Origin: a virus
IMG/VR virus record: IMGVR_UViG_3300020451_002162
Coordinates: 1 to 64,000 of that record
Direction: 5' to 3' (one strand)
DNA: 64,000 nucleotides
The notes under the pieces were generated by a model that saw only the letters and a program-made list of their open reading frames with translations, made no database searches and was not told the DNA's origin. Both the position numbers and the translations under genes were made by a program. This document shows positions 1 through 64,000 of the stretch, piece after piece. Numbering within the stretch: position 1 is the stretch's first letter; each line of letters starts with the position of its first letter.

Positions 1-128
1 AGCACTTCTTGGAACCTCAGAGGCCATAGATAATTAAATAAAACTAGTAAGTTTTCTCCGTCTAATTCTAATTTATCTATAGATTCTTGTGTGAGTTCTA
101 TGTTATTTGCTATTATGTAGTATTTCAT
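1..128 (-). CDS. Partial hypothetical protein, N-terminal fragment cut by window edge
   Basis: An open frame starts at an ATG on the minus strand (126-128) and runs off the left edge, giving about 42 residues beginning MKYYIIANNIEL and containing LLVLFNYLWPLRF. The start overlaps the end of the nucleotidyltransferase gene by a few bases, like the other junctions in this leftward block, which supports it being real. The fragment is too short to assign a family. A glycan-related role is suggested only by its neighbours. Confidence 0.5.
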   Translation of the reverse strand, partial: MKYYIIANNIELTQESIDKLELDGENLLVLFNYLWPLRFQEV

Positions 129-526
129 ATTGCTTTATTTTTCTTTATGATATCTGTAGTAGAATATCCAGGAATTTTAGGGAATAGCATAACATTTTTT
201 ACACATTCTGATCCTACAATTTGCTTATCTTTATAGTCATCTCCAACCACTATAGTTTGGACACTCAAAGACTTGATAAGCATTTTTAGTTCTGAGTCAG
301 AATCAAAAACAAAAACTTCATCTATCTCATTAATTTCTAAAAGCTTTTTATATCTATATGTTTGACCGTTAATAGGTCGATCAAAACCTTTTCTTTGTTT
401 TATTCTTGTATCTGCGTCTATACCTACTATAAGTTTATCTCCCAATGATTTAGCATATCTAAACAACTCTATGTGTCCTTGGTGAATAATATCAAAACAG
501 CCATTAGTCCATATTATTTTTTTCAT
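125..526 (-). CDS. HldE C-terminal-type sugar-phosphate nucleotidyltransferase
   Basis: A 133-residue cytidylyltransferase-like protein. It begins with TNGCFDIIHQGH (HxGH nucleotide-binding motif at residues 15-18), followed by KGFDRPIN, GDDYK and a C-terminal STTDIIKK. These blocks match in order the adenylyltransferase half of HldE (RfaE), which converts heptose 1-phosphate plus ATP to ADP-heptose. The ATG at 526 is preferred over an upstream in-frame GTG because a GGGA-type ribosome site lies upstream. It overlaps the end of the kinase gene, so the bifunctional HldE is split here into two coupled genes. Related enzymes use CTP (glycerol-3-phosphate cytidylyltransferase), so the nucleotide and sugar are not certain. 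Likely cytoplasmic. Confidence 0.85.
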   Translation of the reverse strand: MKKIIWTNGCFDIIHQGHIELFRYAKSLGDKLIVGIDADTRIKQRKGFDRPINGQTYRYKKLLEINEIDEVFVFDSDSELKMLIKSLSVQTIVVGDDYKDKQIVGSECVKNVMLFPKIPGYSTTDIIKKNKAI

Positions 527-1256
527 AAACACAAGTTCCCTTTTTTCTTATTACTTGGTTGCAGCATTTTTGAGCATATTCTATTGCTTCTGTAATAGGA
601 TTGCCGCAATCAATAGCGTAAGTAAAAGCTGTCGTGAAAACATCTCCTGCGCCAGAAACGTCAAAAGTCTGCAATACCTTAGGAGGAAGAAATTCTTGTT
701 CATTATATAAAACACCTTTGCTTCCTCTTGTTATAATTATTTTTTTAATGGTTTCTTTATCTACTATATCTGCATTATTGGAGAATTCTTGTTCATTCAG
801 TTTAATAAAGTTATAGCCTTCGATTATTTTTTTAGTTAATTTGCGTTTAGTATCTAAAACAGTTAGAGGCGCTGCTCTGCCTAACTTTTCTACATCTATA
901 TCCCAAAGAAAGCCTTTGCAGTAATCAGAAACTATAATACAAGAAAAGTCTAATTTAATCTCTGTGTTAACTCTATCTACAGAATCGTTAATATCACATC
1001 TCAATAGCAATTGATTTGTTTTGCTGTCTACATATCTAATTTTCCTAATTGTGCCAGGATTATTAGATATAAAATCTATCTTATTTTCCCAAAATATTTT
1101 AGCGTTTGCATGAGTGTTACCAGCCATTCCTAAACACTCTTTAAAACTTTCTACTTTTATTATTGGTACCGGGCCTTCTGGACATATTCTTTCACAAACA
1201 CCATAAATATATTTATCAATGCAAGAGTCTCCTATAACGGCATATCTTTTACTCAT
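504..1256 (-). CDS. PfkB-family sugar kinase, HldE N-terminal type
   Basis: A 250-residue ribokinase/PfkB-fold kinase. It opens with YAVIGDSCIDKYIYG and CPEGPVPI, as in the heptose-7-phosphate kinase half of HldE. It carries VSDYCKGF and VLDTKR, and ends with the anion-hole motif SGAGD (201-205), where Asp205 is the expected catalytic base. The family phosphorylates D-glycero-D-manno-heptose 7-phosphate at C1. The ATG at 1256 has a TGAGGAG ribosome site just upstream; an in-frame start 11 codons earlier lacks one. It is shorter than the usual kinase domain of about 310 residues. It overlaps the HAD gene upstream by 8 bases and the nucleotidyltransferase downstream by 23, consistent with translational coupling. 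Confidence 0.85.
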   Translation of the reverse strand: MSKRYAVIGDSCIDKYIYGVCERICPEGPVPIIKVESFKECLGMAGNTHANAKIFWENKIDFISNNPGTIRKIRYVDSKTNQLLLRCDINDSVDRVNTEIKLDFSCIIVSDYCKGFLWDIDVEKLGRAAPLTVLDTKRKLTKKIIEGYNFIKLNEQEFSNNADIVDKETIKKIIITRGSKGVLYNEQEFLPPKVLQTFDVSGAGDVFTTAFTYAIDCGNPITEAIEYAQKCCNQVIRKKGTCVYEKNNMD

Positions 1257-1545
1257 CAAAAAACTCCTCAGGATGTATAGTTTTATCATCTATAAAAATA
1301 TCATAAGAAGGTTTTCCGAATATAATCTTATGTCTTTTACACCCCCATTTGTCCAGCTGTTGGGTGGTGAGTGTCTCGTAATTTTTACCAGAAGCAGAAC
1401 CTCTAGCAGTCCAATATGTTATTGTATTTCCGGCTTCAAAAAGATTATTTATGTGTTGTATTCTTGTCTTAATAGGTTTACTGTTTATGTAATCCCCATT
1501 AATTGTAATACAGATAGTGTTGTCTATATCTACGTAGTAATTCAT
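1249..1545 (-). CDS. Small HAD-superfamily phosphatase
   Basis: A 98-residue minimal HAD phosphatase. It has motif I DIDNT (6-10, with Asp6 and Asp8 as nucleophile and acid), motif II Thr in WTARG (45-49), motif III Lys78 in FGKPSYD and acidic motif IV in FIDDK. Similar short HAD proteins occur in capsule and LPS loci. Its position directly before an HldE-like kinase suggests it may fill the role of GmhB, removing the C7 phosphate of heptose bisphosphate. It is much smaller than GmhB and lacks an obvious zinc loop, so this role is inference. Confidence 0.75.
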   Translation of the reverse strand: MNYYVDIDNTICITINGDYINSKPIKTRIQHINNLFEAGNTITYWTARGSASGKNYETLTTQQLDKWGCKRHKIIFGKPSYDIFIDDKTIHPEEFFDE

Positions 1546-1904
1546 TTGCTGTTTATAATCCTATATGAGTCGTCATCGTCATGATGAGTAGAAATTTCTA
1601 TAAAGTCACATGGATAATCTAGATTACTACTAAATCTATGAGCCACCCCAGCCTCTATTGTAAAAGACTGACCTTTCTTTAATATAATAGTATCAAAAAG
1701 TTCTGATTGCCAAAATTCTAATTCTAAGTTTTTAGAGTGTTGCAGTAAAAGTTCTCCATAAATAACATAAAATGTTTCTTTCTTATTTTTGTGATAATGA
1801 ACAGAACACCACTTATTACTTAAAACGTGTAAATGCTTTCCGCAATAGAGGTCGTTGTTCTCTATCCATAACTCGTAACCCCATTTTTTTAAAACTGTAC
1901 CCAT
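1542..1904 (-). CDS. Cupin-fold protein, mannose-6-phosphate isomerase type II-like
   Basis: A 120-residue single cupin domain. Probable metal ligands are His36 and His38 (VHYHKNKKETFYVIYG) with Glu43 in the first motif and His89 (AGVAHRF) in the second. The fold is typical of sugar isomerases and epimerases found beside nucleotide-sugar genes. It overlaps the HAD gene start by 4 bases. A second, distinct cupin lies at 4144-4491. The substrate cannot be told from sequence. Confidence 0.75.
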   Translation of the reverse strand: MGTVLKKWGYELWIENNDLYCGKHLHVLSNKWCSVHYHKNKKETFYVIYGELLLQHSKNLELEFWQSELFDTIILKKGQSFTIEAGVAHRFSSNLDYPCDFIEISTHHDDDDSYRIINSK

Positions 1905-1910
1905 AATACT

Positions 1911-3488
1911 TTATTCGCTTGTTATATAGGCTGTAATATGTTTACTATCTTTATTCAATCCCCAATAATCAAAACTATGCTTAAAGCCATGGGGATTATT
2001 ACATTTTATCTGTAATATATATTTATTTCTTAGGTAAACTGAAGCACCAACAGTAGATAACCAAGAATCTATACCTAGATACCCCAAAGAACTATTACAT
2101 ATTTCTAAAGATTCTACAACCGAGGTTTTATTTATTAAATTAAGTAGTAGTGGATGTTTAGGAACATCTCCGTAATGAGAACCTAATACAACACCATTTA
2201 GCTTTCTGCCCTCTAAAATACCAATAGTATTTCTCCAGTCTATTTCTGTAAAATTTCTTTGACGCCTATCATCATAAGAATATGGACATATCGCAATATG
2301 CTTCTTTAAAACTCCAGTATTAATATTATGAGGGTAGTTAAATTCTTGTTTTTCTTTAAACAGAAAAGTGTCTGTGTTGTATGTTTTTTTTATAAATAGT
2401 TTTTTTATTGAGCAATCTATAGCTGGATTAATGATCTGTTTTGTTCTTCTAGTGAAATCTTCTAATGAATAATACGCTTTGGAAGAAAACCTGGGGTCTT
2501 TATAGTCTTCTGATTCATTCCACAGTGTTTTAATATTATAAAATATATAATCATTGCTATAACGAATTAACTCAGCAATTTCTTTGTGTCTACTACATGC
2601 TAAGTATATTGTATTTAAATTGTTCTTAATAGAAATATCTAAAGAGCAGTCAACTACTCTTAAAAAATCTCCTATACCCCCGGTTATGAAAATATTATAT
2701 TTTTTTTGTGTAGAAATTTTTGTTGGTCGAACTGTAATCTCAGGTTTACTAATGTCTATAAAATCTTGATCGTCGTAAACAGAGCTAGTATATTCCCCGC
2801 AAATTTTATTAGGCGTTATTGTTTTTAAGAAAGGATTAGCCATCTGCCATTTTTTAGGAAATATAGCTATGTTGTTTTTATGTAGAAGTTCACACAAAGG
2901 TACGGTATAACCAACTTGTGCAATTACTAAATCAGAAATAAAAACTAAATCAAATAAGTCTGAAACAGAAGTCTGTCCCATTAAATCCATGTCACATCTT
3001 ATATCATGATAGTTACTTGTTCCAATCCCTACAAAATAATATTCTTTTTTAAATTCAGATATAAATTTGTTAATTATAGTTGGATCGCAATCAAGATTAT
3101 CTATTCCCTTTCTATTATGTCTAGGCTCTATATATCTAATAAGACATATTTTTTTATTATTCTTCTTATGTTCCAGTATCTTTTTAACAAGATTATGATT
3201 TTTTATTTTATGTTCTTTATAAAAATTAATATTATAAGCACAAGATGAGGTTATATCTTCTATGATTGTAGTTTCTGAGTTAGTCTTATCGGGTAAATAA
3301 CTAAATATTTGTGTCTCATCATCTGTTTTTTTTGAGAAAGGCAGCACCACGCATTTTAAACCCAAAAAAACTTCTGGATAATTACTGTAAACCGCTATAG
3401 GTTCTGTAACATTGTCTAAATAGGATTTTACAATTGGATATAAATATATAGAATCTCCTAATCCGCTTTCTCCTCTTATATAAAACAT
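1911..3488 (-). CDS. Tandem GT9-like (heptosyltransferase-type) glycosyltransferase
   Basis: A 525-residue protein. It opens with FYIRGESGLGDSIYLYPIVKS, the glycine-rich start seen in GT-B family 9 (heptosyltransferases). A second similar start, FITGGIGDFLRVVDC, appears near residue 270, so two GT-B-like units seem to be joined. The C-terminal part has CPYSYDDRRQRNF and ESLEICNSSLGYLGIDSWLSTV, resembling the donor-binding half of GT9 proteins. GT9 enzymes transfer heptose from ADP-heptose, which fits the HldE-like genes next to it. The exact donor is inferred. Confidence 0.65.
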   Translation of the reverse strand: MFYIRGESGLGDSIYLYPIVKSYLDNVTEPIAVYSNYPEVFLGLKCVVLPFSKKTDDETQIFSYLPDKTNSETTIIEDITSSCAYNINFYKEHKIKNHNLVKKILEHKKNNKKICLIRYIEPRHNRKGIDNLDCDPTIINKFISEFKKEYYFVGIGTSNYHDIRCDMDLMGQTSVSDLFDLVFISDLVIAQVGYTVPLCELLHKNNIAIFPKKWQMANPFLKTITPNKICGEYTSSVYDDQDFIDISKPEITVRPTKISTQKKYNIFITGGIGDFLRVVDCSLDISIKNNLNTIYLACSRHKEIAELIRYSNDYIFYNIKTLWNESEDYKDPRFSSKAYYSLEDFTRRTKQIINPAIDCSIKKLFIKKTYNTDTFLFKEKQEFNYPHNINTGVLKKHIAICPYSYDDRRQRNFTEIDWRNTIGILEGRKLNGVVLGSHYGDVPKHPLLLNLINKTSVVESLEICNSSLGYLGIDSWLSTVGASVYLRNKYILQIKCNNPHGFKHSFDYWGLNKDSKHITAYITSE

Positions 3489-3497
3489 ACAGATATA

Positions 3498-4151
3498 TTA
3501 ATCTCCATCTTTACGAAAAACAAAAGATGTGATACTTTCTCTTCCGCATACAGATTCTTGATCAGAAACTTCTATAATCGTATACTTCATTTGATCAAAA
3601 AAATTAATTAAACCGATACTAGTATAATAGTAATAATGCTCGTTCGGCCTGTAATGCTTGCTTTGTTTAACCTTAAGTATATTATCAAATATAGGAATAG
3701 ATACTATTACAATTTTAGTTTTAGGTATCTTATTGAGCAGTATGTCTGGATTCTTAATATGTTCTAAAACATCCCACATAGTAAAACCATCAATACCCTC
3801 CAAGTTGTCTAGATAAGGATCAACATATATATTTTTTTGTTTTAATATTTTAATAGCATATGGATTTATATCATAACCAAAGGCTTTGTTTTTATATTTT
3901 TTAATAAATTCACCAGAACCTATCCCTACATCTAGTACTGAATTACAATATTTACTAGTTATGGATGTTCTGAAATTATTTAACCTTTTTGATATATCGG
4001 TGTCTTCGTAACTAGTGTATTTACTAAAATAGTCTTGACCATAATCAACAGACGCAGACATATCTCTCTGATAAGCAACTGTAAGATCATTAAGTATATT
4101 TAAAGACCCAAATTCAAAGCTTGGTTTTATTCTAATAATAGAATCACTCAT
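3498..4151 (-). CDS. Class I SAM-dependent methyltransferase
   Basis: A 217-residue Rossmann methyltransferase. Motif I is VLDVGIGSGEF (about 72-82), followed by GYDINPYAI and the post-motif FTMWDVLEH (about 123-131). It resembles the class that methylates sugars or lipids. I place the start at 4151 (MSDSIIRI) because GAGG lies about 9 bases upstream; a longer in-frame start at 4184 lies within the upstream cupin gene. Its position among glycosyltransferases suggests a glycan-modifying role, but the acceptor is unknown. Confidence 0.75.
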   Translation of the reverse strand: MSDSIIRIKPSFEFGSLNILNDLTVAYQRDMSASVDYGQDYFSKYTSYEDTDISKRLNNFRTSITSKYCNSVLDVGIGSGEFIKKYKNKAFGYDINPYAIKILKQKNIYVDPYLDNLEGIDGFTMWDVLEHIKNPDILLNKIPKTKIVIVSIPIFDNILKVKQSKHYRPNEHYYYYTSIGLINFFDQMKYTIIEVSDQESVCGRESITSFVFRKDGD

Positions 4152-4491
4152 ATTCTCTACCTCTATCAATTCTAATAATATCATTATTATCTAACTCTAC
4201 AAAATATATTTCAAAAGCTATAGTATCCTCCAACGCAGAAAATCTGTGTTGTAGTCCGGGAGGTACTGAAGTGCTTTGTCCTTCAGTTATAATAGTTTCA
4301 TCAACTAAGTCGCAATCCTTTTGCCAAACTTCTATTTTAAGCTTTCCTTTTTCTACATAAAACATATTATGCTTATGTAGGTGATAGTGTTTAGAGCACA
4401 TATATCCCTTATTAGCATCTATACGATGTATAGAAACATTATTTTTATCAAAGATAGACTCTGTATTTCCCCAGATTTTTCCATGTATCAT
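4144..4491 (-). CDS. Cupin-fold protein (WxcM/ManC-C-like)
   Basis: A 115-residue single cupin with KHYHLHKHNMFYVEKGKL (His35, His37 and a following acidic or aromatic set) and a second-motif His82 in PPGLQHRF. The similarity is to the C-terminal isomerase domain of bifunctional mannose-1-phosphate guanylyltransferases and related sugar cupins. It is the first leftward gene after the divergent spacer shared with the subtilisin gene, so its promoter probably lies in 4492-4554. It overlaps the methyltransferase start by 8 bases. Confidence 0.7.
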   Translation of the reverse strand: MIHGKIWGNTESIFDKNNVSIHRIDANKGYMCSKHYHLHKHNMFYVEKGKLKIEVWQKDCDLVDETIITEGQSTSVPPGLQHRFSALEDTIAFEIYFVELDNNDIIRIDRGREYE

Positions 4492-4554
4492 ATTTATAGC
4501 CTTTAGTGTATAGTAATTATACTACTATTATTATGACCAAAGGAGTATAAACCA
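4492..4554. promoter_or_regulatory. Divergent spacer between cupin (-) and subtilisin (+) genes
   Basis: The only spacer separating oppositely oriented starts inside the left block. It holds GTATAGTAATTATAC, whose GTATA/TATAC arms form a short inverted repeat, and several TATAAT-like hexamers on both strands. An AAGGAG ribosome site lies before the subtilisin ATG. No good -35 hexamer is visible for either direction, so exact promoters cannot be fixed. Confidence 0.35.
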
Positions 4555-5478
4555 ATGTTTTTTAGTCGCAAAGATTCGTTTCTTTTTCCATATGTAAAAG
4601 AAGATATATACTCAAATTTTGCAGACCGTCAAGAGATTCCTTGGTCAATAGCACAATATAATATACCCCGTTTATGGGGCAAATATACTGGTAGAAATGT
4701 AGTAGTTGCCGTTATTGATAGCGGATGCGAACTAGATCATCCTGATTTAAGAGGAAACTATATAGAAGGATACAATACTATAGATAAAAACAAAGACCCA
4801 CTTGACGAAAATGGTCATGGAACCCATGTCGCTGGGACAGTAGCGGCTGTAAATAATAGTCAGGGCGTTGTAGGGGTCGCGCCTGATGCAAAAATCATGC
4901 CTATAAAAGTATTTGATCGTAGTGGATCAGGATCAACTGCTAATGTAGCGCGTGCTGTAGAATGGGCCGGTAAAAATGGCGCAGATATTATCTGTATGTC
5001 TTTAGGTTCTAAACATGGTAGTAGACATTTAGAAAAAGCAATTATGGGAGCTTTGAATAGAGGTGCTGTTTGTTTTTGTGCAGCAGGAAACTCTGGTGAA
5101 AAATCAGACATTCTTTATCCCGCTAAATTTGAATTGACAGTTAGCACAGGAGCCATAGATATAAATCAAAAAAGAACGCTATTTAGCTGTAGTGGCGAAG
5201 AGCTGGATTTTCTAGCGCCGGGAGCAGATATATTAAGTACAATGACAAGCGGTGGTTATGCTGTTATGAGTGGTACTAGTATGGCAAATCCATATGTAGT
5301 TGGCTGTGCTGCTTTGCTGTGTGAATGGGCAAAGAAACATAAAATTAAATTAGCAACGGCAAATGACTATATTGCTCATTTAAAGAAGTATACTACCTCT
5401 TTAAAAAATATAAAATATAGAAATGACAAATCTTATGAAGGTCACGGCATTTTAGATCCGAGAAAATTCAATTTTTAG
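4555..5478 (+). CDS. Subtilisin-like (S8) serine protease
   Basis: A 307-residue peptidase S8 domain with the complete triad: Asp55 (VAVIDSG), His88 (GHGTHVAG) and Ser242 (SGTSMANP). The oxyanion Asn179 is in CAAGNSG. There is no signal peptide and no long propeptide; about 45 residues precede the Asp motif. It therefore probably acts inside the cell or virion. An AAGGAG site precedes the ATG. It is the only rightward gene in a leftward block, and its end overlaps the convergent neighbour by 11 bases, which suggests independent acquisition and regulation. Possible roles are maturation of virion proteins or cleavage of host proteins. Confidence 0.93.
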   Translation: MFFSRKDSFLFPYVKEDIYSNFADRQEIPWSIAQYNIPRLWGKYTGRNVVVAVIDSGCELDHPDLRGNYIEGYNTIDKNKDPLDENGHGTHVAGTVAAVNNSQGVVGVAPDAKIMPIKVFDRSGSGSTANVARAVEWAGKNGADIICMSLGSKHGSRHLEKAIMGALNRGAVCFCAAGNSGEKSDILYPAKFELTVSTGAIDINQKRTLFSCSGEELDFLAPGADILSTMTSGGYAVMSGTSMANPYVVGCAALLCEWAKKHKIKLATANDYIAHLKKYTTSLKNIKYRNDKSYEGHGILDPRKFNF

Positions 5479-5782
5479 TCTTGTCTTTATCTCTATAATA
5501 AGAAAATAATTCTGTTTCTGTAGGATCAATGCCTAGCCACATTAATACTTGTATAGCTTGACTTCGCTCTTTTTGTATTTGTCTATACTCACTACCATTA
5601 GTATCATAAGTACTAGTATAGATAGGGTACGGCTGATACTGTACGCGATTATAAGTAGTCAGACGACCTCCGTTGTTAGCGAAGTTCATAAATCTACTCA
5701 TACTTTCGCCAACCATTTGCTGTGCAGAAACAGTAGTACAAAAAAAGGATAAGGTAATCGTTAATAAAATTTTTCTAAACAT
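5468..5782 (-). CDS. Small exported protein of unknown function
   Basis: A 104-residue protein with a clear signal peptide: a basic start MFRK, a hydrophobic core ILLTITLSFF and a probable cleavage after VSA, giving a mature protein starting QQMVG. The mature part is Tyr- and Gln-rich (YQPYPIYTSTYD) and has no known motif. I start it at 5782, where the signal peptide begins; a start nine codons earlier would disrupt it. It converges with and overlaps the subtilisin gene end. A substrate or inhibitor relation to the protease is possible but unsupported. Confidence 0.65.
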   Translation of the reverse strand: MFRKILLTITLSFFCTTVSAQQMVGESMSRFMNFANNGGRLTTYNRVQYQPYPIYTSTYDTNGSEYRQIQKERSQAIQVLMWLGIDPTETELFSYYRDKDKTKN

Positions 5783-5849
5783 AACCAATCTTTCTGTTAA
5801 AGTATACAACTATATATAGTAGTTTGACATGATATGTTGCACAAGGTGA

Positions 5850-6800
5850 CTATGCTTGAAATTCATTCTTAAAAAGCTTGTAAAAACATTCTGTCTTTTC
5901 ATCTATGTCGTAGTAACAAGGATCTCCTTTTATGTCATGCCACCACTGGTAAAAATAAAACTTATTATATAAATTTAGATTTTTTAAAGCAACACATGAA
6001 AGCAATTCTTCCTCTAGTGTTATAACATTATTATCTAAACATAGTCTCAATCCTTCGTCAAAATCTTTTTGTACATCACAGATTATATCAGCGGAACCTC
6101 CAAATAAACCTCCTACTATATAGTCTATATCTCTATATCCAGGAGCTATTAACTGTTTTATTTGTGTCCTTATCGGCATCTCTTGTTTTATTATAGTTAA
6201 AAAATTATCTTTATATTTTGAAAAGTAATTACCCATACTTGGATTGAATATGCTGGATTTATTTTCTGGGTAATAAAGTTCTGGTTTTGTTTCTTGTTTA
6301 CTAAATTTTTCTCTTCCTCCAAATGTTTCTGGAAAAATACCATGATGAAATAATCCTGCATCTATCCAGAAAAAGTTGTTAGAATTATATGGATTACTGT
6401 TTGCTATATCTTTTAACCAGTATATTTTTGATAAACATAAGGTGTGATTTCTATCATTATTAGTATAAGCAACACCACTTTTTAATTGATCATTAACAAA
6501 CAGCCCAGATTTTCTTTTAATGTCTAATATTTTAGAATTATATTTAAAGTCAACTAAATCCTGCATAATTATTTGGTAGTCATCAGGAGAGCGATGCTTC
6601 TCCACAAATTTTCTTAAAGGCTCTTCCATTTTACTGTGAGTATATATAACAATAGGAAGATCTAGCTTTAATATATTTAAAAACGGAGGAGAATAGAAAT
6701 CGAATGACCATCCTCTACCTCCTATAATTTCATTGTATTTATGATAATATAGAGCTGTTACTAATGTGGCTTTGTTATCTGTTGTTTTTGCAGTATCCAT
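5850..6800 (-). CDS. HtrL/YibB-family putative glycosyltransferase
   Basis: A 316-residue protein. It starts ATLVTALYYHKYNEIIGGRGW and contains LPIVIYTHS, CLSKIYWLKDI and the family signature FFWIDAGLFHHGIFP (about residue 145), followed by GGLFGGSADII. These mark the HtrL/YibB family found in LPS loci, a GT-A-like group. It overlaps the upstream GT25 gene by 26 bases, so the two are probably co-translated. The same signature recurs in the N-terminal part of the 8734-10362 gene. Donor and acceptor sugars are unknown. Confidence 0.75.
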   Translation of the reverse strand: MDTAKTTDNKATLVTALYYHKYNEIIGGRGWSFDFYSPPFLNILKLDLPIVIYTHSKMEEPLRKFVEKHRSPDDYQIIMQDLVDFKYNSKILDIKRKSGLFVNDQLKSGVAYTNNDRNHTLCLSKIYWLKDIANSNPYNSNNFFWIDAGLFHHGIFPETFGGREKFSKQETKPELYYPENKSSIFNPSMGNYFSKYKDNFLTIIKQEMPIRTQIKQLIAPGYRDIDYIVGGLFGGSADIICDVQKDFDEGLRLCLDNNVITLEEELLSCVALKNLNLYNKFYFYQWWHDIKGDPCYYDIDEKTECFYKLFKNEFQA

Positions 6801-7491
6801 AGTTCATTAATTTAGGAGATAGGTTTTTATTAGCATAAAGTCGCCAGTTATAAGCCATTAAATAATGATTGTTTATAACTTGTCCATGATTTACTGTGGA
6901 TTTATCAGCTATTTGCGTAACAATAGGGAGGTTACCACAAAAACAATTAAAGTTAGGATATATATAATCACTAAAAAATCTATCTATTGGATGCATCCAT
7001 CCATCATTATTCCATTTATCGAATACCAGTGGCCATTTTAAAATTTCAGCAAGAATAGACTTTTTGTATATCATTGCGCTAGTACCATATATTCCAGTAT
7101 GCTTTTCTAGTTTGGGTGGCAAATTTTTTAAATCAATTAAACAATCATCTCTGTCCATGTCTAATGGTCTATGTAAACTAGGAGCTAGATGAAACATATC
7201 CCATTCTACATTATCTAAAGCTTTTAAGCAATCATTCATGTGCTGTTTAGCGTGAGGCATGAAAAATATGTCGTCTTCACAGACCATCAAATAGTCAAGA
7301 TTTTTTTCAATACCCAGTAAAGCTACTGCCATGTGACTTTTAGCACAACCAATATAACTACCGGTATTAATACCAGGAAATCTTATATAGTCCCATTGTA
7401 TGTATTCAAATTCTTTTACTATATGCTGCCATCTATCGGGTCTATTGTCTAGATTTATAATAAATTTATTAATATCGTGAATATCGGGCAT
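6775..7491 (-). CDS. GT25-family glycosyltransferase
   Basis: A 238-residue protein beginning with FIINLDNRPDRW (about 10-21), followed by IGCAKSHMAVAL and YLMVCEDDIFF (acidic metal-binding motif near 72-74). These are the diagnostic blocks of family 25 (LPS beta-galactosyltransferase type). The start ATG overlaps the stop of the upstream gene (TAATG). It probably adds a hexose to the phage-specified glycan; the specificity cannot be read. Confidence 0.85.
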   Translation of the reverse strand: MPDIHDINKFIINLDNRPDRWQHIVKEFEYIQWDYIRFPGINTGSYIGCAKSHMAVALLGIEKNLDYLMVCEDDIFFMPHAKQHMNDCLKALDNVEWDMFHLAPSLHRPLDMDRDDCLIDLKNLPPKLEKHTGIYGTSAMIYKKSILAEILKWPLVFDKWNNDGWMHPIDRFFSDYIYPNFNCFCGNLPIVTQIADKSTVNHGQVINNHYLMAYNWRLYANKNLSPKLMNYGYCKNNR

Positions 7492-8762
7492 TACAGCAAT
7501 CCTGTTATCGGTTTAGACCAGCCTTGAGATTCACTATGAGGCCATACTATCCAGCTATTTGGTTTAATCTCTGTCTGAAACTCTCTCCACACTTTACAGT
7601 AACCGTCTGGATCAGTTTTAAGTCTGTGTATTTCGTCTTTATTTGCATCTTGTCTATGAATATCATTACCCTGATCATCTTTAAAAGCCACACACCAAAA
7701 ATCATAATCCTGCAAAGGGACTTGTTCAAAAGATATGTCAATACAATGCCTAAAGATGGAAAGTAAATTACTATAAAATTCTTCATCTGATACTTCGTTA
7801 CTTATGTTAGGAGCTATCTTGTCTTTAGTTTGAGGACTTATGGCTCTTTTACTGAAACACAATCCTGCGTACTTTTCATATTCAAACAAAGTCCTCTCTG
7901 TGCCGAAACCATATTTTCCAAAATCTTCGTCTTGTTTTTCTCCATCCATGCCAAAAAGTTTTCTATTTCTTAGGTGAGATCTATCATTTGTTATATGCCA
8001 GTTATTGTGATCATCCCAGTGTTTAGTTCTTCCTTTTCTAGTATATTCATGCCAACATATGACTTCATTAGGATGGAATAAATCATAACCATGAGTAAAA
8101 GCTCTAGCTGCTATACTAATTTCTTCTCCGTGAAAATACATATAAGGATCATGTCTAACTTCAGTAGCAAATGAACCTAAAGAAAAAGCAAAATGAGCAC
8201 TGTAAAATCTAGCAGGTAAAGGCTTGCTTGAATCATCATGAGCATCAAAATTAGCTGGCAAGAAAAATACAGCACCTTCAGGTATAAACCTATCAAAATT
8301 CATTTTCCAAGGTAATTGTATTCTGGACTCTGGATCATTATCGGGATCAAAACTAGGTATATAGGCAGTAATTAAAGGTTTTTTATAACCGCTATCCTGC
8401 AATCCTTTAATCATATCCTTGAGTTTAGTATCCCAACCCTTCACAAACCTATGATGACTATCTAATTGTAAAGTATAATCTTCATTATCGTATAAAGACT
8501 GAACAGCATTCCTTGCCCAGCAAACCCCTTTTGCTTCTTTATAATTAATGTCTATTATTCTTACTCTTTTATCATCTTTATATTTATCTAGATTATCCCA
8601 TTCGTCTTGCTCGCTGTGCTGCCAAGCTATACCCACATAAATACTATCGGGATTATCTGCATTAGAAAACATATCATCTAATGTAAGTAATAATTGAGGA
8701 TCTCTATAAGACGCTATCTGTACAAATATTGTCTTAGTTTTCTTTTCTCTCTGACTTGTCAT
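7491..8762 (-). CDS. GlcNAc-type glycosyltransferase (PF11397-like)
   Basis: A 423-residue protein opening with KTIFVQIASYRDPQLLLTLDDM and carrying CWARNAVQSLY and LQLDSHHRFVKGWD. This is the signature of the UDP-GlcNAc:polypeptide alpha-N-acetylglucosaminyltransferase family (Skp1-type), common in giant viruses and large phages. The motif LQLDSHH is the metal/donor site. The family glycosylates proteins, so a virion protein could be the acceptor. It overlaps the next gene upstream by 29 bases. Confidence 0.85.
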   Translation of the reverse strand: MTSQREKKTKTIFVQIASYRDPQLLLTLDDMFSNADNPDSIYVGIAWQHSEQDEWDNLDKYKDDKRVRIIDINYKEAKGVCWARNAVQSLYDNEDYTLQLDSHHRFVKGWDTKLKDMIKGLQDSGYKKPLITAYIPSFDPDNDPESRIQLPWKMNFDRFIPEGAVFFLPANFDAHDDSSKPLPARFYSAHFAFSLGSFATEVRHDPYMYFHGEEISIAARAFTHGYDLFHPNEVICWHEYTRKGRTKHWDDHNNWHITNDRSHLRNRKLFGMDGEKQDEDFGKYGFGTERTLFEYEKYAGLCFSKRAISPQTKDKIAPNISNEVSDEEFYSNLLSIFRHCIDISFEQVPLQDYDFWCVAFKDDQGNDIHRQDANKDEIHRLKTDPDGYCKVWREFQTEIKPNSWIVWPHSESQGWSKPITGLL

Positions 8763-10362
8763 AATGTTCTGTCCTATTATGGGTTATTGGACTAGCTAAT
8801 AGTATAGCAGGATTAACTTTGTTTTCTTTTGTTAGAGAATAAATATGACTCATCCATGTCTGTTCGTACGGATGATTCCACTTTATGTCCAAAAACATTT
8901 TTTGATTACCTTCTCTACTTATAATATGAGGCCAATTACAATAGTAAATTTCTCCTTCAGCATACGGCACTCTATTGATTTGTTTAATGGCTTTAAAACG
9001 AGTAAATGGTCTTGACTTTATATCTCCAAAATAAAGAAATCTTTTATCTTGTGGCACATTGTGCCAGCTCCATTGTTCAGAATTATTCCCATAAAATTCA
9101 CTGAAGCTCATTTTTAAAAAATCATAATTTTCTTTATCCATTATTTTCACAACGGTTTTTAGTAGGTTCTTGACTTCTTTTCTAAAACCAAAACCACAAT
9201 ATCCTGTAAAATCCAAGAGCATGTCATCTTCAAAGAACATCATGTACTTATCTTTAGATGTTGCGAAATCTTCAGCAGCAAACTGTCTAGCACCACAAAT
9301 GCCCAAATTACCCTTTTTAACTTGTTGGAATCCATATTGATTACAGATATCATTATACTCATCATCATACTGTGATTTAGTACTGTTATTAATAATTATT
9401 TTTTGAGTTTTATTTAAAAAATCTATATCTCTATTTTTGAATGATTCTATTACAGAATTTAATTGCTTGGGAGAATTATATGTATTAATATAAAGTCTTG
9501 TAGTACTAGGTATATTACTATTAATAATTACTGGTTTTTTATAGTTTTTAATATCTTCAAAAAACTTAAAGACTAAACCATTTTCTTCTATGTCAAATAA
9601 TTGTATGTCTTTATTTAGGTTTGCAATAATAGAAAATATACTTTCTTCTGTACCCATATATCCTCTATCTAAAGTGTCATTCAGAAGCTGATAGTATTGT
9701 CCATTTATCGAGGAAATATAGTCTTTTTTTCCTCCAAAAAAACCACCTCTACAAACATGATCAACTTCTTTATCACATATCTTATTCATCTCTTTAATAT
9801 CAAATCCATGAATCTCAGTACTCGTTTTATATGGATATCTTATAAACATAAAAGAATCCACTATATTTTCAAGTTTTTCTATAACTTTATCGTGACTGAA
9901 ATATCCTGGATGTACAGTATTATTTATGCCCGCATCTATCCAATAAAAAAGGTCAGAACCAAAAGTATTCATTATACTGGCATTATGCAATAAAAACATC
10001 TTACTCATGACTACTGGATTGTACATTTGCAGCATGGCTTGTGTGCTACCCGAAAGCCAGCCGACTTGATTTAACCATTTAGAATTTGTTCTTATTTTTT
10101 CAACTTTTTCGCAGAAGGGAAAGAAATCAGTACAAAAATCTTCTATCTCATGTTTTATCCAAAATATTTTATCTGACCTAATTTTAAGTATATGCTGTTT
10201 TATAGATTCTGATGAAAAGACAACTATATTAGTATCTTTAGTAGACTCAAGTAATTTAGATAAATTTTCTAGGTATGTAGAGAAATTCCTAGACCAACCT
10301 TCGTCCAGATCAGATCTTCCTAGATCCCATAGTCCAGTAACTAGGGTTGTTTTAGATGACAT
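8734..10362 (-). CDS. Two-domain glycosyltransferase: HtrL-like plus GT2-like
   Basis: A 542-residue fusion. Residues 1-260 resemble HtrL/YibB (TTLVTGLWDLGRSDL, MSKMFLLHNASI, LFYWIDAGINNTVHP, RGGFFGGKKDYI). Residues 280-540 look like a GT-A domain (RLYINTYNSPKQLNSVIESF, CGARQFAAEDFATSKDKYMMFFEDDMLL), with the acidic EDD as the likely metal site. It is the first gene of the leftward block, so it lies directly below the divergent promoter region at 10363-10589. Function beyond sugar transfer is unknown. Confidence 0.75.
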   Translation of the reverse strand: MSSKTTLVTGLWDLGRSDLDEGWSRNFSTYLENLSKLLESTKDTNIVVFSSESIKQHILKIRSDKIFWIKHEIEDFCTDFFPFCEKVEKIRTNSKWLNQVGWLSGSTQAMLQMYNPVVMSKMFLLHNASIMNTFGSDLFYWIDAGINNTVHPGYFSHDKVIEKLENIVDSFMFIRYPYKTSTEIHGFDIKEMNKICDKEVDHVCRGGFFGGKKDYISSINGQYYQLLNDTLDRGYMGTEESIFSIIANLNKDIQLFDIEENGLVFKFFEDIKNYKKPVIINSNIPSTTRLYINTYNSPKQLNSVIESFKNRDIDFLNKTQKIIINNSTKSQYDDEYNDICNQYGFQQVKKGNLGICGARQFAAEDFATSKDKYMMFFEDDMLLDFTGYCGFGFRKEVKNLLKTVVKIMDKENYDFLKMSFSEFYGNNSEQWSWHNVPQDKRFLYFGDIKSRPFTRFKAIKQINRVPYAEGEIYYCNWPHIISREGNQKMFLDIKWNHPYEQTWMSHIYSLTKENKVNPAILLASPITHNRTEHYDKSERKEN

Positions 10363-10407
10363 ATATGTACTTAGTTAGAGTATTAATCTCCCGGCTCTGC
10401 ATAAATA

Positions 10408-10437
10408 TTAATAATAAATCACAGATAGTCAAGTCAA
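10408..10437 (-). promoter_or_regulatory. Candidate leftward promoter of the left glycan block
   Basis: The minus strand carries two overlapping TTGACT hexamers (10437-10432 and 10432-10427). Taking the outer one with an 18-base spacer gives a weak TATTAA -10 at 10413-10408. The spacing and the location before the first gene of a 10 kb leftward block support a promoter, but the -10 match is poor. Confidence 0.4.
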
Positions 10438-10468
10438 TAAATATGCATATGTTTTTTTTAAATTTATC

Positions 10469-10499
10469 TTGACTTTGCATATCAACTAAATACTATAAA
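10469..10499 (+). promoter_or_regulatory. Candidate promoter upstream of the DUF1559 gene
   Basis: TTGACT at 10469-10474 is followed by TATAAA at 10494-10499 (19-base spacer) or TACTAT at 10491-10496 (16-base spacer). The -35 region sits in TCTTGACTTTGCA, which recurs exactly at the promoter at 18971. This suggests a shared recognition element, probably for the host vegetative RNA polymerase. Confidence 0.6.
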
Positions 10500-10589
10500 A
10501 ATAGTTATTTTCTTTTACTGAAAAACTTAAAGAAATACAAAGAAGACAATATTTTAAGCTTATTTACCTAATAAGGTGGAGGAATTCTT

Positions 10590-11477
10590 ATGAAAAATAC
10601 GTCACGTAAAGGTTTTACCCTCATCGAACTTCTTGTCGTTATTGCGATTATCGGCGTTCTGGTTGGCTTACTACTTCCAGCTGTTCAACAGGCACGAGAA
10701 GCAGCTCGTCGTAGTTCGTGTGGAAATAAGTTGAAACAACAAGGTTTAGCTGCTCACAACTACGCTGATAAGAATGCAAGTCGTGGAGATAACTTCTTAC
10801 CTAGTGCATTCGGAGTTAATAGTACCGGAGCGACCGTTAGTACCAACCCAATTACGGCTGTCGGTGGTGCCACAGCTGGCGCAAACACAGGCTGGAGTCA
10901 TATCGTAAAAATTCTTCCATTTGGTGAAGAAAATAATCTTTACAATGCCATCAATGGAGCTGGTAATTATGTCGTTCCAACAGCAGCTAATGCAACTGTA
11001 GAGGTTGATTGGCTGATCTGCCCATCATTTGTTGGTACCACAGCTGGCCAAAGTGTTTACAAGGCCAACGTTGGAACCAGTGATGAAGCCGGTGCAAGTG
11101 CTACCGCAACTGGAGCTATCACCGGAAAGACTCTGGATAATAATGGAGGTCTTGGTCTTTTTCAAGATAAGGGTTTTGCATCGTATCGTGATGGTACAAG
11201 TAATACTCTTATGATCGTTGAAGAAAATTTCAATGAAAATTACTGGGAAGGTCATACGAATGTATCAACCTTTGGCCTTGCAACTGGAGCATCCGTCTCA
11301 CCAATTCCAGGAACTGTTTCGCAAGGCTTCCCAAGTTCACCACACGCTGGTGGAGTAAATGGATACTGCCTTGCTGATGGTTCGACTGGGTTTCTGTCTA
11401 ACACCATTAGCAAAGCAACACTTCGAGCCTTATCAACGGCTAATGCTGGCGACACGATAGGTAATGATCGTCCTTAA
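10590..11477 (+). CDS. DUF1559 prepilin-type (type II pseudopilin-like) protein
   Basis: A 295-residue protein with a textbook type IV prepilin signal: a basic leader then [17 protein letters not shown] (cleavage after Gly8, Glu13 at mature position 5). [14 protein letters not shown] follows, and near the C-terminus there is [14 protein letters not shown]. This pattern, prepilin start plus a C-terminal His-(X)10-DG, marks the DUF1559 family that is hugely expanded in Planctomycetes. Its mature domain would be an exported pseudopilin needing a host prepilin peptidase. By eye its G+C and codon use (CTC, GTC, CGT, GGC) are clearly higher than neighbours, which points to recent transfer from a host. 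A strong GGTGGAGGAAT ribosome site precedes the ATG, and a consensus -35 lies upstream. Confidence 0.95.
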
Positions 11478-11529
11478 ATATTAATGGTTATTATGAAAAA
11501 TGTAAAGTCTAATAATAAAGAAACAAAAA

Positions 11530-11709
11530 ATGGAAAAAGAAGATAAGAAATATATTAGAAAAACAAAAATAGACAAGAAAAAAAAAGACAAGTACCATAC
11601 TTCGGATGCTATGGATCATAAAGCAAAGGTTCAAAGCAAAAGAGAAAGGCAGGTAGAGATGGAAGAAGATGAATGGGAAAATTGGAATAGGTTTTATAAT
11701 CACAAATGA
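11530..11709 (+). CDS. Small highly charged protein, unknown function
   Basis: A 59-residue frame starting MEKEDKKYIRKTKIDKKKKD, strongly Lys/Glu-rich throughout and ending NWNRFYNHK. Its stop overlaps the next start (ATGA at 11706-11709). No family was recognised. The charge pattern suggests a nucleic-acid- or protein-binding peptide, but that is only a guess. Confidence 0.5.
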   Translation: MEKEDKKYIRKTKIDKKKKDKYHTSDAMDHKAKVQSKRERQVEMEEDEWENWNRFYNHK

Positions 11710-11948
11710 AATACATAGAAGAAATAGATGCTGGACAGTGTTTTTCTCATAAAGAAGATAATTTTTTAATGTCTTCAGATTTCAAAAAAAATGGAGACAG
11801 GTTAGGTCTTAGCTTGAAAAATGGAGTCACTCGTTGGTTTGGCCCTTCCGAGACAGTAGAAGTTGTGGTTTTATACACAATAGACCAAGACAGTAATTTA
11901 AAACACATTAGATCAGAGGATGCTGATGATCCTAATAAGAATATCTAA
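11706..11948 (+). CDS. Hypothetical protein, 80 residues
   Basis: An 80-residue soluble protein containing MSSDFKKNGDRLGLSLKNGVTRWFG and an acidic tail. No motif was recognised. It is coupled at both ends: ATGA overlap with the charged 59-residue gene, and a 29-base overlap with the following zinc-binding protein. It is probably expressed in the same rightward transcript. Confidence 0.6.
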   Translation: MKYIEEIDAGQCFSHKEDNFLMSSDFKKNGDRLGLSLKNGVTRWFGPSETVEVVVLYTIDQDSNLKHIRSEDADDPNKNI

Positions 11949-12201
11949 CTTTATAAAATCTTTATTTTTTCACGTATGGTCAGGCTTCCCGAAATGCAGT
12001 AAAGATCAAATTTTAAAAAGATGGAATACATGCTTGGTCTGCGAAGAATTTAATAAAGAATATTCTATTTGCAATATATGTGGATGTAATTTAAATAATA
12101 AAAAAGAGTTCTTCAATAAATTAGCTTGGGCTGATCAAGAATGCCCTGCTGGTAAATGGCCGAAAGAAATTAATAATGAAAATAAAAAAGCAAGAAAATA
12201 A
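11920..12201 (+). CDS. Small zinc-binding protein with CxxC and CxxCxC motifs
   Basis: A 93-residue protein with a hydrophobic start (MLMILIRISNFIKSLFFHVW), then NTCLVC (Cys38, Cys41) and CNICGC (Cys51, Cys54, Cys56), followed by AWADQECPAGKWP. The spacing fits a treble-clef or ribbon zinc site. The CP-x-GKW ending is a recurrent phage small-protein pattern. The start could also be at 11926. Function unknown. Confidence 0.65.
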   Translation: MLMILIRISNFIKSLFFHVWSGFPKCSKDQILKRWNTCLVCEEFNKEYSICNICGCNLNNKKEFFNKLAWADQECPAGKWPKEINNENKKARK

Positions 12202-12715
12202 AAGAAAAAACTACGTACACAACAACAAATATAACTTATTTGATAGCGCACAAGAACAAATGAAATGCGCATCAAATGGCTGTAATGTAATTATTATTAA
12301 TATTTGTAACAATCAGCATGTACATGTTAATGCATTTAATAAGAAAGTATATAGCAGATATCCATTGGTTCTAGCAAATAGAGAAGCTCTTGGTAGAACT
12401 AATTTAGGCAAGTGTCAGCCTGTACTCGTAGACAAAAACAAAGAATATAATCATAAATTATATGTAGCCAATTTGTATGCTTGCTCAGGTAAAAAAACAC
12501 CGAAAAATAGAACTATCAATTACTATGCTTTAGGACTAAGCCTACAGCAACTAGCTAGTTTTGTCAGATCAAACGTAAACACTACTGAGAATCCTATGTC
12601 TAGAGTCTTTATAGATAAAAAATGTGTTGCTTTTACTGGGTGTAATTGGTCTTTCGTGGATGATCTTTTAGACGATATTATGCCTGATATTGAGGTAGAG
12701 GTATATGATCAATAA
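12176..12715 (+). CDS. Hypothetical protein, weak macro-domain resemblance
   Basis: A 179-residue protein. The pattern CNVIIINICNNQHVHVNAF, ALGRTNLGKCQPVLV, YVANLYACSG and a late VAFTGCNWSFVDDLLDDIM has the rhythm of a macro (ADP-ribose-binding) domain with its terminal G-x-W-x-x-V. The key Asn and glycine loops are not clearly matched. If correct, it would bind or hydrolyse ADP-ribose-derived ligands, as in other phages with NAD or tRNA repair systems. It overlaps the next gene by 11 bases. Confidence 0.4.
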   Translation: MKIKKQENKRKNYVHNNKYNLFDSAQEQMKCASNGCNVIIINICNNQHVHVNAFNKKVYSRYPLVLANREALGRTNLGKCQPVLVDKNKEYNHKLYVANLYACSGKKTPKNRTINYYALGLSLQQLASFVRSNVNTTENPMSRVFIDKKCVAFTGCNWSFVDDLLDDIMPDIEVEVYDQ

Positions 12716-13595
12716 TAATATTGAATACCTCAAACAACATCCCTATGTTAGTGATGATGTTCATATAGAGATGAATGAAGATCCATTTCCTCATATAATT
12801 ATTAACAATTTATTTAAAGAGAATATATATGAGATGATATCCAGTAGTTTTATGGATATGATAGGAAGAACAAAATCATACAAAGATCTTCCAGGTGCTG
12901 TACATGATTATGCTGCTTATATATACGGTCTTAAAAAAGAAGATTGTAATTATGGTTATGATTTTTTTGTAGACGATATTTGGAAGAACTTTAATATGAT
13001 GACATTTGGAGTTATACTAAACAAATACATAGCTATGAGCGCACACTGGCATGAATCACCAGCTAAACCCGGTTTTGTTCATAACGACTACAATATATGT
13101 TCAGTTATTGATGATGGAGCCACAGACTATACCTTAACGGGTAATTGCTATTATTCTGATGACACAGCCACCAGAACCCCTCATGCTCAAAAAATAGCTA
13201 GAAGTGTAGCCATACTATATTATTTAAATAATGAATCAAATCATCAAACCGATGGCGGCACAAGTATATATACTGACTATAAGTTTTACAGTAAGATAAA
13301 GGACGTACCTCCAAGAAACAATTCTATATTTGTGTTTGCTGTTCAGCCTAATTCATATCATGGTTTTACGGGAGCGAACTTCAACAGGTCTGCGATAGTA
13401 CAATGGTTCCATTCTAGTCCTGCCTACATGGTTAGTAAATATAAAAAATTAATGAAAGAAAGACATATTCAATATGGATCTGGCTTTGAAAGATGGCAAC
13501 CAAAAGAACCTATGTGGGATGTTAGAAATGATCCCGAATATAAAAAATATTTTCCAAATCAAAACTTATCACTAGAACAATTATTAAACTCGTGA
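12705..13595 (+). CDS. 2-oxoglutarate/Fe(II)-dependent oxygenase
   Basis: A 296-residue protein with a double-stranded beta-helix iron site: HND (His126-x-Asp128), His219 in NSYHGF and the 2-oxoglutarate-binding Arg228 in NRSAIVQWFH. ILYYLNNES and DGGTSIYTD are typical strands of prolyl-hydroxylase-type oxygenases. It sits within glycosyltransferases, so sugar or virion-protein hydroxylation is plausible. The ATGA overlap with the next gene suggests coupling. Confidence 0.8.
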   Translation: MINNNIEYLKQHPYVSDDVHIEMNEDPFPHIIINNLFKENIYEMISSSFMDMIGRTKSYKDLPGAVHDYAAYIYGLKKEDCNYGYDFFVDDIWKNFNMMTFGVILNKYIAMSAHWHESPAKPGFVHNDYNICSVIDDGATDYTLTGNCYYSDDTATRTPHAQKIARSVAILYYLNNESNHQTDGGTSIYTDYKFYSKIKDVPPRNNSIFVFAVQPNSYHGFTGANFNRSAIVQWFHSSPAYMVSKYKKLMKERHIQYGSGFERWQPKEPMWDVRNDPEYKKYFPNQNLSLEQLLNS

Positions 13596-14452
13596 ACAAA
13601 CAAATACTATTTCTTGCTGATGAATTTGCTTCAGACTCAACAGGTGGTGCTGAATTGACAACCGAAGCAGTTATTAACGACAGCCCATCAGATATAGACA
13701 TAATTATGGTTCGAACATCAGAACTAAATATAGATATAATTAATAAGTTTAAAAATAATAAATGGATTATAGGTAATTTTTTTGGCCTCAATCCAGACCA
13801 TATGATACATTTGATGTCTAAGAAAATAGATTATTCTATTATTGAATACGATTATAAATATTGTGTTATGCGTATTCCTAAATTACACAAAAAACTACAC
13901 GGAGAATGTTGTGAAGAAAGCGTAAGAGGACAACTTATATCTTTATTTATGTCTCTTTCTCAAAGTCTGTGGTATATGTCTAGTGGACAAAAAAACTGGT
14001 ATGAGCAACAGTTTCCTGCTCTTAAAAAAGCCAATAGTTATGTACTAGGTTCCCTGTTAGAACAAAAAACTATTGATTATATTAATACTCTGGACTGTTC
14101 AAATAAAAACGATACATACATGATACAAGACCATCCTCATATATTGAAAGGAACAAAAGCGGGTATAGAATTAGCTGAAATTAAAAATTTAAAATATGAA
14201 TTGTTTGGGTCAATGAAATCAGAACCCCATCATGAGGTTTTACAAAAATTTGCCAAAGCTAAAGGATTAATATTTGTTCCTACAGAATTTGATACTTGTC
14301 CAAGAATCACAATAGAAGCAAAGCTACTAGGTTGCGATTTGCTACTTGGAGAAAATGTCCAACATAAAGATGAAGAGTGGTTTAGTAGAAATAATACAGA
14401 GATGATTAATCATATGAAAAATAGAACAAAATTTTTCTGGGAGACGATATGA
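13592..14452 (+). CDS. GT-B (GT4-like) glycosyltransferase
   Basis: A 286-residue protein. It starts ILFLADEFASDSTGGAELTTEAV, as in the N-terminal half of group 1 glycosyltransferases, and continues with HPHILKGTKAGIEL, YELFGSM and LIFVPTEFDTCPRITIEAKLLGC, the C-terminal donor-binding E-x7-E-type helix. It is shorter than standard GT4 enzymes (about 350-400 residues). It sits in a run of overlapping glycan genes. Confidence 0.7.
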   Translation: MNKQILFLADEFASDSTGGAELTTEAVINDSPSDIDIIMVRTSELNIDIINKFKNNKWIIGNFFGLNPDHMIHLMSKKIDYSIIEYDYKYCVMRIPKLHKKLHGECCEESVRGQLISLFMSLSQSLWYMSSGQKNWYEQQFPALKKANSYVLGSLLEQKTIDYINTLDCSNKNDTYMIQDHPHILKGTKAGIELAEIKNLKYELFGSMKSEPHHEVLQKFAKAKGLIFVPTEFDTCPRITIEAKLLGCDLLLGENVQHKDEEWFSRNNTEMINHMKNRTKFFWETI

Positions 14453-15135
14453 ACAAACGTAAAGAATACGAAGATTTCCTAAAAGACAAAAGAGTTTGTC
14501 TGGTAGGTCCAGCACCAACCGTAAAAGATATAGAAGGTAATTTATATAAAAACAAACAAGAACAAATTGATAAAATTGAATCTTATGATGTTATTGTTAG
14601 ACTTAATATAGCTTTACCGATGCCCCCTTCTTTAGCAGAGTATGTGGGAAGCAGAACAGAGATAATTTATAACTGTATGAGTCCAGACCCAGAATCTGGT
14701 GGTTATATTAATATAGATTTTCTCAAAGATAAGATAAGCTGGATCGTGGCCTCTTTGCCAGCCAAGCATCCTTTCACACAGGACATTGTAGGTTTTTATC
14801 AGAGAAACCAGAACACGATAAACTTCACAACCGTAGAACTTGACTACTTCAATGAATTAGAACAAAAAATGCAGACAAGACCAAACACTGGAGTTATAGC
14901 GATATTGGATATGTTAGCTTGCGATATTAAAGAAATTTTTATAACAGGTATGACATTTTTTAGAGGAGGTTATGTTAAAGAATACAGAGGATATAATGAG
15001 CAAGAAGTTTTGTCTAGAATGGCCGTTCATAAAAACCATAGACAAGAACCCCAGTTGGCATACATGAAAGAAATATTGTCATCGGACCCTAGAGTAAAAA
15101 TGGATAAATATTTACAGGACATCATCAATGAATAA
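14449..15135 (+). CDS. GT29 sialyltransferase-like protein
   Basis: A 228-residue protein with an L-sialylmotif-like VCLVGPAPTVKDIEG (16-30), VIVRLNIALP and an S-motif-like RPNTGVIAILDMLACDIKEI followed by FITGMTFF (144-171). These features match the GT29-like proteins found in bacteria and phages; GT29 uses CMP-activated sialic acids as donor. A CMP-sugar synthetase gene lies 2.4 kb downstream in the same run, which supports a CMP-sugar-dependent reaction. The true donor may be another ulosonic acid. Confidence 0.75.
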   Translation: MNKRKEYEDFLKDKRVCLVGPAPTVKDIEGNLYKNKQEQIDKIESYDVIVRLNIALPMPPSLAEYVGSRTEIIYNCMSPDPESGGYINIDFLKDKISWIVASLPAKHPFTQDIVGFYQRNQNTINFTTVELDYFNELEQKMQTRPNTGVIAILDMLACDIKEIFITGMTFFRGGYVKEYRGYNEQEVLSRMAVHKNHRQEPQLAYMKEILSSDPRVKMDKYLQDIINE

Positions 15136-16123
15136 AATAATATTATTAGGTTATACAAAAGAAGGCTCTCATACCAATTGGTATCCTTGGTATAGATTCA
15201 AAGAGACTTTTAATGAATTGGGATATGACTCACAATGGACGGAAATGCAAAACTTTAAAAGAGAACCTAATAAAAACTATACTTTTATTTGTTGGAACAT
15301 GCCCGATGTCCTTGACTTGATAGCAGCAGGACTTTTGCATAAAGATGATACAGTATTGCAAAAAGTTACTTCTATGACAAAGCGGGAGTCATCTGCAAGT
15401 TGGGGTGCAGATCCAGACGGATTTCACAAAACTTGGAATTGGCCTGCTTATCAAATGTGTTTAGATGTTTTAAATATGGGATACAATATCTATGCCTTTG
15501 GTTGTAGAACGTGTTATGAAGACTTTCCTAAAAAGAAAGAATTGATAGAACAACTAGGAGATCGCATGATTATGATACCTTGGACAAGCTGTATGTTTTC
15601 TTACCAAGAATTACAAGAACAAAAACCCATTACTGATAATTTTGAATTAGACTGCTGTTTTGTCGGATCTGTCTGGGGTAGGGAGGGACGAGGAAACTTA
15701 GAATCAGTCAGAGACTATCTTTCTCCGGTTTTTAATAGCACAGATAAAGGTTACGCTGCGGGTTCTGGTACTTCTACAGGCCCGATCTCAAATGCTAAAC
15801 ATGTAGAAGTAATTAAAAAATCTAAATTATGTCCTATCATCAATGCTCCTTCATGGAGATCAGAAAAAGGAGTACAAGACAGATTCTGGACAGTATTTGC
15901 TGCTGGAAGATTTGGTGTGTCAGACACAGAGGGTGTGTACGAATTTTTTGGCAAGAACGAGGTAATTTGCGAAACAGACCCCGCAGAATATGTTGAAAAA
16001 AGTATTTATTATATGAAGAATACAGATAAACAAATTCCGTATATAGAAAAAATACAACAAAGAATTAAAAAAGAATATAACTGGAATAATACATTCAAAA
16101 ATATTTTTGAAAAGGTTTCTTGA
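15128..16123 (+). CDS. Glycosyltransferase group 1-like (CgeB-type)
   Basis: A 331-residue protein. It begins IILLGYTKEGSHTNWYPWYRFKETF, has CCFVGSVWGREGRGN in the middle and QDRFWTVFAAGRFGVSDTEGVYEFF, ending with NTDKQIPYIEKIQQRIKKEYNW. The last block is the typical CgeB/glycos_transf_1_2 C-terminus, where a receptor domain binds the nucleotide sugar. It overlaps the GT29-like gene by 8 bases. Specificity unknown. Confidence 0.7.
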   Translation: MNKIILLGYTKEGSHTNWYPWYRFKETFNELGYDSQWTEMQNFKREPNKNYTFICWNMPDVLDLIAAGLLHKDDTVLQKVTSMTKRESSASWGADPDGFHKTWNWPAYQMCLDVLNMGYNIYAFGCRTCYEDFPKKKELIEQLGDRMIMIPWTSCMFSYQELQEQKPITDNFELDCCFVGSVWGREGRGNLESVRDYLSPVFNSTDKGYAAGSGTSTGPISNAKHVEVIKKSKLCPIINAPSWRSEKGVQDRFWTVFAAGRFGVSDTEGVYEFFGKNEVICETDPAEYVEKSIYYMKNTDKQIPYIEKIQQRIKKEYNWNNTFKNIFEKVS

Positions 16124-16126
16124 ATT

Positions 16127-16870
16127 ATGAATTTATTACACTGTGCTTTACCTCCGCAATACCCAACAGCAAGTATCCACCCAAACACTATAGCAAATCT
16201 TAATAAGTGGAAAAATTTAAATTCTACACTAGAGTTAAAACAAAAAGTATATAATTATGAGGAATGCTGCGATCTAATAGCAAAACATTTTGATAAAGAA
16301 TTGCTAGATTTTTTTAAAATACAACCCTATGGTCATTTTAAGTCTGACTTATGGAGATTGTGTGCTTTGTATATTGATGGAGGAGTTTATGCAGACATAG
16401 ACCAAGAATTACTTGTTGCATTTAAGGATTTTTTTGATGAGACAGTTGATTTTTGCGGCGTAACTAATATGGAAAAATATAATTTATCTAACGGATTTAT
16501 ATATGCTAAAAAGGAAAGTCCTATTATTCTAAAGAATATAGAACTAACCTATGCTAAATATAGACAAGCACTATCGTCTAATCAAAATCTTATATTAGAT
16601 GTTAAATTTATCGGAGGCTGCTATATCATGGGAGATGTAATTGCCAATATGACCAATTCAAAAGAGATGCCTATAGGACATACAAAGATAGGAAATTTGA
16701 ATTGTAAGTTTTTATATGAAACAGGAGATATATCTCTTAGAGATACTAATAAACAAGCTTTTTGGAATAGTTTTGCTGTTTTTGATAAAGACACAAGAAT
16801 AATGAATTCTAGATATGCATCTTACTATATAGATAGACATCAAAATTCTTTATTTATACCCTATGAGTGA
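16127..16870 (+). CDS. GT32-family glycosyltransferase
   Basis: A 247-residue protein with the GT32 (OCH1/capsular mannosyltransferase) core FKSDLWRLCALYIDGGVYADID: SDLWR at 73-77 and DxD at Asp90/Asp92 binding metal and nucleotide sugar. FIGGCYIMGDV follows. GT32 enzymes transfer mannose, galactose or glucose onto surface polysaccharides. Three bases separate it from the upstream stop. Confidence 0.85.
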   Translation: MNLLHCALPPQYPTASIHPNTIANLNKWKNLNSTLELKQKVYNYEECCDLIAKHFDKELLDFFKIQPYGHFKSDLWRLCALYIDGGVYADIDQELLVAFKDFFDETVDFCGVTNMEKYNLSNGFIYAKKESPIILKNIELTYAKYRQALSSNQNLILDVKFIGGCYIMGDVIANMTNSKEMPIGHTKIGNLNCKFLYETGDISLRDTNKQAFWNSFAVFDKDTRIMNSRYASYYIDRHQNSLFIPYE

Positions 16871-16879
16871 GATAGAAAC

Positions 16880-17563
16880 ATGATTAAAAAAGATTATTTA
16901 CAATATTTAAAATTCCCTCCAGGATTAGAAGGCGATTGGTCTGATCGTTCAGAAACTTTCTCTAAAGCTTTAGCTATGTTTTCTGACACTTCTTCTAACA
17001 ACACTATTGTTGAATTAGGAACCACGAGAAGCTATGTAGGAGGAGGATTTGAGGGATGCCTTTCTCCAAATGACAAATATTGGAAACCCGATAATCCTGA
17101 AATGTGGGATTGGCAAGCAGGATGTTTTACAATTATAGCTGCTGAATTTTGTCAAAAACTAAAAGATCGTAATATAGAATTTCATACAGTAGATCTTAGT
17201 GCTGAACATATTCGTAGAGCTAAATTAATGACAGAACATATATATAAAAAAATTCAATATCATGTTACTAGTAGCTTAGATTTTTTACAAAACTTTAAAA
17301 ATAAAATAGATTTATTATATGTAGATACTGGGGATTGTGAACCAAGAACAATGAAATTACAATTTTTAGAAGCACAAATAGTTGTAAATAAATCTCTTGT
17401 TTCTGATGGAGGCTTAATATTAATAGACGATGTTTTTCGACCTAAAAAATATAGAGCGCCATCATATCATAATAAATCAGAATTATCTCTACCTTTCTAT
17501 TTACAAAATGGTTTTGAGCTGGTTTACTCGAATTATCAAACTTTACTTAGAAAAAAAAGTTAA
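16880..17563 (+). CDS. Class I methyltransferase-like protein
   Basis: A 227-residue Rossmann protein. NNTIVELGTTRSYVGGG is a loose motif I, HTVDLSAEHIRRAK carries the acidic residue expected to bind the ribose of SAM, and DLLYVDTGD with GGLILIDDVF resemble CmcI/FkbM-type methyltransferases. The insertion WKPDNPEMWDWQ after motif I is unusual. It probably modifies a sugar in the same pathway. Confidence 0.65.
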   Translation: MIKKDYLQYLKFPPGLEGDWSDRSETFSKALAMFSDTSSNNTIVELGTTRSYVGGGFEGCLSPNDKYWKPDNPEMWDWQAGCFTIIAAEFCQKLKDRNIEFHTVDLSAEHIRRAKLMTEHIYKKIQYHVTSSLDFLQNFKNKIDLLYVDTGDCEPRTMKLQFLEAQIVVNKSLVSDGGLILIDDVFRPKKYRAPSYHNKSELSLPFYLQNGFELVYSNYQTLLRKKS

Positions 17564-17569
17564 GGCAAT

Positions 17570-18226
17570 ATGAATATTTTCATACCAATAAAACATAACT
17601 CCCAAAGAGTTTCTTCTAAAAACTTTAGACTATTTAGAGGTAAGTCTCTATGGAGACATACCATAGACAAAGTTTCTACTAAATATAAAGTACATATTGA
17701 TACCGATTCTGAAGAGATTATTACAGAATGCAAAGGATTGGATAATGTAATAGCATATAAAAGAGAGCGCAACTTATTGGGAGATCATGTATCTGTTGTG
17801 TCCTTAATACAAAATTTTAAAAATCGCTATCAAATCACTGGAGATATTTGCCAAATCCATGTCACCTCCCCCTTCCTAAAAATAGATCACATACAAACTG
17901 CTCAAAAAAAATTACAAGAAGGATATGATTCAGTTTTTGGTGTTGATATTTTACAACAAAGACTATGGAGACAAGAGTCGTACGGATACTGTCCAATTAA
18001 TCACAACCCTATGAAATTAGAACAAACTCAAGACTTACCAAAATATTATTATGAAAATTCTTATTTATACGCTTTTAAATCAGAAGTATTAGATCTTGGT
18101 AATCGCATAGGTAATAATCCATATCTCTTAAAGATAGACTTTCCATACAATTTAGACATAGACACAGAACAAGATTGGTCTATAATAAACTATATATCAA
18201 AACTAGAAAAAGAGGACTTACAATGA
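17570..18226 (+). CDS. CMP-sugar synthetase (acylneuraminate cytidylyltransferase-like)
   Basis: A 218-residue NeuA/KdsB-fold enzyme. It begins IFIPIKHNSQRVSSKNFRLFRGKSL, equivalent to the R-x-G-S-K-x(I)-x-x-K CTP-binding start with the Arg/Gly partly replaced. It continues with QIHVTSPFLKIDHIQTA, YDSVFGVD, ENSYLYAF and a terminal IDFPYNLDIDTEQDW with the metal-binding acids. The family activates sialic acid, KDO or legionaminic acid with CTP. It is coupled by ATGA overlap to the aldolase gene, forming a likely two-step unit. Confidence 0.85.
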   Translation: MNIFIPIKHNSQRVSSKNFRLFRGKSLWRHTIDKVSTKYKVHIDTDSEEIITECKGLDNVIAYKRERNLLGDHVSVVSLIQNFKNRYQITGDICQIHVTSPFLKIDHIQTAQKKLQEGYDSVFGVDILQQRLWRQESYGYCPINHNPMKLEQTQDLPKYYYENSYLYAFKSEVLDLGNRIGNNPYLLKIDFPYNLDIDTEQDWSIINYISKLEKEDLQ

Positions 18227-18951
18227 TATTATCTTGGCAACAAATACCTTCAGCTACTATATCTGAAATTATGTGTAAAGGTTTTGATGGTGTTGTGCTT
18301 GATACAGAGCATGGCTCTTTTAATCCTGAAACTATTAATAATTGTATTCAAGTAATTAAATTAGCCGGAAAAAAGGCTTTTGTTAGATTGACAGAAGTTT
18401 CGCCTACTGATATCAGGTCATGTCTTGATTCTGGTTGTGATGGTCTTATCTTTTCTACCGTAGAAACTGTTGAACAATGCGAAGCAATTAAAAATTGTTG
18501 CTACTTCCCTCCAAAAGGAAAGAGGGGTCTTGGACTATCAAGAGAAAATATGTGGGGAGAAAAAAGTCAATTAGTAAGTAGTGGGCCAATTATTGTTCCT
18601 CAGATAGAATCTAAGTTAGGTATTGAAAATATAGAAAAAATTAAAAGCTATGGATTTGACTTTCATCTGATTGGTCCATATGATTTATCTTTAAGTTTAG
18701 AAATACCTGGTGATTTTAAACACGAAAAATTTCAACAAGCTATTAAGACTATGAGAGATAGTATTCCTAATGATAAAATGGCCATACATATTCCTAAGGA
18801 TCTTGACGCTTGGAATTTGTGGCAGTCCGAAATGGAAGAATGGTTGAACTATTCAGATTATGGAATGCTATGCATAGGTATGGATACTATAGCTATCTTC
18901 CAGTATAATAAAGTAAATTTATCTAAAGTCAAAAAGAACGCTGGTCGATAG
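18223..18951 (+). CDS. HpcH/HpaI-family aldolase
   Basis: A 242-residue TIM-barrel class II aldolase. It has GFDGVVLDTEHGSF (Asp27, Glu29, His30), FVRLTEVSPTDIRSCLDSGCDGLIF, KGKRGLGLSRE, PQIESKLGIENIEKI (metal-binding Glu) and HLIGPYDLSLSL (metal-binding Asp). The family condenses pyruvate with an aldehyde to 2-keto-3-deoxy acids. The ATG at 18223 is chosen over an upstream in-frame ATG because AGAGGA precedes it and it overlaps the CMP-sugar synthetase stop (ATGA). The context suggests synthesis or editing of a keto-deoxy sugar acid. Confidence 0.85.
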   Translation: MILSWQQIPSATISEIMCKGFDGVVLDTEHGSFNPETINNCIQVIKLAGKKAFVRLTEVSPTDIRSCLDSGCDGLIFSTVETVEQCEAIKNCCYFPPKGKRGLGLSRENMWGEKSQLVSSGPIIVPQIESKLGIENIEKIKSYGFDFHLIGPYDLSLSLEIPGDFKHEKFQQAIKTMRDSIPNDKMAIHIPKDLDAWNLWQSEMEEWLNYSDYGMLCIGMDTIAIFQYNKVNLSKVKKNAGR

Positions 18952-18970
18952 AATAATATAGAAACTTCTC

Positions 18971-18999
18971 TTGACTTTGCAGCATCCTTGCTGTATAAT
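18971..18999 (+). promoter_or_regulatory. Consensus sigma-70-type promoter
   Basis: TTGACT (18971-18976), a 17-base spacer and a perfect TATAAT (18994-18999). The -35 is embedded in TCTTGACTTTGCA, the same string seen upstream of the DUF1559 gene. It starts the transcript carrying the small membrane peptide, the deoxyribosyltransferase-like protein and GMP reductase. Confidence 0.85.
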
Positions 19000-19018
19000 A
19001 TCTTATAAAGGGTGTTAC

Positions 19019-19144
19019 ATGTTAGAAATTTGTATTATTATTGCTATGTTTGCTGGGTTTTTCGATGGCCTCAAGAAGTTAAAATCTCCGCCAAAGATAA
19101 AGTCTTCCAACAATCTTATAGAGTATTTATTTATAGACTACTAA
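19019..19144 (+). CDS. Small membrane-anchored peptide, 41 residues
   Basis: The frame starts at the first ATG after the consensus promoter and encodes MLEICIIIAMFAGFFDGLKK and a basic, polar tail ending FIDY. The N-terminal hydrophobic run suggests membrane insertion. A weak AAAGGG lies before the ATG. Its stop overlaps the next start (TAATG), so it may act as a leader that couples translation of the deoxyribosyltransferase-like gene. Function unknown. Confidence 0.5.
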   Translation: MLEICIIIAMFAGFFDGLKKLKSPPKIKSSNNLIEYLFIDY

Positions 19145-19674
19145 TGAATAGACTAAAAAATCAAAGAGTTTATTTGGCTGGTGCAATAGACCGCGTTTAC
19201 GACAAGGGTAGGGGTTGGAGAGAAGAGATATCTCCTTTTCTAGAATCTCTAGGAGTTGTAGTATTTAATCCTATTACGAAACCAACAGAAATAGGTTTAG
19301 AAGATAGCGACACACATTTAGTAAAGTCTAAATTAAAAAAGAATAAGAGATATGATGAACTAAGCTCAATGATGAAGATTATTAGGTCGGTAGATCTTAG
19401 ATTGGTAGACATAAGTGATTTTTTGATTGTAAACCTAGATTTAGATATTCATCCGTGTGGTACTTACGAAGAAATTTTTTGGGCGAATAGACAGAAGAAA
19501 CCTATTATAATACATATGGTACAGGGTAAAGAGCATGCTCCTGATTGGCTTTTTGGTACAGTGCCTCATCAAATGATATATTCTGATTGGAACGATATTT
19601 ATGGCTATCTAGAACACATAAACTCTTCTGAAAACATTAACACTTACAATAGATGGTATTTTTTTAATATATAA
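19144..19674 (+). CDS. Nucleoside 2-deoxyribosyltransferase-like protein
   Basis: A 176-residue protein beginning QRVYLAGAIDRVYDKGRGWREEISPFL, then VVVFNPITKP, SDFLIVNLDLDIHPCGTYEEIFWANRQKKPIIIHM. The YLAGAI start and the CGTYEEI helix with a catalytic-type Glu match the nucleoside 2-deoxyribosyltransferase fold, which exchanges bases on deoxynucleosides. The start at 19144 follows the 41-residue gene (TAATG); the upstream in-frame extension lies in that other frame. Its position next to GMP reductase suggests purine or deoxynucleotide remodelling, but exact activity is not certain. Confidence 0.75.
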   Translation: MNRLKNQRVYLAGAIDRVYDKGRGWREEISPFLESLGVVVFNPITKPTEIGLEDSDTHLVKSKLKKNKRYDELSSMMKIIRSVDLRLVDISDFLIVNLDLDIHPCGTYEEIFWANRQKKPIIIHMVQGKEHAPDWLFGTVPHQMIYSDWNDIYGYLEHINSSENINTYNRWYFFNI

Positions 19675-19677
19675 ATT

Positions 19678-20259
19678 ATGAAACATGTAACTAATCAAGA
19701 AGTATACAACTATATTTACAGATATCCAACAGATGAGTTATCTCTAAATGCTTTTAGAAATATTGATAAGAAAAACTTTAGCGCAGAGAATAATGAGGAA
19801 TGGGAAGAATGTAAACAGTTTATAGATAAACATTTACCATGTGCTCTTTGTCCACAACCATATGTTAGACACCCTTTGTATGCTTTATCTCCAGCATCTG
19901 TAGCAGGTAGGAGACAGTACTGTGTTCTTGATTTTAAAACTGAGAACGACAAAATTATTTTACTTGGAGATACGATATATAACGGTAGCGATATGTCTAA
20001 ACAGCTTATAGACTATATTATTAGTCCAGAAGGAGAATTAATTCTTGGAAGAAAACATTTTTGGCTAACTGTAGAAGCAGGACTTACATTTGTACACGGC
20101 GCTGGTCGAGTAATTATAGCACAGGATGGTGAAATTTCCTATATAGATAACCACTCTGGTCATTTTCAGCCTGATCTATCTAAATTTAGGAAAAGTTTAA
20201 AAACTTTATCTCATCTAAAGATAAGAGAAATTAACGAGTGGCATTATGAAAATATCTGA
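19678..20259 (+). CDS. Hypothetical protein, 193 residues
   Basis: A soluble protein with CALCPQPYVRHPLYALSPASVAGRRQYC and FWLTVEAGLTFVHGAGRVIIAQDGEISYIDNHSGHFQPD. The second block (strands around DNHSGHFxP) is seen in proteins of unknown function in phages and toxin loci. The CxxC pair could bind metal. It overlaps GMP reductase by 14 bases, so it is co-translated with it. No function assigned. Confidence 0.6.
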   Translation: MKHVTNQEVYNYIYRYPTDELSLNAFRNIDKKNFSAENNEEWEECKQFIDKHLPCALCPQPYVRHPLYALSPASVAGRRQYCVLDFKTENDKIILLGDTIYNGSDMSKQLIDYIISPEGELILGRKHFWLTVEAGLTFVHGAGRVIIAQDGEISYIDNHSGHFQPDLSKFRKSLKTLSHLKIREINEWHYENI

Positions 20260-21280
20260 AGACACAAAATTAGATTTTAGCGATGTTTTAATTAGACCCA
20301 AAAGATCTAATATATCTAGTAGATCACAAGTAGAACTAAATAGAGTATTTAGATTTCCTCACTCTACTAGAGAACTTAATTGTGTACCTATTATGGCAGC
20401 AAATATGGACACAACAGGCTCTATTTCAATGAACAAGGTATTATCCGGATTTGATTGCATAACCTGTCTACACAAACACTATAAAGCTAAAAAACTCCTT
20501 GATCATTTTGAATTTCCTAGACAGTATGCTTTTTATTCTATGGGTATATCTGAACCTGATATGGAAAAACTAACTTCTGTATATGATAAATTACAAAAGA
20601 AACCTAATTTATGTATTGATGTGGCTAATGGGTACAACGAAAAATTTGTGTCAACGATTAAAAAGATTAGAGAATGGTATCCTGATATTATTATTATGGC
20701 AGGAAACGTGGTGACTCCAGAAATGACAGAAGAACTAATATTTCATGGAGGTGTTGATATAGTTAAGATCGGTATAGGGTCGGGTAGCGTGTGTACCACT
20801 AGACTAAAGACAGGTATTGGCTATCCTCAACTATCTGCTGTAATAGAGTGTGCTGATGCTGCTCACAGCGTAGGAGGTCATGTATGTAGTGATGGTGGAT
20901 GTACTACTCCAGCAGATGTGTGTAAAGCGTTCTGTGCCAATGCTGACTTTGTAATGTTGGGAGGCATGTTAGCGGGTACCGACTGCTGTGATGGAGAATG
21001 GATTTGTAACAACAACAAAGAAAAAGAATCCCTAAAATTTTACGGCATGAGCAGTAAACAGGCTATGGAAAAACACAGCGGAGGCGTAGCAAACTATAGA
21101 ACCAGCGAAGGTAAGTGTGTCACCATACCATATAAAGGCAAAACGTCAGATACAATTCAAGATATTCTAGGTGGATTAAGAAGTTGTTGCACATATATTG
21201 GAGCAAAAACTCTAAAGGATATGGGCAAAAATACTACATTTATAAAAGTAAACAATACTCACAATAAGGTTTTTTCATGA
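20246..21280 (+). CDS. guaC: GMP reductase
   Basis: A 344-residue IMPDH/GMPR-family TIM barrel. It opens TKLDFSDVLIRPKRS and carries the catalytic loop GIGSGSVCTTRLKTGIGYPQ (Cys183), CSDGGCTTPADVCKAFCANADFVMLGGMLAGTD and FYGMSSKQAMEKHSGGVANYR(T)SEGK. Length and motifs match GuaC (about 347 residues) and not IMP dehydrogenase; no CBS domains are present. It converts GMP to IMP with NADPH. In a phage it may recycle host GMP for adenine nucleotides, matching the AT-rich genome. The ATGA overlap links it to the downstream glycosyltransferase. Confidence 0.93.
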   Translation: MKISEDTKLDFSDVLIRPKRSNISSRSQVELNRVFRFPHSTRELNCVPIMAANMDTTGSISMNKVLSGFDCITCLHKHYKAKKLLDHFEFPRQYAFYSMGISEPDMEKLTSVYDKLQKKPNLCIDVANGYNEKFVSTIKKIREWYPDIIIMAGNVVTPEMTEELIFHGGVDIVKIGIGSGSVCTTRLKTGIGYPQLSAVIECADAAHSVGGHVCSDGGCTTPADVCKAFCANADFVMLGGMLAGTDCCDGEWICNNNKEKESLKFYGMSSKQAMEKHSGGVANYRTSEGKCVTIPYKGKTSDTIQDILGGLRSCCTYIGAKTLKDMGKNTTFIKVNNTHNKVFS

Positions 21281-22335
21281 ATATGCATGTTATGGCTCCG
21301 ATTGCACAAACAGGTTATGGCTATGTTAGTATGAATATTATCAAGTCTTTAGTCAAACACAATCATAATGTCTCTTTAACTCCTATTGGAGGTTCTATAG
21401 GAGCTGAGTCTCAAGAAGAGTTTGAATTATACAAAAGCTGCTATGAAAAATTGCCAGACTATAATGAGTCAGTACTCAAGATATGGCATCAATTCGATCT
21501 AATGCAAACAGTGGGACGAGGTAAATATTTTGCATTACCTTTTTTTGAGGTAGACACCTTTAATAAAAGAGAACAATATCACTTAAATTTTCCTGACGAA
21601 CTTATTGTATCCTGTCAGTGGGCTAAAGATGTTATACAGAACAACAATGTAACCAAACCAATACATGTCGTGCCTATGGGAGTAGACACAACTGTGTTTA
21701 GACCGATGCCTAAGCAAGACTCATCAGACAAATACGTATTTGCTACAGTAGGTAAATGGGAAAAAAGAAAATGTCACGATACTATTATTGATTGTTTTAG
21801 TAAAGCGTTTTCGTCAGAAGACAATGTCGAACTATGGCTATTAACCCAAAACCCGTTCCTGTCTCCAGAAGCAGAAAAGTTTTGGTTGGACAAGGTCGCA
21901 GAGAGTCCTTTAAGAGATAAAATACAAGTGTATAAAAAATTAGAAACGCACGAAGCTGTTGCTCGTTTTATGTCCCAAACAGATTGTGGAATATATTTGT
22001 CTCGCGGAGAAGGTTGGAATATGGAATTGTTAGAAGCAATGGCGGTAGATAAGCCTGTTATTGCTACCAATTTTTCTGCTCATACAGAATATTGCAATAG
22101 TGATAATTCTATGCTTGTGGAAATAGACGAGTTAGAAGAAGCTAGTGATGGTAAATGGTTTTTTGGAGGATCTAAATGGGCCAAAATAGGACAGAATCAA
22201 ATAGATCAAACTGTTGATCACATGAGAAGGTGCTATAAAGAACGCATTAAAACAAATGAATCTGGCTTAAATACAGCTAGATCATTAACGTGGTCAAATA
22301 CCTCAGAGCAAATTGCTAAAATCATGCAAGCCTAA
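21277..22335 (+). CDS. GT4-family glycosyltransferase
   Basis: A 352-residue GT-B enzyme. It begins MHVMAPIAQTGYGYVSMNII and has HVVPMGVDTTVFRP, FATVGKWEKRKCHDTIIDCF, DCGIYLSRGEGWNMELLEAMAVDKPVIATNFSAHTEYC. The E-x7-E pair in EGWNMELLEAMA is the donor-binding motif of group 1 glycosyltransferases. It lies after GMP reductase by a 4-base overlap, although its role fits the glycan genes upstream. A palindromic element follows its stop. Confidence 0.85.
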   Translation: MNMHVMAPIAQTGYGYVSMNIIKSLVKHNHNVSLTPIGGSIGAESQEEFELYKSCYEKLPDYNESVLKIWHQFDLMQTVGRGKYFALPFFEVDTFNKREQYHLNFPDELIVSCQWAKDVIQNNNVTKPIHVVPMGVDTTVFRPMPKQDSSDKYVFATVGKWEKRKCHDTIIDCFSKAFSSEDNVELWLLTQNPFLSPEAEKFWLDKVAESPLRDKIQVYKKLETHEAVARFMSQTDCGIYLSRGEGWNMELLEAMAVDKPVIATNFSAHTEYCNSDNSMLVEIDELEEASDGKWFFGGSKWAKIGQNQIDQTVDHMRRCYKERIKTNESGLNTARSLTWSNTSEQIAKIMQA

Positions 22336-22336
22336 A

Positions 22337-22370
22337 GTGAGCTCGGTGTATATTATAATATAGAGCTTAC
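22337..22370 (+). promoter_or_regulatory. Palindromic intergenic element with TATAAT box
   Basis: GTGAGCTC and GAGCTTAC form 8-base arms (one G-T wobble) around GGTG and a perfect 14-base palindrome TATATTATAATATA (22349-22362). It includes GGTGTA (22345-22350) and TATAAT (22354-22359), a pair repeated in other intergenic gaps here. It may be a promoter for the 22.4 kb operon, an RNA hairpin ending the previous one, or a protein-binding site. Confidence 0.45.
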
Positions 22371-22388
22371 CAAAATTTAGGAGATATT

Positions 22389-22907
22389 ATGCCTCTGCCA
22401 TCTAGAAAAGATTCGCAAAATAAGAACGACTTTATGCAACAATGCATGGGCGATCCGAAGATGAAGAAAGAATTTACAGAAACCAAACAAAGGTTAGCTG
22501 TTTGTGTTAGGCAATCTCAAGCTTCTGATGATATGTTGGTTGAGAGAGTATGTGATCAACTGTACTATATGAGCGCCTGCTGGGATGAAGAATGGAATGA
22601 ATTTACACAAGACGTTATCTTAGCTGGAGTAGAAGTTATTGATGAAGAAGGAAAGAGTCTAGGAGCAGAATATCAAGGTCGCAAAGTAACTCTTAACAAG
22701 CCCTTCTTGACCCCCAAAGGTCCAAAAAAAAGAAGTGTTTATGTAAAGAATGAAAAGGGTAATGTGGTTAAAGTAAACTTTGGTGATCCAAATATGAGGA
22801 TCAAGAAGTCAGATCCTGCCAGACGTAAGAGTTTTAGAGCAAGACACAACTGTGACAACCCCGGACCAAAATGGAAGGCCAGATATTGGTCTTGCAAAGC
22901 GTGGTAA
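22389..22907 (+). CDS. Phage structural-type protein of unknown function
   Basis: A 172-residue protein. The start MPLPSRKDSQNKNDFMQQCMGDPKMKKEF ... RLAVCVRQS is a short module common at the N-termini of phage prohead proteases and other head proteins. The C-terminus (VYVKNEKGNVVKVNFGDPNM, RRKSFRARHNCDNPGPKWKARYWSCKAW) is another recurrent phage block, basic and with two Cys. No protease core is present. An AGGAGATATT ribosome site and the palindromic element lie upstream. Likely virion-related; function not known. Confidence 0.65.
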   Translation: MPLPSRKDSQNKNDFMQQCMGDPKMKKEFTETKQRLAVCVRQSQASDDMLVERVCDQLYYMSACWDEEWNEFTQDVILAGVEVIDEEGKSLGAEYQGRKVTLNKPFLTPKGPKKRSVYVKNEKGNVVKVNFGDPNMRIKKSDPARRKSFRARHNCDNPGPKWKARYWSCKAW

Positions 22908-22913
22908 AAAATA

Positions 22914-23582
22914 ATGTCAGACATTCTTAAACATACTATAGATCTATTCGAACTTGATTCAATACAGTATGCTCAAGGTTTTGAGTATTATAATTCTGTA
23001 TATAAGGTAGTAGATTTTTTTGAATTAGGCAACTTAGACTTATTTTCTATAGTACAATCTCCACCAAAAAACTCTAGTGAAACAACACAACAAGAACTAC
23101 AAGAAATATCTAGGTTAACAAAAAATAGAACAAAAGAAGAAGAGATGTTGGTTTATTCTGTAGATTTAAACTCTATAGCTTTGCACTTAGAAGCTGTTGA
23201 GGAATTAGGAATAGAATTTGATTACAAAGCATATAATACTTTATATCCTGCGGTTTCTGAAATGATAGATCATCTAAAATATTTTTATAACAGAGCAAGA
23301 CCTTTTCAAATAGCCGACAAGCTATCTATCGACATTAATAGAATTATCACTAAAACCCACCACACCCCATCATATCCTAGTGGTCATACAATGTCTGCTG
23401 TACTAGCCTCTAAAATTTTAACAGATAAATATCCCGAACATGAATCTAAATTTAACGAAATAGCTGAAAAATGTGGACATGCAAGAGTATTACAAGGAGT
23501 TCACTATCATTCAGACAATGTCGCAAGTATTAAAATTATCAATAACATATACCCTATAATTAAAAAGTATTTTACGGAGTAA
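22914..23582 (+). CDS. PAP2-family acid phosphatase-like protein
   Basis: A 222-residue protein with the three-part vanadium-haloperoxidase/PAP2 signature: KYFYNRARP (122-130), PSGHT (155-159) and RVLQGVHYHSD (191-201). The catalytic residues are His158 and His198 with Asp201 support. No membrane helices or signal peptide are evident, so it is of the soluble type. PAP2 enzymes dephosphorylate lipids or small molecules. In this context a nucleotide or lipid-linked sugar phosphate is possible. Confidence 0.88.
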   Translation: MSDILKHTIDLFELDSIQYAQGFEYYNSVYKVVDFFELGNLDLFSIVQSPPKNSSETTQQELQEISRLTKNRTKEEEMLVYSVDLNSIALHLEAVEELGIEFDYKAYNTLYPAVSEMIDHLKYFYNRARPFQIADKLSIDINRIITKTHHTPSYPSGHTMSAVLASKILTDKYPEHESKFNEIAEKCGHARVLQGVHYHSDNVASIKIINNIYPIIKKYFTE

Positions 23583-23588
23583 TCTTCA

Positions 23589-24032
23589 ATGAACTACAAA
23601 GAAATCTTAAACAATATACAGAATCAAATATCTGAGAATAACACAGAAGAAAATGTCAAAGATTCCAAATTACAAGAGTATAAAAAAGATTTTTTAGATA
23701 TGAATATAGGGTCTTTAAATGCGATAATGAATCATGCTAAATCCATACTAGAGTCTTTGAATGACGAATCTATAAAAGAAAACTTGACAGAGAGCTGGTT
23801 ACAGGGTAAAATTGCAGTAACAGAAGATTACATGCGAACAATTCATGATTTTGTAAAGTATGCGTCTTCAAATGACGATGATACTAAAGCGACCAATCGA
23901 CCTGGATTATGGGAAAACATTAGGAGAAAGAAACAAAGGGAAGGAGACAACTATAAACCAGCCAAACCCGGCGATCCAGACAGACCAACGCCAGAGCAAC
24001 TTAAAAGGGCTCAAAAGAAAAAGAAAAAATAA
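23589..24032 (+). CDS. Hypothetical protein with basic C-terminal tail
   Basis: A 147-residue, mostly helical protein with an acidic N-terminal half and a C-terminal tail KPAKPGDPDRPTPEQLKRAQKKKKK. No motif was recognised. The pattern resembles small phage structural or scaffold proteins with a nucleic-acid-binding tail. It lies between the PAP2 and sigma-factor genes. Confidence 0.55.
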   Translation: MNYKEILNNIQNQISENNTEENVKDSKLQEYKKDFLDMNIGSLNAIMNHAKSILESLNDESIKENLTESWLQGKIAVTEDYMRTIHDFVKYASSNDDDTKATNRPGLWENIRRKKQREGDNYKPAKPGDPDRPTPEQLKRAQKKKKK

Positions 24033-24070
24033 CTTATAACTATATTTAATTTAAAAAGGATTTAAAAAGG

Positions 24071-24661
24071 ATGGATAAACAATTTGACTCTTTGGACACC
24101 TATATACAATTAGCCAAAAAAACTATTTCCAAGTTTGCTCCCAAATTTTATAATGGACTAGCTGCTGAAATGCTTTCTAATGAAGATGCTATTTCTGACA
24201 TAGCTACAGCTATTATGTCTGCTGATTGGAAATTTGATTCAAATAGGGTTGGTCCGACAGGACTAAAGAAAACTCAATATTCTTATAGAAACCAGTGCGT
24301 TATTTGGGCTATGAAGACTTATGTAACACATAAATATAAACAAAAAACACATTCTAGTTTGGATTTTGATATTGGAGATAAAGATAGTCTTTCCAAAACA
24401 ATCGCTGACGATAAAAGTTCTAATCCTTTAGACATTATCATGGAGCAAGAAGAAAAAGATAATCTAAAACAAAATTTAAAAGATATTCTAGAGTCTGATA
24501 TTTTAAACGACAAGCAAAGAAATCAGATTAAAATGTATTATTATGAAAATAAAACACTTTCTCAAATCGGTAAAGTATTTGGTGTTTCCAGAGAAGCTGT
24601 GCGTCAAAACATTAAACGTGGCTTACAAAATATTAGAAAATTAGAAAAATGTTATTGCTAA
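24071..24661 (+). CDS. RNA polymerase sigma factor, phage type
   Basis: A 196-residue protein. Residues 1-90 form a reduced region 2 (ISDIATAIMSADWKFDS ... YRNQCVIWAMKTYV). The C-terminus has a region 4 helix-turn-helix: NDKQRNQIKMYYYENKTLSQIGKVFGVSREAVRQNIKRGL (about 150-190), where SREAVRQ is the recognition helix. Like T4 gp55, it probably redirects host RNA polymerase to late phage promoters, possibly the GGTGTA/TATAA elements seen in this window. The ATG follows repeated AAAAAGGAT. Confidence 0.88.
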   Translation: MDKQFDSLDTYIQLAKKTISKFAPKFYNGLAAEMLSNEDAISDIATAIMSADWKFDSNRVGPTGLKKTQYSYRNQCVIWAMKTYVTHKYKQKTHSSLDFDIGDKDSLSKTIADDKSSNPLDIIMEQEEKDNLKQNLKDILESDILNDKQRNQIKMYYYENKTLSQIGKVFGVSREAVRQNIKRGLQNIRKLEKCYC

Positions 24662-25071
24662 TAAAAAGTATATATAATTATATTAAGAGTATATTTGGTT
24701 CTAAAAATATATCTATCAACAATAATCATTCAAATGGCGTTTCTTTTTATATAGACTCCAAAAACCATATTATGATGAATGTAGATATAAACGATCCCGA
24801 TACACTATCTTTAGATGAATTAACTGACAATGCAGAAAAAACAGCAATAATAATTACTTCGATTATCAACGGAGATATTAATGATCAAATATTAACATTT
24901 ATTAAAAAGTCGTCTAAAACAATAGAGACTAGCGCTAATACAAATCTATTCTTCCAGAATGTTTTGTCTTACCATGAGATGCAACAAAAAGAAAAGGTTG
25001 ATAATATCAAAACCAATCTCTATGATAAAGTTGTAATTAGACCATCGGAAGCTTTTAATAGATATGTTTAA
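24649..25071 (+). CDS. Hypothetical protein, 140 residues
   Basis: Starts MLLLIKSIYNYIKSIFGSKN, a basic amphipathic or membrane-associating segment, followed by a mixed alpha/beta region (GVSFYIDSKNHIMMNVDIND, TAIIITSIINGDINDQILTFIKK). It overlaps the sigma-factor end by 13 bases and the next gene by 8. No family recognised. Confidence 0.55.
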   Translation: MLLLIKSIYNYIKSIFGSKNISINNNHSNGVSFYIDSKNHIMMNVDINDPDTLSLDELTDNAEKTAIIITSIINGDINDQILTFIKKSSKTIETSANTNLFFQNVLSYHEMQQKEKVDNIKTNLYDKVVIRPSEAFNRYV

Positions 25072-25510
25072 TACAGAAGAACTAGATGAGAGAGAAAATA
25101 TAATTGTTTGGGAAAAGTGGGTAGATCCCTATTTGCAGACTATACAAGATTCTGTGCCTACAGGAGACGAAGAGGATGAAGATTTAGAAGAAGAATATTT
25201 AGAAGACGAAGAAGATATAGAAGAATATGGATCTGTAGACAAATTAGGTAAGTTCAGAGCTATTGCAACACCTATGGGTATTATTCCGATTAATGAATCT
25301 ACCGCAAGCGGTAAGATATTTAATTTTTGGGTTGGACATACTAATTTTGATATCACAAATGCTTTAGCTTTAATAATTGAAGAAACAGCAGGAGTAGAAA
25401 CTTTAGATATCTTTACAAGGTATAGGTTTCGTATTGGAATAGGTAAAGCTTTCCATGACTCAAAAGTTATGAGAGACATTAATTCAAGGGTATATGACTA
25501 CTTAATATGA
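25064..25510 (+). CDS. Hypothetical acidic protein, 148 residues
   Basis: It has a very acidic segment (residues 37-60: GDEEDEDLEEEYLEDEEDIE) followed by a compact alpha/beta region FRAIATPMGIIPINE ... NFWVGHTNFDITNALALIIEETAGVETLDIFTRYRFRIGIG. The acidic linker suggests protein or polymerase binding. It overlaps the ClpP-like gene by 4 bases. Function unknown. Confidence 0.55.
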   Translation: MFNTEELDERENIIVWEKWVDPYLQTIQDSVPTGDEEDEDLEEEYLEDEEDIEEYGSVDKLGKFRAIATPMGIIPINESTASGKIFNFWVGHTNFDITNALALIIEETAGVETLDIFTRYRFRIGIGKAFHDSKVMRDINSRVYDYLI

Positions 25511-26172
25511 CACAGATAAATAACGATTCAGATTTATACAATATACATAATTTGTGTATAGACTCAAAAAGCAGGGAGCTATTCTTGCACTCTAGTTTTG
25601 ATTCAGAAGAAGAATCAGGTGTGGAGTTTAGATCTGCTATAATGTTTGAAAAAAATGTACGATATCTTAATCAAATTTCTCATGAACCTATTTTAGTACA
25701 TATGCATTTACCCGGCGGTGATTGGCAAGATTGCATGGGTATAGTAGATACAATATCTACCTCTGCTTCTAAAATATTTATCCTAGCATATGGAAAAGTT
25801 GAATCTGCTAGTAGCATACTTTTTCAAGCTGCCGATTTAAGAGTGTTAATGCCGAATACTCACATGCTGATTCATTATGGTTCTTTAAGTATAGAAGATG
25901 AACATCGTGCTGCAAAGAGTAGTTTTGAGTGGAGTGAAAAAGAATCTCTAAAAATGATTAACATGTTTACTAGTAGATGTATTGACAGCCCAATAGCTAA
26001 AGAAAGAAATTGGAAAAAACACATTATTAAAAAACATATCATGACACAATTAGATAATAAAAGCGATTGGATACTAGATGCTGAAGAATCTGTATATTAC
26101 GGTTTTGCTGACGGTGTATTAGGAGATAGAAAGTTTACTACGATAGAAAAACTAAAAAGCAGAAAAAGGTAA
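25507..26172 (+). CDS. ClpP-like serine peptidase
   Basis: A 221-residue crotonase-fold ClpP relative. It has ILVHMHLPGGDWQDCMGIVDTIS (oxyanion/handle region), the nucleophile region AYGKVESASSILFQAAD (Ser100 the best match to the ClpP Ser) and His123 in HMLIHYGS. DAEESVYYGFADGVL at the C-terminus is typical. Phages use such enzymes as capsid maturation proteases or as ClpP homologues. No capsid gene lies next to it here, so either is possible. Confidence 0.82.
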   Translation: MTQINNDSDLYNIHNLCIDSKSRELFLHSSFDSEEESGVEFRSAIMFEKNVRYLNQISHEPILVHMHLPGGDWQDCMGIVDTISTSASKIFILAYGKVESASSILFQAADLRVLMPNTHMLIHYGSLSIEDEHRAAKSSFEWSEKESLKMINMFTSRCIDSPIAKERNWKKHIIKKHIMTQLDNKSDWILDAEESVYYGFADGVLGDRKFTTIEKLKSRKR

Positions 26173-26173
26173 T

Positions 26174-26827
26174 ATGTATATAGAGTATTGTCTATACGAC
26201 AGAACACTCAGCGAAAAAGAAATATCTAAGGAAATAGAAAAAGCCATAGATATGGGGGTAAAAAATTTTTGTTTACTACCTTATTCTCTTTCTTCTTTAA
26301 AAAATACTGGTCTATTAAAAGATATTAATGTCTGCGTACCTCTAGATTATCCTTTTGGGGTGATGGATATTGACGCAAGAAAAGAAGTCGTGACTAATTT
26401 ATTAAAAAAATATAAAATACAAGCATTGGATGTAGTTGCTCCTTCTAAAATATTGTCTAATAATAAATATTCTAAATTCAGAGAAGATATAGATAATGTG
26501 AATCAGACATCAGAGAATTATGGTCTAGATATTAGATATATATTAGAATACAGACTTTTTAACTATGGTGTTTTGTCTAGATGCTGCCAGATTCTATCTG
26601 ACAAAGGTATTGAAACAATTGTTCCTTCTACCGGCAATATGATAGACGATATTCACGATAATATTATTGCTTGCAAGTATCTTGAAAGCAAATCTAAGAT
26701 TAATACCATCTGCAGTGGTAATGTATATCATAATAAACATCTCTCTTTATTGCGAACAAATAATATACAGAAAATTAGAGCATTTAATATTAATACGGTC
26801 AATATGCTTCAAAACTCAAATTTTTGA
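26174..26827 (+). CDS. DeoC-like TIM-barrel protein lacking Schiff-base lysine
   Basis: A 217-residue protein. It resembles deoxyribose-phosphate aldolase: VKNFCLLPYSLSSLK, INVCVPLDYPFGVMDIDARKEVV (matching V-[IV]-x-F-P-x-G), LDVVAPSK and the terminal block GIETIVPSTGNMIDD. In DeoC the last block reads I-K-[TS]-STG, with the Lys that forms the Schiff base; here that position is Val. The first Lys may be retained in APSK. It is therefore either inactive or has changed chemistry. Confidence 0.6.
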   Translation: MYIEYCLYDRTLSEKEISKEIEKAIDMGVKNFCLLPYSLSSLKNTGLLKDINVCVPLDYPFGVMDIDARKEVVTNLLKKYKIQALDVVAPSKILSNNKYSKFREDIDNVNQTSENYGLDIRYILEYRLFNYGVLSRCCQILSDKGIETIVPSTGNMIDDIHDNIIACKYLESKSKINTICSGNVYHNKHLSLLRTNNIQKIRAFNINTVNMLQNSNF

Positions 26828-26849
26828 ATTTTCTTTATATACCAATTAT

Positions 26850-26868
26850 GGTGTAACTTAATTATAAG
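26850..26868 (+). promoter_or_regulatory. GGTGTA/TATAA element before the 26.9 kb gene
   Basis: GGTGTA (26850-26855) then TATAAG (26863-26868) in the 78-base gap before a well-formed CCGGAGAT ribosome site and ATG at 26906. It is one of five intergenic GGTGTA sites in the window. A candidate late promoter. Confidence 0.4.
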
Positions 26869-26905
26869 CAATAGGCCTATTTGCACAACAAACCGGAGAT
26901 ATAAA

Positions 26906-27493
26906 ATGAACTTAGCAGACAACATGAAACAGAATGATGACTCAGCAGTAACTTCTACTAGTACTGTTAATAACGCTGGCACATTTTTAGCTTTTGATAG
27001 CACAAACACCAAAATGGATGCAGTTAGCCCAGCATACGCAAACTATCTTGGAGGTTCAGTTCCAGCTGATACTAACAATCCAAATACAGATCAAGCTTTA
27101 TCTGATGGTAATTTTGCCCATAATAACCAAAATCCAATAGCCAAAGGTTTAACTACAGTTCTTGGTGGTGGAGCAGTAGATAGCAGATTACTATCTGGAG
27201 CTATGCTGACTTACAATGATACTGATTCCATACATGCTGTTGAAAATATCACAAGCACTAGAACTGCTACAGCTATCAGAGCTGGTCAGTTCTTTATTGC
27301 TGGTAGAGATAATGACAGATATAATTTTCATCCAGATCCTACTACAGCTACAGATGCTTTTGGCAACGACAATGCTGCTAGAGTATCTAGAGCAACTCCT
27401 GGTAATTTAGTATACAAACTGGGCGGACCTTCAAGCGGTTCAAACCCTGTTGTAGACAGTTATTACTCGACTGCTGATGAAAAGACTGGCTAA
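26906..27493 (+). CDS. Probable virion protein, 195 residues
   Basis: A soluble protein rich in Asn, Thr, Ser, Ala and Gly with few charged residues (DNMKQNDDSAVTSTSTVNNAG, YANYLGGSVPADTNNPNTD, FFIAGRDNDRYNFHPDPTTA). It has no Cys. The composition is typical of phage decoration or tail proteins. A strong ribosome site (CCGGAGAT) and its own likely promoter and terminator suggest high expression as a single transcript end. No known family. Confidence 0.6.
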   Translation: MNLADNMKQNDDSAVTSTSTVNNAGTFLAFDSTNTKMDAVSPAYANYLGGSVPADTNNPNTDQALSDGNFAHNNQNPIAKGLTTVLGGGAVDSRLLSGAMLTYNDTDSIHAVENITSTRTATAIRAGQFFIAGRDNDRYNFHPDPTTATDAFGNDNAARVSRATPGNLVYKLGGPSSGSNPVVDSYYSTADEKTG

Positions 27494-27519
27494 TTTTTAA
27501 ACTTCATAACTTAATGATC

Positions 27520-27554
27520 AAGGACGGTGTATAGTTTATATGCCGTCCTTTTTT
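27520..27554 (+). terminator. Rho-independent terminator
   Basis: AAGGACGG (27520-27527) pairs perfectly with CCGTCCTT (27543-27550), followed by TTTTT. The loop TGTATAGTTTATATG can pair further. It ends the transcript of the 26.9 kb gene and separates it from the membrane-protein cassette downstream. Confidence 0.92.
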
Positions 27555-27570
27555 ATTGGAGATACATAAT

Positions 27571-27897
27571 ATGGCAGATCCTAATACTTTAGGTCATTTT
27601 TTTGAAAACTTTACTACACACATGGCTAGTGTTATAATCGCACTTATTGGTTTCTGGACTACTTTCGTTCGAAATCTAGTCAGCAGAAAAGAAGTAGAAG
27701 AAATGATAAATCATCAAAGTCAATACATGAAAGATAGAGAATTTATTATGGCTAGGTTAGAGGATCATAAAGCAGATAGTGCTACATTATTTAGAGCCCT
27801 TAATAAAAATACAGAGGTAATGAGTGAACTTAAAGTTCAGATCGCAATGCTGAGTAAAACTCTCGAAGCATTGGAAAACAGAATAGAAAGAACATAA
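27571..27897 (+). CDS. Membrane-anchored coiled-coil protein
   Basis: A 108-residue protein with one membrane segment (about MASVIIALIGFWTTFV, residues 18-33) and a long C-terminal coiled coil (KEVEEMINHQSQYMKDREF ... ALENRIERT). The topology resembles small phage holins or spanins. ATG at 27571 is preferred over an in-frame TTG at 27556 because GGAGAT sits at the correct distance. It starts a cassette of small membrane proteins. Confidence 0.65.
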   Translation: MADPNTLGHFFENFTTHMASVIIALIGFWTTFVRNLVSRKEVEEMINHQSQYMKDREFIMARLEDHKADSATLFRALNKNTEVMSELKVQIAMLSKTLEALENRIERT

Positions 27898-27928
27898 TTT
27901 ACAAAACTTTTAGATGGAGATAAAATAA

Positions 27929-28132
27929 ATGGCTACTACAGATGTTGCTTTTTCTAGTGATAATGTTTTTCCTTCAGGCATGCCTAAAAATGGTAGTATG
28001 ATTTTGCATGCTGGAATTAGAACAGCTAATTATGATGTAGATAATACTTATGCTACATCTGGTATTACCGATGATCAAATAGAGGTTAAATATTCTGGTC
28101 GATTTGATGATCGTGACTATTATTTACAATAG
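27929..28132 (+). CDS. Small hypothetical protein, 67 residues
   Basis: A polar 67-residue protein (ATTDVAFSSDNVFPSGMPKNGSMILHAGIRTANYDVDN), without Cys or membrane segments, ending DDRDYYLQ. GATGGAGATAA upstream is a good ribosome site. The beta-rich, neutral composition suggests a minor virion component, but no family is recognised. Confidence 0.55.
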   Translation: MATTDVAFSSDNVFPSGMPKNGSMILHAGIRTANYDVDNTYATSGITDDQIEVKYSGRFDDRDYYLQ

Positions 28133-28150
28133 TATTTAAGGTGATTTATT

Positions 28151-28630
28151 ATGAAAAAATCATATCAAACAAGCGAATTTTGGTTTACTATCGTTAGTTT
28201 TGTTATAAGTGGTTTATTTATAGTAGGCGTAATTACAGAACCAGATACTAAAGACGACCTAATTAGTGTGGGAACTCATGTCGTTGAGAGTATTATTTTA
28301 TTGGGTGGTCAGTTTATGGTATTTTCTAGATACTTAAACAAAAGGAAAATAGAAAAAATAGAGTTTGAAAAGACCAAGCAAAAAGAACAAGATAATTTAC
28401 GCAAAGAATTAGAAGATTATGTCGGAGTAGGGAAACAACACGAAATTGTAAATATCAACACAGCAGATTTAGGAGAACTAATACAGCTTCCCCATATAGG
28501 ACCCCAACTTGCTCAAAAAATTATTGATTTCAGGAAGGATAACAGTTTTAACAATATTAATGAATTGATTGAAATAAAAGGTATTGGAGATAGTGTCTTT
28601 TCCGATATTAGCAAATATGTCACGGTATGA
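28151..28630 (+). CDS. Membrane protein with ComEA-type helix-hairpin-helix DNA-binding domain
   Basis: A 159-residue protein. Two N-terminal membrane segments (about 10-28 and 38-57) and a charged helical linker lead into a ComEA-like tandem helix-hairpin-helix, residues 100-157: VNINTADLGELIQLPHIGP, AQKIIDFRKD, INELIEIKGIGDSVF. The hairpins LPHIGP and IKGIGD contact DNA backbone in ComEA. A membrane-anchored DNA-binding module suggests a role in DNA entry, or in tethering the phage genome to the membrane. Confidence 0.8.
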   Translation: MKKSYQTSEFWFTIVSFVISGLFIVGVITEPDTKDDLISVGTHVVESIILLGGQFMVFSRYLNKRKIEKIEFEKTKQKEQDNLRKELEDYVGVGKQHEIVNINTADLGELIQLPHIGPQLAQKIIDFRKDNSFNNINELIEIKGIGDSVFSDISKYVTV

Positions 28631-28640
28631 GGGTTAAAAT

Positions 28641-29069
28641 ATGAATAGTAAAGAATTAATAGCTAAAGAATTCGATGTTTTAATTGACAATGTAAAAACT
28701 AGCCTAGATAATGTAAAAAGATTTGCTGTTGGTGAAGCGTGGAAAATCCTTCAGGTAGCCACAGCAAGTCTAATTCAAACCATTGAAAAATTCGGTTCAG
28801 ATCTAGAAGGTCCAGAAAAAAAGACCATAGCTATGGAATTATTATCTGATTTTTATGATAAAATATTTTCAGCTGTTGATATTCCTGTTGTTCCTAATAT
28901 TTTAGAACCTATTATACATAAGAGTGTCAAGGCATTTTTAATGGTTCTGGTAAGCGCAACAATTGATGCGTTAGTCACAACATTTAGAGAGACAGGTATT
29001 TTTCTAAAGAAAAAACTAGATGAAAATCCTTATAGTAAAGAAGTTGTAAAAGTTTCCTATGTTCCATGA
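28641..29069 (+). CDS. Hypothetical helical protein, 142 residues
   Basis: Largely alpha-helical with an amphipathic or hydrophobic stretch VPNILEPIIHKSVKAFLMVLVSATIDALV (about 89-117) that could insert in a membrane. No motif was recognised. It is within the cassette of membrane-associated proteins and has the usual AGGG-type ribosome site upstream. Confidence 0.55.
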   Translation: MNSKELIAKEFDVLIDNVKTSLDNVKRFAVGEAWKILQVATASLIQTIEKFGSDLEGPEKKTIAMELLSDFYDKIFSAVDIPVVPNILEPIIHKSVKAFLMVLVSATIDALVTTFRETGIFLKKKLDENPYSKEVVKVSYVP

Positions 29070-29081
29070 AAGGGATAGATT

Positions 29082-29465
29082 ATGAATTTTAGCCAAAGTT
29101 TTGAGGAATTTAGTAGCAGTTTAGGCCCGATGGATTTGGCTTTATATGCTGGGGTAGGCATAGTTTTATGGGTCTTGTTTAAAGATAAGCTAAGTCCTGT
29201 TCAGAAAATTATAGTAGATTTAGTAAATAAAGCAAAGTCTTCTTTAGGACAAGATGGGAAACCCACAGTATCTGTTCCATTGCCAGATAGTATGAAAAAT
29301 GCTCCTGTGAAGACTCAAAATGTATTTTTTGATTTAGTTGTGTCTTGGAAGCAAACAAGAGACCTAGCAGAACTTAGCGGTTGTAAGAAAGCAGTTGAAG
29401 TAGCTGATCAAATGTTTCCTTACTTAAGTCCAACAATATGTTCGGAGGATAAAGATGCAGAATAA
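29082..29465 (+). CDS. Hypothetical single-pass membrane protein, 127 residues
   Basis: One membrane segment near the N-terminus (MDLALYAGVGIVLWVLF, about 17-33) and a soluble C-terminal region with paired Cys (SGCKKAVEVADQMFPYLSPTIC). It overlaps the next gene by 11 bases. AAAGGGAT precedes the ATG. Function unknown; the context suggests envelope association. Confidence 0.6.
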   Translation: MNFSQSFEEFSSSLGPMDLALYAGVGIVLWVLFKDKLSPVQKIIVDLVNKAKSSLGQDGKPTVSVPLPDSMKNAPVKTQNVFFDLVVSWKQTRDLAELSGCKKAVEVADQMFPYLSPTICSEDKDAE

Positions 29466-29961
29466 ATTATTATTATTTGTAGGAGTCGTATTAGTATTAT
29501 TTGGCGTATTTAAGCCCGATTTATCTAATTTGTCTTTGCCTGTAGGTGGTAATACTGTATGCGTAACATCTAATCATGTTACAGATGCTCCTGCGAATGA
29601 AGTATTGTTAAATAAATCTAGAGCTATTACTGAAGTACTACTTGCTTCTGATGATTCTACTAGAAAAAGCGATTGTATAAAACTATCCTCTTTATACTGT
29701 GATATTGCGACATTAATAGAATTAGACGAAACAGACTTAGTAATTGCTGACACATCAACAATCAGAGAAGTAAATAGTATTGCTGGTAAGATGTTAAGAT
29801 TAGATATAAAAGATAAATATCCTAATCTTGCTGAGTTAGCTAAAGATCTTGTTGTGACCAATATAGGTGACGACGATGTGATTTTAGATAAAGAACTTAG
29901 GCTTAAAGCTGTAGAGGCTTTTCGGGCATTAAGCTGGGCATTTTGGGAGGGTAGTAAATAA
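29455..29961 (+). CDS. Hypothetical exported or membrane-anchored protein, 168 residues
   Basis: An N-terminal hydrophobic segment (KLLLFVGVVLVLFGVF) without a clear cleavage site, then an alpha-helical soluble domain with three Cys (VCVTSNH ... KSDCIKLSSLYCDIATLIELDETD). It ends ALSWAFWEGSK, and its TAATG overlaps the papain-like peptidase start. No family recognised. Confidence 0.6.
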   Translation: MQNKLLLFVGVVLVLFGVFKPDLSNLSLPVGGNTVCVTSNHVTDAPANEVLLNKSRAITEVLLASDDSTRKSDCIKLSSLYCDIATLIELDETDLVIADTSTIREVNSIAGKMLRLDIKDKYPNLAELAKDLVVTNIGDDDVILDKELRLKAVEAFRALSWAFWEGSK

Positions 29962-30887
29962 TGCCAAGAATGACTCCAAAAAATTTATATGACGCTTACA
30001 GACAAGGATATAACGGATGTCTGTGGGAAGAACACGTTTTTGCAGAACTAATAGATAGCTCAAGATATGGTTATTTTAAAGACGGGGCTAAAAAAATTAA
30101 AAATAGCGGAAAAGGTAAACTATCAACTCCTTTTATGTCTGTATTAAAATTTGACAAAAATGCATATATAGAGAGACAAACTACAGGAGATTGTGTGTCT
30201 CACGCAACTCGAAACGCATGTGACATAACGAGAGCAGTAGAAATTGACATTAAGGGAGACAAAGAAAGTTGGATTGCTAGAGGTGCTACTGAAGCTATAT
30301 ATGGATGCAGAGGTCACGGTGGCCAAGGAATGAGCTGTAGTCGTGCAGCTACTTTTGTTACTCAGTCGGGAGGAATATTAGTTAGAAAAAATTATCCTGG
30401 TGTTGCTAACTTTTCTAAATACAATGGCTCTATGGGTGCTAAATGGGGCTCTAGAGGTTTACCAGATAAAGTTATAGACAAAGCAGATGATCATCAAGTA
30501 AAAACAGCTTCCCTAATAAGAACTGTTGAAGAAGCTAGAGATGCTTTGGCTAATGGGTATGGATTAAGTGTTTGTAGTAATTATGGATTTTCCAGCAAAA
30601 GAGATAGCAAGGGATTCGCTAGAAAAAGTGGGTCCTGGAATCACGCAATGTCCTGGACGGCCTGTGACGATACTGGTAAAGAACCTGCTTTTCTTATACA
30701 AAACAGCTGGGGCAAATTTAATAGCGGAGGGCATCCAGAATGGGGTCCAATTCCTGATGGTTCTTTTTTAATACATGCTGATGTTGCAGAAGGGATGCTT
30801 CGACAAAATGGGGCTTATGCCTTTAGTGATTTTAATGGATTTCCTCCACAGAAACTTCCTGATTATGGCTTCGGAGATTATTTATGA
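29961..30887 (+). CDS. Papain-like (C1-fold) cysteine peptidase
   Basis: A 308-residue protein with a papain-type triad: oxyanion Gln73 and nucleophile Cys78 in QTTGDCVSHA, His228 in GSWNHAMSW and Asn248 in LIQNSWG. NSWG is the most conserved block of family C1. It lacks a signal peptide. In phages such enzymes are rare; possible jobs are virion maturation, cell-envelope degradation or self-cleavage of a structural protein. Its start overlaps the preceding stop (TAATG), and its end overlaps the next gene (ATGA). Confidence 0.85.
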   Translation: MPRMTPKNLYDAYRQGYNGCLWEEHVFAELIDSSRYGYFKDGAKKIKNSGKGKLSTPFMSVLKFDKNAYIERQTTGDCVSHATRNACDITRAVEIDIKGDKESWIARGATEAIYGCRGHGGQGMSCSRAATFVTQSGGILVRKNYPGVANFSKYNGSMGAKWGSRGLPDKVIDKADDHQVKTASLIRTVEEARDALANGYGLSVCSNYGFSSKRDSKGFARKSGSWNHAMSWTACDDTGKEPAFLIQNSWGKFNSGGHPEWGPIPDGSFLIHADVAEGMLRQNGAYAFSDFNGFPPQKLPDYGFGDYL

Positions 30888-31045
30888 GACTATTAGATAA
30901 GATTGCACTTAACAGTTTAATTAAAACCATTACTAGTTTTATATTAGCTATATTAAAAATGTTTGCCCCAAGTAAATCTGACAGCATAACTCCTAGAGAG
31001 AGAAAACGCCCTGTGCTTGACTTTCTTAAAAAATGGATGAAATAA
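30884..31045 (+). CDS. Small membrane protein, 53 residues
   Basis: A short frame linked by ATGA overlap to the peptidase gene. It encodes MRLLDKIALNSLIKTITSFI, LAILKMFA, then a basic tail PRERKRPVLDFLKKWMK. The middle is hydrophobic and could form one membrane helix with positive ends, a plan seen in small holins or antiholins. Too short for a firm call. Confidence 0.5.
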   Translation: MRLLDKIALNSLIKTITSFILAILKMFAPSKSDSITPRERKRPVLDFLKKWMK

Positions 31046-31049
31046 AATT

Positions 31050-31298
31050 ATGAGCAAAATCTTACTTAGTGCAATTATTAGCTTGCCTTTAATATTTGGC
31101 CAGTTTTTATTTACCAATATAGTCGATCCACCTTCTTATAGCACAACAGCTATTGTTGCTTTGGTTGGAGCCAAAGTAGCTGCACAAAAAGATGTTGTGA
31201 AAAAATACAAAAGAAAAGATTGTCCTGTTTGCAAAGGAAAAGGTTGGTATATTAGTGGTGATGGAATAGCTAAAATAAGCTGTCAATACTGCGAGTAG
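31050..31298 (+). CDS. Small membrane protein with C-terminal zinc-knuckle pair
   Basis: An 82-residue protein with N-terminal hydrophobic segment (SKILLSAIISLPLIFGQFLF) and a second weaker one, then DCPVCKGKGW (Cys58, Cys61) and SCQYC (Cys78, Cys81). The CPVCxGxGW form is like the DnaJ zinc-binding repeat. It may mediate protein contacts at the membrane. Last gene of the membrane-protein cassette. Confidence 0.6.
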   Translation: MSKILLSAIISLPLIFGQFLFTNIVDPPSYSTTAIVALVGAKVAAQKDVVKKYKRKDCPVCKGKGWYISGDGIAKISCQYCE

Positions 31299-31302
31299 TA
31301 CG

Positions 31303-31332
31303 GTGTATTTTATTCTGTAATCACCTATAATA
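31303..31332 (+). promoter_or_regulatory. Candidate promoter of the tail/adhesin genes
   Basis: TATAAT at 31327-31332 is preceded by GGTGTA (31303-31308), 18 bases upstream. GGTGTA is a poor -35 for the vegetative sigma factor, but recurs at four other gaps here, so it may be read by the phage sigma factor. The next gene starts 20 bases downstream. Confidence 0.45.
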
Positions 31333-31351
31333 CTTAAGGACTATCTAGATA

Positions 31352-32383
31352 ATGTCAGATATACAAAAAATAGACACTAGTAAGTCTATAGATCATGGTG
31401 GAGTTACCGTTAGGTATCCATTCGGTGAAGGAGAAGGTCGTGACGCTAAGATATCTAGTCAGGACATCAAGACTCAAGCAAATAATTTATTAAATAAATT
31501 TAAGCCATTAAGACGGTTTGATTCAAAAACATTCTCATCCCTCTATTCCATGTTAAAAGATAAAACTTTAGGGATATATCAATCTGACTTACCGTACCCT
31601 AGTACATCTAACTTTACATTAAAATCACAATTAGACTTGGGAATAGGTGTTTTTTCTGTATTTGACGAGCATTATATTTTTAGTTATAATAATTATATAT
31701 ATGTGTGTTGTAATAACAATAATATTAAATATATAGATGCTGATTTTAATATATCTGAAATTGATATTGGTTACAGATGGGATCAAATCTTTTTTAAAGA
31801 CAATGATACTATTTTTACCTTATTAGACAACAAGATTTATCAAATTGATTTAACAAATAATACAAGCTCTGTTTATGGAACATTAGACAGCGCAATACCA
31901 TATCCTGTAGACGATATTAAATATGACAACATCAATAACAAATTTATATGTGGGTCAAGCGAAAAAATATTTATTAGCAACAATAGCTTGACCTTGCTGG
32001 CTACCTTGAGCAATACAGTGCAAACTTTATTCAATAACAAAAACGGCACCTTTATAGCATCTAGACCTTTAGACGGAAATAATGTTCAAGACAATTTTCA
32101 AATAGACTTATCAGATAATTCTATCACAACATTAACAGATAACAAAAACTATTATGAACACATAGACTTGTTTTGCAACAATTACACTAAGACTTCCGAA
32201 ACGGGCAATGTCGAATTATATAGCGGTTCTACTTTACTAGGCACTATATCTCTGTTTGATGATGTATTGTCTGTAAATCAATCTACGGACACTATTGTTG
32301 TAAGAGAAAATGACAAAAGAAATGTCTATTCTTTAACAAATGCTCTTAATGGTAAACTTTCTAAACTTGTGGAGTTAGATTAA
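31352..32383 (+). CDS. Putative tail-associated beta-propeller-like protein
   Basis: A 343-residue protein. After an N-terminal segment (GGVTVRYPFGEGEGRD) it has a series of short beta-rich units: FDEHYIFSYNNYIYVC, WDQIFFKDNDTIFTLLDNKIYQIDL, YDNINNKFICGSSEKIFISN and DDVLSVNQSTDTIVVREN. This recalls WD/kelch-like propellers built from degenerate repeats. It is directly upstream of two large Ig-containing proteins with TAATG coupling, so a tail or baseplate role is likely but inferred. Confidence 0.55.
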   Translation: MSDIQKIDTSKSIDHGGVTVRYPFGEGEGRDAKISSQDIKTQANNLLNKFKPLRRFDSKTFSSLYSMLKDKTLGIYQSDLPYPSTSNFTLKSQLDLGIGVFSVFDEHYIFSYNNYIYVCCNNNNIKYIDADFNISEIDIGYRWDQIFFKDNDTIFTLLDNKIYQIDLTNNTSSVYGTLDSAIPYPVDDIKYDNINNKFICGSSEKIFISNNSLTLLATLSNTVQTLFNNKNGTFIASRPLDGNNVQDNFQIDLSDNSITTLTDNKNYYEHIDLFCNNYTKTSETGNVELYSGSTLLGTISLFDDVLSVNQSTDTIVVRENDKRNVYSLTNALNGKLSKLVELD

Positions 32384-32976
32384 TGAGTGTACTTGTTGTA
32401 GCACAAAGCGGCGTGTCGATCACCCCAACACCAACACCCAACAGGTCTGCAACCCCTACGCCAACACCAAGTGTTACATCTACTCCAATAGTAGCCACTG
32501 TCACCCCAACCGCTACTTCTACAGTAACGCCCACTCCTACTATTACCAAAACACCAACCCCCACACCAACAACATCTCCTAGACCAATATCTATACTGAC
32601 CCATCCTGAGTCCCAAACAATAGATATAGAACAAACACAAAGTGTAATGTTGCGTACAAGTACAGATAATAATTCTACTCATTATTATTCTTGGCAATAC
32701 TCTGACAATGGAGGTTCTGACTGGAATTTTATTACAATAAGTGGTTTATCTGTGCCGTCTAAGGAATCTAATCCAACATCCTACTTATTCTTAAATAATC
32801 TCACACCCGCTCAACACAATAATCAATACAGATGTCAAATCACCAATGAAGTATTTACTACAGAAACAAACGCAGCAACACTTACCATACTGACAGATAT
32901 CAATATTACAACACAGCCCACAGGCACTACTATTTCAGGTAGTGGAACAGCAACATTTTCTATAGGTGCAGAATAA
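32383..32976 (+). CDS. Pro/Thr-linker protein with Ig-like domain, N-terminal part of an adhesin
   Basis: A 197-residue protein. Residues 14-68 are a TP-repeat linker, residues 70-168 an Ig-like (I-set) domain (SWQYSDNGGSDWNF, NNQYRCQITNE) and residues 170-197 start a second Ig domain that stops at SIGAE. The next frame continues with a matching second half, INYQWQVSKDGG. The stop TAA overlaps an ATG in the -1 frame. The gene is therefore probably the first part of a split or frameshifted adhesin. Ig-like domains on phage tails assist weak surface attachment. Confidence 0.75.
   Translation: MSVLVVAQSGVSITPTPTPNRSATPTPTPSVTSTPIVATVTPTATSTVTPTPTITKTPTPTPTTSPRPISILTHPESQTIDIEQTQSVMLRTSTDNNSTHYYSWQYSDNGGSDWNFITISGLSVPSKESNPTSYLFLNNLTPAQHNNQYRCQITNEVFTTETNAATLTILTDINITTQPTGTTISGSGTATFSIGAE
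32422..32586 (+). repeat. Tandem Thr-Pro repeat tract
   Basis: About 55 codons of (Thr-Pro)-rich low-complexity sequence built from ACA/ACC/ACT CCA/CCC/CCT units. It is clearly richer in C than surrounding sequence. Such linkers are often variable in length and O-glycosylated, which would fit the glycosyltransferases in this window, but no evidence of modification is present. Confidence 0.85.
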
Positions 32977-35900
32977 TGTCAATTAATTATCAATGGCAAG
33001 TATCTAAAGACGGAGGAGATAACTACTCCAATATTAATTATACAGGAACTATTTTAAACTTAAGTGGAATCAAAAGACATCAAGACAATAATCTTTATAG
33101 ATGTAGAGTCAACAGAGATGGTAGCGCCAAATATAGGTACAGTAATTCCGCTAAACTTACAGTCTTTCCAGATATATCTCTTGGCAAATTACCCAGTAAC
33201 ATTTCTATAGACGACGGAAATCTTTCGCTAAGTCCGACAGTTTCTGTAGACAATAGTGCTACAACTTCTTTTCAATGGCAGTATTCAGATAACGACGGTG
33301 ATAAGTACTATAACTTACCATCGCAAACAGGATCAGGATTAACTCTTACAGGACTATCTTCCGCCAATAAAAATTGGCTATATAAATTAAAAGTAAATAG
33401 CTACTACTATTCAGGCATTATCAATACAATATTCTCTAATGCCGTCAAAGCCAACATTGATACAAATGTGCCAATTATACAAATATGGAGACAACCACAG
33501 CATTACTATATAGACACTCAATCTCAAGAAGCGAGAGCAGAATTTGATGTAACTATATCAAGCACAGGATTAGATGCAAATGGTATTCCGACTACTTTTT
33601 TCGAGTCAAGCGGAATTAGCTACGCTTGGGAACGAACAATAGATAATATTAATTGGGAACCTGTTGCTACCCATCCTAGTGGACAAAACAAATTATCTGT
33701 TTATGATCTAATAAAAGACGAAGAAGCTAGCAGTAAAACAAGTTGGCAGAATTACTATCAGACTATTGGTGCTAAGTATAGAGTAAATGCGTCTAAGGAT
33801 GGACACACCGTTCTCTCAGAAACAGCTTCATTACTCGACAAAATCAATCTTCCAGAAACTACTAATTCTGACTATAGCTCCAAAATATATAGTATGAATC
33901 ACTTTCATATTAGAACCTGTAAAGGTTTGACCTTGGGTCTTTTTAGTAATTGTCCTCAAATTCTAGAAAATAAAAATAGAAGAATTAATCTTAAACTTTT
34001 AAGCTTAGAATCTAATGGCGACAAATATGACTTGGTTCTAAATATGATCAGAGCCCCAGAGAATAATGAGACTAAACCTTACAGTATTGCCATAGAAAAC
34101 GTTTCTTTATTTAAAAACAACATATTACAACAAAACGCTCTAACAAATTTTAATTTATCAGAAAACAAAAAAACAGCATTTACTATAAACGAATCCGCCG
34201 GAGTGCAATCTTTGTCGAATAATATTTCTGCCGCTGGAGCAGGTATAGATTATGGACAAGGTTACTGTATTAATTTGTGTAATCCTCTACACGGTGATAA
34301 CTTACTTAATAATAACTATAAAAACTTTATTAGTAATTGTATAGCTAGATGTAGTAAGAAAAAATATGGCGCTATCAAAGTAGGTTTTACAACTACAGGT
34401 AGTTCGTCTGTAGATACTGATTTATTATCTAAACTCCCAACCGAACTACAAATCCAAAATGGAAACGACCGAATTGTAAATCTGAGAATTAGTTATGAAA
34501 TTATAGGTAGTGCTAGTGCAATATCAAAAAGCACATTAGCCAATGTGGATGTAGTAATATTAAACCAAGGATATAATTGGTCTTCTAGACAATTCACCGA
34601 AGCAGAGCAGTTAGCTTTAAAATACTATGTAAATGATGGTGGAGGATTAATTACATCAGAATGGGTTTTATGGAATGCTTATTACGGGAAATTCAATCAT
34701 TTAAAAGAAGTATTTGCTGCAGAACCTACCAGGTATTACAAAACAGAGAAAGAGGTTCGGTATTATCAATATGACAAAGATACTATAGTTAATAACGACA
34801 TTGAAAAAGACTTTAAATTTAGTCCTACTAATGTTGCTGGAGGAACAGAAACTACTCTAGATTCTTTTAAATCTAAAGCCCAGCTTTTTTATATTAAAGA
34901 TCCTTTACCTATAGGAATACGTTTCAAGCAATCAACATTTAATATTTTAGATTTATTCTCCTTCACAGCAAAAGAAACCGAAAATACAACATCAGTTTCT
35001 TTAGATGGATTTTCAACATTCTTTGAGGGCTCTTTTCATTGGCTAGGAAAAATAGATAAAGACGCAAAAATTGGAGGTGTTTTATATTGGGTCTATAAAT
35101 CTCTAATAGAACATTATAGGAAAGCAGAACCTGGTACTACTAAACCTAATTCAGTCTGGTCTTTAGGAAGACTTTTAGTTGGAGGCACAACAGATGGTAT
35201 TAATCCTATATTGAAAGAGTATGATTACGAGATATCCGACTTCTTATTTAGTGATAGTCAGCTTCCTTCAGCGCAAATTTCTCCAGAACAAGAACTCACT
35301 CCTAATGATAATTTCTGGAAAGATTTATCCAAACTTTTAGGAGGCCTCAGACCTGTTAATAGTTATTATAGAGATCATAGAGAAATTGTTAAAGATAATA
35401 TCAACATAACAAAGCCTTTAATAGCAGGAACCACAGCAGTTAAACCTGTGTCAGGAGAAGTGTTGCTGCCTGTATCTGTTGTCAGCTCATCAGATTTACC
35501 TATCTCTTTTACTGTTCAGAAAGCTAGTGGAGAATCTTTTAAAGATCTTTTTAGTGGTACTTTTAATAATAGTTCTATTTATATTTCAGGTATTGAATCT
35601 TCTGATATTGATGATTTGATTGATAGAAGAGTTGTATTTAAAACACCATTAAACGACGAGGGCGAATCAACCCAATTATTTAGGTTCCAATCTAGAGGAA
35701 AGGGAGGAATATTACGTCGTCCCCCATTAAACAACCAAGCGTACGTTCAAAGATTAAATCATAATGGATCAGGACTGTTTAAAAAAACAATCATGCATAC
35801 TGGAGTAAATGGCATCACATCAGAAGGAAATGCTATTCAATTAGGATCTTCTGGTAATTTAATTAGTTGGCAATATTCTTATGATGATAAAAATTATTAT

Positions 35901-36350
35901 AATATTCAAAGCGGAGGATCAATATCTGGTACAGATTGCATTCTAGCTCTTAGTAGTGGAGAATATAATAAATTTATTAGATATAAAGCCTACCCTCTTC
36001 GTAATAATATAACTTCAAATAGTATAGAACCAACTATTAATTCTGTTTCATATAGTAATTCAAATCTTTATGATCCACAAAACGATATATTTTTACATAG
36101 ACGATACAACAATTATTATACAAGTGGGGGTATATACTATTGCGATCTATATGTGTCTGTAGAAAACACTAAAGATACTTTTGTTGTAGAAGATATTACC
36201 TGGGAACAGTATAATTCTACTACAAATATATATAGTAGTGTGCCTAACACTTCGGGCAATAATGTGCTGGTGGCTAGCGGAGTAAAAGTTACTTTATTGG
36301 ATAATTATCAGTTTAGAGCTAAAATAAACAACAGGATTTTTTACACATGA
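32976..36350 (+). CDS. Large Ig-domain virion/adhesin protein with amidotransferase-like middle domain
   Basis: A 1124-residue protein. Residues 1-60 complete an Ig domain begun in the previous gene; two more follow to about 290 (FQWQYSDNDGDKYYN; ISYAWERTIDNINWEP). Near 510-590 there is a ThuA or class I amidotransferase-like stretch (VDVVILNQGYNWSSRQFTEAEQLALKYYVNDGGGLITSEWVLW). The C-terminus has more Ig-like strands (ISWQYSYDDKNYYN). No signal peptide. It is coupled to neighbours by TAATG and ATGA overlaps. A large tail-side adhesin or host-binding protein is the best reading. Confidence 0.65.
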   Translation: MSINYQWQVSKDGGDNYSNINYTGTILNLSGIKRHQDNNLYRCRVNRDGSAKYRYSNSAKLTVFPDISLGKLPSNISIDDGNLSLSPTVSVDNSATTSFQWQYSDNDGDKYYNLPSQTGSGLTLTGLSSANKNWLYKLKVNSYYYSGIINTIFSNAVKANIDTNVPIIQIWRQPQHYYIDTQSQEARAEFDVTISSTGLDANGIPTTFFESSGISYAWERTIDNINWEPVATHPSGQNKLSVYDLIKDEEASSKTSWQNYYQTIGAKYRVNASKDGHTVLSETASLLDKINLPETTNSDYSSKIYSMNHFHIRTCKGLTLGLFSNCPQILENKNRRINLKLLSLESNGDKYDLVLNMIRAPENNETKPYSIAIENVSLFKNNILQQNALTNFNLSENKKTAFTINESAGVQSLSNNISAAGAGIDYGQGYCINLCNPLHGDNLLNNNYKNFISNCIARCSKKKYGAIKVGFTTTGSSSVDTDLLSKLPTELQIQNGNDRIVNLRISYEIIGSASAISKSTLANVDVVILNQGYNWSSRQFTEAEQLALKYYVNDGGGLITSEWVLWNAYYGKFNHLKEVFAAEPTRYYKTEKEVRYYQYDKDTIVNNDIEKDFKFSPTNVAGGTETTLDSFKSKAQLFYIKDPLPIGIRFKQSTFNILDLFSFTAKETENTTSVSLDGFSTFFEGSFHWLGKIDKDAKIGGVLYWVYKSLIEHYRKAEPGTTKPNSVWSLGRLLVGGTTDGINPILKEYDYEISDFLFSDSQLPSAQISPEQELTPNDNFWKDLSKLLGGLRPVNSYYRDHREIVKDNINITKPLIAGTTAVKPVSGEVLLPVSVVSSSDLPISFTVQKASGESFKDLFSGTFNNSSIYISGIESSDIDDLIDRRVVFKTPLNDEGESTQLFRFQSRGKGGILRRPPLNNQAYVQRLNHNGSGLFKKTIMHTGVNGITSEGNAIQLGSSGNLISWQYSYDDKNYYNIQSGGSISGTDCILALSSGEYNKFIRYKAYPLRNNITSNSIEPTINSVSYSNSNLYDPQNDIFLHRRYNNYYTSGGIYYCDLYVSVENTKDTFVVEDITWEQYNSTTNIYSSVPNTSGNNVLVASGVKVTLLDNYQFRAKINNRIFYT

Positions 36351-39300
36351 GTTCTTATAATACTTTATATATCGACATAGAACAATCTCCCAGCCTTTTA
36401 TCTTCTATAGAAAGTATTAAGCTTTCATCTAACATATATTATCTAAATGCTGATCGTCAACAACTTTTATTAAATACTGCTGACGGGACGGCTAGCTATG
36501 CTTGGCTTTATTCAGCTGATGGGGGACAAACATTTAAAACTTTAAATCAAAATAGTCCTAGTTTGTCACTAGATGTGAACACATTAAACATTCAGTACAT
36601 ATATAAATTAAAAGTATCTGTAGACAGAAATTCTTCTTCTTTGTTGAGTAACAGTTCTGATACTAAAAACATTGTTTCTAATACTAGCGACAATATTATT
36701 TTAACCAATCAAGCCGATGACGATTCTGAGGTATGGTATAGCGAAGCAATAACTATTAATCATAATCTAGATTTAGAAGATATTATTGTAGATATGGCCT
36801 TAAACGATATCATAGAACAACTTGGCGACGAAATTAATTTTAATAATCAATTAGACAATCTAGAGCTAAATTCAGAATATGAAGAATCTATAGAGAACAC
36901 ACAAAATATAGAATCTGTCACTATCGGAGCAGATAGTCCTACAGGTGGTGCTGGTTATCTGACAACTACATGCTATGAAAGACGAGTCAACTATTTTTGT
37001 GGTGTCAAGATTGATTACTGTGTTAAAAAAGAAGAATTTATTTTCCCCGGCAGTGACTTTGTTTGTAATGGAATAGAAGTTTGTGCTGGAAAGTGTATAG
37101 TAGAAGAGGAAGCTTTGTTTACACTTAACCGGGAGGTTGGAGATTGGTTTAATACCAAAATAGGAAATGGTCATTATAAATGGTGTGTAGGAGGTGTTCA
37201 AACTCTAGCCCCTAGTGATTCGGTAAGTAGATTATCTGACTACGGTAGTTGCGGAGATCCTATAGCTGATCCTGAGAGAGGTAAGGCACTGTTGTGTGCT
37301 GATGCTGGAAGTGCAACCAGTTACAGAGATTGCCCTGATGTCAAGAATCATAAAGGAGGCTGTCCGGGAGAAGAATATAACATTGCACCGAGAAAATGGT
37401 GCAATCCAGAGATTTGTCCAGGAACTAGTAGCACACGGTTTAAAACCCTACTTACTCTTACATCAAGTACTAAACAACATAAATGTCACGGAAATAAATA
37501 TGTGTACCAAGGAGGCTGTTCATGTACAGATAAAAGTGGGAACACATCTGTTGAGTATGGAGGAGGTTGTGCTGGTCCGGATTGTACGTCTGTAGCTGCT
37601 CCGAGCTTAACTTATAATGGAATTATTTCGGTCAACGTAGTCGCAGAGTCTGATGGCAAGCTGTACGCTAGATTTGTAGGTCGACCCAAATTAGAATCAA
37701 ATACAACATACGAGCTAACACTTCAGGATAATTCAGAAGGTAATCATAATGCTAATGATTCACTCTTTTTCACAACAGGATATATGGAACCAGATTCAGA
37801 CATATGCGATATACACTCATTAAATCTAGGAAGTGACGATTGGGGTCCTTGTATAAATGGAGGAACTTGTTATGACGGCGACGACATTGATCCTAGTGTC
37901 AAATGTTTTGAGGGAAATGCTTACTATCAAATCATTGGCGGAGGAACAGAAACTTATAGTTGTGTAGAACACTGCGGAACAGATTCTCCTCCTATAGCAG
38001 ATGCTCCTGTCATTATAGTTGCTCCTGTTGCAAGTAGACCAAGTTCTTCGGAAGGTTTATACACACTAGACGCAGCAATCGAAAAAATAGCTGATGACAA
38101 TGATCCCGACCCGTATTATCTTAGAATAGACAGTCTCCAGAAAGATTGGAGGAAAAACACAAAATGCGAATACTATTGTGAAGTAGACTATAAGACAAAA
38201 GAATACAGAGTCGCCACTACAGCATCTATTGGGATAGGAGGTCCAAGTCTTTTCAATGCTTGTACGGCCTGTAACTGCGAAACAAGCGCAGAATGCGGAG
38301 GTTGTGAAGTATGCTGTGACGGAACATGTGTTGGATATCCTAGTGACAAAGAAAATGCTGCGTGTCATCCTTGTGCTGCAATTCCAGGAGGTGTTTGTTG
38401 TACAAGTTTTGATGCTCTAGGTAATAAGACTGTCACATGTGCTAATCCTAAATACTGTGAAGAATGCATAGGTGTTGCAAGTCCTTCTACTGGTACGACA
38501 GCTGGTGTTCCTTACAATCCTAATGACCCTACTATAGCGTGTTGTGAGGGCGTTAAATATGATCCTAGATGTAAACAATGTGAAGAAGGTACGATAACCG
38601 ACATATGCATACCTCCAAAAGTATGTACTAAATCAGGAACAAGTACTTGGGACGACTATTCTAATGATCCTCTTTTTCCAACTCAAATTACATACGACAC
38701 GTTTTCATGTATAATACCTCCTTGTCCTCATTGTACATCTGAAGCTGATGATTATGAAACATCGGGATCTTGTGTTCCCTATAACGGAAGTGTCGATGCA
38801 ATATTAGCATGTATGGAGTGTGAAGTCGTAGATAATCCTTCTTATCCTAGTTTGAGTGACGAACCACAGATGCCATTATTTACCTCTACTTTAGACGAAG
38901 GACAAACATGCTGCCAAACAGGAGCTGAAACAGCATCTCCCGCAGATGTTTGCTGTCCCGGTGATACGTACTCAATTATCTGCAGTACAGACGAAAGCTG
39001 CTGTAATGGAGACTGCTTAGATCCTGGACAATGCTGTGGAGACAGTGGCGCAGAAGATGAACCGATATGTCAGGACTGCGAAGGTAAAGAGAAATGTCCT
39101 TCAGGAACAACATGCTGCACAGGAACAGATCCAAATCCTCCATACGGAGTAATATTTGTTGGATGTGCAGATCCTAATCAGTGTCAAGAGTGTGGTAGTG
39201 GATGGGGCAACTCTCGTCAAGGTGTGCGGCCGACATATGATACTACCGACCCATGTCTAGTATGTAACGAAGGCAGTGTTGATACCGTCACTTCAGACGA

Positions 39301-39352
39301 TCCAGAAGATCCTTGTTACTCAGCCCCACAATCTATTTTCTATGAACCATAA
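36347..39352 (+). CDS. Very large Cys-rich virion-type protein
   Basis: A 1001-residue protein. Residues 20-110 are Ig-like (YAWLYSADGGQTFKTLN). From about residue 210 it is extremely Cys-rich, with many CC and CxxC pairs (CEVCCDGTCVG, GGVCCTSFDALGNKTVTCANPKYCEEC, CCNGDCLDPGQCCGDSG), repeating in loosely similar units to the end. Such a density of Cys implies many disulphides or metal sites and assembly outside the reducing cytoplasm. No signal peptide is seen. It follows the Ig protein by an ATGA overlap, likely the same virion structure. Confidence 0.65.
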   Translation: MSSYNTLYIDIEQSPSLLSSIESIKLSSNIYYLNADRQQLLLNTADGTASYAWLYSADGGQTFKTLNQNSPSLSLDVNTLNIQYIYKLKVSVDRNSSSLLSNSSDTKNIVSNTSDNIILTNQADDDSEVWYSEAITINHNLDLEDIIVDMALNDIIEQLGDEINFNNQLDNLELNSEYEESIENTQNIESVTIGADSPTGGAGYLTTTCYERRVNYFCGVKIDYCVKKEEFIFPGSDFVCNGIEVCAGKCIVEEEALFTLNREVGDWFNTKIGNGHYKWCVGGVQTLAPSDSVSRLSDYGSCGDPIADPERGKALLCADAGSATSYRDCPDVKNHKGGCPGEEYNIAPRKWCNPEICPGTSSTRFKTLLTLTSSTKQHKCHGNKYVYQGGCSCTDKSGNTSVEYGGGCAGPDCTSVAAPSLTYNGIISVNVVAESDGKLYARFVGRPKLESNTTYELTLQDNSEGNHNANDSLFFTTGYMEPDSDICDIHSLNLGSDDWGPCINGGTCYDGDDIDPSVKCFEGNAYYQIIGGGTETYSCVEHCGTDSPPIADAPVIIVAPVASRPSSSEGLYTLDAAIEKIADDNDPDPYYLRIDSLQKDWRKNTKCEYYCEVDYKTKEYRVATTASIGIGGPSLFNACTACNCETSAECGGCEVCCDGTCVGYPSDKENAACHPCAAIPGGVCCTSFDALGNKTVTCANPKYCEECIGVASPSTGTTAGVPYNPNDPTIACCEGVKYDPRCKQCEEGTITDICIPPKVCTKSGTSTWDDYSNDPLFPTQITYDTFSCIIPPCPHCTSEADDYETSGSCVPYNGSVDAILACMECEVVDNPSYPSLSDEPQMPLFTSTLDEGQTCCQTGAETASPADVCCPGDTYSIICSTDESCCNGDCLDPGQCCGDSGAEDEPICQDCEGKEKCPSGTTCCTGTDPNPPYGVIFVGCADPNQCQECGSGWGNSRQGVRPTYDTTDPCLVCNEGSVDTVTSDDPEDPCYSAPQSIFYEP

Positions 39353-39368
39353 TATCGGAGATACTTAA

Positions 39369-39836
39369 ATGAGTAGTATAAGAATAAAAAATTTACCTGC
39401 TTCTACAGGAGTTTTAAATACAGATAATCTAATTGTTAGCTCTGATGATTTAACGTATAAACTTCCTGTTTCTGGCATAAAAAAACAGCTAATAAAACAG
39501 ACGACTAATTTACGAGCAGTCGCTACCGAGTTAAATTACGATACCACAGCTAACGATATTAACAATATCATTAATGTCAATAAAAGTGTGCCGTCTACAG
39601 TAACTATAACATCTGCCGCATCAACTAGCGCAAATATAGGTGATCATATAGATGTATTTAATACTAGTTCTACTTCAGATGTGAGAATTTTATCTCCATC
39701 TGGGGTATATATAAGAAGCATGGGTAATCATGTAGATTTAACCAGGCAATATGGCGTAGGTAAAATTACTAAATTTTCCAGTAATGAATGGATGCTTACT
39801 GGAGATTTTTTCACTTCTCCTAGTGGTACATTCTAA
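39369..39836 (+). CDS. Putative tail-fibre/virion tip protein, 155 residues
   Basis: Starts SSIRIKNLPASTGVLNTDNLIVSSDDLTYKLPVSGI, a form shared with N-termini of many phage tail-fibre proteins, followed by a beta-rich domain TVTITSAASTSANIGDHIDVFN ... DVRILSPSGVYIRSMGNHV. Likely a head or tail attachment piece for fibres. A CGGAGATA ribosome site precedes it. TAATG overlap to the next gene. Confidence 0.6.
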   Translation: MSSIRIKNLPASTGVLNTDNLIVSSDDLTYKLPVSGIKKQLIKQTTNLRAVATELNYDTTANDINNIINVNKSVPSTVTITSAASTSANIGDHIDVFNTSSTSDVRILSPSGVYIRSMGNHVDLTRQYGVGKITKFSSNEWMLTGDFFTSPSGTF

Positions 39837-40228
39837 TGAAAAACAATAAACAATTGGAAAGCCTATCTAACAAGATAGCAAATGATTCAGGATTAACAGG
39901 CTGTGAAGAATATGGTAGTATTCTATTAACTATTATGATAATTGGAATAATTTTAAATTCAATTAGAGTAATTCAAGAGTGCAATAGTAGCAAATTAAAC
40001 AAAATGTCTGATGAAGAAAAACATTCTTTTCTAAAAGATCAGATTAAAACTTTATCTAGTAAACGTGGATGGTTTACTAAAATGCGTATTCGCAAAGTTA
40101 TGAGAAGAGAACTAAAAAAAGAAACATACAAACAGTATGGTGCAAATATCGTAGATAGTATTTTAAATAGTGGAGAGAATATCACGGATGATGAACTTTC
40201 ATCAATTCTGGAGGCTTTAAATGTTTAG
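39836..40228 (+). CDS. Hypothetical single-pass membrane protein
   Basis: A 130-residue protein with one membrane segment (GSILLTIMIIGIILNSI, about 27-43) and a basic helical C-terminal part (SKRGWFTKMRIRKVMRRELKKE). No family recognised. It overlaps the GlsB-like gene by 8 bases, and both could act together in the membrane. Confidence 0.6.
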   Translation: MKNNKQLESLSNKIANDSGLTGCEEYGSILLTIMIIGIILNSIRVIQECNSSKLNKMSDEEKHSFLKDQIKTLSSKRGWFTKMRIRKVMRRELKKETYKQYGANIVDSILNSGENITDDELSSILEALNV

Positions 40229-40472
40229 TATAATTATATGGTGTGTATATGGTATATTCGTCGGAGCTATTGCTAAGAGCATTGTTCCTGGAGAAGAAAA
40301 TTTTGGCTTTTTTAAGACAATAGCATTAGGAGTAGCTGGCTCATACATGGGCGGCGCTGTATTATATCTACTGGGGCAGTATAATGCACTAGAGCCTTCG
40401 GGCATATTCATGGGAATAGCTGGTGCTGTTTTAGCTTTAGTATTATATAATAAATTAGTAAATGAAAAATAG
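40221..40472 (+). CDS. GlsB/YeaQ/YmgE-family membrane protein
   Basis: An 83-residue protein with three membrane segments and the family pattern GIFVGAIAKSIVPGEENFGFFKTIALGVAGSYMGG ... GIFMGIAGAVLALVLYNKL. GAxA(K/R)xxxPG and the GxxGxxxGG helix are diagnostic of this stress-related transglycosylase-associated family. In bacteria it is a small stress membrane protein of unknown biochemistry. In a phage it might protect the membrane or act like a holin. Overlaps the next gene. Confidence 0.85.
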   Translation: MFSIIIWCVYGIFVGAIAKSIVPGEENFGFFKTIALGVAGSYMGGAVLYLLGQYNALEPSGIFMGIAGAVLALVLYNKLVNEK

Positions 40473-41415
40473 AGTTCCAGTATTATTGTGGTTGTATCAT
40501 GTCGATTTATGGCCAGAAATACTGTCTCTATTAATACCAATACAAGACCTTATTGAATTACATATAGGTCTTTATAAAAATAATGAACAAAATTTTATAG
40601 TTGAAGATAGTATAGCAACTATTTTTGATGTATATAATATAACATATCACGACAATATGGGGGGAGATGTCCTCCCTTTTCTTGAGCAGTTGAACAGTCT
40701 AAGCCCTTCTAGATTTAAGCATGATACATTCTTAAAGATACACACTAAAAAAAGTTTATTTGCAGGAAAGATTAATTGGAGAATTATACTTTTACATAAT
40801 CTTATGGGTAGTAGGTCTATTTTTCTAAAAAATTTAGACAAACTTAAAGACAATAAGTGTGGTGCTCTTACATGCTCTAATTTAATTCTGAGTGATATGG
40901 AACATACAAACAAAAGTATTATAGAAGACATATCAGAAAATATACTATCTATTCCATATGAGAAAGTAAAGAATAAAAAATTCTGTGGAGGTAATATGTT
41001 TTTTGGTAAAATCTCTACTTTTCGTTCTTATTTTAATAGTGATACATTATCCTTAATTAGGCCAAAATTAAAAAAAGAAAAAGGCAAAATTAGTGATGTT
41101 AAAAAAGGAACATATGCACACAGTCTAGAAAGACTATTCGGGTATATTGTATTAGATAATAATCAAAAAATAATTCCTTCAGCACTAGAAGCGACCAAGA
41201 TACTTAATCCACTTGCGCAAAACAATAAACTTCATATAATACTATTGTACGATGAGATTTCTTGCTACATTCACGAAGATATCAATGTCTGTGGTAAAAT
41301 TCTATCTCGTTCTGATAAAGCCATAGAGATAGAGTGGTTTCATTTAACCAATCCGGTAATTAAAAAATACAAATATATTTCAAATAATACGCTAGTAGCT
41401 GATGCACAAAAATAG
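40462..41415 (+). CDS. RgpF-like (rhamnan synthesis) glycosyltransferase
   Basis: A 317-residue protein. VPVLLWLYHVDLWPEILSLL, FLKIHTKKS with a following WR, and FCGGNMFFGKISTFR are hallmarks of the RgpF (rhamnan synthesis F) family. These transfer rhamnose or related deoxysugars to cell-wall polysaccharides. It lies directly before a GDP-fucose synthase-like gene, which suggests use of a 6-deoxyhexose donor. Confidence 0.8.
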   Translation: MKNRVPVLLWLYHVDLWPEILSLLIPIQDLIELHIGLYKNNEQNFIVEDSIATIFDVYNITYHDNMGGDVLPFLEQLNSLSPSRFKHDTFLKIHTKKSLFAGKINWRIILLHNLMGSRSIFLKNLDKLKDNKCGALTCSNLILSDMEHTNKSIIEDISENILSIPYEKVKNKKFCGGNMFFGKISTFRSYFNSDTLSLIRPKLKKEKGKISDVKKGTYAHSLERLFGYIVLDNNQKIIPSALEATKILNPLAQNNKLHIILLYDEISCYIHEDINVCGKILSRSDKAIEIEWFHLTNPVIKKYKYISNNTLVADAQK

Positions 41416-42328
41416 GATATTATTAACAGGTGGCTCAGGCTTTTTGGGTAAACATGTATATAAAAATTTATTAGAGAATAATTACAAAGATATTTATATC
41501 CCCAGAAAAGTAGATTACGACCTAAGAAACTTGTCAAAATGCAATGATTTATTTAGGTCCGTTAACCCAGATACTGTTATCCACTTAGCCGCAACATGTG
41601 GTGGTATAGGCGCTAATATGCGATCTCCCGGTAGGTATTTTTACGATAATATGTCTATGGGTCTAAATATAATAGAGCAAGCTAGATTGAATAATGTTAA
41701 AAAATTCATACTGATTGGTACTGTCTGTGCCTATCCAAAATTGTGCAATATTCCTTTTCAAGAAAAAGATATATGGAAAGGATATCCAGAAGAAACTAAT
41801 GCCCCATACGGAGTAGCGAAAAAATCTTTATTCGTTATGTTGGACGCATATAATAAAGAGTATGGTTTTAATAGTACGATTTTAGTGCCATCAAATCTAT
41901 ATGGTCCCTATGATAATTTTGAAGATCATTCAAGTCACGTTATACCTGCCCTAATTAAAAAAATTGATTATGCAAATAAAAATGGGGAAGACACGGTTGT
42001 TATATGGGGAGATGGTTCTGTAAGTAGAGAATTTCTATATGCAGATCAAGCAGCTAAGGCAATTGTTAAAAGCATAAACGTAAATACAGGACCTAGCCCA
42101 ATTAATCTTGGTTCTGGAGAAGAAATAACCATAAAAAATCTTGTCAATAAACTTGTACATAAAATGAACTTTAATGGCTCAATATCTTGGGATACATCCA
42201 AACCAAACGGACAACCTAGAAGATGTATAAATGCTAATAAGGCTATGTCTTATTTAGGCTGGCAAAATCAAGTAAATATAGACAAAGGACTAGATATGAC
42301 TCTGGAGTGGTATAATAATGACGTATAA
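41402..42328 (+). CDS. fcl: GDP-L-fucose synthase-like epimerase/reductase
   Basis: A 308-residue SDR enzyme. NAD(P)-binding GGSGFLG (10-16), VIHLAATCGGIGANMRSPGRYFYDNM, catalytic YGVAKKS (Tyr-x3-Lys) and SNLYGPYDNFEDHSSHVIPALIKKI with SREFLYADQAA match GDP-4-keto-6-deoxymannose epimerase/reductase closely. It makes GDP-L-fucose, given GDP-mannose 4,6-dehydratase from host or elsewhere. It overlaps both neighbours, an RgpF-like and a giant glycosyltransferase. Confidence 0.92.
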   Translation: MHKNRILLTGGSGFLGKHVYKNLLENNYKDIYIPRKVDYDLRNLSKCNDLFRSVNPDTVIHLAATCGGIGANMRSPGRYFYDNMSMGLNIIEQARLNNVKKFILIGTVCAYPKLCNIPFQEKDIWKGYPEETNAPYGVAKKSLFVMLDAYNKEYGFNSTILVPSNLYGPYDNFEDHSSHVIPALIKKIDYANKNGEDTVVIWGDGSVSREFLYADQAAKAIVKSINVNTGPSPINLGSGEEITIKNLVNKLVHKMNFNGSISWDTSKPNGQPRRCINANKAMSYLGWQNQVNIDKGLDMTLEWYNNDV

Positions 42329-44867
42329 TATTCCAGAAGATTTTGATTGGGAGTTTTATCTATCTTCTCATCCTGATCTTGTCAAAGCGGGGATCAACAC
42401 AGAAAAACTAGCTAAATACCACTATGTTACTTATGGTAAAAAAGAAAATAGAATTTATAAAAAGTCTCAAGATGAAGTCTTAGGATACTTTGATAAACAA
42501 AGTGACTCTAACGATAATATAGTTTTATTTGTACAATGGTATGACGATCCGAATACTTTTATAAATAGAACTAAATGTTTACATAGGAATATCAGCAATC
42601 CATATATAGATATTATTAATATATTCTATGAAGCTGGCTCAGAGCATAAATTACATCAGTCTATTATTGAAAATGAAAAAGTTAAATTAGTTCCTCTTAA
42701 TCAAAGAATGAACTACGGTTTATGGATGCAGTTTGCAGACATGAACTATGCAGACAGTATAAAAATTTTATGTAATTCTGATATCTATCTTGATGAAACA
42801 GTAGTGTCATTGAAACAAGCATCGTTTAATAATAATAGAATACTAGCAGTCACAAGGAAAGACGAAGATGTAAATGGTAATATAGTTACCAGTAAAGAAA
42901 GGTTTTCGGATGACTCAATAGACATTAATCCTCTCTATTCTCATGATTGCTGGATATATAAAGATAAAATTGATGCCATAGAATACAGTAATATAAACTT
43001 AAATTTAGGATATGAAAATTGCGACAGATTATTTAAGAAGTATTGTCAACAACATAATATTGAATTTGTAAATTTGTTTCCTAATATCAATTGTATTCAT
43101 TTAGATCACAGATCTCAAAAAACAAGACCCGCTTACGATTTAAACGTTGAGACTGATAAAAAAAAACTAATTTTATATACAACATATTATAAATCTAGTA
43201 ATATACAAAGACAGCATGAGATCGACATTGCATTAACAAAAAATATAAACAGCTCTTACTTTGCGAAAGTTTATATATTTGTAGATACAGACACAGAACT
43301 ACCCAAATCTATTCGTAATAAAAATTATGAGATTATTCACAATAGTCATAAACCGTTTTATTTTGATTGGATATCTCACTCACAAAAACATTTGAACGAT
43401 ACAGATATTTCGTTGTTTGGTAACGCAGACATCATATTTGATGATACAATAAATATCTTATCTGATTATTTTACAGAAGGGGAGTCGACATTAATTTGCT
43501 TGAGTAGATATGAGCAAAATCAACTCTGCTCTAAACCTCATTGGTCTCAGGATACTTGGGCTTTTCAAGTTGAAAACATTAGAAACATTAAGTTTATTAA
43601 TGATACAAAAATTAGGACGGGACATGCTAGGTGCGACAACAAAATAGCGTTTGTTTTTGCTGTAAATGGTTGGACTATAAAAAATCCTTGTTTTAATATT
43701 ATAACAGAACATTTACATTATAGTCAACATAGATCCTATACAATTAGTGATGATGAAGTAATTGGGGGTATGTGTTATATACATCCTTCTCGTGATTACA
43801 GCGCTTCTAAAATAGATTATGCCATAGTCAATAAAAGTCATAATCAAACATATAATAACGATATTCCTATTTGGTCTTTAGAAATGTTAGAACAAACAAA
43901 TAGCTTGGATATTGTTAAAAACTTTAAAACAATAGGGAGTATGTATAATAAAAACCATTTAATGGGAGGTTGGTCTACCGTTAATAATTTATTAGACAAA
44001 TATCAGGAATCGAAAACTGCTAATATCAACTTAATAACATTTACTTGGGAAACTTTTTTAGCAAAACAATACGAAGTGTTTGAGCAGCCTTGGGTGGGAA
44101 TAGATCATTTAGTCAATTTTGTGCCGCAATATTATCGTAAAATTTCAAAAAATATATTACCTGAAAGTAATTTTTTCAATCGTATTCTACATAAAAGTAA
44201 TGTATTAGAAAATTGCAAAGGTATAATCTATACTTCAGATAGCACAAGATTGAATAGTCTTAATTGTAAATACACAAAAGACATACCTAAATGCACCATT
44301 CATCATCCTATTGTACTAGACCCAGAATCTACACAATTCAATTTAGATGAGTACCTGAACAATAAAAATAAAAAACTTATTAATTTAGGTTGGTTCAATA
44401 GAAATTTTGGTTTTTTTGAAAGGCTTAATGTTTCTGACTTTGAAAAAGTCTTTGTTTTTGGGGGCTTGTCTGGATATAAAGGTTATGTTTTTACAGAGGA
44501 TATGTACTATCACGGTATTGATATAATTAATACAGAAATATCTCCTAGACTTTCTGATGTAGAACTAAACGACATATTAAGCAAGAATTTAATATTTGTT
44601 AATTTATATGACTCTTCAGCTAATAATGCTATTATTAATTCCGTTCAAAGAAATTGTCCAATAGTAATTAATAGGTTAGATGCTTGTGTAGAATACTTAG
44701 GTTCTGATTATCCATTATATTATGACTATCCAGACGAAATACAGGATTTGTTGTCAGAAAGCTCTGTGGCTTCTGCTCACGAATATTTGAAACAATTGAA
44801 TATTAATAGTTTTAGTATGGAAACTTTTATCGGTAAAGTTAATGAATTCGTTGGAAAGTTAGGTTAA
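42318..44867 (+). CDS. Giant multi-domain glycosyltransferase
   Basis: An 849-residue protein. Residues 1-50 form a short FDWEFYLSSHPDLVKAGI ... HYVTYGKKENR module common at the N-terminus of phage glycosyltransferases. Two similar GT-A-like units follow (residues 60-260: IKILCNSDIYL; 280-480: ISLFGNADIIF, both with SD/AD metal-type motifs). Residues 550-849 look like a GT-B transferase (NLGWFNRNFGFFERL; NCPIVINRLDACVEYLG). It lies in the fucose-type cluster. Donors unknown. Confidence 0.65.
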   Translation: MTYNIPEDFDWEFYLSSHPDLVKAGINTEKLAKYHYVTYGKKENRIYKKSQDEVLGYFDKQSDSNDNIVLFVQWYDDPNTFINRTKCLHRNISNPYIDIINIFYEAGSEHKLHQSIIENEKVKLVPLNQRMNYGLWMQFADMNYADSIKILCNSDIYLDETVVSLKQASFNNNRILAVTRKDEDVNGNIVTSKERFSDDSIDINPLYSHDCWIYKDKIDAIEYSNINLNLGYENCDRLFKKYCQQHNIEFVNLFPNINCIHLDHRSQKTRPAYDLNVETDKKKLILYTTYYKSSNIQRQHEIDIALTKNINSSYFAKVYIFVDTDTELPKSIRNKNYEIIHNSHKPFYFDWISHSQKHLNDTDISLFGNADIIFDDTINILSDYFTEGESTLICLSRYEQNQLCSKPHWSQDTWAFQVENIRNIKFINDTKIRTGHARCDNKIAFVFAVNGWTIKNPCFNIITEHLHYSQHRSYTISDDEVIGGMCYIHPSRDYSASKIDYAIVNKSHNQTYNNDIPIWSLEMLEQTNSLDIVKNFKTIGSMYNKNHLMGGWSTVNNLLDKYQESKTANINLITFTWETFLAKQYEVFEQPWVGIDHLVNFVPQYYRKISKNILPESNFFNRILHKSNVLENCKGIIYTSDSTRLNSLNCKYTKDIPKCTIHHPIVLDPESTQFNLDEYLNNKNKKLINLGWFNRNFGFFERLNVSDFEKVFVFGGLSGYKGYVFTEDMYYHGIDIINTEISPRLSDVELNDILSKNLIFVNLYDSSANNAIINSVQRNCPIVINRLDACVEYLGSDYPLYYDYPDEIQDLLSESSVASAHEYLKQLNINSFSMETFIGKVNEFVGKLG

Positions 44868-44868
44868 T

Positions 44869-46503
44869 ATGCTACCAACAAAAATATTATTGCTTAGTAA
44901 TCCCAGACATGGCACAACTTTTTTAATTGATAACATTAATAAGAATGAAGATATTAGGATGTGTTATGAATTGTTAACTTTAGGAGAGGGTGTTGACAAA
45001 CACTATCATGAATGCTTTACTAAGATTGTAGATAGGCAAGTTTTAAATCTAACAGATTGTGAACAGTATAACCAACAAAGAAAACAAAACGAGATAGATT
45101 ACTTTCAACATATCTCTAAAAAGTTTAATAATATTCAAACTATTGAAACTATAGGATATAAAATTTTTGCACAACAAATAGATGCTCCTTCGATGCAAAA
45201 TAAAGTAATGTTAGAGAATGTCCTTGCTGAATTTGACAAAGTTATATTTCTTGATAGAGATATGGTTTCTTATGCTTTTTCTTGGCTCAATGCAGGAAAA
45301 TATGGATGGAGCGTACTTAAGAGATCCTCAAAAGATACAAATTTAGTAGCTAGTGCAAGAGAAACGCAAGACATTATCAGACAAACTATGCACAAACATA
45401 AACTTTTTGCAATAGCTCACAAATACTTAGAAAAAAATAATATACCTTATTTAGATTTAAACTACAACGATTTAGATAAAGCTCCTGAATTATTGTCTAA
45501 TTTTTTAAATACAGAAATAACATTTAAGAATAGTTTTAGACCTAACAAATATGACTATAAAACATTTTTAGCTAATAATCCAGAATTAAGCAAAGCAGTC
45601 GACGATCAAAACATTCTAATTGATTTAGAAAATGCAACTGCTCCTCCAATACCTGATTTTAAAAGACAAGAGAACAAATTAGAGGCTATTAATGTTTTAC
45701 ATACAGGGAGCGAAAAAAGTGCTGAGGTAAATCATTTTGTAAATCAAATAATTAAATCTTTTGAATCCTGCGACTTAGACAACAAGCTTGCTAAAAGCAT
45801 AGATCTAAATATAGCTATATCTTCTAATTCTGTGTTCAATTTTAGCTCAGAACATATCGATATACTTAAGGGCTTTTTCAAAGATGTTAATATTTTAACC
45901 ATAGAGATTCCAGAAAACAAAGATTTTTATTTCAATGAGATGCCTGACAATTTAGATAATATTAGTTTAGAATACGGATTAAAATCTGGTCCTAACTATG
46001 TATTTTTCCGTTGTATAGATTTAATGAAAAGATATAATACGTGTTTGTTTTTAGAAATAGATACATATCTCAAGAATAATTGGCTTTCAGCAATAGCTAA
46101 TTATGTAAATAGTTGTGGCAATTTTTGGATTAGTGGACCTGCATATAGCGGTATTGCTGGAATAGTTGATCCTGATTTTTTGCTTAGTCATCATATTAAC
46201 GGAGGAACATGTATATACAATACAGGAAATCATAATTTTCAAGCCTTCATACAATGGTGCGAGAAAATATTTCCTATGCTAACAAAAAATAATGCGACGT
46301 TACCTTATGATTATTTAATACCCACACTTTACTTAATCTATGTAAATCGTCACTGTAAGGAAAGTTGGAGAATTGTTCAATTAGCTAAGCAAAATTATAT
46401 CTATAATAACTTAATATGTAATTTAAGCTTAGAGGGAGATGCCGATGAAACAAAAGATCCTGTTCCAGGTTATATTATACATGAAAAATTAAAACTTGAC
46501 TAA
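44869..46503 (+). CDS. Sulfotransferase-like and glycosyltransferase-like fusion
   Basis: A 544-residue protein. The N-terminal half starts ILLLSNPRHGTTFLIDNI, fitting the PAPS 5-prime phosphosulphate loop, with VIFLDRDMVSYAFSW and VASARETQD as later sulfotransferase blocks. The C-terminal half has YNTCLFLEIDTYLKNNW, a DxD-like metal motif, and GPAYSGIAG with GGTCIYNTGN. This could sulfate and glycosylate one polysaccharide. Not seen as a standard fusion, so domain roles are tentative. Confidence 0.55.
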   Translation: MLPTKILLLSNPRHGTTFLIDNINKNEDIRMCYELLTLGEGVDKHYHECFTKIVDRQVLNLTDCEQYNQQRKQNEIDYFQHISKKFNNIQTIETIGYKIFAQQIDAPSMQNKVMLENVLAEFDKVIFLDRDMVSYAFSWLNAGKYGWSVLKRSSKDTNLVASARETQDIIRQTMHKHKLFAIAHKYLEKNNIPYLDLNYNDLDKAPELLSNFLNTEITFKNSFRPNKYDYKTFLANNPELSKAVDDQNILIDLENATAPPIPDFKRQENKLEAINVLHTGSEKSAEVNHFVNQIIKSFESCDLDNKLAKSIDLNIAISSNSVFNFSSEHIDILKGFFKDVNILTIEIPENKDFYFNEMPDNLDNISLEYGLKSGPNYVFFRCIDLMKRYNTCLFLEIDTYLKNNWLSAIANYVNSCGNFWISGPAYSGIAGIVDPDFLLSHHINGGTCIYNTGNHNFQAFIQWCEKIFPMLTKNNATLPYDYLIPTLYLIYVNRHCKESWRIVQLAKQNYIYNNLICNLSLEGDADETKDPVPGYIIHEKLKLD

Positions 46504-46524
46504 CTACGCATAACCGTATATCAT
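46496..46524 (+). promoter_or_regulatory. Consensus-type promoter at the dCMP deaminase start
   Basis: TTGACT (46496-46501), a 17-base spacer and TATCAT (46519-46524). Transcription would begin about seven bases on, at or near the ATG at 46531, and no ribosome site is visible there. This suggests a leaderless mRNA. The -35 overlaps the end of the preceding coding region. Confidence 0.6.
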
Positions 46525-46530
46525 AATATT

Positions 46531-46992
46531 ATGAGACCTAACTGGACAGATTATTTTTTAGGATTAGCAAAAGTTGTTTCTCAACGTAGTCACGACATAC
46601 ATACACAACATGGTTGTATTATTACAGATAGAGATAATCTTATTTTAGGTACTGGCTATAATGGTTTTCCTAGAAATATCGACGATACAATACTTCCAAC
46701 ATCTCGTCCAGAAAAATATGCTTGGATGATTCATGCTGAACGAAACGCACTATCTAGTTGTACTCACAAACCTACTAATGGTATCGCCTATGTCACAGGA
46801 CAATGCTGTAATGATTGCATCATGTCTTTATGGCAAGCTGGTGTTTCTAAGGTTGTTATGGCCAACAGCCACGGAACTAAATTATTTGATAAACAAGCAC
46901 AAAAAAGATTTGATCTATTTGTGGAATTAACAGGAATAGAAATCGTAAGACATACACCAAATTTTTCATGGATTCAAGAAATAGATTTTTAA
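46531..46992 (+). CDS. Deoxycytidylate (dCMP) deaminase
   Basis: A 153-residue zinc deaminase. HAE (His68-x-Glu70) and CCNDC with Cys93 and Cys96 as the PCxxC equivalent; GCIITDRDNLILGTGYNGFPR is the substrate-binding start typical of dCMP deaminases. It deaminates dCMP to dUMP and so supplies dTMP synthesis. A probable promoter overlaps its start, with no ribosome site, which suggests leaderless translation. Confidence 0.9.
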   Translation: MRPNWTDYFLGLAKVVSQRSHDIHTQHGCIITDRDNLILGTGYNGFPRNIDDTILPTSRPEKYAWMIHAERNALSSCTHKPTNGIAYVTGQCCNDCIMSLWQAGVSKVVMANSHGTKLFDKQAQKRFDLFVELTGIEIVRHTPNFSWIQEIDF

Positions 46993-47018
46993 AATCAAAA
47001 TCAAGAGTAAAAATTTGT

Positions 47019-47031
47019 GGTGTATTATAAA
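47019..47031 (+). promoter_or_regulatory. GGTGTA/TATAA element upstream of the ribonucleotide reductase
   Basis: GGTGTA at 47019-47024 then TATAAA at 47026-47031. The 153-base gap 46993-47145 before nrdJ also holds a TAGGAG ribosome site near its end. I looked for a B12 riboswitch here, since the enzyme uses adenosylcobalamin, and saw no B12-box-like sequence. Confidence 0.4.
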
Positions 47032-47145
47032 AATAACAACGTAATCAAATGGCCTTGCATACTCTAACCAATGATTTATCATAAATTATGAAAAAATCAA
47101 TTCTTTCCATATAGGCCAATTCTTTTTAATTTTATAGGAGCTAGG

Positions 47146-49344
47146 ATGTCGGCATTAAATGAACTTCAAAATTATACTTTTGTGAGCAAGTACGCCCGTT
47201 GGATTGAATCTGAAAACAGAAGAGAAACTTGGAAAGAAGCAGTAGATCGTGTTAGAAATATGATGCATACATATTATGCTGATAAAAACATGTCAGAAGA
47301 TATCGATTGGGCATACGATATCATGTTTAAAAAGAAAGTTTTAGGAAGTCAAAGAGCTTTGCAATTTGGTGGAGAGCCGATCTTAAAAAGACATGCTAAA
47401 ATTTATAACTGCACTAGTTCTTATTGTGACAGATTAAGATTCTTTCAAGAATGTTTCTGGTTGCTATTGTGTGGTAGTGGTACAGGATTTAGTGTACAAA
47501 AACATCACGTAGCTAAATTGCCTAATTTGTCTCATAATAAAAAAGACAAAAGGAAAGGTGTAAAATATAAAATAGAAGATAGTATTGAAGGATGGTCGGA
47601 TGCTTTGGGTGTTCTACTAAGTTCCTATTTTACTAAGGCTGCTGAAGATAAGTTTAAACAATACAAAGATCAGTATATTGTTTTTGACTATAGCAATATT
47701 AGAGAAAAGGGATCGCAACTATCTTCTGGTGTGGGCAAGGCGCCCGGTTTTGAGCCCTTGCAAAACGGTTTGGAAAAAATTAGAGAAGTATTGGAGACAT
47801 GCATTGAAAACAAACAGAAAAAACTCAGACCAATTGATGCTTATGATATTATTATGCACTCAAGCGATGCTGTATTATCTGGTGGTGTTCGCAGAAGTGC
47901 GTCGTTAGCATTATTTAGTGCAGACGATGAAGAGATGGCTAAAGCTAAAACCGGTAATTGGTATGTAGATAATCCTCAAAGAGCCAGAAGCAATAATTCT
48001 GCATTACTCCTAAAAGACGATACATCTTATGAGCAGTTTGCTTTATTGATGGAATCTGTTAAAGAGTTTGGTGAACCTGGATTCATTTGGAGTGATTCCA
48101 CAGAAATGACATTTAATCCTTGTGTTGAAGTAGGTATGTGGCCTGTTGATGAAAAAACAGGAAAGTCTGGTTGGCAAGGATGTAATCTCTCTACAATCAA
48201 TTGCTCTTCTGTTGTCGATGAAGAAGATTTCTATGAAAGATGTAAAGCTGCTGCTATCATTGGTAGTTTACAAGCTGGTTTTACTGGTTTGGATTATTTA
48301 GGAGAGACTAGTAAGGCAATATTTGATAGAGAGGCTTTGCTTGGAGTTTCTTTAACTGGTATCATGGAGAAGCATGAATTAGTACTTACAGAGAAGGTCT
48401 TAAAGAAAGGCGCAAAAATTGCTGTAGACACCAACAAAGAAATCGCCAAAAAGATTTCTATTAATCAGGCAGCCAGAGTAACTTGCTTAAAACCAGAAGG
48501 TACTTCAAGTTCCATGCTAGGTACATCATCTGGCATCCATCCACATCATGCTAAAAGATATATTAGACATGTTCAAGCAAACATCTTAGAGCCACCTTAC
48601 CAATATTTTAAAAGCTATAATCCTCAAGCGTGTGAAAAGTCTTCTTGGTCTGCCAATGATACAGACGAAGTTGTTAAATTCCCTATTGAGGTTCCCGATG
48701 GATCTAAACTTAAAAACCAACTACCCGCTATAGAAATGCTTGGCGTAGTAAAAGATGCTCAAAAAAACTGGGTTCATTCTGGGAAAAACAGATCATTATG
48801 TACTCAAGATTTTCTTAGTCATAATGTTAGCAATACTGTAACTGTACAGCCAGATGAATGGGAAAGTGTCACAAAATTTATATATAATAATAGAAAGTTT
48901 TTTGCCGGGATTAGTCTAATCCCACAGAGCGGAGACAAAGACTATCCTCAGGCTCCTTTTACTACAGTATATACTAGTAGAGAAATTGTCAAAGAATATG
49001 GAGATGCTGGGTTGTGGTGTTCAGGTTTGATTGAGTTGGGACTAAATGCTTTTGATAATAATTTATGGGCAGCATGTGATTATATTACATTAAACCAATT
49101 AACAGACAAAGATGCTGAAGATAAAAAATTATTTGCAATCAAAATGCATAGATTCGCTAAAAAATATTTTGAAGGAGACTTTAAGAGACTAACATATTGT
49201 ATGAAAGATGTATATAATTGGAAAATTTATACTGATTTATACGAGAGTTTTAGTAAAGTGGATTATACACAACTATTAGAAACAGAGGATAATACCGTAG
49301 GAATAGAGGAAATCAGTTGTGCAGGTGGTGCATGTCTTATTTGA
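47146..49344 (+). CDS. nrdJ: Class II (adenosylcobalamin-dependent) ribonucleotide reductase
   Basis: A 732-residue protein. The first active-site Cys sits in KIYNCTSSYC, the radical-site region in FNPCVEVGMWP, then WQGCNLSTINCSSV (Asn/Cys/Glu loop) and KPEGTSSSMLGTSSGIHPHH. The C-terminal redox pair is CAGGAC. These fit monomeric B12-dependent NTP reductases as found in phages and Lactobacillus. It reduces ribonucleotides to deoxyribonucleotides without oxygen. It depends on host cobalamin. An AGGAGCTAGG ribosome site precedes the ATG. Confidence 0.93.
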   Translation: MSALNELQNYTFVSKYARWIESENRRETWKEAVDRVRNMMHTYYADKNMSEDIDWAYDIMFKKKVLGSQRALQFGGEPILKRHAKIYNCTSSYCDRLRFFQECFWLLLCGSGTGFSVQKHHVAKLPNLSHNKKDKRKGVKYKIEDSIEGWSDALGVLLSSYFTKAAEDKFKQYKDQYIVFDYSNIREKGSQLSSGVGKAPGFEPLQNGLEKIREVLETCIENKQKKLRPIDAYDIIMHSSDAVLSGGVRRSASLALFSADDEEMAKAKTGNWYVDNPQRARSNNSALLLKDDTSYEQFALLMESVKEFGEPGFIWSDSTEMTFNPCVEVGMWPVDEKTGKSGWQGCNLSTINCSSVVDEEDFYERCKAAAIIGSLQAGFTGLDYLGETSKAIFDREALLGVSLTGIMEKHELVLTEKVLKKGAKIAVDTNKEIAKKISINQAARVTCLKPEGTSSSMLGTSSGIHPHHAKRYIRHVQANILEPPYQYFKSYNPQACEKSSWSANDTDEVVKFPIEVPDGSKLKNQLPAIEMLGVVKDAQKNWVHSGKNRSLCTQDFLSHNVSNTVTVQPDEWESVTKFIYNNRKFFAGISLIPQSGDKDYPQAPFTTVYTSREIVKEYGDAGLWCSGLIELGLNAFDNNLWAACDYITLNQLTDKDAEDKKLFAIKMHRFAKKYFEGDFKRLTYCMKDVYNWKIYTDLYESFSKVDYTQLLETEDNTVGIEEISCAGGACLI

Positions 49345-49368
49345 TTTCATTCCTAGAAGGGTACAACT

Positions 49369-50100
49369 TTGAGAAAAAAACAAAAGAATGGAACTCGTAA
49401 AGGGTCCATAAAGCTAGATAGCAATAAAATTAATCCAGAAGAAATTGTTGTAGGATTTAAGAATAGATTAAAACCTAGAACGATTAATCAAAAAAACTAC
49501 ATTAGAACCGTAGCAGAAAATACTATTACTTTCTGTCAAGGTGTTCCGGGTAGTGGTAAAACCCATATAGCTATAGGTATGGCCCTAGAATATCTCATAG
49601 ATGACAAGGTCGAAAAGATTGTAATCACAAGACCTGTTGTAGAAGCTGGAGAAAGACTTGGCTTTTTACCTGGATCAGCAGAGGATAAGTTGCATCCGTA
49701 TCTTTTACCTCTGTTCGATGAAATTAATTACTTTTTACACATGCAACATTATGCCAAACTAAAAGTAGGTAAAAGAATAGAAGTAGTTCCTTTGGGGCTA
49801 ATGAGAGGTAGAAGTTTCCATAATGCCTTTATAGTTGCCGATGAGTGTCAGAATGCCTCATACGATCAACTAAAAATGTTATTGACTAGAATAGGTATGG
49901 ACAGCAAGATGATCCTAACAGGAGATGTCGCGCAATCAGATTTACAATTTGACAGACAGGGAGGCTTTCTGAGATTAATGCAGGTATTAGATGGAGTTGA
50001 TGGTCTTGGTGTTGCTGAGTTAGAATCTACAGACATCGTAAGAAACGAAATCATATCTCGCGTTATATGTCGCTTAGATGAATATGAGAATAGATCATAA
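49369..50100 (+). CDS. phoH: PhoH-like ATPase
   Basis: A 243-residue P-loop protein. Walker A GVPGSGKT (58-65), Walker B FIVADECQNAS, and ITRPVVEAGERLGFLPGSAEDKLHPYL with MILTGDVAQSDL are the PhoH signature. PhoH proteins are widespread in phages and act on RNA or other nucleic acids, though their phage role is unclear. The start is TTG at 49369 with AGAAGGG about 8 bases upstream. It follows nrdJ, as in many phages. Confidence 0.9.
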   Translation: MRKKQKNGTRKGSIKLDSNKINPEEIVVGFKNRLKPRTINQKNYIRTVAENTITFCQGVPGSGKTHIAIGMALEYLIDDKVEKIVITRPVVEAGERLGFLPGSAEDKLHPYLLPLFDEINYFLHMQHYAKLKVGKRIEVVPLGLMRGRSFHNAFIVADECQNASYDQLKMLLTRIGMDSKMILTGDVAQSDLQFDRQGGFLRLMQVLDGVDGLGVAELESTDIVRNEIISRVICRLDEYENRS

Positions 50101-50653
50101 ACCGTGTTTGGTTCTTAACGCAGATTACAGTCCTGTCGCTATAGTAGAATGGCAAAGAGCTATAATTTGGTCTTATAGATTGAATCATAGTACAGGAGGT
50201 TTGTCTATGGATATAATAGAATATTATAAAACAGATTTCATTAAAGGATCTAGTAATCAAACACCCCTACCTGCTGTAATCAAAATTAGAAATTATTTAA
50301 AGCTCCATAAACATTCTGTAAATTTTTCTAGAAAAAATTTATTTATTAGAGATAATTATACTTGTCAGTATTGTAATAAAAGATGTTCTCAGCAAGAATT
50401 AACATACGATCATGTAATTCCAAAATCTCAATGGCCTTTTAGGGACAAATCTCCTACTACTTGGACGAATATAGTTACGGCTTGTACTAAGTGTAATCTT
50501 AAAAAAAGCAATAAAACCCCACAACAAGCTCAAATGCAATTACAAAACAAACCGATTAGACCATTTAGTAATTATAAATACTTGCATGTAACCTCTAGAC
50601 TATCTATTATGAAAGATAAGATACCAGAAGAGTGGAAAATTTATACAGGATAA
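50078..50653 (+). CDS. HNH endonuclease-domain protein
   Basis: A 191-residue protein. After an N-terminal module (KPCLVLNADYSPVAIVEWQRAIIW) there is a zinc-bound HNH: CQYC (96-99), TYDHVIPKSQWP (Asp111-His112), NIV (Asn131) and CTKC (136-139). This is the free-standing HNH type found in bacteria and phages. It overlaps the PhoH gene. Possible homing, packaging or host-DNA nuclease role. Confidence 0.88.
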   Translation: MNMRIDHKPCLVLNADYSPVAIVEWQRAIIWSYRLNHSTGGLSMDIIEYYKTDFIKGSSNQTPLPAVIKIRNYLKLHKHSVNFSRKNLFIRDNYTCQYCNKRCSQQELTYDHVIPKSQWPFRDKSPTTWTNIVTACTKCNLKKSNKTPQQAQMQLQNKPIRPFSNYKYLHVTSRLSIMKDKIPEEWKIYTG

Positions 50654-50657
50654 TCGA

Positions 50658-51080
50658 ATGAGAATTGATCAAAACGAGTTTATCTCAAATAACTCTAAGA
50701 ATGAGCAAAAAACAGAACGTTTGTATTGTGCTGTGGGTTTCGAAGATTTTGTCGATGAGCATGGCTTTCCTAGACTTAAACTAGAAACAGAAGACCTATG
50801 CGCTAAAGCCCTACCCGATAAGCCAACTAAGCATTTTGGAGATAAAAGAGGTAGCGATTATAGGTATTACATAAGAATGGATGCGGATCAAGAACTTTTT
50901 AATCCAATACAGATACTATCTACAGTTAAAGATAAAAAGAACAATCACTTTATAAACTCTGTATGCAAAAGCACAAAAGCCTTCAAAGAAGTATCTCCTT
51001 CTATATTTAATAAATATATCAAGTATTTAAAATCAAAAGATTTAAGATGGTTAAAAGAAGCTCAAAGAGACTTAGTATAA
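50658..51080 (+). CDS. Hypothetical protein, paralogue of the 51.8 kb gene
   Basis: A 140-residue protein. The last 70 residues (YYIRMDADQELFNP ... NHFINSVCKSTKAFKEVSPSIFNKYIKYLKSKDLRWLKEAQRD) align with the C-terminal part of the protein at 51779-52126 by position of F-x-NxY-x-x-[FY]LK-x-K-[DN]L-x-WL. The two genes are 700 bases apart and separated by two unrelated genes. Function unknown. Confidence 0.6.
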   Translation: MRIDQNEFISNNSKNEQKTERLYCAVGFEDFVDEHGFPRLKLETEDLCAKALPDKPTKHFGDKRGSDYRYYIRMDADQELFNPIQILSTVKDKKNNHFINSVCKSTKAFKEVSPSIFNKYIKYLKSKDLRWLKEAQRDLV

Positions 51081-51424
51081 TGCCAGAATATACATTTATT
51101 TGCGATGATTGTGGGGAGATATTTAGCATAGTCTCTTCTATTTCTGAATATACAGATAAACAGCTATGCACATTATGTAAGTCAGAAAATACCAATAGAT
51201 ATTATCAACACGACTTAGCTAATATGACAGGTTCTGTAGTAAAAGCAGACTCTGAACTTAAAACAATAGGAGATTTAGCTAATAGAAATCGTGATAAGAT
51301 GACGGAAGACCATAAGCAGGCATTATTTAAGAAACACAATGACTACAGAGAAAATCCTCCAGAAATGCCGTTGCCTAAAAATATGAAAAGAATCAAGAAA
51401 ACAAAAGGAATAAAATGGACATGA
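51080..51424 (+). CDS. FmdB-like zinc-ribbon protein
   Basis: A 114-residue protein beginning MPEYTFICDDCGEIFSI (Cys8, Cys11) with a second CTLC (Cys30, Cys33), the FmdB/CxxC zinc-ribbon pattern. A basic tail ends KNMKRIKKTKGIKWT. The start at 51080 gives this standard beginning and overlaps the previous stop by TAATG; an upstream in-frame ATG lies inside that gene. Confidence 0.7.
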   Translation: MPEYTFICDDCGEIFSIVSSISEYTDKQLCTLCKSENTNRYYQHDLANMTGSVVKADSELKTIGDLANRNRDKMTEDHKQALFKKHNDYRENPPEMPLPKNMKRIKKTKGIKWT

Positions 51425-51786
51425 ATCCGTCAGATAAAAATAAACAAAGATCTATATCTGATATTTTGGGTGAAACAGATTTACCCAAAGAAATTGTCGA
51501 CACTATAGGCACAGCTTATGCTCAAAATGGTTTCTCGGATTTAGTCGATACTCAAAAAGACAAAAAAATAGACTGTCCTAGAGAGATCGTTTTTAAGATA
51601 GAAGGAACAGTACTTAATCAAGATGATAAAGGAGAAGTTATAGCTACTGAATTCATTTTTGATCAATCTTATCACATTCCTGTCCCTACTGGCATCGACT
51701 ACAAAAGCTCTATGAATACATTTTTAAATCACTTCACGGGTTGTCTGGAACAAACATCTAAAGAATTATGGAAAAATCATGTCTGA
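51415..51786 (+). CDS. Hypothetical protein, 123 residues
   Basis: An acidic-to-neutral soluble protein (NKQRSISDILGETDLPKEIVDTIG, EIVFKIEGTVLNQDDKGEVIATEFIFDQSYHIPVPTGIDYKSSMN). The strands V-F-K-I-E-G and a following loop suggest a small beta domain. No family recognised. It overlaps both neighbours. Confidence 0.6.
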   Translation: MDMNPSDKNKQRSISDILGETDLPKEIVDTIGTAYAQNGFSDLVDTQKDKKIDCPREIVFKIEGTVLNQDDKGEVIATEFIFDQSYHIPVPTGIDYKSSMNTFLNHFTGCLEQTSKELWKNHV

Positions 51787-52126
51787 TAATATTTATTATA
51801 CTCAACTAAATATGGGCCAAGAAGATAATCAAGGTAATTTTATTATTCAAGACGATGGACCAGAGGCCTATGCCAAAATCATTAAAACACAAGGTTCTGT
51901 GAAATATATGGTTAGAATTGATCCTTCTCATAAGTTAATGAATCCTTTTGGTTATGACAATCAAACAGAATTTAGTGGACATAAAAATTTTGTAGACCAT
52001 ACTTGTAAATCATCCAAACACAATAAATATACTAGAGTAAGTAACAAGTGTTTTAATTACTATTTATCTTTTTTAAAGACAAAAAATTTAGCATGGCTTG
52101 TCAATGCTGAAAGGGAAAACAACTAA
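51779..52126 (+). CDS. Hypothetical protein, paralogue of the 50.7 kb gene
   Basis: A 115-residue protein. Its C-terminal region YMVRIDPSHKLMNP ... NFVDHTCKSSKHNKYTRVSNKCFNYYLSFLKTKNLAWLVNAERE matches the 50658-51080 protein over about 70 residues. It has the same small-domain length. It probably arose by duplication of a phage-specific gene. TAATG overlap with the next gene. Confidence 0.6.
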   Translation: MSDNIYYTQLNMGQEDNQGNFIIQDDGPEAYAKIIKTQGSVKYMVRIDPSHKLMNPFGYDNQTEFSGHKNFVDHTCKSSKHNKYTRVSNKCFNYYLSFLKTKNLAWLVNAERENN

Positions 52127-52500
52127 TGAATAATAATCTAATTAAGAGATATGCTGTTTTGTGGTTAAATTCTCAGGGCAATGATCTCGATAACATTTCA
52201 GAATCTTTAGATATGTCTAAAGCTAGCATTAAAAGAATTGTAAAGCTGTATGCCGATACTGCACCACAAAAACAAGAAGAAACAGAAGAAACAGAAGAAA
52301 AATCTAGTACTACTACAACATCTAGCAGACAAACCGCTAAAGATTTTATGATAAATCAAACATCAGGTAAAGGGTCTTCTGGAGTTACTATTATGACTAA
52401 AACGGCTTCAGAGAGAAACGATGCCTCTAAGAAAAACTCTCACAATAACAAAGAGTCAAAATTTTCTAATTGTATATACAAGTTGGACGAAAACAAATAG
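52126..52500 (+). CDS. Small helix-turn-helix-like protein
   Basis: A 124-residue protein. Residues 5-42 (KRYAVLWLNSQGNDLDNISESLDMSKASIKRIVKLY) look like a helix-turn-helix with NISESLDMSKASIKRI as turn and recognition helix. The rest is low-complexity, rich in Glu, Thr and Ser (EETEETEEKSSTTTTSS). Possibly a DNA-binding regulator or adaptor. Uncertain. Confidence 0.5.
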   Translation: MNNNLIKRYAVLWLNSQGNDLDNISESLDMSKASIKRIVKLYADTAPQKQEETEETEEKSSTTTTSSRQTAKDFMINQTSGKGSSGVTIMTKTASERNDASKKNSHNNKESKFSNCIYKLDENK

Positions 52501-52509
52501 TACTATAGT

Positions 52510-52944
52510 ATGGAATATATCTCTAAATACTCTAATGATAAAAGGGTATCTGCTGCTCAGTATATCACAGAGATTATATGTGAACACAAAGCCAAAAAAG
52601 AAAGAAAAGACTTACATTTTCGATTTTGGCAAACCAGCAAGTACTGGGAAAAGTATTATAGAAGTCAAATAGCCACGGCAAATAAATTATTAAAAACATA
52701 TAATCCTCAAGCAATAATATCTGCACTAAATGATAGGAAGTCTGTAAGAATTTTTTCGTTGAGGGCTCCTCACTTAGAAGCTATTATAGAACATCATCAG
52801 CATTTATTTGATAATAACAGTTCGAAACCACAGACAGAAATAGAAAGAGTTGACCCCGGTAAACTAAAGTCAAGAAAAGAATACAAACCCTATAAAAAAA
52901 GTATAATGGATATTTTAGATGATCAAGGAAAAGAAAATGGCTAA
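52510..52944 (+). CDS. Hypothetical protein, 144 residues
   Basis: A basic, helical protein (KRVSAAQYITEIICEHKAKKERKDLHFRFWQTSKYWEKYYRSQIATANKLLKTYNPQAIISAL). It ends by overlapping the recombinase gene by 8 bases. No known motif. Its position before the recombinase suggests a replication or recombination accessory protein, unproven. Confidence 0.6.
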   Translation: MEYISKYSNDKRVSAAQYITEIICEHKAKKERKDLHFRFWQTSKYWEKYYRSQIATANKLLKTYNPQAIISALNDRKSVRIFSLRAPHLEAIIEHHQHLFDNNSSKPQTEIERVDPGKLKSRKEYKPYKKSIMDILDDQGKENG

Positions 52945-53956
52945 ATTAAAAGAAGAAGTAACTAAAACTTTTGGTAAAAATATTATTTTATCGGCTAATT
53001 CTATTATAGACAAACCATCAATGGTGGTCCCTATTGGACCCTCATTAGACATTATTTTAAATGGAGGTGTTCCTGAAGGTAGTTTTGTTGTATTAACAGG
53101 ACAGCCCAAATGTGGGAAAACTACAACGTCTTTATCCTTTGCTGCTACTGCTCTTAAACCTGAATATCAAGGAGATCTACCTTCTCCCAGAAAAGCGTAC
53201 TACCTAAACATCGAGGGTAGGTTGAAAAAGAGAGATTTAGAAGGAATACCGGAATTAGATTTGGACAGATTTGATGTGATAGGTTCTCAACAGGGTAAGA
53301 TTTTGCATGCAGAAGAGTATCTACAAATTGCAGAAAAAATAATCAATCAAGAACCAGGTAGTATATTAATTATCGATTCTTATTCAGCCTTATGCACAGA
53401 AGCTGAAATTACATCAGATATGAATAAAATGCAAAGAGCAGATGGAGCTAAACTCTTAGCTAAGTTTTGTAGAAAAGTTGCCAATGTTATTCCCGTTAAT
53501 AAAAATTTGGTTATTGGTATTACACACCTTATGGGAAATCCAACAGGTTATGGTGCAGAATTTAAAGAGAAGAGTGGTCAGGCAGTAGCGTATCAAACGG
53601 ATATTAAACTGAGAGCGAAAACGTTTTCACCTTGGCTACTAAATAAAGATACCAATTCTCAAATAGGACAAGAAGTAACGTGGCAAGTCGTCACTTCTGC
53701 ACTAGGTCCTCCGGGAGGATCTATCACCAGCTATTTAAGATATGGACAAGGCATAGATAAAGAAATGGAAGTAGTCAATCTAGCTATAGATTTAGGTCTT
53801 ATTCAAAAAGCTGGTGCATGGTATACTCTAAGTTTTGTTGAGGAGAAAGAAAAACCCAAAGCTCAAGGGGCAGAAAAAGTTAGACAATATATAGTAGATA
53901 ATCCTGGATGCTACGATAAGCTTTATGCTGCGATTAAAGAGACTATGGGTATTTAG
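52937..53956 (+). CDS. RecA/UvsX-family recombinase
   Basis: A 339-residue protein with Walker A GQPKCGKTT (55-63), a Walker B-like SILIIDSYSAL, NLVIGITHL and YGAEFKEKSGQAVAYQTDIKLRAK. These match UvsX/RecA-type strand-exchange proteins. It would promote recombination-dependent replication and repair. The ATG at 52937 has AAGGA upstream; an earlier in-frame ATG at 52919 lies in the neighbour's tail. No second accessory (UvsY) gene was recognised. Confidence 0.85.
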   Translation: MAKLKEEVTKTFGKNIILSANSIIDKPSMVVPIGPSLDIILNGGVPEGSFVVLTGQPKCGKTTTSLSFAATALKPEYQGDLPSPRKAYYLNIEGRLKKRDLEGIPELDLDRFDVIGSQQGKILHAEEYLQIAEKIINQEPGSILIIDSYSALCTEAEITSDMNKMQRADGAKLLAKFCRKVANVIPVNKNLVIGITHLMGNPTGYGAEFKEKSGQAVAYQTDIKLRAKTFSPWLLNKDTNSQIGQEVTWQVVTSALGPPGGSITSYLRYGQGIDKEMEVVNLAIDLGLIQKAGAWYTLSFVEEKEKPKAQGAEKVRQYIVDNPGCYDKLYAAIKETMGI

Positions 53957-53958
53957 TA

Positions 53959-54363
53959 ATGATAGTTATAGATTTGGAAGGGAATTCTACAAATTGGCTA
54001 TTGACAGGCAACAGTTCTCATGCTAGAATGCTTAATAAGTCAAAACTACATTTAAGAGCAAGAGGGCTACTTAAAGAGATTCATCCCACATTACAAGTAT
54101 TAGAAGAAATACCAGTTCATGTTAGGAGAAAAGAGCTTTTATATTTAGATTTTTATATACCGTTAATAAAAACCTGTATAGAAGTTCATGGAGAGCAGCA
54201 TTATAAGTTTATTGGACACTATCATGGAAATAGATTTAATTTCATTAAAGCTAAGCAAAGAGATATGTCGAAAAAAGAATGGTGTGAGTTGAACAACATT
54301 ACACATCTAGAGTTAAAGTTTGATCAAACAGATGAACAGTGGAAAGAAATAATAGAGAACTAA
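53959..54363 (+). CDS. PD-(D/E)XK nuclease-like protein
   Basis: A 134-residue protein. LEEIPVHVRRKELLYLDFYIPLIKTCIEVHGEQHY has the core E ... D ... E-x-H pattern of a very-short-patch-repair or DUF559-type nuclease: Glu in LEEIPV, Asp in YLDFYIP and the E-x-HGEQH block. The QRDMSKKEWCELN helix follows, as in this group. Adjacent to the recombinase, so a role in DNA repair or Holliday junction processing is possible. Confidence 0.7.
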   Translation: MIVIDLEGNSTNWLLTGNSSHARMLNKSKLHLRARGLLKEIHPTLQVLEEIPVHVRRKELLYLDFYIPLIKTCIEVHGEQHYKFIGHYHGNRFNFIKAKQRDMSKKEWCELNNITHLELKFDQTDEQWKEIIEN

Positions 54364-54364
54364 A

Positions 54365-54850
54365 ATGAATACAAAAGAGAAAGTCAAAGAATGGGATGAG
54401 ATTTTAGACTCCTACGAAAACAGTATTGGCTTCCCTAAATATAATGAGTGTCTTATCAACGAAAAAGAACTCAATGAGTACTTTTCGATGGATAGAAATG
54501 TTATTGAAAAATTATCTCCAGAAGACACAGCTCAAATTTCATATAGACTATCACAATTTGCTTTTCATGTACAAAGAACTTTAAATAGAGAAATAGCTAG
54601 ACATAATTGGGCTGAAGAAACTATAAAGGAAACTATAGCAGACGAATTGAACAGCTATAAAGGCTACGGTTATGTAGAAAAATACTATCAAGCAATTAAG
54701 CACAATGAGGCTGCACAATCTTTGAATAAAATTAAAAAATATGCAAAACAGAGAATGGACAGACTTTCTTATACTGCCAACTCTATTAAAAATCTATCAG
54801 ACATCCTTATGGCTATTAATAGGAATAAAAATAAAAATGGACATCAATAA
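54365..54850 (+). CDS. Hypothetical helical protein, 161 residues
   Basis: An alpha-helical protein (VKEWDEILDSYENSIGFP, LSPEDTAQISYRLSQFAFHVQRTLNREIARHNWAEETIKETIADEL). It resembles small phage proteins located between recombinase and helicase genes, but no function is assigned. It ends overlapping the lysine-rich zinc protein by 14 bases. Confidence 0.6.
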   Translation: MNTKEKVKEWDEILDSYENSIGFPKYNECLINEKELNEYFSMDRNVIEKLSPEDTAQISYRLSQFAFHVQRTLNREIARHNWAEETIKETIADELNSYKGYGYVEKYYQAIKHNEAAQSLNKIKKYAKQRMDRLSYTANSIKNLSDILMAINRNKNKNGHQ

Positions 54851-55247
54851 ATTAAAACAAGACCCAGAAAAAATTCAACAGCTTATAGACTTGTTAGGTT
54901 CTTTGTTGCCCGAAGAACAAGATGAGAAACCCAAAGCAACGAAGAAAAAAGCAGTAAAGAAAAAAACAGCAAAGAAAAAAACAGCTACAAGACGAAATAG
55001 TAAAACGAAAACACAAGAGACTGCAAATAAGTTTCTGGATATGCCAGAAATGAATATGCACAAAGAAGATGGAGAGATAGATAAACAGCTACAAAAATTT
55101 CCTCCAACACCCAGAACAAGACCCACAGCAGAGAATATATCTGTGCAATGTAGAATTTGCGGAAAACAAGAAACTATAAGTCAGGGTTTATTGTTCGAAG
55201 GTTCCAACAGATACAAATGTAATAAATGTTCTACACAGTCAGGTTAA
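54837..55247 (+). CDS. Lysine-rich (H1-like) protein with C-terminal zinc ribbon
   Basis: A 136-residue protein. Residues 31-58 are an AK-rich, histone H1-like tract (ATKKKAVKKKTAKKKTATRR). The C-terminus has CRICGK (Cys105, Cys108) and YKCNKC (Cys128, Cys131), a zinc ribbon. Together these indicate DNA binding. The start at 54837 follows this gene's in-frame ATG; a longer frame from 54741 overlaps the neighbour without a ribosome site. It sits before the helicase gene, so it may be a replication or helicase-loading factor (inferred). Confidence 0.65.
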   Translation: MDINKLKQDPEKIQQLIDLLGSLLPEEQDEKPKATKKKAVKKKTAKKKTATRRNSKTKTQETANKFLDMPEMNMHKEDGEIDKQLQKFPPTPRTRPTAENISVQCRICGKQETISQGLLFEGSNRYKCNKCSTQSG

Positions 55248-55248
55248 A

Positions 55249-56712
55249 ATGATACTATCCAACCCATCCGCTGAGAGAGCTGTACTATCGGCTATTATTA
55301 AATACGGCTCAGATATATTTTATGATGTATCTGATATATTAACAGATAAATGCTTTACTATAGACAGTAATTCCAATATATTTCAGTGTATAAAAAAATC
55401 TATAGAAAAAAATAATCAAGATCAAATAGATTTAGCTTCTATCTATAGTAGCGCACAAGAACTTGGTATGTCTAAAGTGTTTTCTACCAAAGAAGAAAAT
55501 CAGCACTTAAAAGCAGTCATAGATTTCCCGGTAGAAAAAGAAAATGCTAGAAAATTTGCTACACAAATTAGAAAATTAGAGATAGCAAGAGAACTAAGAG
55601 AAAAACTACAGTCTGCTCAGAACGACCTACTTGATGTTACAGGCACGGAAAATGTATCTTCTATCTTGTCTATAGCTGAAGATAGCGTTCTTAATTTTTC
55701 GGAAAGTTTAACAGATACAGATAATCATCCGTCTCCTATGAGTGACGACATAGATGAATATATTCAACACCTTATAGATAACAAAACTGAGCAAGTAGGT
55801 ATACCAACAGGATTTCCTGTATATGATTCTTCTATTGGCGGAGGTTTAAGAAAAGGCACTGTTAATGTTATAGCGGCCCGACCAAAAACTGGTAAAACTT
55901 TGTTGTCTGATAACATGGGCTTTTTTATTGCTAGTAAAATGGGTGTTCCTGTTTTAAATTTAGATACAGAAATGAACAAAGAAGATCATATCAACCGCAT
56001 ATTAGCTATGATTACAGAAGTATCTATTAATAAGATAGAAACCGGTAGGTTCGTAGATTCAGCTAGCCATAAAACAAAAATAGAAAAAGGTATACAAAAA
56101 ATCAAAGACTCAAAACTATATTACAAATCTATTGCTGGAAAAAGTTTTGATGAGCAGATATCTTTGATGAGAAGATGGATAATGACAGAGGTAGGAATGA
56201 ACAGTGATGGCACAGCTAAAGATTGTGTTATATTTTACGATTATTTAAAATTGATGGATACTCAGGGTATGTCTCAAGATATGAAAGAATATCAGGTTCT
56301 TGGATTTATGATGACAGCCTTACATAACTTTGCTGTAAAGTATAAGATACCAATTGTTTCATTTATACAATTAAACCGAGATGGCATCACCAAGGAAACC
56401 ACCGATGCCGCAAGTGGTTCTGACAGAATCGTATGGTTGTGTAGTAATTTTAGTATTTTCAAAAGAAAAACAGATGAAGAAATAGCAGAAGACGGACCAG
56501 ATAATGGTAATAGAAAATTAGTGCCTATTATCAGTAGACATGGTGGAGGATTAGATGACAACGACTATATTAATTGTCATATGAAAGGCTGGTGTGCAAA
56601 AATTACAGAAGGCAAAACTCGACAAGAAGTAGTAAATAATACAGGAGACGATAAGGATGGCTTTGTTATTGGAGAAGAAGGTGAAGAACCAGAAACATTC
56701 ACGTTTAATTAG
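55249..56712 (+). CDS. dnaB: DnaB-like replicative helicase
   Basis: A 487-residue hexameric helicase. An N-terminal helical domain (PSAERAVLSAIIKYG, DIFYDVSDIL), then Walker A ARPKTGKTLLSDN (211-217 core), VPVLNLDTEMNKEDHINRI (H1a/H2), Walker B VIFYDYLKLM and VSFIQLNRDG with motif H4. It unwinds the phage DNA fork. No intein is seen. Its end overlaps the primase gene by 56 bases. Confidence 0.92.
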   Translation: MILSNPSAERAVLSAIIKYGSDIFYDVSDILTDKCFTIDSNSNIFQCIKKSIEKNNQDQIDLASIYSSAQELGMSKVFSTKEENQHLKAVIDFPVEKENARKFATQIRKLEIARELREKLQSAQNDLLDVTGTENVSSILSIAEDSVLNFSESLTDTDNHPSPMSDDIDEYIQHLIDNKTEQVGIPTGFPVYDSSIGGGLRKGTVNVIAARPKTGKTLLSDNMGFFIASKMGVPVLNLDTEMNKEDHINRILAMITEVSINKIETGRFVDSASHKTKIEKGIQKIKDSKLYYKSIAGKSFDEQISLMRRWIMTEVGMNSDGTAKDCVIFYDYLKLMDTQGMSQDMKEYQVLGFMMTALHNFAVKYKIPIVSFIQLNRDGITKETTDAASGSDRIVWLCSNFSIFKRKTDEEIAEDGPDNGNRKLVPIISRHGGGLDDNDYINCHMKGWCAKITEGKTRQEVVNNTGDDKDGFVIGEEGEEPETFTFN

Positions 56713-57826
56713 TCAAGACAAATTAAAAGTAGTTTGTGACGGATTATGTGATAATATTGAAGAATTGCTTGAACGATTTGATATTGAATATTCTTGCAAT
56801 GGTAAACTATTAAGCATGTCCTGTCCTATACATGGTGGTGATAATACTACAGCTCTTAATATATATCCGGAAGGAGATACATATAGAGGAAACTGGAAGT
56901 GTAGAACGCACGGATGTGAAGAGGTATTTAAAGGTTCAATTATAGGATTTATTAGAGGTATACTATCTAGACATAAACATAACTGGGAAAAATCAGGAGA
57001 CAAAACGGTATCTTTTCAGGAAACTTTAAATTTTTGTTTAGCTTTTATAAATCAAGATCTTGATAAAATATCTATTGATCATACACATAGAGACAAAAGT
57101 AAATTTGTAGCAGCAATAAAAAATACTAGTAATAATTCTGAAAAAGTAGAAAATGGCGTAGCCAGAAATGTTGTTAGGAAACATCTAGATTTAAAACACC
57201 CGTATTATATAGATCGAGGATTCTCAGCAGAAATTTTAGATAAATATGATGTTGGATATTGTTCTTCTAAAGGTAAAGAAATGTCTGGTCGGATTGTAGT
57301 GCCAGTATATGATCATGATTATCATCATATGATAGGCTGTACAGGTAGAAGCATATTCGACGTTTGTAACAAATGTAAGCACTATCATGAGGCAGGTACT
57401 GCATGTCCCGATAAGAATGTGTTGTTTTTACATAGTAAATGGAGACATAGTAAAGGTCTGAAAACACAGAATTATCTATACAACATCTGGTTTGCTAAAA
57501 AGTTTATTAAGACAACATATACTGCTATAGTGGTAGAAAGTCCAGGTAATGTATGGAGACTTGAGGAAGCTGGTATACACAATAGTGTTGCAATATTTGG
57601 CTCTTCTATGAGCGATAGACAAAAAATGATACTTGATGCTTCAGGAGCTATGAATATAATAACAATTATGGATAATGACGAAGCGGGACAAAAAGCGGCA
57701 GATAAAATAAAAACAAAGTGTTGTAAAACCTATAATGTTAAAAATCTAAAAATTAAAACCGCTGACATTGCAGAAATGTCTGTTCAACAAATTAACGAAG
57801 AAATTAAACCTTTACTTAGTATGTGA
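56657..57826 (+). CDS. DNA primase with zinc-binding and Toprim domains
   Basis: A 389-residue DnaG-type primase. Zinc module: CPIHGGDNTTALNIY ... GNWKCRTHGC (Cys56, His59, Cys82, His85 or Cys87). Toprim: AIVVESPGNVWRLEEAGI with Glu, and IIT(I)MDNDEAGQKAADKI with the DxD pair. The start ATG at 56657 lies in the helicase end and has an AAGG directly before it. It makes RNA primers and likely binds the DnaB-like helicase. Confidence 0.9.
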   Translation: MALLLEKKVKNQKHSRLISQDKLKVVCDGLCDNIEELLERFDIEYSCNGKLLSMSCPIHGGDNTTALNIYPEGDTYRGNWKCRTHGCEEVFKGSIIGFIRGILSRHKHNWEKSGDKTVSFQETLNFCLAFINQDLDKISIDHTHRDKSKFVAAIKNTSNNSEKVENGVARNVVRKHLDLKHPYYIDRGFSAEILDKYDVGYCSSKGKEMSGRIVVPVYDHDYHHMIGCTGRSIFDVCNKCKHYHEAGTACPDKNVLFLHSKWRHSKGLKTQNYLYNIWFAKKFIKTTYTAIVVESPGNVWRLEEAGIHNSVAIFGSSMSDRQKMILDASGAMNIITIMDNDEAGQKAADKIKTKCCKTYNVKNLKIKTADIAEMSVQQINEEIKPLLSM

Positions 57827-57834
57827 GTTTTATT

Positions 57835-58590
57835 ATGACAACAATTATAGCTCTTTCAGGAAGAAAGCAATCGGGCAAAACTACCATTGGTAATTTTTTT
57901 ATTAGCTTGTTTCTCTCAAACGCAGGAGTTTCAAAAGAAATAAAAATAGAAGATGATGGAGACATTACTCTTTCTGATATTCATGGTAATGAACTATACA
58001 AAAAAATAACACCAAGATATGAATTAGAAAAAGATTTCGTTGTAGCAAATTTATATAAAGAGCTAGATCAGCACATAAAAATATATAATTTTGCTGATAC
58101 ATTAAAACAGAATGTTTGTATGGAAGTGCTTGGTTTATCTTATGAGCAGTGTTATGGCACGGACGAAAATAAAAATGAACTTGTCGATTGTTTTTTGCCG
58201 TGTACCACACTATCTCGTGAGACAGAAGCTGACAAGCAAATGACAGCGAGAGAAGTCATGCAATATGTAGGCACTGATATTTTTAGAAGAATTAAAAAAA
58301 CAGTATGGATAGACAGCACGATGTCTCGCATATCTAAAGAAAAACCGAAAATGGCAATTATTACTGATTGTAGATTTCCGGACGAGGTTGATGCCGTCAA
58401 GAATGCAGGAGGGTATGTGATCAGGTTAACCAGAGATTTGCATAACTCATCACATATTAGTGAAACTGCCTTGGACAAAGAGAACTATGATTGGAAGAAT
58501 TTTGATTATGTGTTAGATAATCAGAATCTAACTATATATGAACAATCTTTACAAATCCAGGAATGGTTAGACACATTACCAGCTACATAA
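57835..58590 (+). CDS. Deoxynucleoside monophosphate kinase
   Basis: A 251-residue P-loop kinase. It starts TIIALSGRKQSGKTTIGNF (Walker A 8-16) and has YNFADTLKQNVCMEVLGLSYEQCYGT, TAREVMQYVGTDIFR and MAIITDCRFPDEVDAVKNAGGYVIRLTR. This order matches the T4 gene 1-type dNMP kinase family. It phosphorylates dTMP, dGMP or modified monophosphates. The GTG at 57823 is a possible earlier start; the ATG at 57835 gives a normal N-terminus. Confidence 0.88.
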   Translation: MTTIIALSGRKQSGKTTIGNFFISLFLSNAGVSKEIKIEDDGDITLSDIHGNELYKKITPRYELEKDFVVANLYKELDQHIKIYNFADTLKQNVCMEVLGLSYEQCYGTDENKNELVDCFLPCTTLSRETEADKQMTAREVMQYVGTDIFRRIKKTVWIDSTMSRISKEKPKMAIITDCRFPDEVDAVKNAGGYVIRLTRDLHNSSHISETALDKENYDWKNFDYVLDNQNLTIYEQSLQIQEWLDTLPAT

Positions 58591-58591
58591 T

Positions 58592-59635
58592 ATGATTATA
58601 ACTTACTTTCGTTCTTCTAGCTACAACACGCACAATATGTGCCCTCAGCAATATTTTTTTGAATATGTCCTTGGGTGGAGAGGTAGTTCTGGGCTGAAAG
58701 CTGACAAAGGAACTATTGTACACAAAGTATTAGAAATACTAGCTGTTATAAAACAAGGTTTACAAAATAATAAAAAAGAAATTATAGATGACATACTAGG
58801 AAATATTAGCACTACAGAATATGATTTAGAAGAAATTATTAAACAAGTTTATGATCATTACTCTTCACATAATAGTCATCACAACTGGAAACCGAGAGAT
58901 AGTAAAGACTGTAGAGATTGGGTATATAAAGCATTAGAATTTAATGATGGTATGTTTGATCCTAGAAAAAGGAATATTTTAGAACCAGAACAACATTTTG
59001 ATTTTGAAATTAATAAAAGCTGGGCAGATTATGACTATGAAACATCCGAAGGTAGACTATCTGGCAAACTAGCACTAAAAGGAACGATAGATTTAATCAC
59101 ATTAGTTAATGACGAAACCATAGAAATTATAGATTGGAAAACTGGTAAAAGGCTAGATTGGGCTACAGGTAAAGAGAAAACCCAAGAAAAACTTGAAGTA
59201 GACCCTCAGTTAAGAATATATTACTATGCTATCAAAAATTTGTATCCAAATATTAAATATGTTATTTTCTCTATATATTTTATAAATGATGGAGGACCTT
59301 TCTCTGTTTGTTTTGGTGATGAAGACATGGAAGCAACCGAACATTTGTTAAGACAAAAATTTGAGCATATAAAACATACTCGCAAGCCAAATCTAAAAAA
59401 GAGCTGGATGTGTACCAAGTTATGTCATTTTGGCAAAACAACATTCGAGGATACGCATATTGAGCCAATGGATGAATATAGAGATAATCAAAGAACAACG
59501 CCCGGATATACTATGACGAAGTGTGAACAAGTTAAACACGATTTAGACTTGTACGGCATAGACGCAACTACTAATATATATAAACACCCTAACCATAAAT
59601 TTGGAAAATATCAAGCTCCCGGATCAACAGAATGA
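58592..59635 (+). CDS. RecB/Cas4-type PD-(D/E)XK exonuclease
   Basis: A 347-residue nuclease. The N-terminal SSYNTHNMCPQQYFFEYVLGWRG and KGTIVHKVLE are the superfamily signature. Catalytic core LKGTIDLITL and IEIIDWKTGK (Asp, Asp, Lys), then QLRIYYYAIKNLYP (QxxxY motif). Cys in SWMCTKLCHFGK and earlier CPQQ might ligate an iron-sulphur cluster as in Cas4/AddB, but the spacing is not certain. Likely acts in recombination-dependent replication. Overlaps the polymerase gene by ATGA. Confidence 0.88.
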   Translation: MIITYFRSSSYNTHNMCPQQYFFEYVLGWRGSSGLKADKGTIVHKVLEILAVIKQGLQNNKKEIIDDILGNISTTEYDLEEIIKQVYDHYSSHNSHHNWKPRDSKDCRDWVYKALEFNDGMFDPRKRNILEPEQHFDFEINKSWADYDYETSEGRLSGKLALKGTIDLITLVNDETIEIIDWKTGKRLDWATGKEKTQEKLEVDPQLRIYYYAIKNLYPNIKYVIFSIYFINDGGPFSVCFGDEDMEATEHLLRQKFEHIKHTRKPNLKKSWMCTKLCHFGKTTFEDTHIEPMDEYRDNQRTTPGYTMTKCEQVKHDLDLYGIDATTNIYKHPNHKFGKYQAPGSTE

Positions 59636-61512
59636 ATCAGTATATACCTTTGCATGTGCATTCGCACTATTCTTTATTGGACGGATTATCTAAGCCCGCA
59701 CAGATAGCTGACAGGTGTTTAGAAATAGGCGTTAAATCTTGCGCTATCACAGATCATGGTACAATATCTGGCTGTGTACAGTTTTATGAAACCATGAAGA
59801 AAAAAAATATTAAACCAATCTTGGGCTGTGAAATCTATGTTTGTTCTCAAGATTCTCAAATCAAAAAACCAGAAAATGCTAAGCTGAGTCATTTCCTGTT
59901 ACTTGCTAAAAATAAAGCAGGCTGGGATTCTCTTATACAACTAGTTTCTTACAGCAATGTTGAATCTAGATACTATCATAAGCCTAGAGTTTCTCTAGAT
60001 GACTTACAGCAATTTATAGATGGAAACACCATAGGTTTTTGTGGACATCTTGGTTCTACGTTAGCTAATATTATACAAAAAAATAAAGACAATTCTGTAA
60101 TTAAAGAGGGTTGTGAATTTGTAGCTAGAATGCAAAGTGTATTTGGTAAAGATAATTTTTTCTTGGAAGCTCAACTCATGGATAGAGAGAATAATCCAGA
60201 GCAACAAGAAATGACAGACATGGTTAGAAGTATAGCAGAACAAAGCAATTGTAAAATGTTGTGTACGCCAGATGCACATTATTGTAGACAAGAGGACTCT
60301 ATAGATCAAAGAATATTATTATGCAACAATCTTAAAACCACATTGATTGATATTAATAAAAAGTGTTTAAACAACGAAAAAGTTCCAATGGGGGCTTTTT
60401 TCACTTCTGATAATTACCATATATTATCACAAGAAGAAATACAAGACTTACACACCCCAGAAGAAATTGAGACTACAAATCTTATTGACAGTATGTGCGA
60501 AGAATACGATATTCTTAGTGCTCCAATATTACCTCCGTATGATTGTCCAAATAATGCTGATCCAGCTGAATATTTACGCGAATTATGTAGACAAGGATGG
60601 AAGAAAAAAATAGCTAATGATATTCCTAAAGAACAGCATCAAGCATATGTAGATAGAATTAAAAGAGAACTTGATGTTTTACAAGGCGCTGGTCTATCTA
60701 GTTATTTTCTAACTGTTGTCGATATAGTAGATTATGTTAGAAATAAAAATTGGTTACCTGGTCCCGGAAGAGGTTCTGCTGCAGGATGTTTGGTTTCATA
60801 TCTAATTGGTATCACCTCTATAGATCCGATTAAATACAATCTTATTTTTGAAAGATTTTATAATTCTGGTAGAAATACCAAAGACAGAGTATCTATGCCA
60901 GATATTGATGTCGATGTACCAATTAATAAAAGAGAAGATGTCATATCTTATATTAAAAATAAATACGGTAATGATAAAGTTTCTCAGATGATCACATACA
61001 ATACCATGAAAGGAAGAGGAGCCTTAAAAGAAGTTTTAAGAGTTTATGGTAATATAAATTTTGAAGAAATGAATAGAATCACCAAAAACATCCCTGATGA
61101 AGCCAAAATAGCAGATGAACTACAAGAAATGAAAGAAATTACTGGAGAATCTTCTATTATTAGATGGGCATTAGAAAATAATGTTGACAGACTCAAAGAA
61201 TGGTGTTATATTGATGAGAGTGGACAATTAGCGGGTCCATTATCTAAAAGATTTGAGCAAGCTATGCGTTTGGAAGGAACTAAGTCTAATCAATCAAAAC
61301 ATGCAGCCGGTGTAGTTATTAGTAGCAGTCCTTTGCGAGATATTTGTCCTATGGTTTTAGACACAAAAAACAAGCAACAAATAGCCGGAATGGAAATGCA
61401 AGACTTAGAAGCTCTTGGCATGATTAAGTTTGATATTTTAGGTATTGCTATGTTAGATAAAATCATGTCTATATCAGAACATTTATTTAAAGGAGACACC
61501 GATGATAGCTAA
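59632..61512 (+). CDS. dnaE: DNA polymerase III alpha, N-terminal half (PHP and palm)
   Basis: A 626-residue protein. The PHP domain starts LHVHSHYSLLDGLSKPAQIA and has CAITDHGTISG. The palm has GPGRGSAAGCLVSYLIG (about 380), SMPDIDVDVP (about 423, two catalytic Asp) and a third acidic site MIKFDILGI (about 600). In a normal DnaE the fingers follow at once; here the frame ends at SISEHLFKGDTDDS and the fingers are in a separate gene at 62383. All three catalytic Asp are thus on this half. ATGA overlap with the nuclease gene before it. Confidence 0.92.
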   Translation: MNQYIPLHVHSHYSLLDGLSKPAQIADRCLEIGVKSCAITDHGTISGCVQFYETMKKKNIKPILGCEIYVCSQDSQIKKPENAKLSHFLLLAKNKAGWDSLIQLVSYSNVESRYYHKPRVSLDDLQQFIDGNTIGFCGHLGSTLANIIQKNKDNSVIKEGCEFVARMQSVFGKDNFFLEAQLMDRENNPEQQEMTDMVRSIAEQSNCKMLCTPDAHYCRQEDSIDQRILLCNNLKTTLIDINKKCLNNEKVPMGAFFTSDNYHILSQEEIQDLHTPEEIETTNLIDSMCEEYDILSAPILPPYDCPNNADPAEYLRELCRQGWKKKIANDIPKEQHQAYVDRIKRELDVLQGAGLSSYFLTVVDIVDYVRNKNWLPGPGRGSAAGCLVSYLIGITSIDPIKYNLIFERFYNSGRNTKDRVSMPDIDVDVPINKREDVISYIKNKYGNDKVSQMITYNTMKGRGALKEVLRVYGNINFEEMNRITKNIPDEAKIADELQEMKEITGESSIIRWALENNVDRLKEWCYIDESGQLAGPLSKRFEQAMRLEGTKSNQSKHAAGVVISSSPLRDICPMVLDTKNKQQIAGMEMQDLEALGMIKFDILGIAMLDKIMSISEHLFKGDTDDS

Positions 61513-61684
61513 AAAATTTGCAGAATTATCAGTAAACTCAAAATTTGTACATAATAATATTGAGTATCAAAAATTGCAACCAATCAAAATATCTTGTTGT
61601 AAATCCGTTAATGCTTGTGTGGTATCTCAACCTGCTACAAAAGTATTTATTAACCCTAACCAGGAAGTTAAAGTAAATGGCTAA
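61502..61684 (+). CDS. Small SCC-motif protein between polymerase halves
   Basis: A 60-residue protein (AKKFAELSVNSKFVHNNIEYQKLQPIKISCCKSVNACVVSQPATKVFINPNQEVKV). It resembles widespread small phage and bacterial proteins with an F-x-x-L/N-x-x-F ... Y-x-K-L ... SCC-x-x-x-NA ... FI-x-P pattern, of unknown function. An AGGAGACACCG ribosome site precedes the ATG, which overlaps the end of the polymerase N-half. Its frame links the polymerase to the exonuclease with 8-11 base overlaps. Confidence 0.6.
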   Translation: MIAKKFAELSVNSKFVHNNIEYQKLQPIKISCCKSVNACVVSQPATKVFINPNQEVKVNG

Positions 61685-62375
61685 TTTTCATAAAATTTGT
61701 GTATTTGATTTAGAAACAGATGGAACAGATCCAAACAGCTGCAGCCCTGTTCAAATTGCGGCTGTTATGGTCGATCCGTTCAAATTAGAAATTATACCTG
61801 ATTCTAAATTTAATATTAATTTAAAACCAGAAAAATTAGAAGAGAATCAAAATTATGCCTATGAAGACAGTGACGTTTTAGATTTTCATGCAAAAGTTAA
61901 GGGAGTCACTAGCGCTCAAGTTTTAGACGAGTGGCAAAATTATCATTCTCAAAAACAAGGTTGGACTTCTTTCGTGAGTTATTTAGATATGTATCATCTG
62001 GGTAATAGAAAAAAGAAATCTCAATTCACAGCTCCTATTGCGGCTGGTTATAATATTTTTAGGTTTGATTTGAAAATTATTGACAGACTAAGTAAAAAAT
62101 ATGGAAACACAAACGCAGAAAAAGGTAGTGCTTTGTTTTTCCCTAGAGATACTGTAGATTTAATTAATACGGTATTTTGTTGGTTTGAAGGAAATGACGA
62201 ATTGAAAAACTATACCTTGGACCATCTAAGAGATTATTTTGGCATGGTTAAGGATGGTGCTCATGACGCATTAAAGGATGTAGAAGATACTGCAGAATTA
62301 GCTATCCGTTTTCTAAGACTTCACAGAAAGCTTTCAGCTAAAATTAGATTTAAGGACTCTTTTGTAGCGAATTAG
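61677..62375 (+). CDS. DnaQ-like DEDDh 3'-5' exonuclease
   Basis: A 232-residue exonuclease. ExoI VFDLETDGTDP (Asp/Glu), ExoII GYNIFRFDLKIIDRL with Asp, and ExoIII GAHDALKDVEDTAELA (His and Asp) match the epsilon proofreading subunit of Pol III. Placed between the two halves of the alpha subunit and overlapping the small SCC protein, it is a good candidate for the phage polymerase's proofreader. A stop and 7 bases separate it from the next gene. Confidence 0.9.
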   Translation: MANFHKICVFDLETDGTDPNSCSPVQIAAVMVDPFKLEIIPDSKFNINLKPEKLEENQNYAYEDSDVLDFHAKVKGVTSAQVLDEWQNYHSQKQGWTSFVSYLDMYHLGNRKKKSQFTAPIAAGYNIFRFDLKIIDRLSKKYGNTNAEKGSALFFPRDTVDLINTVFCWFEGNDELKNYTLDHLRDYFGMVKDGAHDALKDVEDTAELAIRFLRLHRKLSAKIRFKDSFVAN

Positions 62376-62382
62376 TAAATAA

Positions 62383-63996
62383 ATGAAAAATAAATATTTG
62401 ACCTTTTCTTGTGGATGTAAGTTTCCATTGGGAGAAAATAATTCTGTAACATTTGATACAGATGTCTCTTCTTTAAATATGGAATGTTCTAAAACATGGG
62501 ACTTGATATCTGAAGGTAATACTAAAGGATGTTTTCAGTTAGAATCAAGACTTGGACAATCTATGTCCAAAAAATTAAAACCGTCTAACATAGAACAATT
62601 ATCTGGTTTAATTAGTATCCTAAGACCGGGCTGCTTAGAAGCCTATAGAGACGGCAAGAGTGTGTCTAATCATTATATAGACAAAAAAAATAATTTAGAG
62701 GGTATTGATTATTTCCATCCTAGCTTAGAAGATATACTACAACCTACGTACGGAGAAATGATATATCAAGAACAAGCTATGAGAATTACACAAAAAATAG
62801 CTGGATTTGACCTAAAAGAAGCAGATATGCTTAGAAAAGCTATTGGTAAGAAAAAGCCTGAAGAGATGGCAAAAGTTAAAAAAAGATTTATAACAGGGTG
62901 TAAGAAGGAAAATACTGTTTCTAAAGAAGAAGCTGAAGAAATATTTGGCTGGATTGAAAAAAGTCAAAGATATTCTTTTAATAAAAGTCATGCTATATCT
63001 TATGCAATGAACGCCTATCTGTCTGCTTATGCTAAAGCTCATTTCCCTAAAATGTTTTTTGCTTCATATTTAAAATTTGCTAAAGATAAGATTGACCCTC
63101 AACAAGAGATTAAAGAACTCATCAGAAATGCTAGTGAAATGGATGTTTCCGTAAGCACCCCTGACCTAAGAAACCTAAACAGGTTGTTTGTAGTCGGCTC
63201 TGAATATATATATTTTGGACTAACTGATATTAAAGGGGTTGGAAATTCTGTATTTGACAAAATTATACAAATCACTCAAGAAGGTTTTGATGTAAGTAAA
63301 ACTTCTTGGTGCTATATCCTATTCGGTTTGTTATTAAAAATCAATTCCACCGCAGTTAAAGCTTTGATCAGTTCTGGGGCCTTAGATTATCTTAAAATAA
63401 ATAGAACCAAAATGCTATTTGAGTACGATATAGCTTCTTCTCTAACAAAAAAAGAAGCAGCTTTCTGCGAAACACAATCTATGGAAATAGACAAGTTGAA
63501 AACTTTATTAGAGAATTTATTAGATGCTCCAAGAGTAAATAAAAATAGGAAAATCAAAATAAATGATGCAATTAGTATGCTAAAAAAACCTCCGTACTCT
63601 CTACAAGACCGTATAGAATGGTTATCAGACAGCGAGAGTTCTTTACTGGGTGCTGCTATATCTTGTTGTAAATTAGATTCTTACGATATCAGTATGACCA
63701 ATACGGATTGTAAGACATTTAAAAAGAGTCATAATAAAAATAATATTATTATTGCTGGAGAAATAAGCGGCGTAAATGTAGTTAAGACTAAAAAGGGTAA
63801 AAATCCTGGTCAAGATATGGCTTTTGTAACCATAGAAGACAGTACTGGCATATTAGACTCTGTGATAATGTTTCCAGAAACTTGGTCGCAATACAAACAC
63901 CATATATTTGATAGTAATGTACTTGTTTTTGTAGGAAATAAAACTAAGCAGTCAGACGGGTTTATAGTCGAAAAATGTTTCGACGCACACACTTGA
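62383..63996 (+). CDS. dnaE: DNA polymerase III alpha, C-terminal half (fingers and OB-fold)
   Basis: A 537-residue protein. It starts KYLTFSCGCKFPLGENNSVTF, then TWDLISEGNTKGCFQLESRLGQSMSKKLKP, the fingers block that normally follows the palm in DnaE. Further on: ISILRPGCLEAYRDG, YGEMIYQEQAMRITQKIAGFDLKEADMLRKAIGKKKPE, and NKSHAISYAMNAY. The C-terminus has an OB-fold (NIIIAGEISGVNVVKTKKGKN, MAFVTIEDSTGILDSVIMFP). The CxCxFP near the start is extra and may bind metal. With the N-half it makes one complete alpha subunit. Confidence 0.92.
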   Translation: MKNKYLTFSCGCKFPLGENNSVTFDTDVSSLNMECSKTWDLISEGNTKGCFQLESRLGQSMSKKLKPSNIEQLSGLISILRPGCLEAYRDGKSVSNHYIDKKNNLEGIDYFHPSLEDILQPTYGEMIYQEQAMRITQKIAGFDLKEADMLRKAIGKKKPEEMAKVKKRFITGCKKENTVSKEEAEEIFGWIEKSQRYSFNKSHAISYAMNAYLSAYAKAHFPKMFFASYLKFAKDKIDPQQEIKELIRNASEMDVSVSTPDLRNLNRLFVVGSEYIYFGLTDIKGVGNSVFDKIIQITQEGFDVSKTSWCYILFGLLLKINSTAVKALISSGALDYLKINRTKMLFEYDIASSLTKKEAAFCETQSMEIDKLKTLLENLLDAPRVNKNRKIKINDAISMLKKPPYSLQDRIEWLSDSESSLLGAAISCCKLDSYDISMTNTDCKTFKKSHNKNNIIIAGEISGVNVVKTKKGKNPGQDMAFVTIEDSTGILDSVIMFPETWSQYKHHIFDSNVLVFVGNKTKQSDGFIVEKCFDAHT

Positions 63997-64000
63997 CTTA

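Follow-up and report, generated by a model that had tools for sequence, protein, structure and literature searches.

The DnaE of cyanobacteria (Ssp, Npu) is encoded by two genes, cut at FNKSH of the fingers, and the two products are rejoined by a split intein. A sequence-only reading of the DNA studied here took this to be the only kind of natural DnaE split, which has to be corrected, as phage splits without a recognised intein are found at several sites. DnaE is cut at DIDVD in Bacillus phage Jayan, and between PHP and palm in vB_BpsS-140 and Anakin. In Bacillus phage KLEB27-3 the adjacent DnaE pieces are cut after FQLESRLG, with an HNH homing endonuclease in the gap, and in Staphylococcus phage PT1-1 such an endonuclease lies in a cut at DIDVD. 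For group 2.2 jumbo phages, Iyer et al. 2021 (PMC7824862) described a Pol III alpha that is both minimal and split; it accompanies PolB, and an accessory role was proposed for it. The case with the same palm/fingers loop cut as ours is Rossellomorea phage phiT1, where the two parts are the adjacent genes gp20 and gp18 (PV767480). For an architecture of N-half, exonuclease and C-half, no paper was found in open-access text.

We then present the split DnaE of an uncultured phage, on a stretch of 64,000 nucleotides (hereafter the window) whose source is a virus record of 91,565 bases. The features discussed below are the following.

55249..57826, + strand: DnaB-like helicase (55249-56712) and Toprim primase (56657-57826), in the same operon
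58592..59635, + strand: PDDEXK nuclease gene directly upstream of the polymerase genes, its stop overlapping the start of the N-half
59632..61512, + strand: N-half of DnaE, 626 aa, with PHP, palm, thumb and all three catalytic Asp
61502..61684, + strand: S, a 60-aa Cys-Cys protein, overlapping N and X
61677..62375, + strand: X, a 232-aa DEDDh 3'-5' exonuclease
62383..63996, + strand: C-half of DnaE, 537 aa, with N-terminal Cys hairpin, fingers, HhH and OB fold
62383..62490, + strand: residues 1-36 of the C-half, an extension at its N-terminus that is specific to the lineage, with a CGCxF hairpin plus C35

The four genes N, S, X and C thus lie on the same strand at 59632-63996, overlapping or abutting, and the 870 bases between the N stop and the C start are filled by S and X; the positions are exactly those of the sequence-only reading, which had described two half ORFs with two short genes between them. 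The gene cluster around the split polymerase is a replication operon, with genes for a RecA-like protein, the DnaB-like helicase, the primase, a dNMP kinase and the PDDEXK nuclease upstream, and an SSB gene directly 3' of the C-half gene.

The N-half, which ends in ...KFDILGIAMLDKIMSISEHLFKGDTDDS, matches PHP (7.6e-39) and DNA_pol3_alpha (2e-74) in Pfam, and by alignment its D424, D426 and D601 are the catalytic D401, D403 and D555 of E. coli DnaE. The PHP metal site, whose motif is defined as HHDHEH[C/H]DH (PMC12926913), is complete, consisting of H8, H10, D17, H42, E67, H87, H139, D214 and H216. The three catalytic Asp and the last seven of these ligands are present in 101 of 101 N-halves of the family, while the first two histidines are seemingly absent in some members because of interrupted or truncated starts only. 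All nine ligands being kept, the PHP could have remained active as a metal site in addition to X, as judged from its residues.

The C-half, with the sequence element ...TWDLISEGNTKGCFQLESR, matches DNA_pol3_finger (1.9e-45) and HHH_6 (1.6e-8), and weakly an OB domain. Alignment with E. coli DnaE puts the cut at about residues 577-586, past the third Asp D555, in the loop between the last palm helix and the fingers proper, which confirms the earlier view that the cut follows the third Asp and that the C-half starts at the fingers. The N-half stops at about residue 580; the canonical sequence resumes just before about residue 596, and is preceded in the C-half by an added segment of about 30 residues (CGCxF...C) that is not in contiguous DnaE. 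Among 80 distinct members, C10, G11, C12, F14 and C35 are conserved in 77-79. The structure model of the C-half (pLDDT 87.9) begins with short strands at residues 5-7 and 13-16, with CGC in between, and resembles M. tuberculosis Pol III alpha from the fingers to the OB (TMq 0.70). A metal site in this hairpin would be a guess, as it shows only three ligands where four are usual. On the whole, PHP, a pol-beta-type palm with three Asp, fingers, HhH and OB are all found, distributed over two proteins instead of the single continuous polypeptide that is usual for family C, though not universal in phages. The N-half and the C-half together are one family-C DNA polymerase (DnaE).

The two genes in the gap differ in what can be said of them. 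X matches RNase_T of Pfam (1.9e-11) and the PHROG 'DNA polymerase exonuclease subunit' (2.7e-20), its best curated matches being weak, and has the D-E, D and H-x4-D motifs of a DEDDh exonuclease (D11, E13, D131, H196, D201), kept in 87-88 of 88 X proteins; a suspected interruption within X of relative L018 is merely a non-ATG start. X is probably the proofreading subunit of the split polymerase, similar to epsilon; it could instead serve recombination. S has no match in Pfam or among solved structures. It is fast-evolving, with F15, C32 and C33 invariant (F...SCCK.xNA), and it is ruled out as a universal subunit, being absent or replaced by other small genes in distant members, as in the most distant, L073 and L144. 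In L144 a Cpn10 (GroES-like) gene occupies the gap in place of S (8835-9092).

Overall, the search of viral contigs confirms at least 582 of 599 pattern matches as relatives, of which the best 80 were kept. At least 131 distinct loci cover N, X and C, all in the order N-X-C, and the phages carrying the split are uncultured, mostly aquatic, and form a large group. In the tree the split family is one clade on a 100/100 branch with a long stem, and the closest contiguous DnaE proteins are merely about 33-35% identical. The gap from N to C has a median of 870 nt and ranges from about 0.8 to 4.5 kb over the 131 loci. The two halves are in one frame in only 31 of 131, close to the one third expected by chance, so that there is no read-through product. 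Compared pair by pair, the distances of N, X and C are correlated (r 0.84-0.90).

Some other genes of these genomes bear on the host. DUF1559 and DUF1501 are typical of Planctomycetota, and a prepilin-like DUF1559 gene is located at 10590-11477 of the window and also in five of 27 other relatives checked; L033 has DUF1559 at 10978-11961 and L072 has DUF1501 at 7687-10042. A Planctomycetota host is thereby hinted at. The genome collection gave three MAG contigs, each assigned to another bacterial group; these are probably stray contigs of phages, so that we make no host call. Besides, a 732-aa protein of the window (47146-49344) weakly matches domains of B12-dependent (class II) ribonucleotide reductase, and L075 contains a 2666-aa ORF (10873-18873, - strand), probably a large structural or tail protein.

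Our preferred reading, to which we give high confidence, is a replicase core that is permanently encoded as two proteins, forms a non-covalent heterodimer and has a proofreading subunit of its own. Profile search of 20 records of 92-244 kb finds one palm and one fingers match in each, and finds neither PolB nor PolA, both of which were matched in control genomes. The split DnaE thus seems to be the sole replicase of the lineage, on records that are fragments or of unassessed completeness, in which another polymerase could be missed; since completeness is not established, the absence of a second polymerase is suggestive only. If the split polymerase were instead an accessory enzyme, for repair or for one strand, with host Pol III as the main replicase, the lack of a bacterial-type sliding clamp (PF02767, a family likewise matched in control genomes) in the same 20 records would fit, as some host parts may be borrowed. 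We consider this improbable, because PolA and PolB are missing in records of up to 244 kb, the genes adjoin those of the DnaB-like helicase, primase and SSB, and both the PHP and a dedicated exonuclease are retained.

It is very unlikely that the heterodimer is in fact one covalent chain, made by a cryptic split intein, by an intron holding S and X, or by translational bypass of the gap. The domain search shows no intein in 20 N-halves or 18 C-halves across the family, so that none of the intein fragments which mark a split-intein DnaE are seen at the ends of the halves, and the earlier statement that the junction has no intein motifs is upheld over 38 proteins. The same search does detect intein-splicing or Hint domains at other DnaE sites in three relatives, which serve as positive controls:

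L060, 838-3919: intein match at the GRGS site of the N-half
L072, 10929-13812: intein match in the C-half near FNKSH
L147, 8621-11011: intein match in the C-half fingers, upstream of the FNKSH site

What speaks for covalent joining is that inteins do occur elsewhere in DnaE and that relatives have another candidate bypass, located at the 5' end of their N-half gene (see below). Against it, Rfam gives no intron match, each half has its own stop and start, the start region of the C-half is conserved as protein with its CGCxF...C segment, and the gap holds two conserved genes, with unrelated cargo in L033 and L072. The extra gap DNA of these two comprises DUF1559, DUF1501, FkbM-type and thyX genes; in L033 the cargo lies between X and C (9740-13232) and consists of FkbM methyltransferase, DUF1559 and ThyX (thymidylate synthase). 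On the other side, our own reading gains nothing from a one-chain model of both halves (window 60514-63732 through the stops, with the untranslated gap as linker), which had 17 rows, reached a mean pLDDT of 45.6 and pTM 0.36, and was not used. With no intein and no Rfam intron, covalent joining is thus unlikely, and we infer that the halves assemble non-covalently, which is the remaining reading.

A broken gene or an assembly error, that is, a pseudogene or chimera in a phage using a host or other polymerase, has next to no probability: the intact DnaE genes known from phages, at about 34% identity, are indeed mostly contiguous, but all 131 independent loci are split and none contiguous, every active-site residue is kept, and dN/dS of 0.02-0.06 for N, X and C (against L005: N 0.056, X 0.037, C 0.035, with S under weaker constraint at 0.15) shows strong purifying selection, which bears out the original judgement of a genuine split and disposes of the contiguous homologues and assembly error once named as able to refute it.

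In a part of the family the N-half gene is interrupted a second time. This is seen in at least 29 distinct relatives, of which none is close to the window: after M...YxPLHxHS the N-half runs into a stop and the remainder of a 6-11 nt insert, before it continues with HYSLLDG.... The interruption falls at about codon 14, is absent from the window, and is followed by a frame that varies among the 29. Scanning by pattern brought up this gene start in 18 stretches, some on new contigs. The interrupted N-half starts include the following, with 25 other loci.

L098, 6996-7042
L114, 6982-7027
L169, 5984-6027
L144, 6999-7045

In 28 of the 29 the insert pairs with the following coding sequence, forming a hairpin around or beside the stop codon, with a lower stem of 8 bp (6 in L144) and an upper stem of 5-8 bp. 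Its mean energy is -19.5 kcal/mol, compared with -9.8 without the insert and -12.8 for shuffled inserts, and three pair positions of the hairpin show changes on both sides (covariation). Among the interrupted relatives, most of the variation in the leader codons and in codons 11-15 is synonymous. A plain +1 or -1 frameshift is ruled out because the insert has 6, 8, 9, 10 or 11 nt, and reinitiation at the downstream TTG is disfavoured, as codons 11-14 ahead of the TTG vary almost only synonymously. In the bypass of T4 gene 60 the stop directly follows the take-off codon (PMC5009743, PMC11194080); such a bypass also implies a structured gap and decoding that resumes downstream in another frame, and the sequence and covariation of the relatives fit it. 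Less in keeping with it, the insert ends in a Ser codon that matches the take-off Ser in only 15 of 29. The stop and hairpin of the relatives may be regarded as a candidate programmed translational bypass, on the pattern of their nucleotides. The trait is patchy on the N-half tree, with at least seven changes needed. Whether the gene is in pieces at two levels, split in trans and held together by the Cys hairpin, possibly with S and X, and in a subset also bridged by a bypass, we judge to be an even question. If true, there would be a short programmed bypass in an essential replication gene, where ribosomes must skip the insert to make the PHP. As a candidate element for ribosomal bypass, it is short and available in about 30 natural variants.

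Returning to the heterodimeric core, the proposed mechanism is as follows. A single operon would make both halves together with X and S from overlapping genes; PHP, palm, thumb and the three catalytic Asp would come from the N-half, and fingers, HhH and OB from the C-half. The halves would fold and come together, without a covalent bond, as one active polymerase, with X acting as an epsilon-like proofreader. The Cys hairpin of the C-half would probably stand in for the covalent linker that was lost, either by capping the fold or by serving for docking. The association of the halves, proofreading of this enzyme by X, and the roles of the Cys hairpin and S are what we infer from the locus and its conservation. 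The system suggests that a replicase of bacterial type need not be spliced and can function as a machine assembled from two parts. It amounts to a natural experiment on whether the family-C catalytic core can bear being cut permanently next to the active site, and is a two-part Pol III ready-made for structural and engineering work, while the proofreader gene between the halves may tie gene order to polymerase-exonuclease assembly.

Finally, the lineage is compared with the known systems. With the E. coli Pol III core (alpha plus epsilon) it shares the catalytic triad and the pairing of a polymerase with a DEDDh proofreader, but E. coli has one polymerase chain with epsilon as a separate gene, whereas here the polymerase is in two chains; in PolC a DnaQ domain is embedded in the polymerase chain (PMC12926913). 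Compared with the cyanobacteria, the cut of the window lies about 160 residues upstream of the FNKSH site and has no intein, while the intein domain of L072 is located at that very site. The jumbo-phage split Pol III is alike in having a family-C subunit as two phage proteins presumed to reassemble (PMC7824862), yet its genes are distant and encode only the catalytic core, without PHP and with PolB (PMC7824862). In our lineage the genes are adjacent, the enzyme extends from PHP to OB, and PolB is absent in 20 of 20 records, so it is not of the jumbo-phage type. The gaps of KLEB27-3 and PT1-1 hold an endonuclease, whereas that of the window holds an exonuclease of proofreading type. By analogy with these and with T4 genes 39/60, reported as a case of homing-endonuclease insertion (PMC5009743), it is plausible that the split arose by such an insertion, later replaced. 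Phage phiT1, with the same junction, falls outside the split clade; its gap has an unrelated 49-aa ORF and no exonuclease, its C-half lacks the Cys hairpin of the window lineage, and its N-half has no relatives in viral contigs. Split phage DnaE is thus already known, including the phiT1 junction and the jumbo phages, and what is new here is therefore a variant fixed in a whole lineage.
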